A stretch of 64,000 bases of DNA, taken from contig NZ_ML660091.1 of the NCBI RefSeq assembly GCF_007004655.1, positions 1 through 64,000 on the forward strand, read 5' to 3'. This stretch comes from Exilibacterium tricleocarpae. Lineage in GTDB: Bacteria > Pseudomonadota > Gammaproteobacteria > Pseudomonadales > Cellvibrionaceae. Shown here piece after piece: positions 1 through 64,000 of the stretch. The notes beneath the pieces were generated by a model. It was not told the DNA's origin, ran no database searches, and worked only from the letters and a program-made list of their open reading frames with translations. Numbering within the stretch: the first letter of the stretch is position 1; the number at the start of each line of letters is the position of its first letter. A program made the translations under genes and the position numbers.

Positions 1-161
1 TGCCGCTGTTGCGGGATGATTTTTTTGTCGGTATGGCGGTGACGATTATGGCGGGGTTATCGTTTGCCAGTGTGTTGACGCTGGTGGTGGTGCCGGTGTT
101 GTATACGGTGGTTTTTAATATTTGTCGACCGCAATTTGAATCACCACAAGTGGCGGTATAG
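1..161 (+). CDS. RND efflux transporter, C-terminal fragment
   Basis: The gene enters from the left edge; the reading frame begins at base 3 and stops with TAG at 159-161. The visible 52 residues contain the motif GLSFASVLTLVVVPVLY, typical of the last membrane helix of AcrB/MexB/CzcA-type resistance-nodulation-division pumps, followed by a short cytoplasmic tail. The rest of the pump and any periplasmic adaptor lie outside the window, so substrate class (drug or metal) cannot be judged. Family assignment rests on this one helix but the motif is characteristic. Confidence 0.8.
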   Translation, partial: PLLRDDFFVGMAVTIMAGLSFASVLTLVVVPVLYTVVFNICRPQFESPQVAV

Positions 162-303
162 AACCAGGCAGTTATGGAACAGCCCCTAACTTATAGCGGC
201 CGCATGCGCCCCTCCCACACCGGCATCTCTGCCAGTGTGAGGTCCTCTTACAACAACTCTTGGAACACATCACTGTCGAGAGACGGGTCGCCGGCACCTG
301 CCG

Positions 304-822
304 TCACTCCAGCACCAGCGAGTAGATAACCTGCCGCGCATCCTCCGGATCGCGCTCCGCCTGCATCCCCAGGTCCCCGGCGAGCTGGCGCATATGGGCG
401 TTATCGGCCAGGTCGATGGAATAGAGACGTTTGACATGGTGGGTGCGGGCAAACTCGATCAGCTTGCGCATCAACAGGGTACCGAGACCCTTGTGCTGCC
501 ATTGATCGGCCACAGTGACGGCGAATTCACAGCCGTTGCCCCCGGCATCGACGGCATAGCGGCTTACACCGATTTCCTCTTCCCTGCCGTGCGTTGTCAC
601 CGATGCCATAAAGGCCATGCGGTGATCGAAGTCAATATCGCAGAGCTTTTTCAGTTGTGCGGTGGAGAGGTGGTTGACCCCGCCGAGAAACCGGTAATGT
701 TTGGACTGCGCCGACAGCTTGTCGATAAAGTCGCGCTCCAGATCGATATCCGCGGCGCTGAGCGGGCGTATGGTAACCTGGTGTCCCTCGATGTCGATAC
801 GATCGGTGGTTTCGTTGTCCAT
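304..822 (-). CDS. GNAT-family acetyltransferase (Pat-like)
   Basis: This 172-residue protein has the GNAT fold signature: a beta-strand ending in EFAVTVADQWQHKGLG (residues ~98-113), where Q/R-x-x-G-x-G binds the pyrophosphate of acetyl-CoA. The sequence resembles the acetyltransferase domain at the C-terminus of Pat-type protein lysine acetyltransferases, which silence acetyl-CoA synthetase; the large NDP-forming acyl-CoA synthetase-like part is absent. An FNR-type box with a TATGAT -10 lies directly upstream, so low-oxygen induction is likely. Together with nearby acetyl-phosphate enzymes this suggests a role in acetyl metabolism or protein acetylation, but the target is inferred only. Confidence 0.75.
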   Translation of the reverse strand: MDNETTDRIDIEGHQVTIRPLSAADIDLERDFIDKLSAQSKHYRFLGGVNHLSTAQLKKLCDIDFDHRMAFMASVTTHGREEEIGVSRYAVDAGGNGCEFAVTVADQWQHKGLGTLLMRKLIEFARTHHVKRLYSIDLADNAHMRQLAGDLGMQAERDPEDARQVIYSLVLE

Positions 823-888
823 ATTGGGTAACCCTTAGTCAAGTGTTGCGAATCTGGTCTTATCATACGCCCCCGCCTTCAGCGGGAA

Positions 889-902
889 ATGACCTGGGTC
901 AA
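889..902 (-). promoter_or_regulatory. FNR-type box and class II promoter of the GNAT gene
   Basis: The sequence ATGAC-CTGG-GTCAA matches the TTGAC-N4-GTCAA palindrome with one mismatch. Read on the minus strand, a TATGAT hexamer (867 down to 862) is centred 31 bp away, the spacing of a class II FNR promoter with the activator at -41.5. The start codon at 822 follows about 40 bp later. Confidence 0.65.
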
Positions 903-925
903 TTTGCGCCCGGTGGCGCGGGGCA

Positions 926-1321
926 CTAATCGGTGGGGTTGTCGTCAATGGCCTCCCTGATCCGATTGATCAGGGTGGTGTCGACATAGGGCTTGCCGAT
1001 AAAATCGGAGGCGCCGTTGCGCAGGGCCCTGACCGCCTCGCTTAAATCGTTTTGCGCTGTCAGGACGATGACCGCCGGACTCGGTATCCGGGCGGTGACC
1101 GCCGCCAGCAATTGCTGGCCCGTCATATCCGGCAGCTCCCATTCTGTCACTATACAGTCAGGGGGGGTGCGGCGCTGTCGCTTTAGCAGCCCCCGGGCGG
1201 ATGTGAAACATTCAACCCGGTAGCCCGTTAGGGTGAGCAGGGACTGGAGCGCGGCCAGCACCGTTGCATCGCTATCAAGTACGTAGAGTAGGTGACCGTC
1301 TTCACCTGTTTTCCGTTTCAT
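926..1321 (-). CDS. Receiver-only FixJ-like response regulator with Asp-to-Glu phosphosite
   Basis: A 131-residue stand-alone receiver domain with no DNA-binding output. It aligns well with the FixJ receiver: the acidic pair appears as LDSD (residues 15-18), the conserved Lys is in FIGKPY, and the Thr is in VLTAQND. The phospho-acceptor Asp is replaced by Glu60 in the stretch CIVTEWELPDMTG. Such a substitution usually prevents normal phosphorylation and can mimic the phosphorylated state, so this may be a constitutive or decoy regulator. It is a monocistronic minus-strand gene in a neighbourhood of FixLJ-type systems. Its partner is unknown. Confidence 0.8.
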   Translation of the reverse strand: MKRKTGEDGHLLYVLDSDATVLAALQSLLTLTGYRVECFTSARGLLKRQRRTPPDCIVTEWELPDMTGQQLLAAVTARIPSPAVIVLTAQNDLSEAVRALRNGASDFIGKPYVDTTLINRIREAIDDNPTD

Positions 1322-1841
1322 TGACTACCCGGCCAGCTTAAATCGGTATTGTTATTAAATATACTTCAGTATCCATCCATTGGTTGGCGATGGGCATACG
1401 TACAAACACGTAGTTGACTTGTCGTGGATCAACCGCGACCTAATCCGTTAATTGAACAGCCCCCCAACAGGTTCGACACGGACCCGTCTGCGTCAAGTGT
1501 GCCAACGGCGGTACCGATGGCTCGCCACCCGCGTAGGGCTAATGCATTACGTAGTGTTCTGTAGCGGATGCTGTTTACCAGCCAGGGTTGCGGTCAGTCG
1601 AATTGTGCGGTCAGGAACGGCAACGCCGCGGCCTCTTCAGGTGCCGATGGCGTGGAACAGGTGGCGGGGTTTAACCTGCGCGGGACAGCTCCGGGTTTAC
1701 GCCGTGTCGCCCGCCGTCGAGACACGGCGCCGGCCACGGCTTGAAGACCGTTTCGATGGATGCAATACCAGGCACCGCCGGGAGACCGGCCCGGCGCCGG
1801 CCGCACATCTGTGATGCGGCCGGCGGACCCGGGCCTGGCTG
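1322..1841. other. Gene-free stretch between receiver gene and hsp20
   Basis: No convincing gene is seen in these 520 bases; the open frames across it are arginine- and proline-rich and match no family I know. It holds two strong hairpins: a 9-bp stem (1700-1708 with 1721-1729) and the 10-bp stem at 1796-1824 listed separately. Confidence 0.5.
1796..1824 (-). terminator. GC-rich hairpin after hsp20
   Basis: A perfect 10-bp inverted repeat (GCCGGCCGCA / TGCGGCCGGC) with a 9-base loop lies 18 bases past the hsp20 stop codon on the minus strand. There is no T-run, so it is either a 3'-end protecting hairpin or a weak terminator. Confidence 0.4.
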
Positions 1842-2270
1842 TTACTGAATGGCAATACGCCGGGTTTCGGGCTGGGCGGCTTCCCGCCTGGGCGCTGTCA
1901 GGGTGAGCACACCGTCCTTAAAGCCGGCGTCGATATCTTTTTCCTGGACGTCGCCGCCCAGGTTAAAACTGCGCACGAACTTGCCATAGCGGCGTTCCCG
2001 GTGAATCACCTTGCCTTCCTTCTCCTCTTTCTTCTCCTCCTGGGTCTGCGCCTCGATGGTCAGGACGCCGTTCTGTAGCGTGACATTCAGATCGTCTTTG
2101 CTGACGCCCGGCAACTCCGCTGTGATCTCATAGTGATCCTTGCCTTCCTTTATATCCACGCGGGGTGAAAAAAAGCCGCGGTCGGTATCCGAAAACAGTC
2201 TGGACGGGGCAAAAAAGTCTTCAAACATATTGTCGAAATTAAAGAGAGAACTGCGTGGTATCAGGCTCAT
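1842..2270 (-). CDS. Hsp20 / alpha-crystallin-type small heat-shock protein
   Basis: A 142-residue ATP-independent holdase chaperone. The N-terminal arm (MSLIPRSSLFNFDNMFEDFF) is typical of bacterial class A small heat-shock proteins. It is followed by the alpha-crystallin domain (~42-130) with the conserved ELPGVSKDDLNVTLQNGVLTI segment split over two strands and the GVLTLTAP motif, and then a C-terminal extension ending in I-x-I-like RRIAIQ. It is transcribed divergently from phosphoketolase, and an FNR-type box with a TAAGAT -10 lies upstream. Expression during oxygen limitation, rather than only heat, is therefore likely. A second, diverged Hsp20 is at about 60.1 kb. Confidence 0.95.
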   Translation of the reverse strand: MSLIPRSSLFNFDNMFEDFFAPSRLFSDTDRGFFSPRVDIKEGKDHYEITAELPGVSKDDLNVTLQNGVLTIEAQTQEEKKEEKEGKVIHRERRYGKFVRSFNLGGDVQEKDIDAGFKDGVLTLTAPRREAAQPETRRIAIQ

Positions 2271-2328
2271 GGCATGTCTCCTTGTGGTTGATTTCGCCGT
2301 ATCTTAGCCAGCCCAATGCGGCTGCATA

Positions 2329-2342
2329 ATGACCGCGGTCAA
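2329..2342 (-). promoter_or_regulatory. FNR-type box of the hsp20 gene
   Basis: ATGAC-CGCG-GTCAA matches the palindrome with one mismatch. On the minus strand a TAAGAT hexamer (2306 to 2301) is centred 32 bp away, fitting a class II FNR promoter that reads into hsp20. Confidence 0.65.
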
Positions 2343-2371
2343 CTGGATCAACGGCAACTGACAGTCTCGTA

Positions 2372-2385
2372 TTGACAGAGGTCAA
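2372..2385 (+). promoter_or_regulatory. Perfect FNR-type box of phosphoketolase
   Basis: TTGAC-AGAG-GTCAA is a perfect 5+4+5 palindrome. A TAAAAAT stretch at 2408-2414 is centred about 32 bp downstream, where the -10 of a class II FNR promoter should be. This places transcription start near 2420, downstream of the possible GTG/ATG starts at 2404 and 2413, and so supports translation from 2455. Confidence 0.75.
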
Positions 2386-2454
2386 CCCGGTCGACCGGCG
2401 TCCGTGGTAAAAATGCGTCATCTCCGCTCCGAACCCGATAGGAAATCCGCTGCT

Positions 2455-4851
2455 ATGAAAGAAGTAACCACCGGCACGGCAAGCGCCGACGGCCCGCTGT
2501 CCGCCGAGGAACTGCATCGGCTCGACAGCTACTGGCGCGCCGCCAATTACCTCAGCGTGGGACAGATCTATTTGCTGGACAACCCGCTGTTGCGCGAACC
2601 CCTGACGGCGGCGCATATCAAACCGAGGCTGCTCGGCCACTGGGGCACCACCCCGGGTCTCAATTTTATCTATGCCCATCTGAACCGCGTTATCAAAGCG
2701 CGGGACCTGGATATGATTTATATCGCCGGTCCCGGTCACGGCGGTCCGGCGCTGGTGGCCAACACCTACCTGGAGGGCAGCTACGGCGAAATATATCCGG
2801 ATATATCCGCCGATGCCGAGGGCATGAAAAAACTGTTCCGGCAGTTCTCCTTTCCGGGCGGTATCTCCAGCCACTGCGCGCCCGAAGTGCCGGGTTCGAT
2901 TCACGAGGGCGGCGAGTTGGGCTACTCGCTGGCCCACGCCTTCGGCGCGGTGTTTGACAACCCGGACCTGATCGCCTGCTGTGTAGTGGGCGACGGCGAG
3001 GCGGAAACCGGTCCGCTGGCCACCGCCTGGCACTCCAACAAATTCCTCAATCCCGCCAGCGATGGCGCCGTATTGCCGATTTTACATCTCAATGGTTACA
3101 AGATTGCCAATCCCACTCTGCTGGCGCGTATCGGGCGCGACGAACTGGAGCAACTGTTTAACGGTTACGGTTATCAGCCCTATTTTGTCGAGGGCACCGA
3201 TCCCCACATCATGCACCAGTTGATGGCCGCTACTGTGGATGCGGCTACCGATGCCATCGCGGCGATTCAGCGCGAGGCGCGCGCCGCCGGCGCCGGCGCG
3301 GTGCAGCGCCCCCGCTGGCCGGTAATCATTCTGCGCAGCCCCAAGGGTTGGACCGGGCCGAAAACCGTCGACGGCCTGGCATCGGAAGACTCCTGGCGCT
3401 CGCACCAGGTGCCGTTTGCCGATATGTCGGAGCAGACCGACCATATCGGTCTGCTGGAGCGCTGGCTGCGCAGCTACCGCCCCGAAGAACTGTTCGATGC
3501 CGGCGGTGCGCTGGCGCCGGAACTGGCGGCGCTGGCGCCGGCCGGCAACCGGCGCATGGGCGCCAACCCCCACGCCAACGGCGGCCTGTTGTTGCGGGAA
3601 CTGCGGCTGCCGGATTACCGAACCTACGCCGTTGCAGTGACACAACCGGGCGCAGTGCTCGGGGAGGCGACGCGCGTGATGGGCAACTACCTGCGCGATG
3701 TTATGGAACGCAATCTCGCCGCCGCCAACTTCAGGGTAATGGGGCCGGACGAGACCGCCTCCAACCGCCTGGATGCGCTCTATGAAGTCACCGACAAGAC
3801 CTGGCTGGCCGATACCCTCGACGCCGATGAACACCTGGCACCAACCGGCAGGGTGATGGAAATGTTGAGCGAACACACCTGCCAGGGCTGGCTTGAGGGC
3901 TATCTGTTAACCGGGCGTCACGGTTTTTTTTCCTGCTACGAAGCGTTTATCCATATCGTCGACTCGATGTTCAACCAGCACGCCAAGTGGCTGAAGGTCA
4001 GCCAGGAAATTCCGTGGCGACGCCCGCTGGCGTCGCTCAACTACCTGCTTACCTCCCACGTCTGGCGCCAGCAGCACAACGGTTTTTCCCACCAGGACCC
4101 CGGCTTTATCGATCACGTGGTGAATAAAAAAGCCGATATAGTGCGCGTGTACCTGCCGCCCGATGCCAATACCCTGTTGTGTGTTACCGACACATGCCTG
4201 CGCAGCCGCGACTTTATCAACGTCGTGGTCGCCGGCAAGCAGCCCCAGCTCCAGTGGCTGGATATGGATGCGGCCGTCAAACACTGCAGCGCCGGCATCG
4301 GTATCTGGGAGTGGGCCAGCAACGACCAGGGCGGCGAGCCGGATGTGGTACTGGCGGCGGCGGGCGACGTGCCCACCCTTGAGGTACTGGCGGCCGTCGG
4401 GCTGTTGCGCCGCCAGGTGCCGGACCTGAAAATCCGCGTTATCAATGTGGTTGACCTGATGACGCTGCAACCGCGGGAGGAGCATCCCCACGGTTTATCG
4501 GATCGCGACTTCGACACCCTGTTTACCACCGACAAACCGATTATCTTCGCCTACCACGGCTATCCCTGGCTGATTCACCGCCTCACCTACCGGCGCACCA
4601 ATCACCACAATCTGCATGTGCGCGGTTACAAAGAAGAGGGCAGCACCACCACGCCGTTCGATATGGCGGTGCGCAACGACCTGGATCGCTTTCACCTGGT
4701 GGCGGATGTTATCGATCGGGTGCCGGCCCTGGGTTACCAGGCGGCCTACACCCGCCAGTGGATTCGGGACAAACTGATTGAACACGGCCACTATATCCGC
4801 GCCCATGGCGAGGATATGCCGGAAATACTGAACTGGCGCTGGGAGGGTTGA
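2455..4851 (+). CDS. xfp: Phosphoketolase (xylulose-5-P / fructose-6-P)
   Basis: A thiamine-diphosphate enzyme of 798 residues, the usual length. It cleaves xylulose 5-phosphate (and often fructose 6-phosphate) with phosphate to acetyl phosphate plus glyceraldehyde 3-phosphate (or erythrose 4-phosphate). The N-terminus carries [15 protein letters not shown], followed by [10 protein letters not shown], the FPGGISSH segment and the ThDP/metal motif [17 protein letters not shown], all phosphoketolase hallmarks. ATG 2455 is preferred because it has an AGGAAA upstream and the predicted transcription start lies after the earlier in-frame starts at 2404 and 2413. The CBS gene follows with 5 bases between. 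It supplies acetyl phosphate for ATP formation during fermentation; no classical ackA is visible in the window. Confidence 0.95.
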
Positions 4852-4856
4852 ATGCC

Positions 4857-5315
4857 ATGAATGTGGGGGCTTATTGCAGCAGGACCGTCGTGTATGTCTA
4901 CGGCCAGGAAACACCGTTGGAGGCCGCCCGCATTATGCGCGAGCAGCATGTGGGCGACGTGGTGATTATCGAGGATCATGTGGACCAGCACGGCGAGAAA
5001 AAAGTGCCGATAGGTATTGTGACCGATCGCGATATCGCCATCGAAATTGTGGCCGAAGAGGTAGACCCGACGGAGGTCTCGGTATTGGATGTGTGTCGCA
5101 AGAACCTGGTGGTGGTAAGTGAGAACGACGATTTATCCGAATGCATCAGCCTGCTCAAGCGCGAAGGGGTGCGTCGCGCGCCGGTGGTCGATGAGGAGGG
5201 GTTTCTGGTCGGCATTATCGCCGTTGACGACATTCTCGAAATTCTCGCCGAACAACTTTCCGATCTTGCCGACCTGGTGGGGTTTCAGGCGGAACAGGAA
5301 GTTCTCGCGACTTGA
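4857..5315 (+). CDS. CBS-domain pair protein
   Basis: A 152-residue protein made almost wholly of two CBS motifs (a Bateman module, ~1-75 and ~80-140), with the repeated pattern G-I-V-T-D-R-D-I and G-I-I-A-V-D-D-I-L. Such free-standing modules bind adenine nucleotides and report energy charge. ATG 4857 is chosen because GGGAGGG lies 9 bases upstream; an in-frame TTG at 4848 would overlap the phosphoketolase stop. Tight coupling to xfp, and the linkage of another CBS protein at 57.2 kb to an FNR box, suggest a fermentation/energy-sensing role. Its target is unknown. Confidence 0.9.
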   Translation: MNVGAYCSRTVVYVYGQETPLEAARIMREQHVGDVVIIEDHVDQHGEKKVPIGIVTDRDIAIEIVAEEVDPTEVSVLDVCRKNLVVVSENDDLSECISLLKREGVRRAPVVDEEGFLVGIIAVDDILEILAEQLSDLADLVGFQAEQEVLAT

Positions 5316-5596
5316 GTGCCGGCGCTGCATGCTGGCGCGGGGAGACTATTGCTTCGATCGGGAGATATTTTCACCTCGGTGGCACTTAGGTCCCGAAGGG
5401 CTATGCCCGGTTCGAGACCGGGCCAATTATGAACACCAAAACCAGCTTTGGGTGAAAAGATTTACTGGCCAGAGCACTCAGTCTCACGATGGCGATGGAT
5501 AAGCCTCCCATGTACCGCCGAGGTTATTGTGGACCGCCAACAATTCTCAATAGTTTGAATCATTCTCAGTACTTTGAATAAAGGAGACGACGATCA
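5316..5596. other. Structured intergenic region before ppsA
   Basis: No gene is seen. It contains TTTTCACC (5368-5375) mirrored by GGTGAAAA (5451-5458), which encloses a 6-bp hairpin GCCCGG / CCGGGC (5405-5423) with loop TTCGAGA. The arrangement resembles a folded palindromic element or attenuator. The ppsA-proximal end carries a tandem repeat described separately. Confidence 0.45.
5543..5580 (+). repeat. 19-bp tandem repeat upstream of ppsA
   Basis: Two adjacent 19-bp copies (5543-5561 and 5562-5580) differ at three positions, and each is framed by ATTC ... GAAT half-sites. They end directly at the ppsA ribosome-binding site (AAAGGAG). This looks like a double operator for a dimeric regulator. 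It does not match the FNR palindrome found at other genes here. Confidence 0.5.
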
Positions 5597-8005
5597 ATGC
5601 CAACAGATGCCGATATTCTCTGGTTCGAGCAACTGAACCTCGACGATATTGCCCGGGTGGGGGGCAAGAACGCCAGCCTCGGTGAGATGCTGCAAGCCAT
5701 CGCCGAGATCGGTATCAACGTACCGGCAGGTTTTGCGATCAGCGCACAGGTTTACCGCGATTTTATCGACAACAACAGCTTACAAACCCCGATTGACCTG
5801 CAGCTCGAGGCCCTGACCCGGGGCGAACAGGGGTTGACGCAAACCGGGGCGGCGATTCGGCAACTGATCGGCGACGGCGAGTTCAGCGCCGCCCAGGCGG
5901 CGGCTATCGGCGAGGCTTACGAGCGCCTGTGCGCACAGGGTGAGACGCCGTGCAGCGTGGCGGTGCGCAGCTCCGCCACCGCCGAAGACCTGCCGGAGGC
6001 AAGCTTTGCCGGCCAGCAGGAGAGTTACCTCAATGTCAGCGGTAACGCGGCTTTGCTTGAGGCCTGTCGCGATTGTTTTGCCTCACTTTATACAGATCGC
6101 GCTATCGTCTACCGCGAAGAGCAGGGCTTTGCCCACCAGCAGGTGGCGATTTCCGTGGGCGTGCAGAAGATGGTGCGTTCGGACCTGGCCTGCGCCGGCG
6201 TGATGTTTACCCTCGATACCGAAAGCGGTTTTCCCGATGCGGTACTGATCAGTGGCGCCTGGGGCCTGGGTGAGACCGTGGTCAAGGGTCGCGTCAACCC
6301 GGATCGCTATATGGTGTACAAACCGTTGCTGGACGACGGCTCGCCGGAGCGGGTGGGACTGAAGCCGATTATTGAAAAAAGCCGCGGCAGTAAGCTGGAA
6401 AAAATGATCTATGGTGCCGGCTCCTCCCCCACGCTGATCGAAGCTACCAATACCGCGGAGCAAATCGGGTTGACGCTCAGCGATGCGGAGGTGCTGACCC
6501 TGGCGCGCTGGGGTTGCCGTATCGAAAAACACTACGGCCGCCCGATGGATATCGAGTGGGCCAAAGACGGTGTCGACGGCAAACTGTATATCGTGCAGGC
6601 GCGTCCGGAGACCATCGAATCGCAAAAAGACCGCTCTGTCCTGGTGAGCTACAAACTCAAAGAACAGTCGACCGTGCTGTTGCAGGGTGCCAGTGTCGGC
6701 AGCGCCATCGCCACCGGCCCGGTGTACTACACGGACAACCCGAAGGATGTCGACGGCTTTCCCGACGGGGCGCTGTTGGTCACCGAACGCACCGACCCTG
6801 ATTGGGTGCCGCTGATGCGCAAGGCCGCCGGTATCATTACCGACAGCGGCGGCACCACCAGCCACGCGGCGATTGTCAGCCGCGAGCTGAAAGTGCCGGC
6901 GGTGGTGGGCACCGGCAACGCCACCCGGTCGTTGCAGCCCGGCGCCGTCGTGACCCTAAGCTGCGCGGAGGGTGCGGTGGGTAAAATCTATGCCGGCGAG
7001 CTAGCCTACGAAACCCATACCACCCATGTCGATGAAATTCCCGCGACCCGGACTCAACTGATGATTAACGCCGCCATACCCGACGGCGCCCTGTCCTGGT
7101 GGAAGTTGCCGGTGGCGGGAATTGGCCTGACGCGTATCGAATTTATTATTTCCACCCAGATTCGGGTGCACCCGATGGCGCTGTTGCATCCGCAAAAAAT
7201 CACTCGCCAGAGTGTGACGGACAGTATCGAGGTGATGACTCGCGGTTACGACAATCCGGCCGCTTACTTTGTCGACAACCTGGCGCAGGGGATCGGCAAG
7301 ATCGCCGCCTCGCGTTATCCGCACCCGGTTATCGTGCGTATGTCGGATTTTAAATCCAACGAGTACCGGGGGCTGCTCGGCGGCGAATTTTTCGAGATCG
7401 AAGAGGATAATCCCATGCTCGGTCTGCGCGGCGCCTCGCGCTATTACCATCCGCTCTACCGCGAGGCGTTTCAACTGGAGTGTCAGGCGATTAAATACGT
7501 GCGCGAACAGATGGGGTTTGACAATGTCGTGGTGATGATTCCTTTTTGCCGCACCCCCGGAGAAGCGGACCGGGTGTTGGAAACCATGGCGACGGCAGGT
7601 TTGGTGCGGGGTGAGCGAGGGCTGCAGGTTTATGTGATGTGCGAAATCCCCTCCAATGTGATTCTCGCCGATGAGTTTGCCCGGCGCTTTGATGGTTTCT
7701 CTATCGGCAGTAATGACCTCACCCAATTGGTGTTGGGTATCGATCGGGATTCGGCGGAACTGAAAGATCTGTTCGACGCGCGTGACGAGGCGGTAAAGCG
7801 CATGATCGAGCAGGTAATCGTTATCGCTCACCAGCACGATTGCAAAGTGGGCATCTGCGGCCAGGCGCCGTCGGAACATCCGGAGTACGCCGCGTTTTTG
7901 GTGCACTGCGGCATCGACTCCATTTCACTCAATCCGGACTCTATTGTGGCGGCAAGTCAGTTTATTGCCGCGGCGGAGCGGGAGGAGGGGAGTGATCAAA
8001 AATAA
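5597..8005 (+). CDS. ppsA: Phosphoenolpyruvate synthase
   Basis: The 802-residue enzyme converts pyruvate, ATP and water to phosphoenolpyruvate, AMP and phosphate. Domains in order: ATP-grasp nucleotide-binding domain (~1-345, starting with the motif GGKNASLGEM), swivelling phosphohistidine domain (~375-465) with the catalytic His in GGTTSHAAIVSREL, and the PEP/pyruvate TIM barrel (~490-790) with SDFKSNEYRGLLGG and the C-terminal Cys motif VGICGQAPS. Length is normal (~790-800). An AAGGAG lies about 11 bases before the ATG. Together with phosphoketolase it would let the cell rebalance C3 intermediates during anaerobiosis. A tandem operator-like repeat, not an FNR box, precedes it. Confidence 0.96.
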   Translation: MPTDADILWFEQLNLDDIARVGGKNASLGEMLQAIAEIGINVPAGFAISAQVYRDFIDNNSLQTPIDLQLEALTRGEQGLTQTGAAIRQLIGDGEFSAAQAAAIGEAYERLCAQGETPCSVAVRSSATAEDLPEASFAGQQESYLNVSGNAALLEACRDCFASLYTDRAIVYREEQGFAHQQVAISVGVQKMVRSDLACAGVMFTLDTESGFPDAVLISGAWGLGETVVKGRVNPDRYMVYKPLLDDGSPERVGLKPIIEKSRGSKLEKMIYGAGSSPTLIEATNTAEQIGLTLSDAEVLTLARWGCRIEKHYGRPMDIEWAKDGVDGKLYIVQARPETIESQKDRSVLVSYKLKEQSTVLLQGASVGSAIATGPVYYTDNPKDVDGFPDGALLVTERTDPDWVPLMRKAAGIITDSGGTTSHAAIVSRELKVPAVVGTGNATRSLQPGAVVTLSCAEGAVGKIYAGELAYETHTTHVDEIPATRTQLMINAAIPDGALSWWKLPVAGIGLTRIEFIISTQIRVHPMALLHPQKITRQSVTDSIEVMTRGYDNPAAYFVDNLAQGIGKIAASRYPHPVIVRMSDFKSNEYRGLLGGEFFEIEEDNPMLGLRGASRYYHPLYREAFQLECQAIKYVREQMGFDNVVVMIPFCRTPGEADRVLETMATAGLVRGERGLQVYVMCEIPSNVILADEFARRFDGFSIGSNDLTQLVLGIDRDSAELKDLFDARDEAVKRMIEQVIVIAHQHDCKVGICGQAPSEHPEYAAFLVHCGIDSISLNPDSIVAASQFIAAAEREEGSDQK

Positions 8006-8115
8006 AACTACGTGGTAGCCGTGACCCCTTAAGGGATTTTCCCAATTTCAATTATCGCGGTAAGCGCCGACAATACCCGCTACCCTACAACAGGTATTTG
8101 AGGAGGTTTACCGCG

Positions 8116-8853
8116 ATGCCGGCAAAAACTTTTTTGGTGGTTGGCTTGTCTCTCGCCGCCACCACTTTTTCTCTCGCGTCTAATGCACAACAAGGCGCAA
8201 CCACCAATGACTTTTCATTTACCGCCAACGCGACTCTCACATCGGACTACCTGTTTCGCGGTGTCTCGCAAACCCTGGAAGACCCGGCAGTGCAGGCGGG
8301 TTTTGATTTTTCCCACCTGAGCGGACTGCGCGGCGGTGTCTGGAGTTCGAACGTCGATTTCCAGGATCGCGGGCCGGGTGATGACCAGGCGGATCAGGAG
8401 ATTGATGTCTACCTGGGTTACGGCACCGCTATCAACGACGACTGGTCGGTGGATGCCAGTTTCATTCGCTATATCTACCCCGGTACAGCCGGTGACTCGG
8501 ACCTCGATTACAACGAGCTGTTGGCCACCGTCAACTTTCGCGATCTGCTCAGTGCCACGCTCGGTTACTCCAACGATGTTTTCAACAGCGACGAGGACGG
8601 GATTTATTACACAATCTCCGGTAACCTGCCGCTGCCTTACAACTTGCGCTTGACCGGCTCGGTGGGTTACTACGACCTCGACGACGCCCTCGACGATAGC
8701 TACACCGACTGGAGTATCGGTGTTGAAACTGACCTCGGTATGTTCACCGCCCGCCTTGCCTATGTCGACACGGACAGCAACGGTGAGGATCTGTTTGGAG
8801 ACGCTGCCGAATCGCGCGCAGTATTCAGCGTGACGGCAGTCTTTGGAAATTAA
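8116..8853 (+). CDS. TorF-type putative outer-membrane protein (TIGR02001)
   Basis: A 245-residue exported protein with a signal peptide (residues ~1-25, ending near SNA-QQ). The body is rich in alternating aromatic/polar beta-strands and the early motif TSDYLFRGVSQT, the hallmark of the TIGR02001/TorF porin-like family, with a terminal Phe-rich strand (FSVTAVFGN) expected of outer-membrane barrels. ATG 8116 is preferred over the in-frame TTG at 8098 because AGGAGG (8101-8106) sits 9 bases upstream. Many aspartates suggest a cation-selective or metal-binding surface, but no transport function is proven for this family. It stands just before the EUT locus and may supply an outer-membrane path for small substrates, which is inference. 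Confidence 0.8.
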   Translation: MPAKTFLVVGLSLAATTFSLASNAQQGATTNDFSFTANATLTSDYLFRGVSQTLEDPAVQAGFDFSHLSGLRGGVWSSNVDFQDRGPGDDQADQEIDVYLGYGTAINDDWSVDASFIRYIYPGTAGDSDLDYNELLATVNFRDLLSATLGYSNDVFNSDEDGIYYTISGNLPLPYNLRLTGSVGYYDLDDALDDSYTDWSIGVETDLGMFTARLAYVDTDSNGEDLFGDAAESRAVFSVTAVFGN

Positions 8854-8890
8854 ATCCCGCATCGACAAAACCTCGGTATCGTGTCGGATA

Positions 8891-8904
8891 TTGACCCCGG
8901 TCAA
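8891..8904 (+). promoter_or_regulatory. Perfect FNR-type box and promoter of the EUT locus
   Basis: TTGAC-CCCG-GTCAA is a perfect palindrome. A TAGGAT hexamer at 8926-8931 is centred 31 bp downstream, as in class II FNR promoters, and eutS begins at 8987. No eutR, sigma-54 activator or antiterminator gene lies in the locus, so this is the best candidate for its main control site. Confidence 0.7.
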
Positions 8905-8986
8905 TCCGGCACTGTTGCGTTGCTCTAGGATAAGCTGAAGTTACGGCCGAGGGGCCGGCTCGATATCTGTTGGGGCATAACACTTT

Positions 8987-9349
8987 ATGGGCAAATTCAG
9001 CCATAGCGACACCACCGATATCGAACGGATTATTCAAGAGTACGTACCGGGCAAGCAGGTGACATTGGCGCACTTGCTGGCCAACCCCACTGTTGAACTG
9101 TGTCAGAAAGTCGGCGTCGAGCACGCCGAGGCCATTGGCATACTGACGCTGACGCCGGGTGAGACGGCGATGATTGCCGGCGATATCGCCACCAAGTCTG
9201 CGGCAGTGGAGATAGGATTTCTCGACCGCTTCTCCGGGGCGTTGGTTATTACCGGCAGTATCGGCGCGGTGGACGAAGCCATGGATGCTGTATTGACCAC
9301 GCTGCAGACGATATTGGGGTATCGGGTATGTGCCGCGACCAAGACTTGA
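8987..9349 (+). CDS. eutS: EutS microcompartment shell protein
   Basis: A 120-residue BMC-domain protein of the circularly permuted EutS/PduU type, which forms bent hexamers at shell edges. It contains [20 protein letters not shown] (residues ~13-32) and the very conserved [18 protein letters not shown] and [15 protein letters not shown]. It is slightly longer than the enterobacterial protein (111 residues) because of an N-terminal extension. It is the first gene of the EUT locus, as in Escherichia and Salmonella, and its 3' end overlaps eutP by 22 bases. Confidence 0.96.
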
Positions 9350-9915
9350 GTCGAGACTTAGACGCACAATTGAACCAAAGCCCGGGACGAGAAAACGACG
9401 TGTCGCAACTGCCGGCACAGACTGTGGCAACACCGGCGGACTTCGTGGTAATCGGCGAGGTCGGGTGTGGTAAGACTGCGCTGGTCAATGCATTGCTGCA
9501 AACCGGCGCCGCACCGCGCAAGACCCAGAGCGCGGAGTTTCACAGCCACAACGTCATAGATACACCCGGGGAGTTCGTCGGCCGGCGCACTTACTACGGC
9601 GCACTTTTGGCAACTATGGTAGACGTCGCCACCATCGTCTACCTGCAAGCGGCAAACAGCCACTTGTTTTCGCTGCCGGCGGGAGTGCTGACGGTTTACC
9701 CCGGCAAGCAGTTAGTGGGTGTGATCAGCAAGATCGACCTGGCCGATGCCGATATCGACGCGGCGCGACGGGTACTGCGCGACAACGGTATTCCCGAGCC
9801 TTATTTTGAAACGTCTGCAGTTACCCGCGCCGGTATCGAGCAACTGAGTACCCACCTGCTCGGTTTGCAACAGGGGGCGGCGAAAAAGGCGAACAGAGGG
9901 CGAGGTGTCGCCTAA
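9328..9915 (+). CDS. eutP: EutP, acetate kinase / GTPase-like protein
   Basis: EutP of 195 residues. The P-loop GEVGCGKT is at residues 43-50, followed by a switch-like DTPGEF and the SKIDLADAD segment equivalent to NKxD. EutP proteins are reported to have acetate kinase activity, making ATP and acetate from acetyl phosphate. No ackA is present in this window, so EutP would be the terminal ATP-forming step for acetyl phosphate from EutD and phosphoketolase. The N-terminus is about 40 residues longer than in Escherichia; a GTG inside (near residue 25) is an alternative start. It is co-transcribed with eutS; a palindromic element separates it from eutQ. Confidence 0.92.
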
Positions 9916-9974
9916 TTAGCCGGCATGTATAGCTGAAAAACGGAGACGGAAACACAGTGAACATTAGCATTCGC

Positions 9975-10316
9975 TTCAGGCGCTTACTTGATTGGTACCT
10001 TTAGCAAGGAAGTGCCAATTGATCGGTCTGCCTCTGGATGGGGTTTTCAGAAACACGGACTAGGCGTCCCCTCGATGAACCCATCCATGGGAACTCGCCT
10101 AAAGCGCCTACTTTCGCTTAAGGCGCCTACTGTTGGTGGTCACGACAGCATCCCTGCTGTCGAGAGTTTCTGAAAGCCCCATCCAGAGGCAGACCTACCC
10201 TCGGTACTTTTAATCAAGATTGGTGAATAGAGAGTATGAGGGTCGATAAGCTGAGCAAACTCTCTTAAGTACCACCATTAAAAGTAGGCACTTTAAGCGA
10301 AAGTAGGTGCCTGAAG
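9975..10316. repeat. Nested palindromic (MITE-like) element between eutP and eutQ
   Basis: The 450-base gap between eutP and eutQ holds no gene. An outer imperfect repeat (TTCAGGCGCTTACTT near 9975 against its complement near 10302-10316) encloses an inner inverted repeat of 30 bases (10025-10054 and 10166-10195) with a single mismatch. Between the inner arms are the palindromes CCCATCCATGGG and GACAGCATCCCTGCTGTC. The same core recurs at 42.08-42.20 kb with changed arm sequences. It could form a large hairpin in the eut transcript. Confidence 0.75.
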
Positions 10317-10366
10317 GGAGCGACATTAAACACAGTGAATGGAAAAATTAATAACAGGTACAGCGC

Positions 10367-11026
10367 ATGAAAACCCTGGTAACCGCCGAGGATATCAAGA
10401 AACTTCACCGCGATGGCGACACTGTGTTGAATATTGTCGCGCGGCGCACGATTATCACCCCCGAAGCCCGGGACCTGGCTGCTAAACTGGGCGTCGCCAT
10501 CACCGAAAGCCCGGCGGAGTCAACCACCGTAGAGACTATCAAGCAGACGCTGAAGGCGCGCCTGCCGGCGGGCAAACACGACCCGGCGCTGCTTGAACAA
10601 CTGGTTCGCAAAGCATTGAGTGAAGTCAAAGACGGCTTCGACGGCCCCCGCTGTGAGCGTCAGGTGGCCGCCAACGGTGTGGTGCTGGTGCGCGGCAACT
10701 CCGTCCGGTTCGGTAAATTTGACGGGGCGCCCGCGCAGTCTATCGGTTTGACCGATGTCATAAGCGCGGCCGACAACAGCGCCGTCAGCGCCGGCTTTAT
10801 GCAGTGGGAAAACGCCAGTTTTCCCTGGACGCTCACCTATGACGAAATCGATGTGGTGCTCGAAGGTGAATTGCATATTCGCTGCGACGGTCAGACTTAT
10901 ATCGGCAAACCCGGCGATGTTTTTTACATACCGAAAGGCGCCGCCATCGAATTTTCCGCACCGGAGCAGGTGCGCTTTGTCTATGTTACTTATCCGGCCG
11001 ACTGGTCGGCGGCGGAGTCGGCGTGA
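10367..11026 (+). CDS. eutQ: EutQ, cupin-type ethanolamine utilisation protein
   Basis: A 219-residue protein. The N-terminal ~70 residues (KTLVTAEDIKKLH ... IITPEARDLAAKLG) match EutQ, and the C-terminal half is a cupin barrel with GFMQWENASFPWTLTYDEIDVVLEGELHI split over strands and PGDVFYIPKG. EutQ has been linked to acetate kinase activity in Salmonella and to microcompartment assembly; its exact job is still debated. Length is close to Escherichia EutQ (233). It is the first gene after the palindromic element and its stop overlaps the eutT start by 4 bases. Confidence 0.95.
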   Translation: MKTLVTAEDIKKLHRDGDTVLNIVARRTIITPEARDLAAKLGVAITESPAESTTVETIKQTLKARLPAGKHDPALLEQLVRKALSEVKDGFDGPRCERQVAANGVVLVRGNSVRFGKFDGAPAQSIGLTDVISAADNSAVSAGFMQWENASFPWTLTYDEIDVVLEGELHIRCDGQTYIGKPGDVFYIPKGAAIEFSAPEQVRFVYVTYPADWSAAESA

Positions 11027-11844
11027 AAGTGCCGGGCTTCGTCACGGAAACCTGGCTGCGCCAGCACTTCGGTCTGGCCCCGGGCAGCGAGGTGCACCTG
11101 CCGGCCACAGCCCGGCTGACGCCCGCCGCCGAACAGTTACTGGGCGAGCGGCAGATCCGGGTCAAGCATATCGACAGTGCCGGTCAGGTCTATGTCGGCG
11201 GCGAGGCCGGCGCTGCGAAGGCGCCTGTGCACCCGCTGACCGGCGCCAACCGGCGCCCGGGAAACCGCTGCGCCGCCTGTGCCGGTGAGGTGCGCGACAA
11301 AGGCGAACTGTTGACCTTGCTCGACGATAAACTGCTGGTGCCGAAAACCCATGCCCGCATCGCACTGCGCGGTAAGCTCGATACCCTGATCGCCCAAACT
11401 ATATGGGTGCAGACACAGTTTGACAGACCGAAGCAGTACCCGGTGCTGCACAAGTGGCTGGCCGATTTGCGGTCTTACATGGGCAACGTATTGCGCAGCG
11501 AGGTCACCGGTGCAGATCTGCCACCGCTCGGTATGGGGGATATGGATTGCCAAACCTTGCACGCGCTGTCGCACCATCCACTCAAATACCTGGGCCACGA
11601 TCATCTCGTGCCGGAGGCCGACCACGGCGACAATGTTGCCTTGTTGAATTTGCTGCGGGCCCTGGTGCGGGAGGCGGAGCTGGCGGCGGTGCGGGCTTTT
11701 ATCAACGACGATCTCGAATTGCTGCGGCCCGATATCGTGCGCGGGCTCAATCGCCTCAGCAGTGCGCTTTACGTGTTGATGCTGATGACGGTGGTCAGTG
11801 AGACCGGCGCCGGCAAACTACCGGAACAGGTATCTGCACCGTGA
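11023..11844 (+). CDS. eutT: EutT, cob(I)alamin adenosyltransferase
   Basis: A 273-residue enzyme that transfers the adenosyl group of ATP to cob(I)alamin to make the coenzyme for EutBC. It matches enterobacterial EutT along its length (ETWLRQH..., HHPLKYLGHDHLVPEADHG, RPDIVRGLNRLSSALYV). The family's metal motif H-x11-C-C-x2-C is altered: His70 is present, but the first Cys position is Arg82, followed by Cys83 and Cys86. The GTG start overlaps the eutQ stop, and the 3' end overlaps eutD, indicating translational coupling. Confidence 0.94.
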   Translation: MKVPGFVTETWLRQHFGLAPGSEVHLPATARLTPAAEQLLGERQIRVKHIDSAGQVYVGGEAGAAKAPVHPLTGANRRPGNRCAACAGEVRDKGELLTLLDDKLLVPKTHARIALRGKLDTLIAQTIWVQTQFDRPKQYPVLHKWLADLRSYMGNVLRSEVTGADLPPLGMGDMDCQTLHALSHHPLKYLGHDHLVPEADHGDNVALLNLLRALVREAELAAVRAFINDDLELLRPDIVRGLNRLSSALYVLMLMTVVSETGAGKLPEQVSAP

Positions 11845-12821
11845 ATGTCATACAGCAATGCCAAACCCAATGCCGGGCGGCACCTCAGAAAGTCGTCTTT
11901 GCCGATGCGCTGGACCCGCGCGTGTTGGACGCCGCCGGCGTCTTGAAACGCGAGGGCCTGGCCGAACCGATTTTGATCGGCAACCCCCTGGCCCTGCGCG
12001 ACTGTGCCGGGCGCGCCGGCATGGCCTTGCCCGGCTTGACGGTTATCGACCCGCTGCATTGCGATAATTTTGAGTCGTTTGCAGAAGCTTACCTGGCGCT
12101 CGACAACAGCGGCCTTGATAGCGAGGGGGCGCGCCAGTCGTTAAGTAATCCGCTGTTCTATGCGGCGATGCTGGTGCGCAGCGGACAGGCCGATATCTGT
12201 ATCGCCGGCAATCTGTCCACCACCGGCGCGGTGCTGCGGGCGGCGTTGAAAGTGATCGGTGTCGCCGAGCAGCATGAAACCGTTTCCTCCTTTTTTATGA
12301 TGTCGTCGCCGGACGGCAAAGACGTGCGCCTGTTTGCCGATGCCGGTGTGGTGCCCGAGCCTACGGTTGCGCAACTGGCGGATATCACCATCGATGCGGC
12401 GCGCAACTATGCCAAGCTGACCGGGGACGTCCCCCGGGTTGCGATGCTGTCGTTTTCCACCAAGGGCAGTTCCGATCATCCGGCGGCGCGACGGGTGCGC
12501 GAGGCGTTCGAGCAGGTGCGGGCCAAAGCGCCGGATTTGATCGTCGATGGCGAACTGCAGTTTGACGCCGCCGTGGTGCCGGCGGTGGCGCAACAAAAAT
12601 CTCCCGACAGCCCGCTGCACGGGAACTCGAATGTCATGATATTTCCGTCGCTCAACGCCGGCAATATCGCCTACAAAGTTGCCCAGCGCCTGTGTCACTA
12701 CCAGGCACTCGGGCCTTTGCTGCAGGGGTTGATGCGCCCCATGCACGATCTGTCTCGCGGTTGCAGCGCGGACGATATTGTTAATATCGCGGTGTTGGCG
12801 TCATGCCTGAACAGACCGTGA
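11841..12821 (+). CDS. eutD: EutD, phosphate acetyltransferase
   Basis: The 326-residue enzyme converts acetyl-CoA and phosphate to acetyl phosphate and free CoA, recycling CoA inside the microcompartment. It belongs to the Pta/PTA_PTB family: it begins VVFADALDPRVL-like, contains ADICIAGNLSTTGAVLRAAL and the C-terminal signature FPSLNAGNIAYKVAQRL with PMHDLSRGCS. The length equals the catalytic domain of Pta without the regulatory N-terminus. It starts with GTG overlapping eutT by 4 bases. Acetyl phosphate made here would join that from phosphoketolase. Confidence 0.96.
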   Translation: MNVIQQCQTQCRAAPQKVVFADALDPRVLDAAGVLKREGLAEPILIGNPLALRDCAGRAGMALPGLTVIDPLHCDNFESFAEAYLALDNSGLDSEGARQSLSNPLFYAAMLVRSGQADICIAGNLSTTGAVLRAALKVIGVAEQHETVSSFFMMSSPDGKDVRLFADAGVVPEPTVAQLADITIDAARNYAKLTGDVPRVAMLSFSTKGSSDHPAARRVREAFEQVRAKAPDLIVDGELQFDAAVVPAVAQQKSPDSPLHGNSNVMIFPSLNAGNIAYKVAQRLCHYQALGPLLQGLMRPMHDLSRGCSADDIVNIAVLASCLNRP

Positions 12822-12849
12822 CCCATTCCATCCCTGAGGAGAAACAACA

Positions 12850-13143
12850 ATGAACGAAGCACTGGGAATTCTCGAAACCAAAGGTCTGACTGCGCTGATC
12901 GAAGCGTCCGATGCCATGGTCAAAGCGGCCCGGGTAAAACTGGTGGGCTATAAACAAATCGGCAGCGGCCTGGTGACCACCATGGTGCGCGGCGATGTCG
13001 CCGCCTGCAAGGCGGCCACCGATGCCGGTGCCGCCGCTGCGCAACGGCTGGGCGAGCTGGTCGCGGTGCATGTGATTCCGCGGCCGCACGATGACCTGGA
13101 GCGTATCTTCCCCATCGGCGGCAAAGCCGGCACCGATGACTGA
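12850..13143 (+). CDS. eutM: EutM-type hexameric shell protein (copy 1)
   Basis: A 97-residue single BMC domain protein ([23 protein letters not shown] split over helix and strand; [17 protein letters not shown]) that forms the flat hexamers covering the shell facets. The loop containing YKQIGSG lines the central pore. A clear GAGGAG is placed before the ATG. It lies between eutD and a second EutM paralogue with ~80% identity over the domain by eye, implying recent duplication or two facet proteins with different pores. Confidence 0.96.
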
Positions 13144-13193
13144 GTGGCGTTTTTGGGAGGACGCCCGGTGTGAGATGCCGGGTAAAAACAAAC

Positions 13194-13252
13194 ACAACAG
13201 CCGCTTCAACAACAGCCGCTTTAACAACAGGCGCTTTAACAACAGGCGCAAC
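13194..13252 (+). repeat. 15-bp tandem repeats between the two eutM copies
   Basis: Four near-identical 15-bp units based on AACAACAG(C/G)CGCTTT stand in the 123-base gap between the two shell genes, immediately before the second gene's AAGGGG ribosome-binding site. Unit copy number may vary by slippage and could tune spacing or translation of the downstream shell gene. Confidence 0.7.
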
Positions 13253-13266
13253 AAGGGGACAGCACC

Positions 13267-13608
13267 ATGATGGAAGCGTTAGGTATGATAGAAACCAAAG
13301 GGCTGACGGCGTTGATAGAAGCCTCCGATGCCATGGTCAAAGCAGCCCGCGTGGAACTGGTCGGCTACCGGGAGATTGGCCACGGCTATGTAACGGCGTT
13401 TATCCGCGGCGATGTCGCGGCCTGTAAAGCGGCCACGGATGCGGGGGCCGCGGCGGCCGAGCGTCTGGGCGAGTTGATTGCCGTGCATGTGATTGCCCGT
13501 CCTCATGAAGACCTGGAAACTATTTTCCCGATCCGACGCGCCGCAACCCCGACTAAAAAAGCCCCGGCCAAAAAAGCCCCGGCGAACAAACCACCGGCCA
13601 ACCCGTGA
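13267..13608 (+). CDS. eutM: EutM-type shell protein with Lys/Pro/Ala tail (copy 2)
   Basis: A 113-residue BMC-H protein nearly collinear with the preceding EutM up to about residue 94 ([10 protein letters not shown]). It then carries a basic repetitive tail ([20 protein letters not shown]). The pore loop reads YREIGHG instead of YKQIGSG, so Ser is replaced by His at the pore-loop position. The tail would project from one face of the hexamer and could bind cargo, nucleic acid or neighbouring tiles, loosely recalling the basic C-terminal extension of EutK, but with no helix-turn-helix. The stop is followed within 10 bases by the eutN start. Confidence 0.93.
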
Positions 13609-13615
13609 GGTCGCT

Positions 13616-13918
13616 ATGAAACTGGCAAAAGTCATCGGACAGGTGGTTGCCACTGTGCGCAACGACCGCCTGGGCATGGATAAGCTGGTGTTGGTGAAGT
13701 TTATCGATCAGACCGGCGCCGAGGACCCGGCCGTGGCGGTAGCGGTGGACAAGCTGGGCGCCGGCGAAGGGGAGTGGGTGTTGCTTGTCGCCGGCAGTTC
13801 CGCGCGGGTGGCCGCCGGCGCCGACGCACAGACACCGGTGGACCTGAGTGTGGTGGGTATCGTCGATGAAGTCACCAGTGAGCGACAGTCCTGGTTTCAC
13901 AAAAACGGGCAGTCCTGA
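13616..13918 (+). CDS. eutN: EutN, pentameric vertex protein
   Basis: A 100-residue EutN/CcmL (BMC-P) protein forming the pentamers that close the shell vertices. The start MKLAKVIGQVVATVRND and the segment VAVDKLGAGEGEWVLLVAGSSAR are canonical. ATG 13616 is selected because homologues start at this MKLxxV motif and GTGAGG lies just upstream; a longer frame beginning at 13493 would only reread the tail of the preceding shell gene. It lies downstream of the two facet proteins and upstream of eutE, as in EUT1 operons. Confidence 0.95.
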   Translation: MKLAKVIGQVVATVRNDRLGMDKLVLVKFIDQTGAEDPAVAVAVDKLGAGEGEWVLLVAGSSARVAAGADAQTPVDLSVVGIVDEVTSERQSWFHKNGQS

Positions 13919-13954
13919 GTGTCCCCGGCGTTTGACAGGCAAGCGAGGTAGGTC

Positions 13955-15361
13955 ATGACACAGCAACAGATTGACAGCCGGCAGGTGGAAACCATTGTCC
14001 GGCGCGTGATTGAGGAACTGCACGCGCCGCAACCGGACGGCGAACGCGGCGGCATTTACCAGACCCTCGACGATGCGGTTGCCGCGGCACAAACGGCGCA
14101 GCAGCAACTGCACAGTCTGGCGCGGCGCGAAGCCATTATCGCGGCGATTCGCAAACTGGCGGGCAGCCATGTGCGTGAACTCGCCGAAATGGGTGTCAGT
14201 GAAACCGGGTTTGGCCGGGTGGCCGATAAGATACGCAAAAACCAACTGGTGCTCGACAAAACGCCCGGACCGGAGGCCATAGTGCCCGCGGCCATGACCG
14301 GCGATCATGGCCTGTCGCTGGTGGAGAACGCGCCCTGGGGAGTTATCGCCTCGGTCACACCTTCCACCAATCCGTCGGCCACCATATTGAACAACAGTAT
14401 CAGCATGATTGCCGCCGGCAATGCGGTGGTCTTCTCGCCGCACCCGTCCGCCAAAGCGGTGTCGCAACGAGCCATTCAACTGGTCAATCAGGCCTCGGCG
14501 AGCGCCGGTGGTCCGGCTGCGCTGGTGACCTGCGTGGAGAATCCCAGCCTCGACAGCGCCAATGAGCTGTTTGTCTATCCGGGGATTCGCCTGCTTACCG
14601 TTACCGGCGGCGAGGGGGTGGTGACGGCGGCGCGGCGGGTTACCGACAAACGCCTGATCGCAGCCGGACCCGGCAATCCGCCGGTGGTGGTCGATGAGAC
14701 CGCCGATCTCGAGCGGGCCGCGGTCAGTATCGTTCAGGGTGCCTCTTTCGATAACAATATTATCTGTGTCGATGAAAAGGAAATCATTGCCGTCGATGCG
14801 ATTGCCGATCCATTGCTGGCGGCAATGGAGCGCAACGGCGCGGTGAAGATAAGTGCCGAGCAAGGCGCCGCCGTGGCGCAACTGGTGCTGCAGGATTACC
14901 CCGGGCCCAAGGCCCGCCCGAAACCCGAATGGATTGGCCGCGATGCCGCCAAGATCGCTGCTGCCGCCGGTTTCGAGGTGCCGCCGGCAACGCGCCTGCT
15001 GGTGGTGGAGACACCGCGGGATCATGTCTTCGCCGTCACCGAGCTGATGCTGCCGGTGATCGCCCTGGTCAGAGCCGCCGATGCCGACCAGGCGATCGAC
15101 TGGGGCATCGCCCTGGAGCGAGGCAACCGCCATACCGCGGCCATGCACTCGCGCAATATCGACAATCTCTCGCGTATGGCGGCTGAGGTAAACACCAGCC
15201 TGTTTGTCAAAAACGGGCCCTGTCTGGCCGGCCTGGGTGCCGGCGGTGAAGGCTGGACATCGATGACCATCTCCACGCCGACCGGCGAAGGGGTCACCAG
15301 CGCCGCCACTTTTGTGCGCAAACGCCGCTGTACGCTGGTCGATGCGTTTCGGATCGTGTAG
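13955..15361 (+). CDS. eutE: EutE, CoA-acylating acetaldehyde dehydrogenase
   Basis: The 468-residue enzyme oxidises acetaldehyde with NAD+ and CoA to acetyl-CoA inside the shell. The first ~20 residues (QIDSRQVETIVRRVIEEL) form the amphipathic encapsulation helix typical of core enzymes. Aldehyde-dehydrogenase features follow: nucleotide-binding AAGPGNPPVVVDETAD and the catalytic Cys in SFDNNIICVDEKE. C-terminal FVRKRRCTLVDAFRIV is conserved in EutE/PduP. AGGTAGGTC precedes the ATG. It competes with EutG for acetaldehyde and regenerates CoA through EutD. Confidence 0.96.
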   Translation: MTQQQIDSRQVETIVRRVIEELHAPQPDGERGGIYQTLDDAVAAAQTAQQQLHSLARREAIIAAIRKLAGSHVRELAEMGVSETGFGRVADKIRKNQLVLDKTPGPEAIVPAAMTGDHGLSLVENAPWGVIASVTPSTNPSATILNNSISMIAAGNAVVFSPHPSAKAVSQRAIQLVNQASASAGGPAALVTCVENPSLDSANELFVYPGIRLLTVTGGEGVVTAARRVTDKRLIAAGPGNPPVVVDETADLERAAVSIVQGASFDNNIICVDEKEIIAVDAIADPLLAAMERNGAVKISAEQGAAVAQLVLQDYPGPKARPKPEWIGRDAAKIAAAAGFEVPPATRLLVVETPRDHVFAVTELMLPVIALVRAADADQAIDWGIALERGNRHTAAMHSRNIDNLSRMAAEVNTSLFVKNGPCLAGLGAGGEGWTSMTISTPTGEGVTSAATFVRKRRCTLVDAFRIV

Positions 15362-15370
15362 AGGCCGCCC

Positions 15371-16213
15371 ATGCATACCCCGATTGAGACGGTAAACAAA
15401 TTGTCGGCGGCGATCGCCGCCATGCTCAACGATACCGGTTTTGCGCCTTATCACGGTGCTGTAAAAGTCGGCGTCGATCTCGGTACCGCGGATATTCAAA
15501 CCCTGGTGCTGGACCGGCACAACCGCCCGCTGGCCTGCTATCTGCGCTGGGCGGAGGTGGTGCGCGACGGCATCGTGGTTGATTACCAGGGCGCCCGTGA
15601 AATTGTCAGCGAGCAGTTGCAGTGCGCGGCACAGCGCCTGGATGTGAACATCGAGCGGGTCGCCACCGCGTTTCCGCCCGGCACCGATCCGCGTATCTCC
15701 GTCAATGTGGTGGAAGCGGCCGGTGTGGAAGTCAGCACGGTGATCGATGAACCGAGCAGCGTCGCCCAACTGTTGTCTCTGCAACACGCCGCCGTGGTCG
15801 ATATCGGCGGCGGCACTACCGGCACTGCGATTGTAGAGCAGGGCCGGGTGGTGGCGTCCGCCGACGATCCCACCGGCGGTCATCATATTACCCTGGCGCT
15901 GGCGGGCCACTACGGTCTGCCCTACGACAAGGCCGAGTGGTTGAAGCGTATGGACGACTCCGGGGATGTCCTGGCGGTGGTGCGACCGGTGATCGCCAAG
16001 ATGGCCGACCTGGTGCGCCGGCATATCGCCGCCCATGCACCGCCGGTGATTTACCTGACCGGTGGCTGCTGTGCGCTGCACGGCTTTGCCGAGGTTTTCG
16101 CCGCCGAACTTGCCGATACCGAGGTGGTCGTTCCCGAGCGGCCACTGCATCTGACGCCGCTGGCGATTGCGGCCTGCGCCGATGCGCCCGACGTCCGACT
16201 GCAGGCCGTTTGA
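15371..16213 (+). CDS. eutJ: EutJ, DnaK/actin-fold chaperone-like protein
   Basis: A 280-residue member of the actin/Hsp70 ATPase superfamily. Phosphate loops are seen in KVGVDLGTADIQTLVLD (~35-50) and VVDIGGGTTGTAIVEQG (~141-157), and the adenosine motif in IYLTGGCCALHGFAEVF near the C-terminus. EutJ is thought to help fold or maintain core enzymes of the microcompartment; direct evidence is limited. Length and position between eutE and eutG match EUT1 loci. Confidence 0.94.
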   Translation: MHTPIETVNKLSAAIAAMLNDTGFAPYHGAVKVGVDLGTADIQTLVLDRHNRPLACYLRWAEVVRDGIVVDYQGAREIVSEQLQCAAQRLDVNIERVATAFPPGTDPRISVNVVEAAGVEVSTVIDEPSSVAQLLSLQHAAVVDIGGGTTGTAIVEQGRVVASADDPTGGHHITLALAGHYGLPYDKAEWLKRMDDSGDVLAVVRPVIAKMADLVRRHIAAHAPPVIYLTGGCCALHGFAEVFAAELADTEVVVPERPLHLTPLAIAACADAPDVRLQAV

Positions 16214-16214
16214 T

Positions 16215-17516
16215 ATGCCGGCCGCACTCGATCAAGCCGCCGCCGCGCTGATTACGCAAACGGCGACGCGCACGGTAGATGCGCTCGCGGCGCAAAACCT
16301 GTTTCACTTCAGCGCACCCCGGCACACCTTGGTCGGCGCGGGGGCGACGCTGAAACTCGGTGAGTTGCTGCAATCGCAGTCGGTGCGGCGCGTATTTATC
16401 GTTGCCGATCAGGCGGTACACCAGCGCGGCCTGCTGGCGCCGGCGCTGCGCAGCCTGTCGCGGGCGACCATCGAGGTGGAGCTGTTCACCGGCATTGAGC
16501 GGGAGCCGGGAGTTGAAGTTATCGAGCGCGGCGTGGCGTCGCTGGCGCAAAGCGACGCCGACTTCGTGCTCGGATGTGGTGGCGGCTCGGCGATGGATGC
16601 GGCCAAGGCCATTGCCGTGTTGGGCAGTTGCGGTTGCGATCTCGACGCGCTTACGGCCGCCGGTTTCGAAGGCCGCCGCCGTATCGGCCTGGGCGCTGTC
16701 CCGACCACCGCCGGCACCGGTTCTGAGGTGACCGATATCAGCGTCATTATGACTGGCAGCCAGCACCACAAAATCGTCGCCAAGCACGCGACCCTGATGC
16801 CCGATGTTGCGGTTATCGATCCGACGCTGATGGTGACCCTGCCGGCTGCGGTGACCGCCGCCACCGGCATCGATGCCCTGACCCATGCCATCGAGGCCTG
16901 TGTTGCCAGTGCCGGCAATCCGCTGTCGCAGGCGTTTGCCATGTCGGCGATCGGCGAGATCGCGCGGGCGTTGCCGGTGGCGGTGGGCAACGGCAGTGAT
17001 CTGGCGGCGCGCCAGACCATGGCGGTCGCCGCTTACAAAGCGGGACTGGCGTTCAGCAACGCCGGCCTTGGGTTAGTGCACGCGCTGTCGCATCAAATCG
17101 GTGCCCGCTACGGCATCGCCCACGGTGTGGCCAACGGTATTTTGTTACCCCATGTGATGGCGTTTAACGCCCTGGTCTGCCGCACGGACTACGCCGCCAT
17201 GGCACCGGTGTTGGGTGTGCCCGGCGCCGGTAGCAGTGGTTGTAACAGTAGTTATAGCAGTAATGGTAACAACGAGCGACGCGATTGCGACAACACGATC
17301 GCCGCGGTGCGACGGTTGTTGGCGGATATCGGTCTGCCCGACAACCTGGTCCCGTTTGGTGCGCGGGTGGAAGACTTTGCGGAGCTGGCCGACGGGGCCC
17401 TGCAGGATATCTGCATCCAAACCAACCCCCGCGATGTAGCGCCGGCCGACATTATCCCACTGCTGCAAAAAGCCATGCAGCCGCCCGGGCCTCAGTCCCC
17501 GGCGAGTGGTTTTTAA
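16215..17516 (+). CDS. eutG: EutG, iron-type alcohol dehydrogenase
   Basis: The 433-residue class III (iron-dependent) alcohol dehydrogenase reduces acetaldehyde to ethanol, regenerating NAD+ within the shell. It contains the NAD-binding GCGGGSAMDAAKAIA and metal-binding histidines in DALTHAIEA and LGLVHALSHQIGARYGIAHGVANG (split). Start 16215 follows the eutJ stop after one base. About residues 335-357 is a low-complexity Ser/Asn/Gly-rich insert (GSSGCNSSYSSNGNNERRD) absent from typical EutG; it accounts for much of the extra length over the usual ~395-404. The insert's codons look repetitive (AGTAGTTATAGCAGTAATGG), consistent with slippage. Confidence 0.94.
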   Translation: MPAALDQAAAALITQTATRTVDALAAQNLFHFSAPRHTLVGAGATLKLGELLQSQSVRRVFIVADQAVHQRGLLAPALRSLSRATIEVELFTGIEREPGVEVIERGVASLAQSDADFVLGCGGGSAMDAAKAIAVLGSCGCDLDALTAAGFEGRRRIGLGAVPTTAGTGSEVTDISVIMTGSQHHKIVAKHATLMPDVAVIDPTLMVTLPAAVTAATGIDALTHAIEACVASAGNPLSQAFAMSAIGEIARALPVAVGNGSDLAARQTMAVAAYKAGLAFSNAGLGLVHALSHQIGARYGIAHGVANGILLPHVMAFNALVCRTDYAAMAPVLGVPGAGSSGCNSSYSSNGNNERRDCDNTIAAVRRLLADIGLPDNLVPFGARVEDFAELADGALQDICIQTNPRDVAPADIIPLLQKAMQPPGPQSPASGF

Positions 17517-17531
17517 ACTGGAGACAAGCTG

Positions 17532-18839
17532 ATGGAAATGTTAAATCAAATAATTCTTTACATCATGATGACATTTATGGTCATCGGTGCCCTCGATCGC
17601 ATCATGCAGCAATTCGGCGGTTCGCAACACTTACTGGGCAAAGTGGGTCTGGGGGGCGTGGGAAAATCCATTGCCGGCGCCGGCAACCAGTTTGAAGAGG
17701 GCTTCAACGCCATGGGTGCGCTGGCGCTGGCGATGGTGGGGATCATCGCCATCGCACCGGTGCTGGCGAAGTTGTTGTCGCCGGTGGTGGTGCCGGTATA
17801 CACCGCCCTCGGCGCCGATCCCGCCATGTTCGCCACGACCTTGCTGGCCAACGATATGGGCGGTTACTTTCTCGCCAAAGAAATGGCCACGGCGGCCGAC
17901 GGCACGATTAACTACGGCGCCTGGATGTACGCCGGCCTGATACTCGGCGCGATGATGGGGCCGACCATCGTATTTTCGATTCCGGTGGCGGTGGGCATTA
18001 TCGATGTCAAGGATCGCCCTTACCTGGCCGCCGGGGTGCTGGCCGGCATGGTGACCATTCCGCTGGGGTGCATCGCCGGCGGCTTGAGCGCCATGGCGTC
18101 GACCGTAACCGTGCCCGGTACCGAACAGGTGATCGAGTTCAACCTGCCGTTGATCTTTATGAACTTAATACCGGTCATTATTGTGTCGGCCTTGATCGCC
18201 ACCGGTTTGTGGTTGATACCGGAGCGGATGATCAACGGGTTTTCCATCTTTGCCAAGTTTCTGGTGGCGTTTATCACGGTCGGACTGACCGCCGCGGTGC
18301 TGGAGCGCACGCTCGGTTTTGCCCTGATCCCCGGTATGGACCCGATCTTCATGGTCGAGGGCGACGTACCCGGCCTCGATATGCGCGCGATCGAAGTGAT
18401 CGGCTCGATTGCCATCATCCTGCTCGGCGCCTACCCGATGGTGTTGCTGCTGACGCGCTGGTTTGAAAAACCGCTGCTGAAAATGGGCGGTGCGCTGCAT
18501 GTCAATCCCACCGCAGCCACCGGCCTGATCGCCACCCTGGCCAACAATATTCCCATGTTCCAGGTCATGAGGGATATGGACAGCCGCGGCAAGATTCTGT
18601 GTTCGGCGTTTGCCGTGAGTGCCGCTTTTACCTTTGGCGATCACCTGGGCTTCACCGCCGCCAACAAGCCGGACATGATTATGGCCGTTATTATCGGCAA
18701 GCTGGTGGGCGGTATTACCGCGGTTTTATTTGCCATGCTGGTGGCCAGGAAAATGATCGACTCCATTGAGAAGACCAGCGACGACGCTGCGGTTGACAGC
18801 GATGCACAGCAGCCGAGCGGCGTCCGCGGTGAATCGTAA
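17532..18839 (+). CDS. eutH: EutH, ethanolamine permease
   Basis: A 435-residue integral membrane protein with about 10-11 hydrophobic helices. Recognisable EutH segments include IILYIMMTFMVIGALDRI at the N-terminus, LLANDMGGYFLAKEMA, and AFTFGDHLGFTAANKPDM near the C-terminus. It imports ethanolamine, which matters most at low pH or low concentration when the neutral form does not diffuse in. It overlaps eutA by 38 bases. No alternative ethanolamine transporter is present in the locus. Confidence 0.96.
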   Translation: MEMLNQIILYIMMTFMVIGALDRIMQQFGGSQHLLGKVGLGGVGKSIAGAGNQFEEGFNAMGALALAMVGIIAIAPVLAKLLSPVVVPVYTALGADPAMFATTLLANDMGGYFLAKEMATAADGTINYGAWMYAGLILGAMMGPTIVFSIPVAVGIIDVKDRPYLAAGVLAGMVTIPLGCIAGGLSAMASTVTVPGTEQVIEFNLPLIFMNLIPVIIVSALIATGLWLIPERMINGFSIFAKFLVAFITVGLTAAVLERTLGFALIPGMDPIFMVEGDVPGLDMRAIEVIGSIAIILLGAYPMVLLLTRWFEKPLLKMGGALHVNPTAATGLIATLANNIPMFQVMRDMDSRGKILCSAFAVSAAFTFGDHLGFTAANKPDMIMAVIIGKLVGGITAVLFAMLVARKMIDSIEKTSDDAAVDSDAQQPSGVRGES

Positions 18840-20262
18840 AACGATCCACAGTGTCGGCATCGATATCGGCACGACCACCAGCCAGGTGATCTTTTCGCGG
18901 CTGACGCTGGTGAACCGGGCGCCGGTAACGCAGGTGCCGCGCTACGAGTTTGTGGAACGGGAGATCTGTTTTCAGGGGCCCGTGTGCCGCACACCTTTGA
19001 CCGCCGACGGCTGTGTCGATGCCGGGCGTTTGCGGGAGTTTATTGACGACCAGTTCGCCGCCGCGGGGTTGCGCCACAACGATATAGAAACCGGGGCCAT
19101 TATCATCACCGGTGAGACGTCCAAGGCAAAAAATGCGCGCCAGGCGGTGCTGGCGTTGGCCGACAGCCTCGGCGATTTTGTCGTGGCGACGGCCGGCCCC
19201 AATCTCGAGTCGGTGATCGCCGGGCGCGGCAGCGGCGCCGGCGAGTATTCGAAGCGTCACCGCCTGCGGGTGTTGAATATCGATATCGGTGGTGGTACCA
19301 GCAACTATGCGGTGTTTGACAGTGGCAGGGTAGTGGATACTGCCTGCCTCAATATCGGCGGCCACCTGATTGAGACCGACAGCGCCGGCGTGGTCAGCGC
19401 CGTTCACGAACCTGCCCGCCGGGTGCTGGACGATGTGTTTGGCGCGCCGCCGCCGCCCCGGCAGCTGGGTGCCGAACAGCTCCGTGATATCGCCCGCCGG
19501 ATGGCCGGGTTGATTGTCGAAGCACTCGGCAGTGCTCGCTCGACCCTCTGTGAGGGGCTGCTAATGACACCGCCGCTGGCGCCGCACCGGACCTTCGATG
19601 CCGTGTTTATCAGCGGCGGTGTCGGCGATGCTTATTACCGGCTGCGCGAAGGGAATGAACTGGACACTTACCAGTGGAGCGATATCGGGGTATTGCTTGC
19701 GCGCAGCCTGCTGGACAATGCGCAGCTCAGCGCGCTGCCGATAAAAAAACCGGTGCAAACGTTACAGGCCACGGTGATCGGCGCCGGTGCCTATTCACTG
19801 TCGCTGTCGGGCAGCTCCATCTGGGTGCACCGGGGTGAATTGCCGGTGCGCAACCTGCCGGTGCTGCAACCGGATATCGACTGGCAGCAGGAGCAACCGG
19901 ATATCTGCGGCGGCACGCTGGCGGCGGGGCGGCGACTGGATCTGCGGTTGCGCGAAGACCGCTATGTAATCGCCTTCGACGGCGGCATGCCGGTCAGCTA
20001 CCGGACGGTTCATCACACGGCGCAACAGTTGGCGGATTTTTACCGCGAGCACGGCAACCGTTCGTCGCTGGCCGTGGTAGTGACACAGAACGATCTGGGC
20101 AAGGTGCTTGGTATGGAACTGCAGCCGCTGCTCGATCCGCAGCCGCTGATCGTTATTGACGAAGTGCGGGCGCAAGAGGGCGACTACCTGGATATCGGGC
20201 GCAGTTTCTTCGGCGGCGATGTGGTGCCTTTGACCATTAAGTCGTTGGCTTTTCCGGCGTAA
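18802..20262 (+). CDS. eutA: EutA, ethanolamine ammonia-lyase reactivase
   Basis: A 486-residue actin-like ATPase that releases damaged cobalamin from EutBC so that fresh adenosylcobalamin can bind. Motifs: SVGIDIGTTTSQVIFSRL (phosphate 1), GAIIITGETSKAKNARQ, LNIDIGGGTSNYAVFDSG (phosphate 2), and C-terminal GDYLDIGRSFFGGDVVPLT. Start ATG 18802 is taken because homologues begin shortly before the SVGIDIGTTT strand; an upstream in-frame TTG at 18766 would lengthen it by 12 residues. It reads into eutB after a 55-base spacer with AAGGAGG. Confidence 0.95.
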   Translation: MHSSRAASAVNRKTIHSVGIDIGTTTSQVIFSRLTLVNRAPVTQVPRYEFVEREICFQGPVCRTPLTADGCVDAGRLREFIDDQFAAAGLRHNDIETGAIIITGETSKAKNARQAVLALADSLGDFVVATAGPNLESVIAGRGSGAGEYSKRHRLRVLNIDIGGGTSNYAVFDSGRVVDTACLNIGGHLIETDSAGVVSAVHEPARRVLDDVFGAPPPPRQLGAEQLRDIARRMAGLIVEALGSARSTLCEGLLMTPPLAPHRTFDAVFISGGVGDAYYRLREGNELDTYQWSDIGVLLARSLLDNAQLSALPIKKPVQTLQATVIGAGAYSLSLSGSSIWVHRGELPVRNLPVLQPDIDWQQEQPDICGGTLAAGRRLDLRLREDRYVIAFDGGMPVSYRTVHHTAQQLADFYREHGNRSSLAVVVTQNDLGKVLGMELQPLLDPQPLIVIDEVRAQEGDYLDIGRSFFGGDVVPLTIKSLAFPA

Positions 20263-20317
20263 ATTTTTTCCGCATACACCTTTTCTGTATAGACAAGGCG
20301 CACCAAGGAGGTATTCG

Positions 20318-21682
20318 ATGCAACTAAAGACCACACTTTTCGGCCAGGTCTACCAGTTTCGCGATGTGAAAGACGTGCTGGCCAAGGCGAACGAACTGCG
20401 CTCCGGCGATGTCCTGGCCGGGATTGCCGCGGAGACGGCGCAGCAGCGGGTCGCCGCCAAACAGGTGCTGAGCGAAATGCGCCTGGAGACGCTGCGCGAG
20501 AACCCGGTAGTGGCCTATGAACAGGATGTCGTGACCCGTGTGATTCAGGACGCGGTCAACACCGGTGTCTACAACGACATCAAACACTGGACGGTCAGCG
20601 AACTGCGCGAGTATATCCTCGGTGACGGCCCGTCCCATGAAGACTATGAGCGACTGCGCAAGGGACTCACCTCGGAAATGGTGGCGGCGGTCTGTAAAAT
20701 CTGCTCCAACGGCGATCTCATGGTCGGCGGTAAGAAACTGCGGGTGGTGTCCAAGGCCAATAGTACCGTGGGATTGCCCGGGCGCTTTTCCTCGCGGCTG
20801 CAACCCAACGATACCCGCGATGATGTCGACAGTATTCTGGTGCAGACTTACGAGGGCCTAGCCTACGGTTGCGGCGATGCCGTCATTGGTGTCAACCCGG
20901 TGACCGAGTCGGTGGAAAACACCCGCCGTATCCTCGATGCCTTGCAGGAGGTGATCGACAAATGGCAGATACCGACCCAGGGTTGTGTGCTGGCCCACGT
21001 CACCAACCAGATGGAGGCGATCGAGAAGGGCGCGCCGGCCGGTTTGATTTTCCAGAGTTTATCGGGCACCGAAAAAGGTCTGGGTGAATTCGGCGTAACT
21101 GTGGAATTGCTTGATGAAGCCTATGACCTGGGGCAACACTACTGCAAGCTGGCCGGCTCCAATATGATGTACTTCGAGACCGGCCAGGGCACCGCACTGT
21201 CGGCCAACGCCCATTTCGGGGCCGACCAGGTGACTATTGAAGCGCGTAAATACGGTCTGGCCAAACGTTATAAGCCGCACCTGGTCAATACTGTGGTTGG
21301 GTTTATCGGACCGGAATATCTGTTCAATCACCAGCAGATCACCCGCGCGGCGCTGGAAGACCACTTTATGGGTAAACTGACCGGCATCTCTATGGGCTGT
21401 GATGCCTGTTATACCAACCACGCCGATACCGACCAGAATTCCAATGAAAACCTGACGGTGCTGCTCGCCGCTGCGGGTTGCAACTATGTTATGTCGCTGC
21501 CGATGGGTGACGATATCATGTTGAACTACCAGACCACCGGTTATCACGATGTGGCTACGGTGCGACGGCTGCTGGACTACCGTCCGGCGCCGGAATTCGA
21601 GGCGTGGATGGAATCCATGGGGCTGATGGAGCGGGGAGAGCTGACCGCCCGGGCCGGCGATCCGTCGATTTTTTTTGAATAA
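20318..21682 (+). CDS. eutB: EutB, ethanolamine ammonia-lyase large subunit
   Basis: The 454-residue catalytic TIM-barrel subunit of adenosylcobalamin-dependent ethanolamine ammonia-lyase (ethanolamine to acetaldehyde plus ammonia). It is very close to enterobacterial EutB in length (453) and sequence, with [54 protein letters not shown] and [26 protein letters not shown] stands 6-7 bases before the ATG. EutC follows after 11 bases. It depends on EutA and EutT for coenzyme upkeep. Confidence 0.98.
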
Positions 21683-21693
21683 GGGGCGATACA

Positions 21694-22608
21694 ATGGACG
21701 AGCAAAGAATTCAGAGTATTGTGGATTCGGTGTTGCGAGAGCTGGGTGAAAAAAATCCTGCTCCCGGACGTATCATGCAGGTGGAACCGGGCGCTGTAAA
21801 GCCTGCGGCAGAAGCAACGTCCGGCGCTGTCGATACGCAGGCCGGTGCCGGCTTGGAAGATTTGGGGTTGGAAAAATTTATCCGCTGGAACGGGATTCGC
21901 GCCGCTGTCAACGAGAGTATCAACAACGATATGATCGGCCAGACCCGCGCCCGGGTCTGCCAGGGGCGGGCGGGGCCGAGGCCGCGCACGATTTCCCTGT
22001 TGCGTTTTGTCGCCGACCACTCCCGTTCCAAGGACACGGTGGTGAAGGAGGTGCCGGCCGATTGGTTGGCCGAGCACGACTTGTGGGAAGTGCAATCCAA
22101 GATAACGGATAAGAGCGAATACCTGACCCGCCCGGATCTTGGTCGCCAGCTTTCGGACGAGGCGCGCAAGACTATTACAGAGCGCTGCAAGAAGGCCCCG
22201 CAGGTACAGGTGGTGATATCGGACGGTCTCAGCACCGATGCGATTACCCACAATCTCGATGAAATCATACCGCCGTTGTTGAAGGGGCTGAAAAACGCCG
22301 GCTTCGATGTGGGCACGCCTTTCTTTTTGCGCTATGGGCGGGTGAAAGCGCAGGATGAAATCGGGCAGTTGTTGCAGGCGCAGGCCAATTTGCTGTTGAT
22401 CGGTGAACGGCCTGGATTGGGACAGTCGGAAAGCCTGAGTTGTTACTGTGTTTACGCGCCGACGGAAAAGACTGTGGAATCCGATCGGATGGTGATTGCC
22501 AATATTCACCAGGGTGGTACACCACCCGTGGAAGCGGCGGCGGTGATTGTCGATCTGGCGGGGAAGATGCTTGAGCAGAAGGCCAGTGGGCTTAATTTGA
22601 AGCGGTAG
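21694..22608 (+). CDS. eutC: EutC, ethanolamine ammonia-lyase small subunit
   Basis: The 304-residue light chain of ethanolamine ammonia-lyase, which completes the cobalamin-binding site. The first ~20 residues ([20 protein letters not shown]) form the amphipathic encapsulation helix that targets the enzyme to the shell. It is followed by a flexible Ala/Gly linker (~25-55) and the Rossmann-like domain with [33 protein letters not shown] and [17 protein letters not shown]. The length is typical. After it the operon is interrupted by a 255-base gene-free element before eutL. Confidence 0.97.
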
Positions 22609-22863
22609 TTTTTGGGATTGTAATTGTAGTTTGGTGCTAACTGATTCGGTCCGGCAAGGCGTAGGGCTTCTAGAAACACGCTGTGAATACTTCCCTGTAG
22701 GCTTGCTTAAAGCACCTACTTTTGGCTGGTTCGGCATCCATGCCTCACAAGGTCTCGAAACTTTAAACCCCTACTTCCTGTTACGGACCGGATTGATTAG
22801 CACGAATGTATTCCTAAGCAGTAAGCAACCCTATCAGCCAAAGATGACAAGAGGACCAATACC
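22609..22863. repeat. Palindromic element between eutC and eutL
   Basis: No credible gene is present. GTGCTAACTGATTCGGTCCG at 22633-22652 is matched, with three mismatches, by the complement of 22786-22805, enclosing a ~130-base interior. The interior includes TAGAAACACGCTGTGAA and TTGCTTAAAGCACCTACTTTTGG, which recall parts of the elements at 10.0 and 42.1 kb. It looks like a degenerate member of the same family sitting in the second gap of the EUT locus. Confidence 0.55.
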
Positions 22864-23520
22864 ATGGCTGTTTTAGACGATATCAAAGCATCAGTGCTGG
22901 CAACGCGGGTTATTGCTGCGGTGGACCCGGCCATGGCTGAGCAGTTCAAGCTCACTAAAAACCAGCGTTGTATCGGTATGTTGACCGCCGACTGTGACGA
23001 TGTGACCTATGTGGCGCTGGACGAGGCCACCAAAGCGGCCGATGTGGAAGTGGTCTACGGGCGTTCGTTCTACGCCGGCGCCGCCCACGCGTCCGGGCCT
23101 TTGTCGGGCGAGGTGATCGGCGTGCTGGCCGGCCCCGGGCCCGCCGATGTGCGCGCCGGTTTGCAACGTGCGCGGGAAGTTATCGAGCACGAAGCCTGTT
23201 TCAAAGCCGCCAATGCAGACGGCAGTCTGGCGTTCTTCGCCCACCTGGTCTCAGCTACCGGCGGTTACCTGTCGAAAGAAGGTAATGTGCCGCGGGGGCA
23301 GGCGCTGGCATACCTGATTGCGCCGCCCCTGGAGGCCATGTTCGGCATGGATGCGGCGCTGAAGGCGGCGAATGTCGAGATAGCGGCATTTTTTGCACCG
23401 CCTTCGGAAACCAACTTCGGCGGCGGTTACCTGACCGGTTCCCAGGCCGCCTGTAAAGCCGCCTGCGATGCGTTTCAGCAGGCAGTGCTGGATGTGGCTG
23501 CGCAGCCGCTCGATATTTAG
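22864..23520 (+). CDS. eutL: EutL, trimeric shell protein
   Basis: A 218-residue tandem-BMC (circularly permuted) protein forming trimers with a central pore that can be open or closed. It opens with VLDDIKASVLATRVIAAVDPAMAEQF and contains QRCIGMLTADCDDVTYVALDEATKAADVE (split) and GYLTGSQAACKAACDAF, all typical of EutL (219 residues in Escherichia). GACAAGAGGACC precedes the ATG. The next gene starts at the base after its stop. Confidence 0.96.
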   Translation: MAVLDDIKASVLATRVIAAVDPAMAEQFKLTKNQRCIGMLTADCDDVTYVALDEATKAADVEVVYGRSFYAGAAHASGPLSGEVIGVLAGPGPADVRAGLQRAREVIEHEACFKAANADGSLAFFAHLVSATGGYLSKEGNVPRGQALAYLIAPPLEAMFGMDAALKAANVEIAAFFAPPSETNFGGGYLTGSQAACKAACDAFQQAVLDVAAQPLDI

Positions 23521-23853
23521 GTGCTGCGTATCTTGGATGAGCCGCAGCCCGATTGCGAACTTGATGAAACTTCCCTGGGTTTTGTCGAAACCCTGGGATT
23601 GACGACAGCGCTGGAAGCGGCCGACGCCATGGTGAAAAGTGCGCGGGTGCGCCTGTACCGGCGCCGTCAACCGGGGGCCGGATTGACCCTGATTCTGTGC
23701 GTCGGCGAACTGGCCGATTGCCAGGTGGCGGTGGCGGCGGGTGCCGCTGCGGCTGCCGGGCTGGGTGAATTGCAGGCGGCCCATGTAATCGCCAGACCCG
23801 GTAGCGGACTGGCTGACTGGTTGACACAGGCGACGCCGTTTAACGCCAGTTAA
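23521..23853 (+). CDS. eutK: EutK-like shell protein, short form
   Basis: A 110-residue protein with one BMC domain (LGFVETLGLTTALEAADAMVKSARVRL and GELADCQVAVAAGAAAAAG, each split) preceded by a ~17-residue acidic leader. The position after eutL is that of eutK, but the C-terminal helix-turn-helix-like domain of enterobacterial EutK (~60 residues) is missing. The pore loop differs (RRRQPGAG), strongly basic. It starts with GTG directly after the eutL stop codon, so it probably depends on coupled translation. Confidence 0.85.
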   Translation: MLRILDEPQPDCELDETSLGFVETLGLTTALEAADAMVKSARVRLYRRRQPGAGLTLILCVGELADCQVAVAAGAAAAAGLGELQAAHVIARPGSGLADWLTQATPFNAS

Positions 23854-23883
23854 TGTATCGATATCAGCGAGGGCGAACAAGCC

Positions 23884-25218
23884 ATGAGTAAACTGGTGGA
23901 GCAGGTGAGGCAGGCGGGGGTGGTCGGCGCCGGCGGTGCCGGTTTTCCCTGCTACGTGAAAATCGGTAGTCCGGTCGATGTCCTGATTGCCAACGGCGCC
24001 GAGTGCGAGCCCCTGCTGAATAAGGATCAGGTGATTATTCAGCAGTTTACCGAAGCGCTGCTGGAAGGCATGCGCTTGCTGCAGCGCGAGACCGGCGCCG
24101 GTCGTATGGTGCTGGCTGTAAAAAAGAAACATCAGGCTTCTATTGAACACCTCCGGCCGCGGTTGCCGGCGGACATCGAACTGAAAGTCATGCCCAATGT
24201 CTATCCCGCCGGTGACGAATACGAACTGGTTTACGAGATCACAGGACAACGTATTCCGGCCGGCGGTCTGCCGCGGGATGTGGGCGTGCTGGTACAAAAT
24301 GTAGAGACACTGGTCAATGTGCAGCGCGCCGCCCGCGGTGAACCTGTTACCCACACGATGGTGACCGTGCACGGAGAAGTCGAACGACCGTTTACCGCCT
24401 GGCTGCCGATCGGTATGCCCTTTGCCGAAGCGTTGGCGCTCGCCGGCGCCGTTACCTGCGCGGCACCGGTGATTATGGACGGCGGGCCCATGATGGGCGA
24501 CATTGTGGAAGATTTTTCCACCTCGATAACGGCCACCACCAGCGGACTGTTGGTGGTGCCGCGCGAGGCCCATGTGGTAAAGATAAAGTCGGAGTCGGAG
24601 CCGCAGTTTACGCGCATCGGCAAGGCCGCCTGCGACCAGTGCACCCTGTGCACGGAAATGTGCCCGCGCTATTTATTGGGCTATCCCATTCAACCGCATC
24701 TGGTGATGCGCTCCCTGTTGACCACCGGGCCCACCAGCGAAACACTTTCGGTGCATGCCCAGGCGTGCTGTGAGTGCAATGTGTGTACCCTGTGGGCCTG
24801 TCCCGAGCAACTCAACCCGCGCGATGTCTGCGTTGCCACCAAGCGCAACCTGAAAGAGGCGGGGTTGTGGCAGAGTGCCGCGCAGTTGCAGGCACAAACC
24901 CGTCCGCTGCACAGTATGCGCGAGTATCGCGGTGTACCCACCGCCCGCTTGGTGCGGCGTCTTGGTCTGGAGAGCTACGCCAGGAAACCGGCGCCCTGGC
25001 TGGCCTATGGGGGTGTACCGGCGCGTGTTGCCATTACCCTGCAAGCGCGCTTCGGTACTGCGCCGGTGGCGACAGTGAAGCCGGGCGATCGGGTTAGCCG
25101 GGGCGATGTGATTGCGGCGGCGCCGGCCTCGGGTCTCGGTGTGCCGGTGCACGCCAGTGTCAGCGGCAAGGTAACGGCGGTAGCCGAGCGGATAGATATT
25201 TTACCGGACGGAAAGTGA
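23884..25218 (+). CDS. pduS: PduS-like cobalamin reductase / RnfC-type flavoprotein
   Basis: A 444-residue redox protein of the PduS/RnfC type. It has a glycine-rich FMN/NADH-binding N-terminus (VVGAGGAGFPCYVKI), an SLBB-like middle, and two [4Fe-4S] motifs of the form CDQCTLCTEMCP and CCECNVCTLWACP at about residues 250-310, followed by a lipoyl-like C-terminal fold. In the propanediol system PduS reduces cob(II/III)alamin for adenosylation. Here it would feed EutT, or pass electrons across the shell with the adjacent PduT-like protein. A gene of this kind is not part of the enterobacterial eut operon. The start of the next gene overlaps its stop. Confidence 0.92.
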   Translation: MSKLVEQVRQAGVVGAGGAGFPCYVKIGSPVDVLIANGAECEPLLNKDQVIIQQFTEALLEGMRLLQRETGAGRMVLAVKKKHQASIEHLRPRLPADIELKVMPNVYPAGDEYELVYEITGQRIPAGGLPRDVGVLVQNVETLVNVQRAARGEPVTHTMVTVHGEVERPFTAWLPIGMPFAEALALAGAVTCAAPVIMDGGPMMGDIVEDFSTSITATTSGLLVVPREAHVVKIKSESEPQFTRIGKAACDQCTLCTEMCPRYLLGYPIQPHLVMRSLLTTGPTSETLSVHAQACCECNVCTLWACPEQLNPRDVCVATKRNLKEAGLWQSAAQLQAQTRPLHSMREYRGVPTARLVRRLGLESYARKPAPWLAYGGVPARVAITLQARFGTAPVATVKPGDRVSRGDVIAAAPASGLGVPVHASVSGKVTAVAERIDILPDGK

Positions 25219-25775
25219 TGATGAACGACAACAGTGCGATCGGTATGATCGAGTTAAACTCCATTGCCAAAGGCTATGCGGTGGGCGATGCCATGCTCAA
25301 GGCTGCCAATATCGATATTTTGTTTAACCGTACGATTTGCCCCGGCAAGTTTATGGTGATGGTGGCGGGCGATGTGGCGGCGGTGGAGGCCGCTATGGAT
25401 GCCGGGCTGGCATTGGGCAGCGAAACCATCGTCGACGAGCTGATTATTCCCAATGTACACCGCTCCGTGTTTGCTGCTATCAGCGGCACGCGGGTTATCG
25501 AGCACACGGCGGCGCTCGGTATTATTGAGACGTTTTCGGTAGCCTCCATTATCGAGGCGGCCGACGCCGCGGTGAAAGCGGCAGATGTGGAGTTGATCGA
25601 CGTGCACCTGGCGATGGCGATCGGCGGCAAGGGTTATGTCACCATTACCGGCGATGTGGCGGCCGTTAACGCCGCGGTGGAGGCGGGTACCGCCCATATC
25701 CGCGACAAGGGTGTGCTGGTGGATAAAGTCGTTATACCCCAGCCCCGGGAGGAGATACTGCGCGACAGAGTTTAG
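25218..25775 (+). CDS. pduT: PduT-like [4Fe-4S] tandem-BMC shell protein
   Basis: A 185-residue protein with two canonical BMC domains in tandem (~8-85 and ~100-180), forming pseudohexameric trimers. The first domain has the pore-loop cysteine in NRTICPGKFM (Cys41), the residue that binds a pore-centred [4Fe-4S] cluster in PduT. Together with the upstream PduS-like protein it makes an electron conduit through the shell. GTG 25215 and ATG 25221 are alternative starts in the run GTGATGATG overlapping the pduS stop. It is the last gene of the locus, where eutR would be expected. Confidence 0.93.
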   Translation: MMNDNSAIGMIELNSIAKGYAVGDAMLKAANIDILFNRTICPGKFMVMVAGDVAAVEAAMDAGLALGSETIVDELIIPNVHRSVFAAISGTRVIEHTAALGIIETFSVASIIEAADAAVKAADVELIDVHLAMAIGGKGYVTITGDVAAVNAAVEAGTAHIRDKGVLVDKVVIPQPREEILRDRV

Positions 25776-25894
25776 CCGTTTTGTGGAGGGCTTGTGCAAT
25801 ACCTGGTCCAGTACTCTCATTCTATTCCTTCAACTGGTATGAGTGCTGACAACAAAAAAATAGTTTCCAAAAACAGGAATTTCATAACCGCTCT

Positions 25895-26788
25895 TCATAA
25901 CCGTCCCATAACTTTTATGTTTGAGTTGTCCTTGACGAGACCGTCTAAAAACTGCTCAAAACGTAGAATTTTTTCCTCGTTTTTCCTCTCTGATTCCACG
26001 AGGCGGCGCAACTCTTCACCTTTATCCACATCTAAGAGTAACTGCTTTTTTCTGGCTACGCGTTCTATAGGAATCTCGTTTACTCCATGATAACTTTTTT
26101 CTGGATCGATCTCATATAGAATGTGATATCTTGGTGTAAACTGAAGACTCTCGATATTGTACTTTCTGTTTGTTCGTAATGATCTAAATGATCCTCTCAC
26201 CGTTTTAAACGCCTGTCTTTCTACTTCAGCGTAATTGCTATTCTCAAATTGGTTCGCAGTTCTTATAGCAGTCCTTACCTCAGTCGCTACTATTTTTTTT
26301 GACGCCATTTCTTCTGCAGGTTTAGACGCTAAAGCCGCTTCACCAGATACGTTGTTGATATTCCAGGACAACAAATTCAAATTCAGTATGGTTAATGATC
26401 TGACCAAATCTGCATGTTCTGGACTCATCTGCTTCGTCTGCTGAATTTTATCCTCTACTGACGGGTACAGTATTTCACCTGTCCAGGATGTCCGCCTAAA
26501 GTTATGTTCTCGAATAGCCTGGGGCCTTACCATAAGCTTCTCGCCATCGAACAATGATAAAATAAATGGCTCTCTTCTTTCTTCATCCAAGAGCAGTCTT
26601 TCGTTGATTGTTACAATTTTGTGGCGCGCCGAAAAATAGAGCGCTATTTTTAGTGCGTTTCCATTATATTCGACTATTTTTTCGGCTGTCTTGAGGTCGA
26701 TGGGTATTAATAAATCTTCGGCATGAGCAGCGGCTGCCAGATGTATTCCGGCTAAAAAGCCTAATATTATCGTCCAGTAATTATTCAC
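25895..26788 (-). CDS. Exported protein of unknown function in the Tae4-type operon
   Basis: A 297-residue protein with a clear signal peptide (hydrophobic 6-20, Ala-rich cleavage region near AAAAHAED at 18-25). The remainder is charged, with no motif I recognise and no further membrane helix. It is the last of three closely spaced minus-strand genes: amidase-effector-like, small membrane protein, this one (25 bases after the previous stop). The GTG start at 26788 has CCAGGATC upstream. Codon use and AT content differ strongly from the EUT locus. A periplasmic immunity or accessory role for the effector is possible but unproven. Confidence 0.6.
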   Translation of the reverse strand: MNNYWTIILGFLAGIHLAAAAHAEDLLIPIDLKTAEKIVEYNGNALKIALYFSARHKIVTINERLLLDEERREPFILSLFDGEKLMVRPQAIREHNFRRTSWTGEILYPSVEDKIQQTKQMSPEHADLVRSLTILNLNLLSWNINNVSGEAALASKPAEEMASKKIVATEVRTAIRTANQFENSNYAEVERQAFKTVRGSFRSLRTNRKYNIESLQFTPRYHILYEIDPEKSYHGVNEIPIERVARKKQLLLDVDKGEELRRLVESERKNEEKILRFEQFLDGLVKDNSNIKVMGRL

Positions 26789-26813
26789 GGTTCTGATCCT
26801 GGGTTTATAAAAA

Positions 26814-27062
26814 TTATGTATCGCGCTGGTTGGATTTTTTTGTCATAATTTTCTTGGAAAGCATATAAAAAATAATTGCAAAAATAATTGACGAAACTAA
26901 AAAGGCAGGCATCGTGATCTTTAGCATTAAAATACCGCTATCCACTCTTTGCTCTTCGTGCAAATAGGGTGTTGCTTGAGTATTGAACGAGTAGTTATAA
27001 ATTGCAAAATTAACCATAAAGCTTAAGAGGGTTAAAAACGCATAGGTAATGAATGTTTTCAT
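26814..27062 (-). CDS. Small two-helix membrane protein next to Tae4-like gene
   Basis: An 82-residue protein with an N-terminal hydrophobic helix (~5-25), a ~25-residue polar loop containing Asp, Glu and Arg, a second helix (~48-70) and a lysine-rich end (SKKIMTKKSNQRDT). The positive-inside rule places the loop in the periplasm. It starts 8 bases after the upstream amidase-like gene ends, so the two are co-transcribed. Such a location is where an immunity protein would be encoded, although it does not resemble the soluble periplasmic Tai4 family. Function is otherwise unknown. Confidence 0.6.
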   Translation of the reverse strand: MKTFITYAFLTLLSFMVNFAIYNYSFNTQATPYLHEEQRVDSGILMLKITMPAFLVSSIIFAIIFYMLSKKIMTKKSNQRDT

Positions 27063-27070
27063 GATTTATC

Positions 27071-27577
27071 TCACTTTACTTCCCAAAACCATACTTCGCG
27101 AGACTTGTTTAGATCACTTACTCGCCCGAAGAACTCAAGGATTGACCGAATAAACATACCACTACTCGTAATTTCATTCTTGTTCCATAGGTCAATATGA
27201 TCTCCGCTTCTTTGCTCAAAACTCTCTCGCCCGCGCTGCCAGTAATCTTTAAAGTATATTATTCCTGTTTTTTCCTTTAGTGTTAACTGAAAGCTTTCTG
27301 GCTGAATCTTTTGAAAACTCTCAATGCCGGGAATAACTTTTCCTTTGAGGGAGTTTGCAAAATCTTCAGCAAGTAGTAGATGCTTCATGCCGGCATGTGA
27401 CCAACATCGTTTTCCACTTAAGCTGGTTATATTTATTCCAGATTTTATAAAGCTTTCGCTAAGCAATATAGCACAATAATTCCCAAAGGGTTTCTCGCTC
27501 GCTTTTTGTTTATTAAAGCATCGTGAGGAAACTGTGCTTTTATCTGGAAAATTTTCCCATAACGTTTTAAATTTCAC
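27071..27577 (-). CDS. Tae4-family type VI amidase effector homologue
   Basis: A 168-residue protein matching the Tae4 pattern of NlpC/P60-type peptidoglycan amidases. The catalytic Cys35 lies in KPFGNYCAILLSESFIKSG, His127 in SGDHIDLWNKNE (with Asp129), and the C-terminus ends in the family-typical REVWFWEV. Tae4 effectors cut the gamma-D-Glu-mDAP bond of peptide stems after delivery by a type VI system. GTG 27577 is chosen because AAGAGGA sits 8 bases upstream; a longer frame starting at 27640 adds 21 unlikely residues. No type VI structural gene is in the window, so this is an orphan effector cassette in AT-rich, apparently acquired DNA. Confidence 0.72.
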   Translation of the reverse strand: MKFKTLWENFPDKSTVSSRCFNKQKASEKPFGNYCAILLSESFIKSGINITSLSGKRCWSHAGMKHLLLAEDFANSLKGKVIPGIESFQKIQPESFQLTLKEKTGIIYFKDYWQRGRESFEQRSGDHIDLWNKNEITSSGMFIRSILEFFGRVSDLNKSREVWFWEVK

Positions 27578-27640
27578 GAATATATCCTCTTTTGTTATTA
27601 GCTTTACACGCAAGAATAAGCCGCGGCTACTTTGAGTCAA

Positions 27641-28239
27641 AAAAAGGCGAATCGTTTTTATCCAATTAGGTTTCGGTTGATATTACCGCAAGCGCAGCTT
27701 GCCTATATGAATCGTCGGTATTGATAAAGTCGCCCGTGTCGAGTGTTCACCGAGCAGGGCGAGCAGAATTAGTTTGACCAGTAAGCGACTGGTAGCCGCG
27801 AGTCCGCGCCTCTTTTGTTGCTTTTTGAATCGCAAAATTAACCTCAAAAGTGGCGCTATTTGCCCCGCCGGGCGATAAGTCACCGAGGTAGGCCTTTTCA
27901 GTATCGATAGTGTCGCTTCTTTAAATATTCTCCTGAAATAAAAAGGATTTTTGTAAGACCGGGGAGCAATAATGGATGCCGGTATTGTTTACTTTTTCAC
28001 CCGTAGAGATCAAGTACAGTTTGGTCTCTTTCTCGATCCTAGAGGACCTACGAGTTGCTTTCGCATAAATCTGTTACTTTACAATGGTACCTGGATTGCA
28101 GATGATCAGGCCGGATATTAACGCTGGTAGATCCTATAGTCACTCAGATTATGCTCAGGCCAGGCTATAGGCTGCCGTCACGATCTACAGTTTTGGCTTC
28201 ACTCGAATGGATTTTGGCAGCGGGCGTATTGTGGCTTTT
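27641..28239. other. Gene-free stretch, AT-rich island
   Basis: No gene is supported in these ~600 bases. The segment around 27690-27890 read on the minus strand is GC-richer than its surroundings and rich in Arg/Leu codons without matching a known family. It resembles the non-coding spacer remnants often seen beside toxin genes and may be leftover from recombination. Confidence 0.4.
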
Positions 28240-28695
28240 TTAGCTTGGACATCCATCCGGGAACTGGTCACGAACCAGGTTAAGCTCAATGCCATGCTCC
28301 AGCCATGCTTTAAGCCCGGCAAGGACCATGGTATAACCGCCCTTCGCGTCAACAACCAGGGGCAACACTTCGTCACCGAAGCCTTTGTTGGATATCTTTA
28401 CTAATGCCGCACCGTCTTTACGTGGCTCAAAGCGCCATTCGACAATAGTCGGATTATTGTTCCACTCAACCACTATGCGTCGGTTCTCTTCGAACTCTTT
28501 GACCGTGAGATCATCGCCAACGCCGAACATCTCCCAGTCCCAGCGCACCTTCTTCCCCGGCTCAAGCCGTCCGCTGCTCTTTGTAAACCAGAATTTTGTG
28601 GTAATTTTCGGATTGACAAATGCTTCAAAAACCTGAGCAACCGGTTTGTGAATAAGCATTTGAGCCTCTACGACGATTGAATCGTTTCTTCCCAT
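28240..28695 (-). CDS. SRPBCC (AHSA1-like) domain protein
   Basis: A 151-residue single-domain protein of the START/SRPBCC superfamily, Aha1-C-like branch. It opens with an IHKPVAQVFEAFVNPKITTKFW strand-helix (split), followed by W-D-W-E-M-F-G and VVEWNNNPTIVEWRFEP, and ends with a long helix (GGYTMVLAGLKAWLEHG) closing a hydrophobic cavity. Bacterial members bind small hydrophobic ligands or act as uncharacterised stress proteins; ligand is unknown. It is a monocistronic minus-strand gene in the AT-rich island. Confidence 0.88.
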   Translation of the reverse strand: MGRNDSIVVEAQMLIHKPVAQVFEAFVNPKITTKFWFTKSSGRLEPGKKVRWDWEMFGVGDDLTVKEFEENRRIVVEWNNNPTIVEWRFEPRKDGAALVKISNKGFGDEVLPLVVDAKGGYTMVLAGLKAWLEHGIELNLVRDQFPDGCPS

Positions 28696-28760
28696 TTTAC
28701 GAATCCCCAGATTGGTGCTTTTAGGTCTTAGGCTGGCAATTGATGTGCCCTGCCAAGTGA

Positions 28761-29180
28761 TTAGTTGGCATCACCGAGGGGGTTTTCGTTGAAATAATTC
28801 ACAATATGCGGAATGCTTTCTTCAAATCCACCCGGCGTGTTAATAGACATAAAACCAACTTTGTCATGACTTCGATTTTCAAAGCCATGCTCAGTTTCAC
28901 CGGGTATATAAATATATGAACCTTTCTTTGCTTCAAACCAGTTTTTTTCTTCGAGGTAGACCGCCAGGCGGCCTTCTATAATATAGAAAATATGGGCTTC
29001 GGGATGTTTGTGAATATGAGGGCCTTCTGTATTGGGTTCAAGCCACCACTCGGATACGGATAACGTTGAATTTGTTTCTTGGAGGTCTGCTTTAAAAACA
29101 GCAGACATTCGACCCATTGGGTAAGTACGACCATCGTTAGGATCTAGAACCAGGGGCTTTAGTCCGGCCTTTCGATTCAT
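28761..29180 (-). CDS. Cupin-domain protein
   Basis: A 139-residue single cupin barrel. The metal motif is seen as GPHIHKHPEAHIFYIIEG (His-x-His ... Glu/His), with the second cupin motif around PGETEHGFEN. The ATG at 29180 is preferred since AGAGG lies 6 bases upstream, over a frame beginning at 29240. Likely a metal-dependent small-molecule enzyme or sensor; substrate cannot be told. It is transcribed in the same direction as the SRPBCC gene, 65 bases apart, and may share its transcript. Confidence 0.88.
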   Translation of the reverse strand: MNRKAGLKPLVLDPNDGRTYPMGRMSAVFKADLQETNSTLSVSEWWLEPNTEGPHIHKHPEAHIFYIIEGRLAVYLEEKNWFEAKKGSYIYIPGETEHGFENRSHDKVGFMSINTPGGFEESIPHIVNYFNENPLGDAN

Positions 29181-29466
29181 ATTTGCCTCTGAAGTTGACT
29201 TGGATATTGCCTTGACCTTTGTGTAATCGGACAAGTGCACTGTAGCGGATTCGGTTGACGGACTGATTACGTACTGTGGCTGGATTCACACTGCATCGCT
29301 ACCGCTTGACCAGTGTAGGATTTACACCATTTTTGTTTGCTGCGGTGTTGAGTTTTTAAATATTCGCCATTTTGCTTGCCGTTGCGGATATCATCCTCGG
29401 TGTTATAAAAAACTGCAATCTGTCTATCTCAACTAGAATCCCGGTCTAAGGCATACCGACCATTTT

Positions 29467-29856
29467 TTATGGGTTAAACTCAATATTAGCTGCTTTGAGT
29501 CGTCGCTCGCTGGCAAACGTACCCCCTGTGATTTTGTAATTGGAAACACCTAACTTGGCAAATACGTAATAAATTTCACCCTTGTCTAAAAATTCCTTCG
29601 AACAACTTGTATTTAGACGATTCTCTATGGTAGCCGTTTTGGATTCATTACCTTTGTAAGTATGAATGACTTCAAACGTGGCCAGCTGAACCTGTTCCGT
29701 CAGTTTGCCGAGTTCAGACAGTCTGACCTGAGCCACATAATCATAGTATTTCACAAAGTGTTTTGCCCTTTCAGCCAACGCAATACCTTGATCACCATTA
29801 CATGCCTGTGACCCGTTAGCGATCAGAAGTAGCAAGGTAGTGACTAATATTTTCAT
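29467..29856 (-). CDS. Small secreted protein of unknown function
   Basis: A 129-residue protein with a signal peptide (MKILVTTLLLLIANGSQA, cleavage near residue 18) and a mature part beginning CNGDQG. Two cysteines (the first mature residue region and NTSCSKEF) could form a disulfide. The strand-rich pattern YVAQVRLSEL ... TYKGNE ... YYVFAKLG is vaguely like NTR/TIMP-type folds (short Cys-led domain), but I cannot assign it. No partner genes are evident. Confidence 0.6.
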   Translation of the reverse strand: MKILVTTLLLLIANGSQACNGDQGIALAERAKHFVKYYDYVAQVRLSELGKLTEQVQLATFEVIHTYKGNESKTATIENRLNTSCSKEFLDKGEIYYVFAKLGVSNYKITGGTFASERRLKAANIEFNP

Positions 29857-30291
29857 ATTTTGTAAACCATAACGTTTGTATATTGCGCATGCTCGCGTTG
29901 CTTCTTGTGATATCCGCTATGCGGTCTAAGTCTCTGATCAGAAAAGGGTTTATGGAAACGCGCTATTGCCGCCCCGGGCACAGCGGATTTTTCTGTCGTC
30001 TTAAGTACCCAAGTCCTGGTCTCTGCCGCTGTGCTCTGGCAGATAACGAGCAAGGTCTTAGTATAAGGGGAGAAATACATTTGACAATAACCCTATAAGC
30101 TGTATAAATAGACAGTTTTTTCGGTGTGTACAGGTAAGGTACGTAAGGATAGCAGGCCCCTTTTACAGGTATATATGCTATCGCGCCGGTAACTCGAGCG
30201 TGCGCCAGCTATAAAACTTGTGTGTCTTTTAAGAAATTGCTACATCGTCAAAAACCGTGAAAAGTAGGTAACATAGAGTGGTTAGAATCTA
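29857..30291. other. Intergenic region with a sigma-70-like promoter
   Basis: No gene is supported here. A near-consensus promoter, TTGACA (30081-30086), 16-base spacer, TATAAA (30103-30108), points toward the alpha/beta hydrolase at 30292 and would give a leader of about 175 bases. Confidence 0.5.
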
Positions 30292-31218
30292 ATGGAAAAA
30301 TATTTTCTGCTGTTTATTTTAACTATTGCGGTTTCTAATGCCGCCTATTCGAAATCTGAAGTAGAGGCCTCAGACTCCATAGATTTTCGAGTGAAAAATA
30401 TAGGTGCATTTACTGGCCTAAAGACAGATATCCCAATTGGCGAAGTAGATGGGGTTATGTTGCGTATAAATATCGCGCTGCCCAGCAATGAGAGTGCCGA
30501 GCCGCGCCCGGCGCTCGTGCTAATACACGGCGGGGGTCTAATCAAAGGCGATAAGAGTAAGTTCAACAAACGTATTGAGGCAATGGCTGAGCGAGGTGTT
30601 GTTGCCGCTAGCGTAATGTACCGTTTTGCGCCTAAGTATCGTTTTCCAGCCCCCGTAGAAGACGTAAAAGCGGCGATTCGCTTTTTGAAGGCACACGCTA
30701 AAACTTTCAATCTTGATACTGATCGCATCATCGTTAGTGGTGTGTCGAGTGGAGGATATTTGGCTACCATGGTTGGGGTTACTGGAAATGCCGGCGGATT
30801 TTCTGACCACGAAATATATCCGGACTTTGATTCTTCTGTACGGGCGGTCATTTCACAATCTGCGCATATTGCTGATTTTACGCGGGTTAAGTATCGAGAT
30901 TTTGCCGTGGTGAAGCGGTTTATTGACACCGACAATCCAGATAGACAAGCGGCGCTTGCGGCAATATCACCAATAACCTACCTGGATAAAAACGATCCGC
31001 CTTTCTTTTTGGCGCACGGGACTGCTGATGAAAGAGTGCCTGTTGCTATGTCTCGCGAGTTTGCCCTTGAATTAAAAGCTATAGGACATGTATTTGAATA
31101 TATCGAAGTAGAGGGTGGTAAGCACAGTTTAAAGAAATCGCGACCAAAAGAAGCCTCTGAGGTTTTCAGCGCTTCCCTGGACTTTTTTAGAAAATATGCT
31201 TTTCCGGAAAAAATATAG
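30292..31218 (+). CDS. Secreted alpha/beta hydrolase (esterase, HSL/BD-FAE-like)
   Basis: A 308-residue protein with a signal peptide (YFLLFILTIAVSNAAYS, ~3-20). It shows the oxyanion motif VLIHGGGLIKGD (HGGG), the nucleophile Ser in GVSSGGYLA, an acid in GTADERVP, and a catalytic His in EGGKHSLKKS. These mark the hormone-sensitive-lipase/feruloyl-esterase-like branch acting on small acyl esters. Its export to the periplasm or outside suggests a role in uptake of an esterified carbon source. A consensus-like promoter lies upstream. Codon use is AT-richer than the core genome. Confidence 0.88.
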   Translation: MEKYFLLFILTIAVSNAAYSKSEVEASDSIDFRVKNIGAFTGLKTDIPIGEVDGVMLRINIALPSNESAEPRPALVLIHGGGLIKGDKSKFNKRIEAMAERGVVAASVMYRFAPKYRFPAPVEDVKAAIRFLKAHAKTFNLDTDRIIVSGVSSGGYLATMVGVTGNAGGFSDHEIYPDFDSSVRAVISQSAHIADFTRVKYRDFAVVKRFIDTDNPDRQAALAAISPITYLDKNDPPFFLAHGTADERVPVAMSREFALELKAIGHVFEYIEVEGGKHSLKKSRPKEASEVFSASLDFFRKYAFPEKI

Positions 31219-31288
31219 CCGCCAAAGCGGTTTGTGGTCCTCTGTCAACCCGGTTGGGGCAGCTTAACTTAGCAATAGTGTGGGCAAT

Positions 31289-31963
31289 ATGCGTGTTGAA
31301 ATGGATCACCTCGTTATCGGGGCTGCCAGCCTAAAACAGGGCGTTGACTATGTGAAGGATTTATTGGGTGTTGATATCCCTTATGGTGGTGCCCATATAA
31401 AAATGGGAACACATAACCACCTAATGCAACTCGGGAATCATACATTTCTTGAAGTAATAGCAATAGACCATGACCTTGAATCACCTGATCATCCGAGGTG
31501 GTATGGTCTCGATGACCCTTTTGTACGACAGCAGATAGATATAGAGCCAACTTTATTGACCTGGGTGATAAATACAAAAAACCTGATTGAATTAGGTAAG
31601 CGAGCAGTCTTTTCACTTGGGCGAGCGGAGTTGATTAGCCGCGGAGAATTAAGTTGGTATTTTGGGCTTCCCGAAGACGGCAGGCTACTGGCTGGAGGTA
31701 TGTTGCCCTATGCGATCGAGTGGCAAACAGACATCCATCCCTCGCTTGATATGGCAGATTTAGGTTGCAAACTTCGCGGTTTGGAAATCTATCACCCGAA
31801 TTCGTTGTGGTTGAAACATGCCCTGGAATCTGTTGGCGCTTCTGGTCTTGTAGAGGTCAAAGACTTGCCAAAAAATGTTACCCCTTGTCTGATAGCCCAT
31901 ATCAGCACACCTTTGGGAATCAGGAAATTATCTAGTCATAGAGTGTTTAACAAAGCAATGTAG
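31289..31963 (+). CDS. VOC / glyoxalase-like domain protein
   Basis: A 224-residue protein with the glyoxalase_3-type beginning MDHLVIGAASLKQGVDYVKDLLGVD (split) and G-T-H-N-H-L-M-Q-L-G followed by FLEVIAID, giving His and Glu positions expected of a vicinal-oxygen-chelate metal site. GTG 31280 is an alternative start three codons earlier. Members are uncharacterised. It follows the hydrolase in the same direction with 70 bases between. Confidence 0.83.
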   Translation: MRVEMDHLVIGAASLKQGVDYVKDLLGVDIPYGGAHIKMGTHNHLMQLGNHTFLEVIAIDHDLESPDHPRWYGLDDPFVRQQIDIEPTLLTWVINTKNLIELGKRAVFSLGRAELISRGELSWYFGLPEDGRLLAGGMLPYAIEWQTDIHPSLDMADLGCKLRGLEIYHPNSLWLKHALESVGASGLVEVKDLPKNVTPCLIAHISTPLGIRKLSSHRVFNKAM

Positions 31964-32142
31964 CGGACGAGCTGATTTTGTATTGATCTGGTGTGCAGTA
32001 TTCTACTGCTAGTTGATGAGAGCCAGAAGATAAGACAACCGCAAGCGTCGTCTATAAAGACGACTGCCACTTCCACCCGCAAGTTCACTTCGCATTACAA
32101 CACTGATTATCTAATATTTTCGTTATTTGAGGCTTTACAACA

Positions 32143-32553
32143 ATGCGTATTACGAGAGGTAATCCCAAAGAACTCTTTAACAGCACCCAATATGGTTTCT
32201 CCCAGGCTGTGTCATCTGAAGGTACACGGATTGTCTCTATTTCCGGGCAGGTGGCCTGGGATGCCGGACAGACGTTAATCGGTGCTGGCGACTTGTATGC
32301 CGAGACGTCCAAGTCGTTGGAGAACCTGAAGATTGCACTGGAATCCGTACAAGCCCGGCTGGAGCACGTTATTTCTTTAAGAATCTATATCGTTGATTAC
32401 AAACTTGAGGAATCTGAATCTATCAGTCGAGCACTCAAGGCTTTTTTCCCGGAAGGCAGGGAGCCAACAGCGACCTGGATCGGCGTAAACTGCCTCGCCA
32501 ACCCCGACTTCCGTATTGAAATCGAGGCGATGGCCATTGTACCGGAGGGATAA
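32143..32553 (+). CDS. RidA / YjgF family protein
   Basis: A 136-residue RidA-family protein. Typical features are VSISGQVAWD (the G-Q position), the E-N-L-K-I-A-L helix, and PTATWIGVNCLANPDFRIEIEA, where Arg of the active site is replaced by Trp-Ile in the P-T-x-T/R-x context. RidA proper needs Arg105 to hydrolyse enamines, so this may be a Rid subgroup with other chemistry. It is the last gene of the AT-rich island before the beta-galactosidase. Confidence 0.85.
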   Translation: MRITRGNPKELFNSTQYGFSQAVSSEGTRIVSISGQVAWDAGQTLIGAGDLYAETSKSLENLKIALESVQARLEHVISLRIYIVDYKLEESESISRALKAFFPEGREPTATWIGVNCLANPDFRIEIEAMAIVPEG

Positions 32554-32596
32554 ATAAACCCGGTGTCACTGCGCGAAAGGCGCAAGGTATGAAAAC

Positions 32597-35893
<3,297 letters not shown>

Positions 35894-36227
35894 TTATCGA
35901 TAGCTTGCTTATTGGGGGCCGAGTGAATAGGGGTTAGGTGCCTGGCCGGCTTGGGTACCCGCCGGGTTATCGGCGCCGGCCGGTGGCGCCGTCTCGCGGC
36001 GATGCAAAAGTATATATTCAATCGCAACAGGGTTGTCACCAGTGGCAAAATAGCGAACTGCAATCTGCAGGCAACCCCCTTTTTCTGCCTGGGCGACGGG
36101 TCCGGTTGTTGACAGCCATTGCGTCAAGGGTAATTGCGCGCTGTTTTTATATCGGCATGCACAAAATTCAACCTACTTCATAATTAAAAAATAGTTGTAT
36201 TTCCGACACCACTGGGGTAGCCTCGGT

Positions 36228-36241
36228 TGTACCATGGTACA
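36228..36241. promoter_or_regulatory. Palindromic operator TGTACCATGGTACA
   Basis: A perfect 14-bp palindrome between the divergent beta-galactosidase and TonB-receptor genes. The same sequence with one change occurs at 40906-40919 before the PfkB kinase. The TetR-family gene at 39.2 kb is the local candidate to bind both. Confidence 0.6.
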
Positions 36242-36329
36242 CTTCAAGTTTTTTAATCGCAACATTCTTTCCAGGTGACCGGCAACAGCCGGTGGTGGTG
36301 AGAGATGAGAGCAGAACGATAGAGGTAGT

Positions 36330-36397
36330 GCCATAACAACATAAATGCCATAACAACATAAATGTCATAACAACATAAGTGCCATAACAACGTAGCG
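36330..36397 (+). repeat. Four 17-bp tandem repeats
   Basis: Four consecutive units of GCCATAACAACATAAAT (36330, 36347, 36364, 36381), the third and fourth with two to four changes. They lie in the receptor-side leader and could expand or contract by slippage. No coding potential is implied. Confidence 0.75.
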
Positions 36398-36687
36398 CTA
36401 TAAAAATTAAAGTGATAAAGCGATAGGTAATTAAAATAGGTAATTAAAAGTGATGGGCAAAAGGAGTGGTAATGCAATAGACGCAAAAGCAAAACAAAAT
36501 AAGAAAAGTAAAACGCCAAGCAGTAGATAGGAGGTATCAGGCGAAGTAATACGTAGAAGCATTAAGCAAGACAATAATAAAAGGTAAATCAGTAGATAAC
36601 AGAGCAAGCAGTAGCTAGCAGATCAAAAAGTATAAGCAGTAAGCCAATCAACTTAGCGAGATGAAACCAGATAAATAAATAAGGATC

Positions 36688-39141
36688 GTGGGGAGCTGGA
36701 CTATGATTTCGAACAAATACACGTGCGACCTTCCATTCACCCGAGGCCTGTTGGCTGCGGCCGTTTTATTCAGTGCCGGCCAGACCGGTTACGCCCAGGA
36801 GACGGGTGGGGGATTCAAGCTCGAGGAGATAATCGTTACCGCGCAAAAGCGCGAGCAAAGCGCGATGGATGTGCCTATCGCCATAGGCACTTTCACACCG
36901 GCGGATATCAGGGACACCGGCGCTCAGTCGATTATGGAGATGCATCACTTTGTGCCGGGGTTTGAAGTCAAAGAGGGCCAGGTGACCCAGGCCAATCTCA
37001 CGATCCGGGGTATCACCAGCCCCAATATCAGCACCGGTGGTGATCCCTCGGTGGCCACATTTTATGATGGCGCCTATGTGCCCCGTGCTGCCACCACGGT
37101 AACCTTCTCCGACCTGGAGCGGGTGGAAATTCTGAAAGGCCCACAGGGCACGCTGTTTGGTCGCAATGCGGCGGCGGGGGTGGTTAATATCGTTCCCAAC
37201 AGTCCCCAGGCTGAAACCCAGGGCTTTATCAGCACTCGGATCGGTAACCTGGGTCTGGTGCGTGTCGAGGGCATGGGCAACGTAGCGCTGAGTGATAATC
37301 TGTTTCTACGGGTGAATGCGCTAGTTAACGAGCGCGATGGTTTTAAAGATAACCTGGGCTCCGGCGGTGATCCCGGCGGCCAGGATAACCAGACTGTCCG
37401 GGTGGCGATGCTGTGGGAAATCACGGATCGCACCGATCTGCAACTGTCTTACGATTGGGACGAGATCGATCAGGCGGCGCCCCAGGGAATTGGGGTCGGC
37501 CCCTTCGCCCTGACGCCCGGAGACGCGTTTGCCAGTCGCGTGGCCAACGATGTAATTGACGGTGGTGAAGCTCGCGATATGTACTCGGTCACTGCCAAAG
37601 TCAATCACGAGTTCGACGATCAGTGGTCGATGAAATATATCGCCAATTACCGGGAATTTGAAACCCGCAACCGTATTGACGATGACGGCACCGCCGATCC
37701 GCTGCGCTATATCGATACTGACAATATCGAAGATTCAGATATCGTTTATACCGAACTGCAGGTCAACTTTAACAGTGATTCGGTCAATCTGGTGGCGGGG
37801 GCCAATTACAGCCAGGAGGATACCTTTCAGGAGATTCCGACCACATTGTCGACCGGCTCTATTATGTCGTTTATGGCGGGGCCCAGTGTTCTTAATCTGC
37901 AGGAACTGCTGGATTTGCCCGAAGGGGCGCATCTCTGGAATCCCGACATATGGGCAGGCTTTTCTGCCAGTCTGAATGGAGGCACGCCACTGCCCCAGAC
38001 GGCGGAAGGTTACACAACGGCGATCGGGCGGATCAGGGCCGGCAATGAAGAGGTACCACCACACTTCTTCGCCCCGTCCACCGCTGGCGATTTCTATACC
38101 GAATCTATGTTCAACACCGGCGATTTTACCAATTACGGCATCTATGCCGATGCCGATTTCACCGTGACGCCGGACCTGAATATCGCCGTCGGTATACGCT
38201 ACAGTGTGGATGAGAAAGATTTTACCTGGAATGCACCGCTGAGTGACTATGCGCAGGAAAACCCGGAGTTAGGGCTGTTTAATATTTTTATACCCCAGGC
38301 TGAAGCCGAAGCCTCCGACCGCTGGACCAAAACCACCGGCCGCCTGGTGGCCAACTACCGGCTGAGCGCCGATGTGATGGCGTTTGCCTCGGTTTCCACC
38401 GGCTATAAAGCCGGCGGTTACGACTCGCTCGAACCGGCTACGGCCGAGCTGCCGCTCGACCCCGAAGAGATCACCAATTTCGAGTTAGGCCTGAAAGGCG
38501 ATTTCTTCGACCAGCGGTTGCGGGCGCAAGTCAGCTACTACGATATGACTGTTGACGGGGCACAGCGAACCGTATTCGGTCAGCGTCCCGGCGATACGGG
38601 ATCGACTTTCTACCTGATCAACGGCGATATCGATAACCGCGGTGTGGAGATCGTGCTCGACTGGCTGGTGACCGATACGCTCAAACTGGGCTTGTTGACC
38701 TACTTTGCCGATGAGGAGGAGACATTCCCCGATACCTTCAACGACAGAGGTGAACTGGTGCCCGGCGATAAGTCGACCTCGACCCGCCGCCCTCAGGACA
38801 ACTATACGGCCAAACTGGACTGGTCGCCGGCGATCCCTGTGGGTGAGCTGAATATACACCTCGATTATATTGTCACCGAAGACCGGTTGCGCGGCACGCC
38901 GGATTTTCTCGACTCCTTCGCTACTGTCGATGGTTACGGGGACGATCGTGAAATCCTGAGCGCACGCATCTCCTGGCTGAGCGATGGAGGTGATTACGAG
39001 GTGGCGGTGTGGGGCAGGAACCTGACCGACAGTGAACTGGTTACCAGTATCAGTGGTCTGGGTCTGAGCACCATCAACACCCCACTGGCGACGATCGAAG
39101 ACCCGCGCACCTACGGCGTCGATCTGCGTTACAACTTTTAG
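36688..39141 (+). CDS. TonB-dependent outer-membrane receptor
   Basis: An 817-residue protein with a signal peptide (~1-37, ending near GYAQE), a TonB-box-like EEIIVTAQKREQSAMDVPIA (split), a plug domain (~55-165; LTIRGITSPNIS, VEILKGPQGTLFGRNAAAGVVN) and a 22-strand barrel ending in an aromatic residue (YGVDLRYNF). This is the receptor class widespread in marine Gammaproteobacteria and sphingomonads for carbohydrates, aromatics and similar bulky substrates. It faces the divergent beta-galactosidase and is followed by a terminator. Location with a TetR, kinase, aldolase and aminotransferase suggests uptake of a sugar-like or glycosidic compound; the ligand is unknown. Confidence 0.94.
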   Translation: MGSWTMISNKYTCDLPFTRGLLAAAVLFSAGQTGYAQETGGGFKLEEIIVTAQKREQSAMDVPIAIGTFTPADIRDTGAQSIMEMHHFVPGFEVKEGQVTQANLTIRGITSPNISTGGDPSVATFYDGAYVPRAATTVTFSDLERVEILKGPQGTLFGRNAAAGVVNIVPNSPQAETQGFISTRIGNLGLVRVEGMGNVALSDNLFLRVNALVNERDGFKDNLGSGGDPGGQDNQTVRVAMLWEITDRTDLQLSYDWDEIDQAAPQGIGVGPFALTPGDAFASRVANDVIDGGEARDMYSVTAKVNHEFDDQWSMKYIANYREFETRNRIDDDGTADPLRYIDTDNIEDSDIVYTELQVNFNSDSVNLVAGANYSQEDTFQEIPTTLSTGSIMSFMAGPSVLNLQELLDLPEGAHLWNPDIWAGFSASLNGGTPLPQTAEGYTTAIGRIRAGNEEVPPHFFAPSTAGDFYTESMFNTGDFTNYGIYADADFTVTPDLNIAVGIRYSVDEKDFTWNAPLSDYAQENPELGLFNIFIPQAEAEASDRWTKTTGRLVANYRLSADVMAFASVSTGYKAGGYDSLEPATAELPLDPEEITNFELGLKGDFFDQRLRAQVSYYDMTVDGAQRTVFGQRPGDTGSTFYLINGDIDNRGVEIVLDWLVTDTLKLGLLTYFADEEETFPDTFNDRGELVPGDKSTSTRRPQDNYTAKLDWSPAIPVGELNIHLDYIVTEDRLRGTPDFLDSFATVDGYGDDREILSARISWLSDGGDYEVAVWGRNLTDSELVTSISGLGLSTINTPLATIEDPRTYGVDLRYNF

Positions 39142-39170
39142 CGAGGCTCTCTACTCTACGTGAGTTTACT

Positions 39171-39202
39171 CCGGGGGGCGGCGATACCCCCCGGACTTTT
39201 TT
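39171..39202 (+). terminator. Rho-independent terminator after the TonB receptor
   Basis: CCGGGGGG (39171-39178) pairs with CCCCCCGG (39187-39194) and is followed by ACTTTTTT. This is a classical intrinsic terminator 30 bases past the receptor stop, between convergent receptor and tetR genes. Confidence 0.9.
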
Positions 39203-39875
39203 AGGAAATGGAAACCTGGAACGTCATTTCAAAATAGTGTTTCAGCGTCGTGTCGAGACGTTGCCTGCTGGCCTTCAAATTGTGCTCCACTACCGAAAAC
39301 CGCTCAATCTGGTGAATCAGCGCCAGGCTCAATTCGGCATCGGCCTGCGGGTCGGCGCTGCCGAAAAATTCATGCAGCATCCTCAGCCCGGCCAACTCCG
39401 AAGCCCAGTAGCGCTCCACCAGACTGCGCAGCCGCTCGCAGTGCAGCGCCTCGTGGTAAAACGCCAGTTCGATAACCCGGTCGTCTTTGCCGGCATCGAT
39501 CTGGTCGAGCAAATAAGCGTGTACACTGCGATACACATCGGTCACGGCCTGCTGCATATCATAGTTGTCGTCGCTGTCGTAGCGCGCGGCAATCCCGCCC
39601 AATTCCTGCGCAAAGGACGAGCGGATACTGTCCGCCTTTTCGCGCCAGTATTCAAATGCCGTGCTGATCAGGTCATCGATACTCTTGAAATAGTAGGTGG
39701 TCGAACCCAGCGGCACACCGGCTTCCTGGGCTACTGCCCTGTGTCTGACACCGCGCATTCCGTCACGGGTGACTATGCGCAGTGCGGCGTTGATAATCTT
39801 GTCGCGGGTGTTGCCCGTCTGTTTTCTGCCGCCGGATTTCAACGCCGGGTTACGTCTTTTGGCGCTCTCGGCCAT
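39201..39875 (-). CDS. TetR-family transcriptional regulator
   Basis: A 224-residue regulator. The N-terminal helix-turn-helix spans ~22-68 (TRDKIINAALRIVTRDGM, VRHRAVAQEAGVPLGSTTYYF), and the C-terminal ligand domain has the pattern of TetR_C-type dimers. It is encoded between the TonB receptor and the PfkB kinase on the minus strand. Palindromes of the type TGTACCAT(A/G)GTACA at 36.2 and 40.9 kb, in front of the cluster's divergent promoters, are its likely operators. It would repress uptake and catabolism until an intermediate binds. Confidence 0.93.
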   Translation of the reverse strand: MAESAKRRNPALKSGGRKQTGNTRDKIINAALRIVTRDGMRGVRHRAVAQEAGVPLGSTTYYFKSIDDLISTAFEYWREKADSIRSSFAQELGGIAARYDSDDNYDMQQAVTDVYRSVHAYLLDQIDAGKDDRVIELAFYHEALHCERLRSLVERYWASELAGLRMLHEFFGSADPQADAELSLALIHQIERFSVVEHNLKASRQRLDTTLKHYFEMTFQVSIS

Positions 39876-39914
39876 CGGGGGGAGTCCTCACAGTTACTGC
39901 AGGTGCCCAGCATA

Positions 39915-40856
39915 TCACGAAGCCTGCGGCCGGTGCGCGTTCATAAAGGCCAGGGTGCTGTCAAAATCTTTGACGCCGGCATCGGAGCCCAGTCCCGAGG
40001 CCACCAGCGCGGCGGTGGCGGAGGCAAAATGGCACGCCTCCAACAGTGTCATGCCATGGCTGAGGCCCGCATGCAGGGCGGCGCAGTAAGAGTCGCCACA
40101 GCCGGTGGTGTCTACCACCTGCACCGGAAAGCTGGGGATATAGGCGGTCTCCCCGGCGGTCGCCAGATACGAGCCCTCGGCGCCCATTTTGAAGATACAG
40201 CCGCGCCCGCCGCGGTCGAGAAACCAGGCCGCCGCACTTTCCACGCCGGTGGCACCGCTGATGGCCATGGCCTCTTCCGCGGCCGGCATAAAGTAGTCGA
40301 TATGGGGCAGCAGCGGCTCCAGCGCCGGCCAGGTGTGGTCGCCGGGGGCGATCAAATCCGCGGTGACGGTGGCGCCGTTGGCCCTTGCCTCGGCCAGAAT
40401 TTCGGCGCCCAGGCTATCCGGCACGCCGGGCATCAAGCCGACCCCGCCCCAGTGGATATGATCGGCAGCGACGATTTCGTTGTGCATAGGGGCGTCGATA
40501 GTGAGGGAAAATGCCGCGCCCAGGGCGTGGAAGTTGGGCCGCTCGCCGGCGCTGTTGATCGCCAGGATGGTGGCCGAGGTGGGCATTTCTCCATACCTCT
40601 GCAGATAGCGGGTGTCGACCTTGTGATTGACCAGCATGGTGTTCAGAATCGCACCCATATCGTCTTTACCGATGGCGCCTATCAGCGTAGTATCGAGGCC
40701 GAGTTTGGCGCCGATAACGGCCGGTCCCGCCGCGGTGCCCGCCGCCGTGATCCGTATCTGCTCAATCAGCTCAGAACCCTGGTTTGCAGCAATTGCATTC
40801 ATGGGACGCCCCAGAATATCCAGAATGGTTACCCCGACACTGACGAATTTGCGCAT
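39915..40856 (-). CDS. PfkB-family carbohydrate kinase
   Basis: A 313-residue ribokinase-like kinase. It starts MRKFVSVGVTILDILGRPM; the signature VDTTGCGDSYCAALHAG with the catalytic Asp of D-T-x-G-x-G-D is near residue 245. ATG 40856 is selected since CAGGAA stands upstream, while an open frame reaching 40937 would run through the palindromic operator. The family phosphorylates sugars, nucleosides or sugar acids; the co-located class II aldolase suggests that a phosphorylated ketose-like intermediate is then cleaved. Substrate is not identifiable from sequence. Confidence 0.9.
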   Translation of the reverse strand: MRKFVSVGVTILDILGRPMNAIAANQGSELIEQIRITAAGTAAGPAVIGAKLGLDTTLIGAIGKDDMGAILNTMLVNHKVDTRYLQRYGEMPTSATILAINSAGERPNFHALGAAFSLTIDAPMHNEIVAADHIHWGGVGLMPGVPDSLGAEILAEARANGATVTADLIAPGDHTWPALEPLLPHIDYFMPAAEEAMAISGATGVESAAAWFLDRGGRGCIFKMGAEGSYLATAGETAYIPSFPVQVVDTTGCGDSYCAALHAGLSHGMTLLEACHFASATAALVASGLGSDAGVKDFDSTLAFMNAHRPQAS

Positions 40857-41228
40857 AGTTATTTCCTGCTTGTGAATGAGTGCTTGTTTGCGGATTACAA
40901 GAAGATGTACCATAGTACACATATCGCAAGACAACAACTAGCATTTGACGTGTAGCTCCGGGTCTTCCGGTATAGATGAGGCGGGTGCTGCCGGTGAGAT
41001 ACATTACATGAGTGTACTATCGAGCAATCCCATTAACATTCTCCCTAATGCTTGCAAAAGCAGCTTTATAACTGACAAGAGCGGTCTTATAGGCAGTGCC
41101 ATCCATAGCTTTATGAATAAACCCACAAACAATGCCGTCAAAGGTTCTATAGCCAGTCACTTCATCGTGAGATCTATGAGAGATTCCAGCGGTCGTTTTC
41201 TCAATCATTCTCCCAACAGGGGTGTGTT
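40857..41228. other. Divergent intergenic region, kinase / aldolase
   Basis: No gene is present. It holds the palindrome at 40906-40919 and a half-site TGTACTAT at 41013-41020, consistent with shared control of the divergent kinase and aldolase genes. Confidence 0.5.
40906..40919. promoter_or_regulatory. Operator-like palindrome TGTACCATAGTACA
   Basis: It differs from the lacZ/receptor palindrome by a single central base and lies 50 bases upstream of the kinase start. Binding by the local TetR regulator is inferred. Confidence 0.6.
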
Positions 41229-41933
41229 ATGAATGACTCTGCGCAGACCGCTGGCAAAGACAATGACAGCCTGAATGCGCAAATCCGGCAACAAGTGGTA
41301 GAGACGTTGCGCTCCCTGGTGGCGCAGGGACTGACCACAGGTACATCCGGCAATGTATCGGCGCGGGTCGAAGGCGGTATGCTGGTTACCCCCACGGGCA
41401 TTCACCCCGAGCAGATGCGGCCCGAGCATATCGTCCATATGGCGCTGGACGGCACCGTGGCGGCGCAGCAACTGACGCCCTCCAGTGAATGGCGGATGCA
41501 CGCCGACGTCTACCGCCACAAGCCGGGTATCAATGCCGTGGTGCACTGTCACTCCAACTACGCCACCATGATGGCCTGTGCGCACAAGCCGATTCCGGCG
41601 CAGCACTATATGATTGCCGCCACCGGCAGTTACGAAATCCCGGTGGCCGACTACGCCACCTTCGGCAGTCAGGCGCTGTCGGACGCCAGCCTCAAAGCGC
41701 TCTCCACCAGTATGGCCTGCCTGTTGGCAAATCACGGTCAGTTAGCACTGGGGTTGAATCTGGACGGCGCTCTGAAACTGGCCGCCCTGGTCGAGGAGCA
41801 GGCCTTTTGGTACTGGGGTGTACTCGCTATAGGCGCGCCGCGGTTGCTGCAACGACAACAGATGGATGCGGTGCTCGAGGCTTTTGTCACCTATGGTCAA
41901 CAGGAGAAAGATCGCGAGCAAAAAGATCAGTAG
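41229..41933 (+). CDS. Class II aldolase / adducin-like protein
   Basis: A 234-residue zinc-type aldolase related to fuculose-1-phosphate and ribulose-5-phosphate 4-epimerase enzymes. Features: LTTGTSGNVSARVEGGMLVTPTG (phosphate-binding, split), the acid region PSSEWRMHADVYRHKPG, metal-binding His in AVVHCHSNYATMMA, and a third His in CLLANHGQLALG. It would split a phosphorylated sugar or sugar-alcohol into a C3 phosphate and an aldehyde. It is divergent from the PfkB kinase and separated from the aminotransferase by a palindromic element. Confidence 0.92.
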   Translation: MNDSAQTAGKDNDSLNAQIRQQVVETLRSLVAQGLTTGTSGNVSARVEGGMLVTPTGIHPEQMRPEHIVHMALDGTVAAQQLTPSSEWRMHADVYRHKPGINAVVHCHSNYATMMACAHKPIPAQHYMIAATGSYEIPVADYATFGSQALSDASLKALSTSMACLLANHGQLALGLNLDGALKLAALVEEQAFWYWGVLAIGAPRLLQRQQMDAVLEAFVTYGQQEKDREQKDQ

Positions 41934-42014
41934 AAGAAGTCGGTGGGAATCATCCGATCTCGCTTGGAGCGGGCAACCGAGTTTACGAAGACCGTTTAGA
42001 GTGGCACTTGCTTA

Positions 42015-42424
42015 AAGTGCTTACTTTTCCTTTCGGCACCTCCTTTTGGTGGTGGTGCTTAGGAGAAAACATGCCAATTAACGGTCTGCCTCTGGGGTGA
42101 CGCTTTCAGAAACACGCCGTGAACCCATCCATGGGGGCTTCCCGACAGCATCCCTGCTGTCGAGAGTTTCTGAAAGCGTCACCCCAGAGGCAGACCTCCC
42201 TTCGGTACTCTTAACCGATACCGATAGCATTTGTACTACGGTGGTAGGTCCTAACCCGGTGTAGGGGTTCGAGACTCTCGACAGCAGGGATGCTGTCGGG
42301 AAGTTTACAGGGACGTACTTGCAACGTGTCTCGAACCCCTACACCGGGTTAGGACCGAATCGATTGGCACCCCTGCTCTAGCACCACCACCAAAAGGAGG
42401 TGCCGAAAGGAAAAGTAAGCACCT
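42015..42424. repeat. Large nested palindromic element
   Basis: Outer arms of 45 bases (42015-42059 and 42380-42424) match with one mismatch. Inside are two further inverted repeats: ~31-base arms beginning GGTCTGCCTCTGG (from 42083 and back to 42196), and a perfect 29-base pair (42247-42275 with 42328-42356). Inner palindromes CCCATCCATGGG-like and GACAGCATCCCTGCTGTC are shared with the element at 9.98-10.32 kb. There is no open reading frame of note and no transposase. It fills the gap between the aldolase and the aminotransferase. Confidence 0.85.
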
Positions 42425-42472
42425 GAGGCGAGTGCCAGTAACGACAGTTTACTTAACTTAAGGAACACAACT

Positions 42473-43702
42473 ATGGTCTACAACTTGGAGCAGGATCACG
42501 CGCTGCGCGCGCGGGCGCAAACGGCGTTCCCCAATGGGGTTTACGGCCACCAAAACTCGGCGTTGCTGTCGCCCGAACACCCGCAGTTTTTTTCCCGCGC
42601 CGAGGGGTGTCGCCTGTGGGATGTGGACGGCAACGAATACATTGACTTTATGTGCGGCTATGGCACCAACCTGCTCGGTTACCGGCATCCGAAAGTCGAT
42701 GAGGCGGCGCGCCGGCAGCAGGGAGTGATTGACTGTGCCACCGGCCCCTCGCCACTGATGGTGGAGCTGGCCGAGACCTTTAACGAATTGGTAGCGCACG
42801 CCGACTGGACCCTGTTTGCCAAAAACGGTACCGATGCCACTACCATCTGTATTATGACGGCCCGGGCCCAGACCGGTAAAAACACTATCCTGGTGGCCGA
42901 CGGCGCCTATCACGGCGCCAGTCCCTGGTGTACGCCGGCACCGGGCGGCGTCGCACCCGGCGATCGCCAGCACCAGCTCACCTATGAATACAACAATGTC
43001 GAGAGCCTGACCGCGGCGGTGGCCGAGGCGGGCGATGACCTGGCGGCGATCGTGGTCTCGCCCTTTAAACACGATGTGTTCGTCGATCAGGAATGGCCGA
43101 CTGCCGAGTTTGCCGCCGCGGCCCGGGCACTGTGTGATCAAAAGGACGCCGCGCTGGTGCTCGACGATGTGCGCTGCGCGCTGCGCTTTACGATGGGCGC
43201 AACCTGGGAGACACTCGATGTACTGCCCGATTTGTGCGCCATGAGCAAATCCGTGGCTAACGGCTACGCGCTGGCGGTGGTCACCGGCAACGACAAATTT
43301 CGCCACGGCGCCAGCCAGATTTATACCACCGGTTCTTTCTGGTTTGCCGGCGTTTCCTTTGCCGCCTCCCTGGCCACCATTGCCGCGGTGGCAGAGGAGG
43401 GGGCGATCGAGGCAATGAAAGTCGCCGGCGATCTGTTGCGCGACGGCCTGGACCAGCAGGCGCGATCCTACGGTTTTCAACTGCGCCAGACCGGCCCGGT
43501 GCAGATGCCGCTGATGCTGATGGAAGACGATCCCAACTGGGAGAAAAACATCTTCTTCTGCAGTCAGGCCGCCCAGCACGGTGTCTACCTGCACCCCTGG
43601 CACAATATGTTTGTCTGTGCGGCGCATACCGAGAGCGATATTCGCGCGGCGCTCGAGCGCACCGACGCCGCCTTTGCCGCGCTGAAGAAAAAATTCGGTT
43701 GA
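42473..43702 (+). CDS. Class III aminotransferase (glutamate-1-semialdehyde-aminomutase-like)
   Basis: A 409-residue PLP enzyme of fold type I. It contains RLWDVDGNEYIDFMCGYGTNLLGY (split), the substrate/PLP region FAKNGTDATTICIMTARAQTGK, the DDVRCALRF segment with the PLP-ring Asp, and the PLP lysine in CAMSKSVANGYALAVVTG. It resembles GSA aminomutases but is shorter and lies outside haem genes, so a catabolic transamination is more likely. It is immediately followed by the MFS gene. Confidence 0.9.
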   Translation: MVYNLEQDHALRARAQTAFPNGVYGHQNSALLSPEHPQFFSRAEGCRLWDVDGNEYIDFMCGYGTNLLGYRHPKVDEAARRQQGVIDCATGPSPLMVELAETFNELVAHADWTLFAKNGTDATTICIMTARAQTGKNTILVADGAYHGASPWCTPAPGGVAPGDRQHQLTYEYNNVESLTAAVAEAGDDLAAIVVSPFKHDVFVDQEWPTAEFAAAARALCDQKDAALVLDDVRCALRFTMGATWETLDVLPDLCAMSKSVANGYALAVVTGNDKFRHGASQIYTTGSFWFAGVSFAASLATIAAVAEEGAIEAMKVAGDLLRDGLDQQARSYGFQLRQTGPVQMPLMLMEDDPNWEKNIFFCSQAAQHGVYLHPWHNMFVCAAHTESDIRAALERTDAAFAALKKKFG

Positions 43703-43720
43703 ATCCGCTTGCATTCGACA

Positions 43721-44968
43721 ATGCCCGCAACGCGAGACACTGACCCCGTGACCGGCCGCCGGCGCGACGCCTGGGGAATGTTGTTGCTGTTCGGTATATT
43801 GATCGGGGTCAATCAGATGCTGGTGCTCAATTTTGCACCCCTGGTAACCACCGTGCAGGCAAGGTACGGGGTCAGCGATTTTCCGGCCGGGTTGCTGACG
43901 CTGATGAACCCCATTACCTATCTGGTGTTCGGGTTTTACGCCGGCACCGCGCTCGACCGGTACGGGTATAAAACGGTCGTCACCGCGGCGGCGGCGGTTA
44001 TGACCCTGGGTGCCTTCGGTCGCTCGCTGGAGTCGGGCTATAGTGTGCTGCTCGCCACCCATACGCTGGTGGCTGTTTCCGGTGTCTTTATCACCAGCGC
44101 CATCGGTAAGTTTGTTTCCGATTGGTTTGCGCCGGCACATATAGGCCTCGCCACCGGTATCGTCATGGCATTGATGTTACTAGGCACCGGTGTCGGTATG
44201 GGAGCCACGCCGAGCTTTATGGCGTGGATCGGTTGGCAGCGGACGCTATTGAGTTTCGCCGTGCTGGCCCTGGCGGCAACGGTGCTGTTTGCGCTGTGGT
44301 CGCGGGAACAGCGTCATACCACTCTGGCGGCCGAGGTGACGGGTTTGCAGGAGGCGCGGTATTTATGGGGGCAAACAAACCTGCGCCGGGTGTTTTGGCT
44401 GTCATTTTTGATTATCGGCGCCACCAACGGTATCAATGCCTGGTTTGAAAAAATCATGAGCGGCAACGGTTTCGACCCGGCCACAGCCGGTGCCATCATC
44501 GGTGTCAGTCTGCTCTGTTCCGTGGTCGGCGCCGCCGTGGTGCCGGCGCTGTCCGATCGCTGGCGCCGCCGCCGGCCCTTCATTCTGATGGCCACGGTGT
44601 TCGGGCTGTCCTTTACTTATCTGTTTTTAAACACCTCGAGCTTTGCCCTGGCCGCCGGCATCGCCGGCGCCGGCGGTATCTTCCAGCTCCCCAGTTACAT
44701 ACTGCTGGTGGCACTGGCGGCGCAGATTGCCGGTCCCGCCCATGCCGGCCTCGCCAACGGCATACTGATGTTCGCCAATAGTCTCGGCGGGCTGATTATC
44801 GCCGTGTTGATGGAGCGGGTCGGGCAGTGGTTCGGTTGGCACAACAGCGCCGTGGTGCTGATGGCCGTCTACCTGCTCGGTTTTTTCATTGCACTGCAAC
44901 TGCGGGAACCGACCGAGAGCCGTCGCGATACCGCCGCGCCGGCGGTTCTGTCTGACGGTAGCGTGTGA
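43721..44968 (+). CDS. MFS transporter
   Basis: A 415-residue major-facilitator protein with 12 predicted hydrophobic helices. The loop 2-3 motif appears as GTALDRYGYKTV, and helix-rich repeats such as GLATGIVMALMLLGTGVGMG follow. ATG 43721 is favoured over the in-frame TTG at 43709. It starts 18 bases after the aminotransferase and would import the substrate of the cluster across the inner membrane after passage through the TonB receptor. Subfamily (anion:cation symporter or oxalate/formate-like) is uncertain. Confidence 0.9.
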   Translation: MPATRDTDPVTGRRRDAWGMLLLFGILIGVNQMLVLNFAPLVTTVQARYGVSDFPAGLLTLMNPITYLVFGFYAGTALDRYGYKTVVTAAAAVMTLGAFGRSLESGYSVLLATHTLVAVSGVFITSAIGKFVSDWFAPAHIGLATGIVMALMLLGTGVGMGATPSFMAWIGWQRTLLSFAVLALAATVLFALWSREQRHTTLAAEVTGLQEARYLWGQTNLRRVFWLSFLIIGATNGINAWFEKIMSGNGFDPATAGAIIGVSLLCSVVGAAVVPALSDRWRRRRPFILMATVFGLSFTYLFLNTSSFALAAGIAGAGGIFQLPSYILLVALAAQIAGPAHAGLANGILMFANSLGGLIIAVLMERVGQWFGWHNSAVVLMAVYLLGFFIALQLREPTESRRDTAAPAVLSDGSV

Positions 44969-45023
44969 CAGCCCGGAGCTGTCCGGGGACGCGGTTGTCC
45001 GCAAAGGTTAGCGTTCAACATAT

Positions 45024-45647
45024 TTATAAAATATCGGCAGAGGCGTCAGCCTCGATTTTCATCCGCACCAGTTGCGCGAGGGTGCGCACTTCGAGTTTCT
45101 TCATGACATGGGAGCGGTGCACTTCGACGGTGCGTTCGCTGATACCGAGGTCGAGGGCAATGGCTTTGTTCATTTCGCCCGCGGCAACGCGATAAAAAAC
45201 CTCGAGTTCACGCTCCGACAGGGCGGCTATCTTGTTCAGCAGTTTTTGGCGATCGAGCTGATGGCGGCGTTTGCCGGCATCGACCTCGAGGGCCTCGTTG
45301 ATGCGATCGAGCAGTTCCTGTTCGCGAAACGGTTTGCGAATAAAATCCAGGGCGCCGTGGCGCATGGCTTCCACCGCCATGGGGATATCGCCGTGACCGG
45401 TGATAAAAATCACCGGCAGCAGACAGCCTTGTTGGTTGAGCCTGGCCTGCAGCTCCAGGCCGGTCATACGCGGCATGCGGATGTCGAGCAGCAGGCAGCC
45501 GCTTTTATGCGGGTCGTAAGCGTCGAGAAAAGCCGGCGCGGAACTGTAGAGCTCACAGGGTTGACCGACACTGTTGAGCAACAGACCGAGGCCTTCGCGA
45601 ATACCGGGGTCGTCATCGACGATAAAGACGGTTTGTTTGCTGTCCAT
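45024..45647 (-). CDS. FixJ-like response regulator
   Basis: A 207-residue regulator with receiver (1-~120; acidic residues 11-13, phospho-acceptor Asp55 in LLLDIRMPRMTG, Lys in FIRKPF) and a LuxR-type helix-turn-helix (~140-200; LSERELEVFYRVAAGEMNKAIA, ISERTVEVHRSHVMKKL). It is the direct downstream partner of the histidine kinase at 45.65-48.06 kb with 3 bases between. By analogy with FixJ it activates promoters when the kinase senses low oxygen. Confidence 0.94.
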   Translation of the reverse strand: MDSKQTVFIVDDDPGIREGLGLLLNSVGQPCELYSSAPAFLDAYDPHKSGCLLLDIRMPRMTGLELQARLNQQGCLLPVIFITGHGDIPMAVEAMRHGALDFIRKPFREQELLDRINEALEVDAGKRRHQLDRQKLLNKIAALSERELEVFYRVAAGEMNKAIALDLGISERTVEVHRSHVMKKLEVRTLAQLVRMKIEADASADIL

Positions 45648-45650
45648 CCG

Positions 45651-48056
45651 TTAGGCTTCCTGAAGCGTTGAAGAACTGTTTGCCGGAGGCAATGAGAAAA
45701 AAAATGTCGCCCCGGCCGCGGTGTTGTTGTAAAACCCCAGCTGTCCGCCGTGGGCGCTGATGATGGCCTGGCAGATGGATAACCCCAGACCCAGGCCGGA
45801 ATCCTTGGTGGTCGAAAACGGGCTGAAGATTTTTTCCGCCGCCTGTTTCGAGACGCCGCAACCGCTGTCTACTACGGCTACCTGTACCCCGCTGTCGGCG
45901 CCGGGTTGGGTTTGCAGCCTGATCGTGCGGCCATGGCGACAATCGGTCGAGCGCATGGCCTCCATGCCGTTGCGCAGTAGATTGAGGGCGACCTGTTGAA
46001 TCTGCACCGCATCGACCGCAACCAGCGGCAGACCCTCGCCGGTATTGACCTCAATTGTGATATTCATAAGGCGGGCGTCGACCTCAGCGAGCTTTGCCAC
46101 TTCCGTTACCAGGGTGTTGCAGTCGGTGATTTCCTTGGCACTCTCGCCGCGCCGCGCCAGCGTCAGCATCCGCTCGATCACATTGCCGGCGCGCTGGGCG
46201 TGTTGACTGAGTTTGTCGAAGATATCGACCACCTGGTCCCGCTCCCCGCTTTCGAACAGGCGCTTGCCCGCCTGGGCGAACAGCGAAATGGCCGTCAGCG
46301 GCTGGTTGATTTCATGGGCGATACCGGTGGCCATTTCACCCAGCATATTAAGGCGATCGACGTGGGCCAGTTGCGCCCGGTGCTCGCGCGCTTCCAATTC
46401 AGCCGCCCGCTGGCGGGAAATGTCCCGAATCAGTCCGACGAAGCGGTGGTGCGGCGGGTGGGGCAACTCGCTGACCGACAGCGAGATCGGAAACACCGTC
46501 CCGTCCGCGCGGCGCGCTTCGACGTCGCGATCGCGGCCGATCATGCGCGGCTGCCCCGTGGTCAGATAGTCGGCCATATAGTGATCGTGCTCGCCGCGAT
46601 AGGGGTCGGGCATCAATTCGCGCACATTGCGGCCGCGGATTTCTTGTGCAGAGTAGCCGAACATCTGCTGGGCGGCCCGGTTGAAGGTTTCTATGGCGCC
46701 GCCGGCATCGATGGTAATGACCGCCTCGGCGGCGGTATCCACCACGGCCTCGGAAAACGCGCGGGCCTCCTCCAGGGCGAGCTCGGCGCGCTTGCGATCG
46801 GTGATGTCGTTGATAATGCCTTCGATATGAATCCCGTTATCTGCCGCCACCGAAACGGCGCGGCCCCGCTCCCACATCCAGCGCTCCTCATTTTCACGGG
46901 TGACAATACGGTACTCGATCTCGAAACTCTCCCTCGCATCGATGGCGCGCTGTACTTTTTGCCAGATAGGCGGACGATCCTCGGGGTGAATCAATTCTCC
47001 CCAAAATATCCTTTGCGTCTCGAAATCCCTGCGCCGATAGCCCGACAGGTGTTCGCACCCTTCGCTGACGAATTCCATCGGCCAGCTCGGTTTGTTGATA
47101 CAGCGATAGGCCATGCCCGGCAGATTCTGGAATACGCCCGCGAGGCGGCTGGCGGTGTCGTGCAATTGAAACGCGCGCAGTCGTGCGGTCACGGTAAGAT
47201 AGACCGCTGCCGCCACCAGTAGACTCAGCAGTAAACCAACCACCAGGCCGAGATTGGCGCGACGTGTATAGATATCGGCGACAAACTCGCGTTTTGGGGT
47301 CACGGCGGCGGCCCAGGTCAATCCCTGAACGGTGAACGCCCGCGGATTTTGCCAGCGGGCTGCCGCCGCTTCCCCCGGGGGATGATGGTGATAGACCTCC
47401 TGTCCGGTCAGAAAAATCCGGGCATCATGTTCCTCGAACTGCAGGCGGTTAAAAATCTGCTCCAGCCAGGCCTGCAGGCGCACCACGATAATCACCAAAC
47501 CATCAAAGCTACCGTTGCGCATCACCGGCGCAAAAGCGACTATTCCCGGTCCGCCTTTGGCGAGTTCGAAGGGCTGGCTCACGGTCGCCGTGCCGCTGGC
47601 GCGGGCGGCATCGGCGGCGGCACGCGCCGGATGGGTCGGACTGATATGCAGACCGCGGGCGGCCTCGTTGCCGGCCAGTGGGTAAATCCAGCGCACCCGC
47701 ATATCGGTATCGGCCCATTCGATGGCCTGCACACCGGGCATATCCGCCACATAACTGGCCGCATCCGCCTCCCAGAGCGGCCGCGGCATGCCGCCGGTGG
47801 CGGTCCAGCGCTGCGCCAGCCGAGCGAGCGCCGCCCGGCGCTGCGCCATATCCTCGCGAATCAGCAGCTCAATGGTGTGGCCGGCGTAACCGGTGGCGGC
47901 GCCGATATGCTCGCGGGCGCGTTCGTTGAGTGATTGCCGCAACGCAGCCACCGCTACGGCCATCAGAGCACCGGCCAACAGCGCCAGCCACAGCGCCCGG
48001 CGTTTGCTCCAGGCGTGCTGCAGCGGCCGGTACCAGCGCTGCCTTAACACCGGCAT
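45651..48056 (-). CDS. CHASE/PAS sensor histidine kinase, FixL-like
   Basis: An 801-residue membrane kinase. Order: helix ~22-40, periplasmic CHASE-like domain (~70-265), helix ~270-292, PAS/PAC (~300-415), second PAS (~428-545), HisKA with the phospho-His in ATGIAHEINQPLTA, and HATPase (~680-795; N-box NLLRNGMEAM, DSGCGVS). The second PAS matches the FixL haem PAS: the segment LMPDPYRGEHDHYMADY keeps the proximal haem His as His490 and Tyr493, followed by IGRDRDVE. Oxygen sensing through haem is therefore plausible in addition to a periplasmic input. It is co-transcribed with the FixJ-like gene. Confidence 0.92.
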   Translation of the reverse strand: MPVLRQRWYRPLQHAWSKRRALWLALLAGALMAVAVAALRQSLNERAREHIGAATGYAGHTIELLIREDMAQRRAALARLAQRWTATGGMPRPLWEADAASYVADMPGVQAIEWADTDMRVRWIYPLAGNEAARGLHISPTHPARAAADAARASGTATVSQPFELAKGGPGIVAFAPVMRNGSFDGLVIIVVRLQAWLEQIFNRLQFEEHDARIFLTGQEVYHHHPPGEAAAARWQNPRAFTVQGLTWAAAVTPKREFVADIYTRRANLGLVVGLLLSLLVAAAVYLTVTARLRAFQLHDTASRLAGVFQNLPGMAYRCINKPSWPMEFVSEGCEHLSGYRRRDFETQRIFWGELIHPEDRPPIWQKVQRAIDARESFEIEYRIVTRENEERWMWERGRAVSVAADNGIHIEGIINDITDRKRAELALEEARAFSEAVVDTAAEAVITIDAGGAIETFNRAAQQMFGYSAQEIRGRNVRELMPDPYRGEHDHYMADYLTTGQPRMIGRDRDVEARRADGTVFPISLSVSELPHPPHHRFVGLIRDISRQRAAELEAREHRAQLAHVDRLNMLGEMATGIAHEINQPLTAISLFAQAGKRLFESGERDQVVDIFDKLSQHAQRAGNVIERMLTLARRGESAKEITDCNTLVTEVAKLAEVDARLMNITIEVNTGEGLPLVAVDAVQIQQVALNLLRNGMEAMRSTDCRHGRTIRLQTQPGADSGVQVAVVDSGCGVSKQAAEKIFSPFSTTKDSGLGLGLSICQAIISAHGGQLGFYNNTAAGATFFFSLPPANSSSTLQEA

Positions 48057-48229
48057 TGCGCTTGCTGCCGGGCGCTACGGGATCGCCGCAGGGCGGTTTG
48101 GGAAACCCCCAATTTACCCCTGTGGTGCGGGTTGCTAGTTTGCCTGGGGTGGCTATTCGCACTTACGTTATTGTCAATCCAGACCGCAGTCCAAGCCCTA
48201 ATCCAGATTGCGTATCGGAGGAGAGAAAG

Positions 48230-49267
48230 ATGGCGGACAAAATGTTGGCGGCAGTGGCCCACGCGTTTGGCCAGCCGCTGCATATCGAGGAGATTCCCGT
48301 GCCCGAGCCGGGCCCGGGACAAGTATTGGTCAATATCGTCGCCAGCGGCGTCTGCCACACCGATCTGCATGCCGTGGACGGCGATTGGCCGGTGAAACCG
48401 GCGCTGCCATTCGTGCCCGGACATGAGGGGGCGGGTGTGGTGGCGGCCGTGGGTGAAGAGGTCGGTGAGCTGAGTGAGGGTGACCGGGTCGGGGTTCCCT
48501 GGCTGCACAGCGCCTGCGGTCACTGCGATTATTGTGTGACCGGTTGGGAGACCTTGTGCGGCGCCCAGCAAAACACCGGTTACAGCGTCAATGGCTGTTT
48601 TGCCGAGTACGTACTGGCGCCCGCTGCCTATGTCAGCCGACTGCCTGACAGCCTCGCCTTCAGCGATGCCGCGCCGATTCTGTGCGCCGGCGTCACCACC
48701 TACAAGGGTTTGAAAGAGACTGAAGCCCGGCCCGGCCAGTGGGTGGCGATTTCCGGTATCGGTGGACTTGGCCATCTAGCGGTGCAGTACGCCAAGGCAA
48801 TGGGGCTGCATGTTATCGCCATCGATGTCGCCGACGATAAATTGCAGCTGGCCCGTCGCCTGGGCGCGCAGCAAACCATTAACGCCGCCGACACCGATGC
48901 GGCCAAAACCATTCAGGATGCCATTGGCGGCGTTCACGGTGCGCTGGTGACCGCGGTGTCGCCGCCGGCGTTTAACCAGGCTATCGGCATGTTGCGCAAA
49001 GGGGGCACCTGCGCCCTGGTGGGGTTGCCGCCGGGCGAGTTTGCCACACCTATCTTTGATGTGGTGCTCAAGCGCCTGACGGTGCGCGGGTCGATTGTCG
49101 GCACCCGCCGGGATATGGCTGAAGCGCTGGAGTTTGCCGGCGAAGGGGCGGTGCAGACCGAGTATCGCACCGAGCCGCTGGCAGCGGTCAACGATGTCTT
49201 CACGCGCTTGCGGGAAGGACAGGTGAGCGGTCGCGTAGTGCTCGATATCGATAACGCGGCGGCGTGA
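48230..49267 (+). CDS. adhP: Zinc-dependent alcohol dehydrogenase
   Basis: A 345-residue medium-chain dehydrogenase like AdhP, interconverting ethanol and acetaldehyde with NAD(H). The catalytic zinc ligands lie in SGVCHTDLHAVDGDW and GHEGAGVV, the structural zinc Cys cluster in CGHCDYCVTGWETLC, and the NAD fold in ISGIGGLGHLAVQYAKAMG. The start is fixed by GGAGGAG before ATG 48230; the much longer open frame starting at 47930 only overlaps the divergent kinase gene. It complements EutG in disposing of reducing equivalents. No FNR-type box is seen upstream. Confidence 0.95.
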   Translation: MADKMLAAVAHAFGQPLHIEEIPVPEPGPGQVLVNIVASGVCHTDLHAVDGDWPVKPALPFVPGHEGAGVVAAVGEEVGELSEGDRVGVPWLHSACGHCDYCVTGWETLCGAQQNTGYSVNGCFAEYVLAPAAYVSRLPDSLAFSDAAPILCAGVTTYKGLKETEARPGQWVAISGIGGLGHLAVQYAKAMGLHVIAIDVADDKLQLARRLGAQQTINAADTDAAKTIQDAIGGVHGALVTAVSPPAFNQAIGMLRKGGTCALVGLPPGEFATPIFDVVLKRLTVRGSIVGTRRDMAEALEFAGEGAVQTEYRTEPLAAVNDVFTRLREGQVSGRVVLDIDNAAA

Positions 49268-49302
49268 GAGGCGGGCAGCCGGCGCATGTTTGGCACTGGG
49301 GT

Positions 49303-50265
49303 TTACAACCATGTGCCGGCCTTATCCCATCGAAAAGTCGGGCCTTCGGCGCATCGGGTTTGGTAGCGGTGGGCGCACAAACCCGCCACACACGACATTT
49401 GCTCCCGCGCCGATACCCAGATAGCGCTCGGCGGCAGTCGTTGGGCCACCAGGTAAGCGGCTGCGGCCCGCATCATGGTGACGGAGCCGCACAGCAGTGC
49501 CCGGCTGGGCCGGCCAAATCGGGCCAGCACACCGGGCAGCGCCTCCGTGGCTGTGCCCGACAACCGCCGGCGTATGGAGGTGGCCGGGTAGCGCGGCATA
49601 ATGTTGGCGTCGGCGTAGGGGGGGGTGACGGCCGCTGCCGGCGGCGCGTATCCGGCGCCTTGTTCGAGCGTGTCGAATACATCGATCTGTTTTTGCCAGC
49701 GCTCCCGTTCCGGTGTCAACATCTGCGCTTCGGGGTCGCGGGCACCGTAGACCAGCGCCAGGCGCTCACACCAGTGTTCGGTCAGTAAATGGTCGATCAA
49801 CATCACCAGCGGTGCCAGCCCGTCGCCGGCGGCCACCACCAGCACCCGTTCGTCCCGCAGCGCGGCGAGCGGCCAGGGTTTGCCGAAAGGGCCGCGGGCA
49901 CCCAGGGTCGAGCCGACCTCCATATCGAACAGGGCCCGGTCGACGCCGTCCTGATGGCGAACCAGGACGCAAAATTCGCCGTACTGATTGGGAGGGTAGG
50001 TGAAGCTGAAAGGTGCCGCGCCGATTCCCGGTATGTCCAGCACCAGGAATTCTCCGGGCGATATTCCCCGCCAGACGTCGTCGCCGGGCCGGCCGAAGTC
50101 GGGAAAGCGAAACAGAAAATGGCGGGTCTGCCCGCCGTCGCTGTAGTAGTCCACCAGTTGCACAGCCCGCGTTGCCAGCCTGGTACGCCCGGCGGCGAAG
50201 TCGGTGACTGTACCACCGCTAACTCGCCCGCTCGGCGTTTGTTTGAACTTGGGCATAGCCACCAC
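49303..50265 (-). CDS. FAD/NAD(P)-binding oxidoreductase with C-terminal [2Fe-2S] site (HydG-like)
   Basis: A 320-residue ferredoxin-reductase-type protein: FAD-binding barrel (~30-130; APFSFTYPPN), NAD(P) domain (~138-280; RVLVVAAGDGLAPLVMLI, CGSVTMMRAAA), then a Cys-rich end SCVAGLCAHRYQTRC typical of the dihydroorotate dehydrogenase B-type iron-sulfur domain. It resembles gamma subunits of NiFe-hydrogenases/sulfhydrogenases, but no hydrogenase genes are near. An FNR-type box with a GATAAT -10 stands upstream, and its leader has an exact 22-bp tandem duplication. Electron partner unknown. Confidence 0.82.
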   Translation of the reverse strand: MVAMPKFKQTPSGRVSGGTVTDFAAGRTRLATRAVQLVDYYSDGGQTRHFLFRFPDFGRPGDDVWRGISPGEFLVLDIPGIGAAPFSFTYPPNQYGEFCVLVRHQDGVDRALFDMEVGSTLGARGPFGKPWPLAALRDERVLVVAAGDGLAPLVMLIDHLLTEHWCERLALVYGARDPEAQMLTPERERWQKQIDVFDTLEQGAGYAPPAAAVTPPYADANIMPRYPATSIRRRLSGTATEALPGVLARFGRPSRALLCGSVTMMRAAAAYLVAQRLPPSAIWVSAREQMSCVAGLCAHRYQTRCAEGPTFRWDKAGTWL

Positions 50266-50320
50266 CCTTTATTACCACCGTCCGCCCCCCGGTCACCGGC
50301 CCGCGCCGGTAACACCCGCC

Positions 50321-50364
50321 AAGACTGTCCGCAGGGTAGCCGAAGACTGTCCGCAGGGTAGCCG
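50321..50364. repeat. Exact 22-bp tandem duplication
   Basis: Two identical 22-base units containing ACTGTCCGCAGGGTAGCC lie end to end, just downstream of the predicted -10 of the minus-strand oxidoreductase promoter. Confidence 0.85.
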
Positions 50365-50400
50365 GGGTATCGAATTATCCCATCCCCGCCGGAACCCTGT

Positions 50401-50414
50401 TTGACACAGGTCAA
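50401..50414 (-). promoter_or_regulatory. Perfect FNR-type box of the oxidoreductase
   Basis: TTGAC-ACAG-GTCAA is perfect. On the minus strand a GATAAT hexamer (50379 to 50374) is centred 31 bp away. On the plus strand TTTAAA (50434-50439) is less well placed but could serve the nuclease gene, so the site may act in both directions. Confidence 0.7.
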
Positions 50415-50645
50415 CAATGGTGAACCTGTAACCTTTAAACTGCAAGGCTGCTCGGGTTACCCGTTGTTATCGGGTTTGTGTTTTCAGATGGTGTGGTCAG
50501 ATGGCGTTGTCGAGTCTTTGAGGCGCCGCGACGCCCCAAACCGGGACGTCAGCCGGTATGGGAGGCGTGTCGTATAGAGCGCAACAGCGCGGAAAAACCA
50601 GGGTAAGAGAAAACAACAATACAAGACAGTCGAGAGAGAACCGGT

Positions 50646-52043
50646 ATCAAAAAGCGAACAACAACGGGCGCCGCGCCGGCGCCGACACTGCAGTTTCTGG
50701 GGGCCGCGGAAACGGTCACCGGGTCGAAGTACCTGCTGAGCTGCCGGGACACTCATATACTGGTGGACTGCGGACTTTACCAGGGGACTAAAAACTACCG
50801 GCAGCGCAATTGGCAGCAGTTGCCGGTGGCGGAAGACCAGATCAGCGCCATCGTCCTCACCCACGCCCATATCGATCACAGCGGCTATATCCCGGCCCTG
50901 GTGAAAAGAGGCTTTCGCGGCCCCGTTTACTGCAGTGAGGGTACGCTGGCGCTGTGCGAAATACTCCTGCCCGACGCCGGTTACCTGCAGGAAGAGGACG
51001 CCCGCTACGCGAATAAGCACCGGGTCAGCAAACACCACCCGGCCCTGCCGCTGTTTACCGAACAGGACGCGCGGCGCGCGCTGCGGGTATTCCGCCCCGC
51101 GATCTACCATGAATCGGTGGCACTCGGCGACGGCATGACGCTGCAGTTCAGCCCGGCCGGCCATATTATCGGCGCCTGTTCTGCACGTATCACGGCGGCG
51201 GGGCGCAGTGTGGTGTTCAGCGGCGATATCGGTCGCCCCAATGATCCGGTGATGTGCGCCCCGGCCCCCCTCGATAAAACCGATTATCTGATTGTAGAGT
51301 CGACTTACGGCGATCGCCGGCACGCGCCGGTCGATCCGATGGCGTCGTTGAAAGCGGTGATCAATCGCACAGTGAAGCGGGGCGGCGTCGTGTTGATACC
51401 CGCGTTTGCCGTCGGCCGCGCGCAGATGATCTTATACCTTTTGCAGGAGTTGATGGCGACGGAGGCGATCCCCAGGGTGCCGGTGCATCTGAACAGCCCC
51501 ATGGCGCTGGCGGCCACTGAGGTGTTCAACCGCTTCCACAGCGAACACAAGCTGTCGGCGCAGGATTGCCGGCAGATTGTCGATAATACGCACTTTGTCG
51601 GTTCGGTGGAGGAGTCCAAAGCGCTGGTAAACCAGGTCTACCCCTCGATTATTATTTCCGCCAGCGGCATGGCCAGCGGCGGTCGGGTGATACATCATTT
51701 GAAAGCACTGGTCGGCGATCATCGCAACAGCGTCGTGTTTGTCGGCTTTCAGGCGCCCGGCACCCGCGGCGATGCCCTCGTCAAAGGTGCTGACGCGGTT
51801 AAAATGCACGGCCACTACTACGATGTGAATGCGGAAATCGTCGATATCGAAGGCCTGTCTGCCCACGCCGATTACCGGGAAATCATCGACTGGTTACAAC
51901 CGCTGCGGGAGGAACCGCCCCGCCATACGTTCGTCACCCACGGCGAAAAGGCGGCGGCGGACAGTTTGCGGCTCCACCTCCAGGATCAACTCGGGTGGTC
52001 GGCCTCGGTGCCGGAATATCTCGACAGTGTGGTATTGGATTGA
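50646..52043 (+). CDS. MBL-fold beta-CASP ribonuclease (CPSF73-like), start uncertain
   Basis: A metallo-beta-lactamase/beta-CASP nuclease of about 450-465 residues (Ysh1/RNase J-related). It has LQFLGAAETVTGSKYLLS at the N-terminus, the zinc motif THAHIDHSGY, SGDIGRPNDP, the beta-CASP block ESTYGDRRHA to RVPVHLNSPMA, and C-terminal SGMASGGRVIHHL and GLSAHADYREI. The conserved N-terminus is in frame from 50688, yet no ATG, GTG or TTG lies between the in-frame stop at 50604 and GTG 50763; ATC 50646 (GAGAGAG about 8 bases upstream) or CTG 50688 are the candidates. It is followed after 36 bases by a nucleoside-phosphorylase gene, suggesting RNA breakdown feeding that enzyme. Confidence 0.85.
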   Translation: MKKRTTTGAAPAPTLQFLGAAETVTGSKYLLSCRDTHILVDCGLYQGTKNYRQRNWQQLPVAEDQISAIVLTHAHIDHSGYIPALVKRGFRGPVYCSEGTLALCEILLPDAGYLQEEDARYANKHRVSKHHPALPLFTEQDARRALRVFRPAIYHESVALGDGMTLQFSPAGHIIGACSARITAAGRSVVFSGDIGRPNDPVMCAPAPLDKTDYLIVESTYGDRRHAPVDPMASLKAVINRTVKRGGVVLIPAFAVGRAQMILYLLQELMATEAIPRVPVHLNSPMALAATEVFNRFHSEHKLSAQDCRQIVDNTHFVGSVEESKALVNQVYPSIIISASGMASGGRVIHHLKALVGDHRNSVVFVGFQAPGTRGDALVKGADAVKMHGHYYDVNAEIVDIEGLSAHADYREIIDWLQPLREEPPRHTFVTHGEKAAADSLRLHLQDQLGWSASVPEYLDSVVLD

Positions 52044-52079
52044 GGGCCGGGTGAACTTGCAGAGACTGGACGCCTGAGT

Positions 52080-53588
52080 ATGTTGGAAAATGGCTCTCGT
52101 GGCCTGACAGCCACCCGTATGGGTATCGACACCCAACAGGAGCTGGTGGTCTATATGCGCTCAGACTGCCAGGTCTGCCGCTCTGAGGGCTTTGTGGCGC
52201 AGACGCGCGTGAGACTGCGCCTCGAGGAGCGCTATATCATCGCCAAGTTGAACCTGGTCTCGGCGGCGCTGCTGGCGCCGGGCAGCATCGGACTGTCGGA
52301 CAGTGCCTGGCATAAGCTCGGCGCCGCGGAGGGCGACAGGCTGCGGGTGGAGCATCCTCACTACCTGACCTCGCTCAGTTTTGTGCGCAGCAAAATATTC
52401 AACAACCGTCTGTCGGCCCAGGCCATCAGGCATATTATCGGTGACATCGCCGCCGGGCGCTATTCCGATGTGCACCTGGCGGCGTTTCTGACCGCCTGTT
52501 CCGGCGATCGTCTGGACCTGCCGGAAATCATCGATCTCACCAAGGCGATGGTCAGCGTCGGCAAGGTACTGTCCTGGCCCGGGCGCTCGACGGTGCTCGA
52601 CAAGCACTGTGTGGGTGGTCTGCCGGGCAATCGCACGACGCCGATCGTCGCGGCGATTGTGGCCGCGGCGGGGCTCACTATCCCGAAGACCTCATCGCGT
52701 TCCATCACGTCCCCGGCGGGTACGGCAGACACCATGGAGGTCTTGACCGGGGTGGAACTCAGCCTGGAGCAGCTACAGGCGGTAGTCGGCGCCGAAGGGG
52801 CCTGCCTGGCCTGGGGCGGCAGTATCAATATCAGCCCTGCCGACGATCTGCTGATCCGGGTGGAAAGGGCCATTAATCTCGACGGTGAAGGACAGTTAAT
52901 CGCCTCCGTGTTATCGAAAAAAATCGCCGCCGGGGCCACCCATGTCATTATTGATATCCCGGTGGGAGAGTCCGCCAAGGTCCGCAGCCAGAAGCGCGCC
53001 AGGCACTTGTCGACGTTATTCGCCGCGGTGGGCAATGAACTGGGTATCCGCGTGCTGCCGGTCATTACCGATGGCCGCCAGCCGGTCGGCTTCGGTATTG
53101 GTCCGGCGCTGGAGGCGGCGGATGTGATGGCGGTGCTGCAGCGTTCCCCGCAGGCCCCGGTGGATTTGCGCCGGCGTGCGTTGTTCCTGGCCGGCCTGCT
53201 GCTGGAGCTGTCGGACCAATATGCCCCGGGAGAGGGCCGCGCGGTGGCCGAGTCGCTGCTCGACAGCGGCAGCGCCTGGGAAAAGTTTCGTGCCGTGTGC
53301 CGCCGCCAGGGTGGTTTGAAAAGCATTCCCACAGCGCCTTATCAACGCCGGATCTGCGCCCGTACCGGTGGTCGGGTGAAAAGTTTCGACAACCGGCAAC
53401 TGGCGCAGATCGCCAAGCTGGCCGGTGCGCCCAAGGCCAAAGCGGCGGGTATTCAACTCGCCAAAAAGCTCGGCGATACCGTAACGGCGGGTGAGTTGTT
53501 GATGACAATTCACGCCGAAACCCAGGGCGAGCTGCGCTATGCGGAAAATTTTTACCACCGGGTGGAGAATGTGTGTCGGATTGAGTAG
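52080..53588 (+). CDS. Thymidine/AMP phosphorylase family enzyme (archaeal-type)
   Basis: A 502-residue member of the glycosyltransferase family 3 phosphorylases, in the subgroup with an extra ~85-residue N-terminal domain that includes archaeal AMP phosphorylases and bacterial putative thymidine phosphorylases. Motifs: STVLDKHCVGGLPGNRTTP, KTSSRSITSPAGTADTMEVL, INISPADDLLIRVERAINLD, and a C-terminal domain with VTAGELLMTIHAE. The likely reaction is phosphorolysis of a nucleoside or nucleoside 5'-phosphate, releasing the base and ribose phosphate. The pairing with a beta-CASP nuclease argues for nucleotide salvage from RNA; whether AMP or thymidine is used cannot be read here. Confidence 0.9.
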   Translation: MLENGSRGLTATRMGIDTQQELVVYMRSDCQVCRSEGFVAQTRVRLRLEERYIIAKLNLVSAALLAPGSIGLSDSAWHKLGAAEGDRLRVEHPHYLTSLSFVRSKIFNNRLSAQAIRHIIGDIAAGRYSDVHLAAFLTACSGDRLDLPEIIDLTKAMVSVGKVLSWPGRSTVLDKHCVGGLPGNRTTPIVAAIVAAAGLTIPKTSSRSITSPAGTADTMEVLTGVELSLEQLQAVVGAEGACLAWGGSINISPADDLLIRVERAINLDGEGQLIASVLSKKIAAGATHVIIDIPVGESAKVRSQKRARHLSTLFAAVGNELGIRVLPVITDGRQPVGFGIGPALEAADVMAVLQRSPQAPVDLRRRALFLAGLLLELSDQYAPGEGRAVAESLLDSGSAWEKFRAVCRRQGGLKSIPTAPYQRRICARTGGRVKSFDNRQLAQIAKLAGAPKAKAAGIQLAKKLGDTVTAGELLMTIHAETQGELRYAENFYHRVENVCRIE

Positions 53589-53659
53589 CGGCTGTTTAAG
53601 GGCAGGGCGGGCGGGTGATAGCGTATTGCAACAGTAGCCTGGCCAGGGTGAAACAGTCG

Positions 53660-54325
53660 CTACTGGTAATGGTTGTCTTCCTCATACTCGCCGATTTTGT
53701 AGCCGGTCAACAACGATAACAGTTCCACCGGCGATTTTGTTTTCATTTTGCGCATCATACTGGAGCGGTACACATCCACAGTGCGGCTGCTCAGACCCAA
53801 TTCGGCGGCGATGACCTTGGTCTGCCGCCCGGCGACCACGCCGTCCAGCACCTGGCGTTCCCGCGGGGTAAGCTCCTGCAGGCGCCGGCGCACGTCTGCC
53901 GGCATGTCACCGGGCAGTGTGGTTTGGCCATCGCGCTCCAGCGCCTTGTGTATACACCCCAGTAAATCGTTGTCGTTAAACGGCTTTTGAAAAAAGTCAT
54001 AGGCGCCCAGCTTGATTGCGCGCACTGCCATGGGTACGTCGCCGTGACCAGTAAGCATAATGACCGGCGTGCTCACACTGCGCGCCTTGAGGGTTTTCAA
54101 CAGCGCCAGGCCGTCGATCTCCGGCATGCGGACATCGAGCAACAGGCATTGGGGCGGGTGTGGCTTGAATACCTCGAGAAAAGACGCCGCGTCGGCGAAG
54201 ATTTGCGTTTGCAGACCGTGGGAGCGCAAAAACAGGTCGATGGCGTTCAACACCGCCGTATCGTCATCGACGATAAAAACGGTTCCCCTCGCTATCGCCT
54301 TCGTTGCTCTGTCAGTCGTCCCCAT
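53660..54325 (-). CDS. FixJ-like response regulator (second pair)
   Basis: A 221-residue regulator: receiver with acidic residues 20-22, phospho-acceptor Asp64 in LLLDVRMPEIDG and Lys in FFQKPF; LuxR-type helix-turn-helix (~140-205; LTPRERQVLDGVVAGRQTKVIA, LSSRTVDVYRSSMMRKM). Its start codon lies inside the end of the preceding histidine kinase gene (14-base overlap), so the pair is translationally coupled. It is similar in layout to the pair at 45-48 kb. Confidence 0.94.
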   Translation of the reverse strand: MGTTDRATKAIARGTVFIVDDDTAVLNAIDLFLRSHGLQTQIFADAASFLEVFKPHPPQCLLLDVRMPEIDGLALLKTLKARSVSTPVIMLTGHGDVPMAVRAIKLGAYDFFQKPFNDNDLLGCIHKALERDGQTTLPGDMPADVRRRLQELTPRERQVLDGVVAGRQTKVIAAELGLSSRTVDVYRSSMMRKMKTKSPVELLSLLTGYKIGEYEEDNHYQ

Positions 54326-56156
54326 GGTCAGCGCCTTTTAAGATCTTATAAGCCGGCAGGGTAAAGTAAAACTCGGCACCCTTGCGTTTACGATGATTAA
54401 AATCCAGTTTGCCGCCATGGCCATTGATAACCGATTGGCAGATGGACAGGCCGATGCCCATGCCGGACTCCTTAGTGGAATAGTAGGAGGTGAAAATCTT
54501 GTCCCGATCGGCCTTGGCGATACCGACACCGGTATCGCTGACTGAAACCCGCACCCAATTGTCTTCCGTCAACCCGGTTTTTATTTTTATCAGGCGTTGC
54601 CCGTCACCTTTGGCATTGATGGCGTCAATACCGTTAAGAATAAGATTGAACAGGATTTGCTGCAACTGTACGGTGATGCCGTTGATCTCGGGCAGGTGCG
54701 GCTGCAGTACAGTTTGCAAAATAATATTTTGATCTTTCAGGTCATCGGCTAATAGGGTTAGCGTATAGTCAATGAGTTTGTTGATATCGATGGGAATGGG
54801 ATCGATTTCGCGCTGTTTCACCTGGACACGCAATTGTGAGATTACCCCGCCGGCACGACGCGATTGCTTGCTGATTTGTTGCAAGGCGTTTTTCAGCTCC
54901 GCCGGCTGCGCAGTCGTGGTATTTTCCATCAGTTGCAGGCAGGCCTGGGCGTAGGTGGAAATCGATGCCAGCGGCTGGTTGATTTCATGGGCAATTTCGG
55001 TGGCGATTTCGCTCAGCGTCATAATGCGCGAAATGTGCACCATATCCTCGCGGTACTGGCGCACCTCTTCGTTGTGTTGTCGTGTCAGGCGTTCCATCTC
55101 TTTTTGTTCGGTCAGGTCCTTGATAATGCCGGTGAGAATAATCTGATTGCCGACGGCCACTTCGATAACGGTCAATTGCACGGGAAAAGCGTCGCCGTTT
55201 TTGCGGCGGCCTTCAGCTTCAATGGTGTTGCCCGACAGTTTGGGGTGACCGGTGCGCAGGTAGCGGGCAATGTCCTCGTGGCGGTGGGCGTCGGGGAGCA
55301 GGCGGGTTATATCGCCGCCCAGTACTTCCTCGCTGCGGTAGCCGAAAATCTTTTCCGCCGCCTGGTTGAATGACGTGATCTCGCCGCGCAGATCGATATT
55401 GACAATACCGTCGGGCACGGTGTTTAAAACCGCGCTGGCTTTGGCTTCGGACCAGCGCAGCTTGTTTAACAGGGTCTCGCGCTCGGTGACATCCTGAAAC
55501 ATCCAGATTGACATGGATTCATCAATGCCGTGATGAGACAGCTCCAGCAGTCGTGGCGCGCCGGTTTTAGTGGTAATTGGCACAATAATCGGGGTCGAGC
55601 GGTCGATGCAGTCCCAGCTTTTACTCTTGTGTTTGAAGCCGGTAACGATGTTTTTGGGAAACAGGGCGTACCACTGGTCGATGGAATCGAATTCCTTGCG
55701 GTTATAACCGGTGATGGCCGTGGCCGCCTTATTCATATAGAGAGTGTCCGGAGTGGTCACCACAGCACCTGCCGGGAGGTGCTCGATCGCCCGCCGCTCG
55801 ATATGGCTGCGGCGGTCGCTGCTGTCCAGCGAGGTGAACATGATACAGTCATCGCCGTCGTAAGTGCAGTGTTTAAAGTAGGCCTTGACGGGGTAGTGGG
55901 AGCCGTCCTTGCGCAGATAGTCGACTTCCCGGCTCGGCGTCTCGGGCGGGCTGTGTCGCAACATGGGTTCGAGCTGGCGGTACAGGCTCGACGCTTGCTG
56001 TTTACCGAGCAACTCATCCGGCGTCATTTTTTGGAACTGCTCAAGCGAGTAGCCCAGATTCCTGCCGATGTTGGCATTGGCGTAGCAAACGCGTTCGAAT
56101 TGTTTGTCAATAACCACAATTTCGAAGGGGAAGGCTTCGAGCAAGGTTGGGTTCAT
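54312..56156 (-). CDS. Soluble multi-PAS sensor histidine kinase
   Basis: A 614-residue cytoplasmic kinase with no membrane helix. Three PAS modules (~10-115, ~120-235, ~245-365), HisKA with the phospho-His in ATEIAHEINQPLAS, and HATPase (~500-605; NLILNGIDAI, VSDTGVGIAKADRDKIF). The third PAS is FixL-like (SFNQAAEKIFGYRSEEVLGG), but the position of the FixL haem His is not clearly conserved (DAHRHEDIARYLRTG). ATG 56156 is favoured by a GGAAG upstream; an open frame extends to 56222. It overlaps the FixJ-like gene. FNR is encoded on the other strand, so two regulators diverge from here. Confidence 0.9.
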   Translation of the reverse strand: MNPTLLEAFPFEIVVIDKQFERVCYANANIGRNLGYSLEQFQKMTPDELLGKQQASSLYRQLEPMLRHSPPETPSREVDYLRKDGSHYPVKAYFKHCTYDGDDCIMFTSLDSSDRRSHIERRAIEHLPAGAVVTTPDTLYMNKAATAITGYNRKEFDSIDQWYALFPKNIVTGFKHKSKSWDCIDRSTPIIVPITTKTGAPRLLELSHHGIDESMSIWMFQDVTERETLLNKLRWSEAKASAVLNTVPDGIVNIDLRGEITSFNQAAEKIFGYRSEEVLGGDITRLLPDAHRHEDIARYLRTGHPKLSGNTIEAEGRRKNGDAFPVQLTVIEVAVGNQIILTGIIKDLTEQKEMERLTRQHNEEVRQYREDMVHISRIMTLSEIATEIAHEINQPLASISTYAQACLQLMENTTTAQPAELKNALQQISKQSRRAGGVISQLRVQVKQREIDPIPIDINKLIDYTLTLLADDLKDQNIILQTVLQPHLPEINGITVQLQQILFNLILNGIDAINAKGDGQRLIKIKTGLTEDNWVRVSVSDTGVGIAKADRDKIFTSYYSTKESGMGIGLSICQSVINGHGGKLDFNHRKRKGAEFYFTLPAYKILKGADHGDD

Positions 56157-56388
56157 GGGGTTGCTTCCACTGGCGAGACCTGGGTTGATACTAGTCATAT
56201 GTGTCGCGCCAGGCAACGGCAATGGGGCTATCCGCAGGCATATACGTAGTTTTACTTAATAGTAATTACTGTATTTATCTGACTGGGGGCCAGGCAGTAG
56301 AATCACTGGGAGCGTGGAGGGGTAACCGGCCTGGACAGGTGCGCGTCGAAAAATGGCCGGTGCCAAAACGACAGTCAAGGGACCCGGT

Positions 56389-57159
56389 ATGAAAATCATA
56401 GCTACGTCCGTGGCTCAGCCCGCGGGCAAATCGAGCTGCAAAAACTGCTTCCAGTTTCAAAACTGTCTTTGGGGCGAATATCTCACCGAGCAACTGCCTG
56501 AATTTGAACGCTTGATCACCCACAAGCGACCTTTCGGTCGAGGCCAGCATGTGGTGATGGCGGGGCAGAAGTCCGAAGGACTGTGCCTGGTGCGCTCCGG
56601 TTGCCTGAAAGCGTATACGGTAAACAAAGAGGGGGAGTCCCAGGTCATCGGTTTTTACATGCCGGGGGAGTTGGTCTGTATCGATGATTTATGCAACGGT
56701 ATATACCCCTACAACGTTGAGGCTTTGGACACCAGCAGTGTTTGCATTATTCCGCTGGAGGCATTGTTTAGGTTGAGCAGTCTCTACCCGACCGTGATTC
56801 AAAAAGTGTTGGAGAAGCTCAGCTACAATATGCGCCGCGAGCACGAGCAGATGTTCGTACTCACCAAGATGAATGCCAAACAGCGACTGGCGGCCTTTTT
56901 AATCGATATTTCCGACCGCATGGAACGCTGCCACCAGGCGGACGACGGTGAGCTCAATATCTCCATGCGCCGCAGCGATATCGCCAATTTCCTGGGCATG
57001 GCGACGGAGACGGTAAGCCGCTGGATGTCCCGGTTTCAAAACGAGGGCATTATCCGAGTCAACCGCCGGCATATCACCATCAAGGATATGCAAAAACTGA
57101 AGCTTGTTATGAACTGTGCCGAATCATCCATCGAACTGCCGTTGGAGAAAACGGCGTAG
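56389..57159 (+). CDS. fnr: FNR-type oxygen-sensing transcription regulator
   Basis: A 256-residue Crp/Fnr-family regulator. All four [4Fe-4S] ligands of Escherichia FNR are kept: Cys17, Cys20 and Cys26 (SSCKNCFQFQNCLW) and Cys119 in TSSVCIIPLEAL. The cNMP-binding-like barrel spans ~40-150, the dimer helix ~150-180, and the helix-turn-helix ~195-225 has the FNR-specific recognition pattern ETVSR, which reads TTGAT-type half-sites. ATG 56389 follows AAGGGA; an in-frame start at 56353 would add 12 residues. With its cluster intact it should dimerise when oxygen is low and bind the FNR-type palindromes found across the window. Confidence 0.96.
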   Translation: MKIIATSVAQPAGKSSCKNCFQFQNCLWGEYLTEQLPEFERLITHKRPFGRGQHVVMAGQKSEGLCLVRSGCLKAYTVNKEGESQVIGFYMPGELVCIDDLCNGIYPYNVEALDTSSVCIIPLEALFRLSSLYPTVIQKVLEKLSYNMRREHEQMFVLTKMNAKQRLAAFLIDISDRMERCHQADDGELNISMRRSDIANFLGMATETVSRWMSRFQNEGIIRVNRRHITIKDMQKLKLVMNCAESSIELPLEKTA

Positions 57160-57248
57160 GACTGCTGCGAGAACCGCAGATCGGGAGTCGGCCGTCACTG
57201 CGGTATCCGTAGTGACGGCCCTACAGCGCAGGGCCGAGACAGCGGCTG

Positions 57249-57701
57249 TCAGTTACGGTGATGTCCCGAGACAGCTTTCAGCATACCGGCTGTCGCATCG
57301 TATTTTAGCGACGCGTTTCTCCCGGTTTTAGCACAGGCGATAATATCGCCCATTGAAACGATACCGGTAATCGTACCGTCGCCATTGGTGACGGGCAGAC
57401 GCCTCACTTTGTATTCCTGCATCAGTTCCAGTGCCGTGCTGAGGTCATCGGTTTCCCGACAGGTGTACACCGGCTTGGCGGCGGTGATATCGCCGGCTTT
57501 CATATCCCACAGGGGTTTGTGTCCCAGCGCTGCGCCCATGGCGATATCCCGGTCGGTGACCACGCCCAGCGGTCTGTGCTCGTCATCGACTACCGGTATG
57601 CAACCGCAGTCGTGATTCCACATCATCAACGCGACCTGGTCCAGCGGTGCATCCGCATGGCAGGTGGATACGTTGCTGACCATTGTTTCCTGAATCTTCA
57701 T
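57249..57701 (-). CDS. CBS-domain pair protein (signal-transduction type)
   Basis: A 150-residue Bateman module of two CBS motifs (~1-62 and ~68-130), with GCIPVVDDEHRPLGVVTDRD (split) and GTITGIVSMGDIIACAK. ATG 57701 has AGGAGA 9 bases upstream; the open frame to 57743 is not needed. An FNR-type box lies 69 bases upstream. As with the CBS gene fused to the xfp transcript, an adenine-nucleotide sensing role in low-oxygen metabolism is likely. The C-terminal ~20 residues are unstructured. Confidence 0.92.
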   Translation of the reverse strand: MKIQETMVSNVSTCHADAPLDQVALMMWNHDCGCIPVVDDEHRPLGVVTDRDIAMGAALGHKPLWDMKAGDITAAKPVYTCRETDDLSTALELMQEYKVRRLPVTNGDGTITGIVSMGDIIACAKTGRNASLKYDATAGMLKAVSGHHRN

Positions 57702-57769
57702 GGTGAAAAGTCTCCTGTGCGGTTTCTGTTTACATCGCCCCAAGGATGGTCGTTACAGTTTTTTTGGCA

Positions 57770-57783
57770 TTGACGGGTGTCAG
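57770..57783 (-). promoter_or_regulatory. FNR-type box before the CBS gene
   Basis: TTGAC-GGGT-GTCAG matches with one mismatch, about 75 bases from the start codon at 57701. A convincing -10 on the minus strand is not seen at the expected place, so this is the weakest of the eight sites. Confidence 0.45.
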
Positions 57784-57914
57784 TTTTTGGGGCAGAACGC
57801 AAACATCCCGGTCGGATAACCCGGCTGCAAGCTGGTGGAAGAAGGTGCTGCCTTGACGATGCCCGCTTGGCCCATGGGGCGCGATACAAAATACGATTGC
57901 GCAGAGGATTTAGC

Positions 57915-57928
57915 TTGATTGAAATCAA
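57915..57928 (+). promoter_or_regulatory. Canonical FNR box of the APH/AAA kinase gene
   Basis: TTGAT-TGAA-ATCAA is a perfect Escherichia-type FNR box. TATACA at 57951-57956 is centred 32 bp downstream, as in class II FNR promoters; the ATG is at 57974. Confidence 0.8.
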
Positions 57929-57973
57929 TTTCCCGTTGCATCCTGCGGTGTATACATTAAACGGTCAGTTCCT

Positions 57974-59548
57974 ATGGTACCCAGTGTGAATAATCAGCTT
58001 ATTGAATCTCTCCGGCGGGCGGCTGCCTATCCCCATGCGGTGGCGTCCGTGCGGGTGATCGAAACCCATGTTTCCTGGGTTTTTCTCACCGGCGACTATG
58101 TCTACAAAGTGAAAAAACCGGTCGATTTCGGCTTTCTCGATTTTTCAACGCTGGCCAAACGCCGGCACTATTGTGAAGAGGAGTTGCGCCTGAACCGGCG
58201 CTTTGCGCCCGATCTCTATCTGGCGGTGGTGGCGATCACCGGCACACCGGACGCGCCGGTGATCGGCGGTGTGGGAGAGGTGCTGGATTACGCTGTCAAG
58301 ATGCGGGAGTTTCCCCAGCGCAGTTTATGGCAAAACTGCATGGACAGGGGCGAGGTCAGCGAACGGCAGATAGATGAGTTGGCCGCGCGGCTGGCGGCTT
58401 TTCACCAGGACGCGACGGTGGCCGCTGAGGGCGCCGGTACGCCCGTTTACGGCTCCCTGAAGGCGGTGACCCAGGCGGCGCTGGAGAACTTCGAGCACAT
58501 TGGGCCCCTGCTGGAAAATCGCGGGCAATTGCGGCAGTTGTCACATCTTCAGGGTTGGACCCAGGGCCAGTTGGCGCGGCTTGACGCGAACTTCAGCAAA
58601 CGGCAGGCCGATGGTTTTATCCGCGAGTGCCACGGCGATCTGCACCTGGGCAATATTGCCATTATTGACGGCGAGATCACACTGTTTGACTGCCTGGAGT
58701 TTAACGACCAACTGCGTTGGATCGACACCATGGCGGAGTTGGGTTTTCTGTTGATGGACCTGGAGGACAAAGGCCGCACCGCCTGGGCCAGCCGCTTGTT
58801 GAATATCTATATGGAGTTTAGCGGCGACTACCGCGGCTTACAGGTACTGCCGTTTTACAAGGTTTACCGCGCCCTGGTACGCGCCAAGGTTGCCATACTG
58901 CGGTTGGCCCAGGCGGACACAACGGCGGCGGAAAAAGAGACAGTGCTGTCGGCCTATTCCCATTACATGACCCTGGCGGAGGGTTACACCCGCCCGCCGG
59001 CGCCGTTTCTCGCCATTACCCACGGTGTTGCAGGTACCGGCAAGTCCACTGTCGCCGCGGCTGTGGCGGCTGCGACCGGCGCCATCCGGATCAGGTCCGA
59101 TGTCGAGCGCAAAAGACTGTTTGGTTTGCGGCCCCAACAGGACAGCAGCGCTGTTGCCGGTATCGATATCTATTCCCGTGAGGCCACGGCGAAAACATTC
59201 GACCGGCTGGCACAGTTGGCTTGCCGTTTACTCGAAATGGGGCAGGCGGTTATCGTCGATGCCACCTTTTTGGATCGCGATCGGCGCCGGCGCTTCAAAC
59301 AGCTGGCCGAGGTTAATCGGGTGTCGTTTGCGATTGTCGATTGCGTGGCCAATCCCGATACGCTTGCCGCTCGCCTGGAGGCGCGCGCGCGGCTGCCGGA
59401 AAGCGTGTCGGAAGCCGGCATCGAGGTGATGCATGCACAACAGCGCAACCAGACACCTCTGGCCGATGAAGAGCAGAGTGCCACGATAACGGTCAATACC
59501 GAGCAACCGCTCAATCTGGCGAGCATCGCCGCGCGGCTGGCCGGTTGA
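57974..59548 (+). CDS. Fused aminoglycoside-phosphotransferase-like / P-loop kinase protein
   Basis: A 524-residue two-domain protein. Residues ~1-330 are a protein-kinase-like APH domain (VYKVKKPVDFGFLDFST; catalytic loop ECHGDLHLGNIAI; DCLEFND). Residues ~345-515 are an AAA_33-type P-loop kinase with ITHGVAGTGKSTVAAAV and IVDATFLDRDRRRRF. Proteins of this arrangement are common in Proteobacteria with stress and fermentation genes; their substrate is not known and antibiotic resistance is unlikely. Its promoter carries a perfect FNR box, tying it to the low-oxygen set. Confidence 0.9.
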   Translation: MVPSVNNQLIESLRRAAAYPHAVASVRVIETHVSWVFLTGDYVYKVKKPVDFGFLDFSTLAKRRHYCEEELRLNRRFAPDLYLAVVAITGTPDAPVIGGVGEVLDYAVKMREFPQRSLWQNCMDRGEVSERQIDELAARLAAFHQDATVAAEGAGTPVYGSLKAVTQAALENFEHIGPLLENRGQLRQLSHLQGWTQGQLARLDANFSKRQADGFIRECHGDLHLGNIAIIDGEITLFDCLEFNDQLRWIDTMAELGFLLMDLEDKGRTAWASRLLNIYMEFSGDYRGLQVLPFYKVYRALVRAKVAILRLAQADTTAAEKETVLSAYSHYMTLAEGYTRPPAPFLAITHGVAGTGKSTVAAAVAAATGAIRIRSDVERKRLFGLRPQQDSSAVAGIDIYSREATAKTFDRLAQLACRLLEMGQAVIVDATFLDRDRRRRFKQLAEVNRVSFAIVDCVANPDTLAARLEARARLPESVSEAGIEVMHAQQRNQTPLADEEQSATITVNTEQPLNLASIAARLAG

Positions 59549-59603
59549 TCGCGCAGGGTTGGGCGAGCGGCGGTTCCGGCAGCCGCACACGGGAGATAGC
59601 GAT

Positions 59604-59966
59604 ATGAAAAGCTCAAATCGAACTCGGCTCGTACAGATGGTGGATGTGATTGCCTTTGCGCTGTTTACCCTGCTGACATCCAGCGGTATTCTCCTGCACT
59701 ATGTCCTGCCCCAGCGCAGCGGGCGGCGGCTCGAGGTCTGGGGCCTGCACCGGCACGACTGGGGACAGCTGCACTTTTGGATCGCGGTTGTTTTTTTTGC
59801 GGTGCTGGTCTTGCACCTGGGGTTGCATCGCCACTTTATCGTCAATCTGATCAGAGGCGGCCCGCGCCAGGGCTTTTCCCTGCGCCTGGCGCTGGGCGTG
59901 ATAGGTCTGCTGGCGATCCTGTTACTGGGAATCAGTCCGTTTATACCCCTGGGGACGCCCGGCTGA
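59604..59966 (+). CDS. DUF4405 small membrane protein
   Basis: A 120-residue protein with three hydrophobic helices (~12-32, ~52-72, ~88-108). His residues sit in LLHYVLP, GLHRHDWGQLHFW and LHLGLHRHF, spaced as in haem-binding DUF4405/cytochrome b-like membrane proteins. GGGAGA precedes ATG 59604; the frame opens earlier at 59559 without a good site. It follows the APH/AAA gene by 55 bases and may act in a membrane electron-transfer step, which is inferred from the histidine pattern only. Confidence 0.8.
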   Translation: MKSSNRTRLVQMVDVIAFALFTLLTSSGILLHYVLPQRSGRRLEVWGLHRHDWGQLHFWIAVVFFAVLVLHLGLHRHFIVNLIRGGPRQGFSLRLALGVIGLLAILLLGISPFIPLGTPG

Positions 59967-60014
59967 GTGGTTGCGCGAGTTGCCGGTACAGCGAATCCGT
60001 ATTCGGGTGCGTTA

Positions 60015-60028
60015 TTGACGGCAGTCAA
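60015..60028 (+). promoter_or_regulatory. Perfect FNR-type box of the hsp20-lon operon
   Basis: TTGAC-GGCA-GTCAA is perfect. TATGAT at 60050-60055 is centred 31 bp downstream, so transcription would start near 60062, just before the hsp20-like gene. Confidence 0.8.
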
Positions 60029-60078
60029 CATGTGAACCATTACCACCTCTATGATGGGGACTACACGCGTCTCCACCG

Positions 60079-60459
60079 GTGATGATGGCGATGACTACCT
60101 CTCTGTCAGCGTTAATGAAGTCCCTGTTGCGGCTCGATGCCGAATCCCACCGCGGCGTCGCCTGGCAACCGCTCGCCGATATTTATCGCGGTGAGAATGA
60201 GTGGTTGCTGAAAGTCGAGTTGGCCGGCGTCAGGGCCGAGGACTTGCAGCTAAGGCCGCAAGGCCGGCGCCTGCTCTTGCGGGGGCTGCGGCGGGATCAG
60301 CTGGCGCCGTGTATCCATATTTCCCAATCGATGGAAATCGCCTACAACCGTTTTGAAAGAGTCTTCGATTTTGCTTTTGATGTCGAAGCCGCACGGATCG
60401 AGACGGAGTATCGCGACGGCATGCTGTACATTCATCTGCGCGTGGGAGATATTCGATGA
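60079..60459 (+). CDS. Diverged Hsp20-like chaperone
   Basis: A 126-residue alpha-crystallin-domain protein. The core shows PLADIYRGENEWLLKVELAGVRAEDL (split) and the C-terminal YRDGMLYIHLRV. It lacks the N-terminal arm and the I-x-I tail of the 1.8-kb Hsp20, so it may form smaller oligomers. Several starts are possible in the run GTGATGATGGCGATG from 60079. Its stop overlaps the lon start (ATGA), giving a chaperone-protease pair under one FNR-type promoter. Confidence 0.85.
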   Translation: MMMAMTTSLSALMKSLLRLDAESHRGVAWQPLADIYRGENEWLLKVELAGVRAEDLQLRPQGRRLLLRGLRRDQLAPCIHISQSMEIAYNRFERVFDFAFDVEAARIETEYRDGMLYIHLRVGDIR

Positions 60460-62819
60460 CCGATTACCCCAGTGGCAACTTACCCATCCTGCCGGTTAAA
60501 AACAGCGTCTTATTCCCCTTTATCTCCATGCCCCTGGTGATCAATCGGCCGGCGTCGGTGGCCGCGCTGGATGTTGCCCTGGCCAGCGAAGACAAGTTCA
60601 TTGCGCTGTTCACTCAAAAAGATCCCCAAGTATCAGAACCGACACTGACCGACCTGTATGATATCGGCACGCTCGGGGTGATAAAAAAAATGGCCCGTCT
60701 CGACCGCTTCCTGCATGTGGAAGTGTTGGGCGTCACCCGTATCAAACGCGCGGGCCGGGCCGGGCAGATGCCCTACCTGAATGACAGTTTCGAGTATCTG
60801 CCGGAACCGCGTAAGGCCGATGGCAGTGCCGAAAACGAAGCGCTCTACCGGGCGGTGTTGGAGCTGATCGGCAAAATGTTGAACCTGATCAAGCCGGAGA
60901 TGCAAACCGGCTTGAATATGATCCTGTCGGAAATCGACAATCCCCTGAAACAGATCTACCTGTTGACGATGATACTGCCTATCGATACCAAAAAGGAGAT
61001 GGCTCTGTTGTCGGCGGCTACCGAAGTCGAGTTGTTCACACTGATGCACGAACACCTGGAACACGAAGTGCGAGTGCTGGAATTGCGCGACCAGATCAAC
61101 CGCGAGGTGGAATCGAAAATCGGTAAAGAGCAACGGGAATACTTTCTGCGCCAGCAGATGCGCACGATTCAGGAAGAACTGGGTGAGGAGCGACCGGAAC
61201 AGGCCGATGTGGGGGAGCTGCGCAGGCGGGCGGCGGACGCCGAGTTGCCGGCAGCGGTGGATCGGGTGCTGCAAAAAGAACTGAAACGCCTGGAGCGTAT
61301 GTCGCCGGTGGCGCCGGACTACCAACTTACCCGCACCTATGTGGAACTGGTACTGGAATTGCCGTGGCAGCGGCGCACCGACGACCTGCTCGATCTGGAG
61401 CGGGCGCAGCGGATTCTCGATGACGACCACTTCGGCCTGACAGAAATCAAGGAACGCATTGTCGAGCACCTGGCCGTTATGAAGCTCAATCCGGCCAGCA
61501 AGGCACCGATCCTGTGTTTCGTCGGGCCGCCGGGAGTGGGGAAAACGTCGGTGGGCCAGTCTATCGCGCGTGCCATGGGGCGCCGTTTTGAGCGTATGAG
61601 CCTGGGCGGTTTGCACGATGAGGCGGAGTTGCGCGGGCATCGTCGCACCTATATCGGCGCCATGCCGGGCCGCATCCTGCAGGCGGTGCGGCGCGCCGGT
61701 GTGCGCAACCCACTGTTGATGCTGGATGAGGTTGACAAGCTCGGTCGGGATTTTCGCGGGGATCCGGCGGCGGCCCTGATGGAAATTCTCGACCCGGCCC
61801 AAAACACGGAGTTTCACGATAATTATCTGGATATGCCTTTCGATTTGTCCGGCGTATTCTTTATTGTCACCGCCAATACCCTGCAAAACATTCCCGCCCC
61901 GTTACTGGACCGCATGGAGGTGTTGCGCCTGGCCGGTTACAGCGACGAAGAAAAACTTGAAATCGCGCGCCGTTACCTGATTCCGCGCCGGCTGGAGCAG
62001 GCGGGTCTGCAAGCGCGCCAACTGCAATTGCCGGATGCGACCTTGCGCCACATCATTCGGCGTTATACACGAGAGGCCGGGGTGCGCGAACTGGAGCGGG
62101 TGCTGGGGCGCCTGGCTCGCAAACTGGCTGCGCGCATCGTCAAAGGCGGGGGCGGGGAGCTGTGTGTGGCGGTGGCGGACCTGGCTGAGCTGCTGGGCCC
62201 GGAGATGTTCCACACCGAGTCGCTGCGCCAGTATCCCGCCGTGGGTGTCGCTGCGGGGCTGGCCTGGACCGAGGCCGGTGGTGAAGTGCTCTATGTCGAA
62301 ACCGCCCGACTGGCGGAGGGAAAAGAGCTGATGTTGACCGGCCAGCTCGGCGATGTGATGCAGGAATCGGCGAAAACCGCGCGCAGTTATATCTGGTCCC
62401 ATGCCGAGGGTCTCGGGATCGACCGCAAGCGAATTCTCGATGCCGGTGTACATATTCATGTGCCTTCGGGTGCGGTGCCCAAAGACGGGCCTTCGGCCGG
62501 TGTGACCATGGTTACAGCGCTGGCTTCGCTGTATACCGGCGTTGTGGTGCGCAACGATACCGCCATGACCGGAGAAATTACGCTGAGTGGTTTGGTGTTG
62601 CCGGTCGGCGGCATTAAAGAGAAGGTGCTGGCCGCCCATCGCGCCGGTATTTTTCGGGTTATTCTGCCCGCGGAAAACGAGAAAGATCTTGCAGAGCTGC
62701 CGGAACAGGTGCGGAACAAGATGGCGTTTATTTACGTCAGCCGCATCGAGGCACTCCTGGATGCAGCCATACCGGAGTTGACGTCGCGGCCGGCGAGTGT
62801 GGGACAAGGAAGTGTTTGA
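60456..62819 (+). CDS. lon: Lon ATP-dependent protease
   Basis: The 787-residue cytoplasmic protease degrades misfolded and regulatory proteins. Order: LAN substrate-binding domain (~8-200), coiled region, AAA+ module (~310-550; Walker [13 protein letters not shown], Walker [12 protein letters not shown]), and the Ser-Lys protease domain (~590-775) with catalytic Ser in [11 protein letters not shown] and Lys in [16 protein letters not shown]. Length matches LonA. It is translationally coupled to the Hsp20-like gene; since that promoter has an FNR-type box, this is probably a low-oxygen or stress-specific Lon distinct from a housekeeping copy elsewhere, which is inference. Confidence 0.96.
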
Positions 62820-63003
62820 TCATAAACTCACTGAAATAATATACGCCATTACCATGTGTATGCCGGGTGTGGCCTTCTGACAGCTAACCGGGCCGACAGT
62901 GTTGGTAGAGAGAGTTGTTGCCCACTCTTGCGCGGTTGCCGCCTGCACGGACAAGGTGAATGTCGCTAGGAAGTGAAAGCGGTGAAGGGGGAGTACTGGC
63001 ACC

Positions 63004-63753
63004 ATGGCAGATAAAGCGATTACCGGTGAAGTTGTCAAAACCTATGCAGTCTGGGATCGAAACATCCGCTGGTTCCACTGGATCAATGTGATTTGCGTCC
63101 TCTTGCTGGCGATCCTGGGCACACTCATACTCAATACCGAAATACTGGGCGTGAGCGGTGGCGGCAAGATACTCTTGAAGGAGCTGCACACCTACACCGG
63201 CTATGTGTTTTTCCTCAACCTGCTCTGGCGTTTTACCTGGGCCTTTGTCGGCGGCCGATATGCCCGCTGGCGGGCGATTTTGCCGGGAGGGCGGGGCTAC
63301 GGCAAAGCGTTGGCGGACTATATCAAAGGGTTGCGCCGCGGTGAGCCCCCGGCTTACCTGGGGCACAACCCGCTCGGGCGACTAATGGTGGGAATGCTGT
63401 TGTTGCTGCTGTTGGTGCAGGGGCTGACCGGCCTGGTGCTGGCCGGAACCGATTTATATAAGCCGCCGTTTGGGTCCTTTATCGCCACCTGGGTAACCGG
63501 GGGCGAGGCGGAAAACCTCGCCGGACTGCGGCCGGGCTCCAAGGCGTTTGTCGACCCGCTTGCCTATGAGGAAATGCGCCGCTACAGGAAGCCGGTGGTT
63601 ACCGTGCATTTATACTGTTTTTACACCCTGATGGTATTGATTGTTTTGCATATCACCGGCGTGGTGACGGCCGAAGTCCGAGAGCGCAGTAACCTGGTAT
63701 CGGCGTTGTTTTCCGGCCGCAAAACCTTGACAAAACCGCCGCTTGATGGGTGA
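63004..63753 (+). CDS. Cytochrome b561-family membrane protein
   Basis: A 249-residue di-haem cytochrome b561 / Ni-Fe-hydrogenase-type b subunit. There are four main helices, with haem-ligand His candidates in IRWFHWINVI, ELHTYTGYVFF, VTVHLYCFYTLM and VLHITGVVTAE. A long loop (~150-185) separates helices 3 and 4, as in prokaryotic b561 electron carriers. It probably passes electrons between quinones and a periplasmic partner. No FNR-type box is visible upstream; AAGGGGGAG lies about 8 bases before the ATG. Confidence 0.9.
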   Translation: MADKAITGEVVKTYAVWDRNIRWFHWINVICVLLLAILGTLILNTEILGVSGGGKILLKELHTYTGYVFFLNLLWRFTWAFVGGRYARWRAILPGGRGYGKALADYIKGLRRGEPPAYLGHNPLGRLMVGMLLLLLLVQGLTGLVLAGTDLYKPPFGSFIATWVTGGEAENLAGLRPGSKAFVDPLAYEEMRRYRKPVVTVHLYCFYTLMVLIVLHITGVVTAEVRERSNLVSALFSGRKTLTKPPLDG

Positions 63754-64000
63754 GACCCAACCCCTTTCGGCGTGAAGGGTGTCGATGCTACTGTGCTGGC
63801 GGTCCGGCTGTCTGCACCCCTGAATCTACGTCGTCAAATAGTAGTGCTTTAGATAAAATCATTAGCAAGAAAACCTGCGGCTTAACGGCACCGACTCTGG
63901 TGTAAGTGGTTGCGGCCCCGCAACGGGGTCTATCGATCAAATCCTATTCTCTGCATATATTGTTATAAAAAAAATCGCCAAAATGGTAGTTTCTGCTAAG
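63754..64000. other. Intergenic end of window
   Basis: Nothing coding is seen. A short hairpin with CCCCG / CGGGG arms (about 63914-63928) is present, without a T-run. The next gene lies beyond the edge. Confidence 0.4.

Follow-up and report, generated by a model that had tools for sequence, protein, structure and literature searches.

A beta-CASP nuclease and archaeal-type phosphorylase gene pair in Exilibacterium tricleocarpae, a possible remnant of a low-oxygen nucleotide-catabolism module

Main Finding

Two neighbouring genes of Exilibacterium tricleocarpae encode a probable beta-CASP ribonuclease and an archaeal-type phosphorylase, and we tentatively read them, with a little less than even confidence, as what is left, in the lineage of the window (the whole stretch of 64,000 nucleotides analysed, positions 1 to 64,000 of contig NZ_ML660091.1), of a module for nucleotide catabolism at low oxygen. 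This reading starts from the gene identities, an FNR-type box, intact conserved residues and linkage in relatives, and it would extend from there to the substrates, the direction of the reaction and RNA as the source. Oxygen limitation would lead an FNR/FixK-type regulator to switch the genes on; the beta-CASP enzyme would cut RNA and, with general ribonucleases, yield nucleoside monophosphates (NMPs); the phosphorylase would use phosphate to convert NMPs into base and ribose-1,5-bisphosphate (R15P) or, alternatively, nucleosides into ribose-1-phosphate (R1P); the ribose phosphate would enter the pentose-phosphate pool, from which phosphoketolase and acetate kinase would make acetate and ATP. 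An adjoining paralog of PRPP synthase (PRPS) probably performs the step that follows the phosphorylase in most relatives. Such a module may ferment ribose from RNA, and the interpretation given in an earlier note on this DNA, that RNA is an energy reserve in anoxia, is, as a whole, partly supported.

The Two Proteins

The first gene (50646..52043, + strand) encodes an MBL-fold/beta-CASP/RMMBL hydrolase (PF10996, PF07521), with Pfam scores of 118.6 bits for Beta-Casp and 61.7 bits for RMMBL, in which all six motifs sought are present (HAHIDH, AGH, SGD, ESTYG, SAHA and HGE); on these domains and catalytic motifs, it is predicted to be a beta-CASP ribonuclease. It stays below the equivalog/subfamily cut-offs of RNase J (26.2 of 400 bits), aCPSF1 (277.5 of 580.2) and Cas14 (376.7 of 800). 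Its best solved-structure match by sequence is the Thermus thermophilus ribonuclease TTHA0252 (2dkf, 240 bits), an endoribonuclease and thus a match that does not by itself back the breakdown of RNA to mononucleotides proposed in the earlier note; we know of no linkage of TTHA0252 to a phosphorylase. The codon at 50646 is ATC, and the earliest ATG, GTG or TTG in the frame is the GTG at 50763; as a start there would lose the conserved N-terminal strand, either the start is non-standard (possibly the ATC itself) or a base is wrong.

A gap of 36 bp separates the end of the MBL frame, at 52043, from the phosphorylase ORF (52080..53588, + strand). The product of this ORF, an archaeal-type (type 2) thymidine/NMP phosphorylase, matches NF003338 over the full length at 651 bits (cut-off 434) and TIGR02645 at 575.5 bits (cut-off 434.6), which places it in the type 2 thymidine phosphorylase subfamily. 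About 100 residues precede the Glycos_trans_3N domain, forming the archaeal-type N-terminal extension, and the best solved-structure match is the Thermococcus kodakarensis enzyme 4ga5, the AMP phosphorylase of this archaeon being identical at 177 of 433 aligned residues. The earlier description of a beta-CASP MBL gene 36 bp before a phosphorylase with this extension, near an FNR-type box, agrees with the coordinates, Pfam, NF003338 and the box at 50401-50414. Its label of an archaeal-type AMP/thymidine phosphorylase held in part: the enzyme is of archaeal type and not DeoA (NF003338, 4ga5), but with 468.5 bits it misses the cut-off of the AMP-phosphorylase equivalog TIGR03327 (535). The folds of both proteins are plain from sequence, and the phosphorylase is likely to cleave nucleotides, giving a base and a ribose phosphate. 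The archaeal NMP (AMP) phosphorylase pathway (T. kodakarensis TK0352; an NMP shunt that also uses R15P isomerase and RuBisCO) is alike in the phosphorylase superfamily, the N-terminal extension and the motif GG[VL]PGN[KR]T, common to the family and the T. kodakarensis enzyme; it differs in that the window's phosphorylase is below the TIGR03327 cut-off, has a beta-CASP nuclease as neighbour and comes with no R15P isomerase that we could find.

The missed cut-off, together with the name thymidine phosphorylase given to the subfamily by NCBIfam and RefSeq, would fit conventional nucleoside salvage, where a pyrimidine-nucleoside/thymidine phosphorylase releases (deoxy)ribose-1-phosphate and the MBL protein, encoded in the same operon, is an unconnected nuclease of RNA processing. 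We consider this doubtful but worth keeping in mind, as the classical DeoA model TIGR02643 is far below its cut-off (140.2 of 570.7 bits), the best structure match is an archaeal enzyme, and deoB was not found in the window's genome, which would leave R1P without its usual entry route. In E. coli DeoA, a Lys contacts thymine; the TAD(V/T)(V/M)E motif seems to have no counterpart of this residue, which would also speak against salvage.

A Wider Module and the PRPP-Synthase Paralog

We compared 81 loci, namely the window's own and 80 kept from at least 572 relatives; several stop at contig ends, so that all partner counts are lower bounds. The MBL gene was found in at least 50 of them, and the module is widespread, chiefly among Pseudomonadota and Bacteroidota; plasmids carry it as well, as judged from four regions hand-picked from 112 records. 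Some loci also encode stress proteins, Usp and CBS among them.

The usual partner of the phosphorylase, which the earlier note overlooked, is the PRPS paralog (PRK07199). Among 369 genomes sampled from the gammaproteobacterial class, incomplete ones included, it occurs in 71 of the 76 that have the phosphorylase, at most 400 bp away in all 71 (Fisher p=2.7e-60 over the 369 genomes, kinship ignored); in two of the five remaining (G123 and G058), the sequence is cut off by a contig edge. In the taxonomic order to which the window belongs, sampled as 30 of 37 listed matches within +/-1.5 kb around the phosphorylase, PRPS is nearby in 22 loci and absent nearby in eight, among which are the window, one that reaches a contig edge (L131) and five that are PRPS-free in stretches of 6-19 kb. 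The window's genome gave no match to the PRK07199 paralog at E 1e-60, the sole find being a canonical-type Prs 24% identical. The window, thus, has the beta-CASP MBL gene of the bacterial PHOS-PRPS-MBL module in the same run as the phosphorylase, and no PRK07199 gene adjoining it.

In a phosphorylase tree, built by a quick method, the window groups with its nearest relative, L001 (support 100), and the two have as their sister group (support 92) a clade of nine members, among them Kangiella, Haliea and others (L005, L007, L008, L014 and L022). These five have both genes, in PHOS-PRPS-MBL-x-AckA-Xfp runs that differ from the window in placing the MBL gene after the phosphorylase rather than before it and in holding the PRPS paralog, acetate kinase and a divergent phosphoketolase. 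Absence of PRPS is scattered on the tree, with 8 changes, 5 of them forced by starred branches, a number as low in 22 of 500 shuffles, L029 with its broken fragment being scored by hand as PRPS-bearing. The tree suggests that the paralog was lost in the window's lineage. Two further candidates were discarded: phosphorylase-PRPS fusions drawn from long open frames, the longest of which (L084) is an apparent read-through in high-GC DNA, and an APH/AAA kinase at 57974 as a stand-in for PRPS, with a homologue near the PRPS-less phosphorylase of L086 and none in 80 loci.

One could take the pair for a leftover that has lost its partner in this lineage and has little metabolic role, since no PRPS paralog was found in the genome, the MBL start codon is other than ATG, GTG or TTG, and the four same-family genomes listed are all without the phosphorylase. 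Nearly all conserved residues are, however, kept, the common residue being found in 65 of 66 near-invariant columns of the MBL protein and 100 of 105 of the phosphorylase, so that both proteins look intact at the sequence level, and L001 keeps the gene order and a box with both proteins at 73-78% identity; we find a mere leftover improbable.

The paralog itself bears on the direction of the pathway. It keeps the ATP-site residues, and its pyrophosphate loop is rewritten in 68 of 68 sequences. This rewriting argues against anabolic recycling in dormancy, where growth arrest would involve RNA trimming by the beta-CASP nuclease, and the phosphorylase, joined in most relatives by PRPS, would exchange bases and rebuild NMPs or PRPP in the synthesis direction, and so do the acetate kinase and phosphoketolase-type neighbours, which indicate catabolism. 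We hold such recycling to be unlikely, even with a PRPP-synthase paralog as the most constant partner, the stress proteins of some loci, and the statement by Sato et al. that the Thermococcus NMP phosphorylase also lets nucleosides become NMPs via R1P and R15P.

FNR-Type Boxes and Possible Low-Oxygen Control

The window has six copies of the strict FNR box consensus (TTGAYN4RTCAA), where shuffling predicts 0.17, and none of 100 shuffles reached six. One of these boxes, the FNR/FixK-type palindrome TTGACACAGGTCAA (50401..50414), lies 231 bp ahead of position 50646; the divergent gene at 49303-50265 could also be served by it. An FNR-type box (2372..2385) also precedes the phosphoketolase gene. 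L001 likewise has a strict box upstream of its MBL gene, and a strict upstream box kept in a relative makes the pair a putative member of an FNR/FixK regulon. A candidate reader is the FNR-type regulator at 56353..57159 (+ strand; NF008365 176 bits, below the cut-off of 228), which is syntenic in L001, as are the convergent neighbour of the pair, a FixJ-type response regulator (53660..54325, − strand; NF006900 223.5 bits, below the cut-off of 255), and a FixL-like PAS sensor kinase (54312..56222, − strand; NF041777 264.5 bits, below the cut-off of 850). A general FNR-box rule across loci found no support, a strict box being found in 1 of 80 (L001) against 0.93 expected; boxes with at most one mismatch precede the module in 6 of 60 proteobacterial loci against 4.2 expected, the window and L001 being among the six, and in none of the 19 non-proteobacterial loci, which were hand-sorted from record titles.

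A parallel comes from Bradyrhizobium diazoefficiens, whose bll3117-bll3116-bll3115 combine a thymidine-phosphorylase-family gene and an MBL-fold hydrolase in one predicted operon, with FNR-family control and a separate phosphoketolase also under an FNR-family regulator (PMC9104804 and PMC6515984). In published tables, this operon of like name is microoxia-responsive and FixK2-dependent, and loss of FixK2 lowers the expression of bll3117 and bll3115, and also of bll2518-2517, a phosphoketolase and acetate kinase pair (PMC9104804, PMC6515984); PMC5017801 also mentions bll3115. Unlike the window, the operon has a ribose-phosphate pyrophosphokinase, and the likeness is one of RefSeq name and gene order only. 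With the box in the window and L001, it upholds low-oxygen control of the gene pair, as proposed earlier, as a lead. The literature matches listed include no work on the function of the bacterial operon; the sources drawn on were PMC6515984, PMC9104804, PMC9700705, PMC8376864 and PMC3928093.

Phosphoketolase, Acetate Kinase and the Possible Fate of Ribose Phosphate

The window encodes a phosphoketolase (2404..4851, + strand; NF003619 1494 bits, three XFP Pfam domains), a possible downstream user of ribose phosphate, and, within an ethanolamine-utilisation cluster, a phosphotransacetylase (11841..12821, + strand; NF007233 362 bits, cut-off 310; TIGR00651 301, below 311); an acetate kinase over its cut-off is found in the genome. 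Across the 81 loci, a phosphoketolase-family ORF is present in at least 18, three of which (L034, L036 and L041) are nearer the canonical type, and acetate kinase in at least 10, several in one run. A phosphoketolase of the searched family is found in 32 of the 76 phosphorylase genomes vs 57 of the 293 others. Along with the FNR box before the window's own gene, these counts bear out the phosphoketolase link drawn earlier and bring in acetate kinase. A Lactobacillus rhamnosus paper proposes nucleoside-ribose fermentation via these same two enzymes. The module of the relatives, the runs with AckA and phosphoketolase and the Bradyrhizobium operon together back, as a hypothesis, a route from nucleotide to ribose phosphate and, through phosphoketolase, to acetate and ATP. 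The sole tie of the module to RNA is the MBL gene. Besides this narrow tie, what weighs against the main reading is the missed TIGR03327 cut-off, the phosphorylase genomes that gave no phosphoketolase of the searched family, the loci of the window's taxonomic order with no PRPS nearby, the lack of box enrichment across loci and the missing outlet for the ribose phosphate.

The R15P isomerase or kinase that the earlier note asked to look for did not turn up in the window's genome. R15P isomerase (TIGR00511) was set aside as an outlet, with no match at E 0.01 in this genome, and none of the 369 class genomes has one over the cut-off (weaker matches, at E 1e-40, occur in 216). DeoB has no match. 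PhnN gives 61.8 bits against a cut-off of 156, and since all 14 of 14 control genomes also match (one over the cut-off), this is probably another relative, guanylate kinase for example. A PfkB gene and a class II aldolase gene (39915-41933), considered as haloarchaeal R1P kinase and Ru1P aldolase, are both below the cut-off and stay as a lead. As no R15P isomerase, over-cut-off PhnN, deoB or PRPS paralog was found, neither R15P nor R1P has a known way out in this genome.

For the relatives, the kept ATP site and the invariantly rewritten pyrophosphate loop lead, in the boldest reading, to a new phosphotransfer reaction. The module would then be a RuBisCO-free and isomerase-free bacterial NMP shunt for anoxia: R15P would come from the phosphorylase, the PRK07199 paralog would shift its 1-phosphate to AMP/ADP and leave ribose-5-phosphate, a phosphoketolase-family enzyme and acetate kinase would give more ATP, and RNA would be an emergency fuel; the window's lineage, having lost the paralog, would need another outlet. 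We regard this shunt as rather unlikely. If true, the transfer by the paralog would save a high-energy phosphate.

Significance

That bacteria starved of oxygen might draw on RNA as an energy reserve is, to our knowledge, an open idea, and such use here is something that we infer. The conserved set of a nuclease, a nucleotide phosphorylase and an altered PRPP synthase, joined in some lineages by a phosphoketolase-type enzyme and acetate kinase, makes this idea directly testable in species that are harmless and can be cultured, and the module draws attention to a Prs-family enzyme, apparently uncharacterised, to which databases give the name PRPP synthase.

The beta-CASP hydrolase and the phosphorylase

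The genome of Exilibacterium tricleocarpae measures 7.18 Mb, and the window is placed on its contig 5. The gene at 50646-52043 (465 codons), called MBL here, encodes the Pfam domains Lactamase_B, Beta-Casp and RMMBL, with the motifs HAHIDH, AGH, SGD, ESTYG, SAHA and HGE; among solved structures, the Thermus ribonuclease TTHA0252 is the nearest by sequence, and MBL scores below the cut-offs of the RNase J, aCPSF1 and Cas14 profiles. A standard initiation codon is missing where homologues start (50646-50763). Indeed, the frame has no ATG, GTG or TTG upstream of 50763, while the homologue in L001, an Exilibacterium MAG (Cellvibrionaceae), begins with ATG near the conserved LQFLGAAETVTG strand, which argues for a non-standard start, the best candidate being ATC at 50646, preceded by a GA-rich stretch, or else for a wrong base.

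The phosphorylase (52080-53588) passes the cut-offs of NF003338 and TIGR02645, stays below that of TIGR03327 (AMP phosphorylase), and scores far off the DeoA model. Its nearest match, among those listed, is that of L001 (78%). Aligned with the T. kodakarensis NMP phosphorylase over 433 residues, it is identical at 177 (41%); GG[VL]PGN[KR]T is a motif common to both and to the other loci. Preparations of the archaeal enzyme phosphorolyse all natural 5'-mononucleotides, according to the abstract of PMC8376864. The window's protein is best filed in the type 2 thymidine phosphorylase subfamily; its sequence does not tell the substrate.

Gene order from 49303 to 62819 is kept in L001, genes at 57974 and 59559 excepted, with 54-78% identity; the common order is NAD-binding oxidoreductase, MBL, phosphorylase, FixJ-like, FixL-like, FNR-type regulator, CBS protein, Hsp20 and Lon, with a strict FNR-type palindrome (TTGAYN4RTCAA) upstream of MBL in both. 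Five of the six strict boxes of the window lie shortly upstream of genes, at 2372 (phosphoketolase), 8891 (first gene of a microcompartment/ethanolamine cluster), 50401 (MBL), 57915 (APH/AAA kinase) and 60015 (Hsp20-Lon), the sixth being within a coding region. The earlier note's description of an RNA-cleaving-type protein followed by an archaeal-type phosphorylase near an FNR-type box is thus borne out by domains, motifs, identity to the T. kodakarensis enzyme and the box before MBL.

Other features of the window deserve mention. The ethanolamine-utilisation/microcompartment cluster (8891-25775) includes EutP, EutQ, a cobalamin adenosyltransferase-like protein and a phosphotransacetylase by profile, as well as EutH/A/B/C-like and shell proteins assigned by eye. 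Two FixL/FixJ-type sensor kinase/response regulator pairs occur within 11.2 kb, one identified by profile (53660-56222), the other by likeness to the L001 pair (45024-48056). The APH-plus-AAA_33 kinase (57974-59548) has a 44% identical homologue in L086 (2625-4115), close to a phosphorylase that lacks the PRPP-synthase partner described below. G+C content is 45-49% over 24001-32000 vs 54-63% elsewhere, a drop that suggests an acquired segment.

A module with a PRPP-synthase homologue

We compiled 81 loci, namely the window's own and 80 of the 572 relatives listed, all from named genome records. As several reach contig ends, partner counts are lower bounds: a PRPP-synthase homologue (PRPS paralog) occurs in at least 70 loci, in 69 of them no further than 3.5 kb from the phosphorylase; MBL occurs in at least 50 (47 inside the same distance). 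The one PRPS representative scanned matches NF005537/PRK07199 at 393 bits (cut-off 322). Directly upstream of MBL-phosphorylase-PRPS, there is often an ATP-cone plus Mrr-type nuclease protein (one representative scanned), mainly in Bacteroidota (L010, L019, L032, L034, L041 and others).

Across 369 evenly sampled gammaproteobacterial genomes, the phosphorylase is above cut-off in 76 and the PRPS paralog is found in 79 at E 1e-60 (74 above cut-off); both are present in 71, less than 400 bp apart in every case (Fisher's test, kinship ignored, p=2.7e-60). Five of the 76 phosphorylase genomes lack the paralog, the window's among them, and two of these five stop at contig edges. Pairing is looser within the taxonomic order to which the window's genome belongs, with PRPS within about 1.5 kb in 22 of 30 examined and not found in longer stretches of five of the remaining ones. 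In the PRPS-less locus L136, a divergent phosphoketolase directly follows the phosphorylase.

A nine-member clade comes out as the sister group (support 92) of the window plus L001 on a quick tree; five of its loci carry MBL, acetate kinase and the divergent phosphoketolase in one run. Since all nine carry PRPS, its loss in the window's lineage is likelier than primitive absence; PRPS absence needs eight changes on this tree, so loss seems to have occurred repeatedly.

The PRPS paralogs keep F.D.E, RQD, D.H and K.R, which we take to be the canonical ATP-site residues, in 68/68 sequences. In all 68, the SPDxGGxxR loop of this genome's canonical Prs becomes GPDxESxQW, and DLHAEQ becomes DPHLHR; given the roles we assume for the Prs loop residues, these changes make pyrophosphate transfer doubtful. 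We infer that the paralog may move one phosphoryl between ribose-1,5-bisphosphate (R15P) and AMP or ADP.

The divergent phosphoketolase has the Pfam domains XFP and XFP_N. In the numbering and roles that we presume for phosphoketolases, all 14 sequences keep the equivalents of His64, His97, His320, Glu479, His548 and His553 and replace His142; His142 also differs in two of three canonical-type neighbours, which counts against a simple reading, as do two cofactor-motif columns that differ in 14/14, although the alignment may be shifted there. This gene is found in 9 of the 369 genomes, six of which also have the phosphorylase (p=0.003), and the canonical family in 32 of 76 phosphorylase genomes vs 57 of 293 others (p=1.3e-4).

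The phosphorylase is also found on plasmids, with matches in 112 of 72,556 records; each of the four annotated regions read, chosen from these, carries a ribose-phosphate (pyro/di)phosphokinase gene no more than about 5 kb away. The conjugative Rhizobium plasmid L101 (4150-10488) carries PRPS, the divergent phosphoketolase (RefSeq name "xylulose 5-phosphate 3-epimerase"), MBL and phosphorylase in this order, and this run is the module as a transferable unit. Identical or near-identical phosphorylases across families, in L018/L022 (Methylophaga MAG/Haliea), L054/L059 (Brucella grignonensis/Ciceribacter) and L064/L065/L066 (Porticoccus MAG/Alcanivorax), hint at either binning errors or a recent transfer.

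The search for a ribose phosphate outlet

The earlier note proposed that RNA is degraded to mononucleotides, then to ribose phosphate, and through phosphoketolase to acetyl phosphate under anoxia, and advised looking for an R15P isomerase or kinase. Phosphoketolase and acetate kinase are present in the window's genome. Searches of the same genome found no R15P isomerase, no PhnN above cut-off, no phosphopentomutase DeoB and no PRPS paralog. The lack of a known user for R15P, if R15P is formed at all, is the main weakness of the route in this organism. No genome of the 369 passes the R15P isomerase cut-off, the weaker matches in 216 being probably a related isomerase. The route suits some relatives better than the earlier note could know, and the note's interpretation as a whole finds partial support.

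Below cut-off, a divergent PfkB kinase and a class II aldolase (39915-41933) match the ribose-1-phosphate kinase and the ribulose-1-phosphate aldolase of haloarchaea; they are possibly another ribose-phosphate route.

A link to low oxygen

In Bradyrhizobium diazoefficiens, bll3115 (MBL-fold hydrolase), bll3116 (ribose-phosphate pyrophosphokinase) and bll3117 (thymidine phosphorylase family), matched to the module by name and gene order only, are given with positive values in the excerpt, without column headings, of a table on differential protein/gene expression in microoxia (PMC6515984). In a table of PMC9104804, bll3117 and bll3115 go down without FixK2, bll3115-bll3117 is a predicted operon, a FixK box lies at -74, and the phosphoketolase-acetate kinase pair bll2518-2517 behaves in the same way. 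The window's pair is best filed as a variant, without the usual PRPS partner, of a module linked to low oxygen. Because nucleoside ribose fermentation via phosphoketolase and acetate kinase has already been proposed in Lactobacillus (PMC3928093), what is new would be the entry through R15P together with the changed PRPP synthase.
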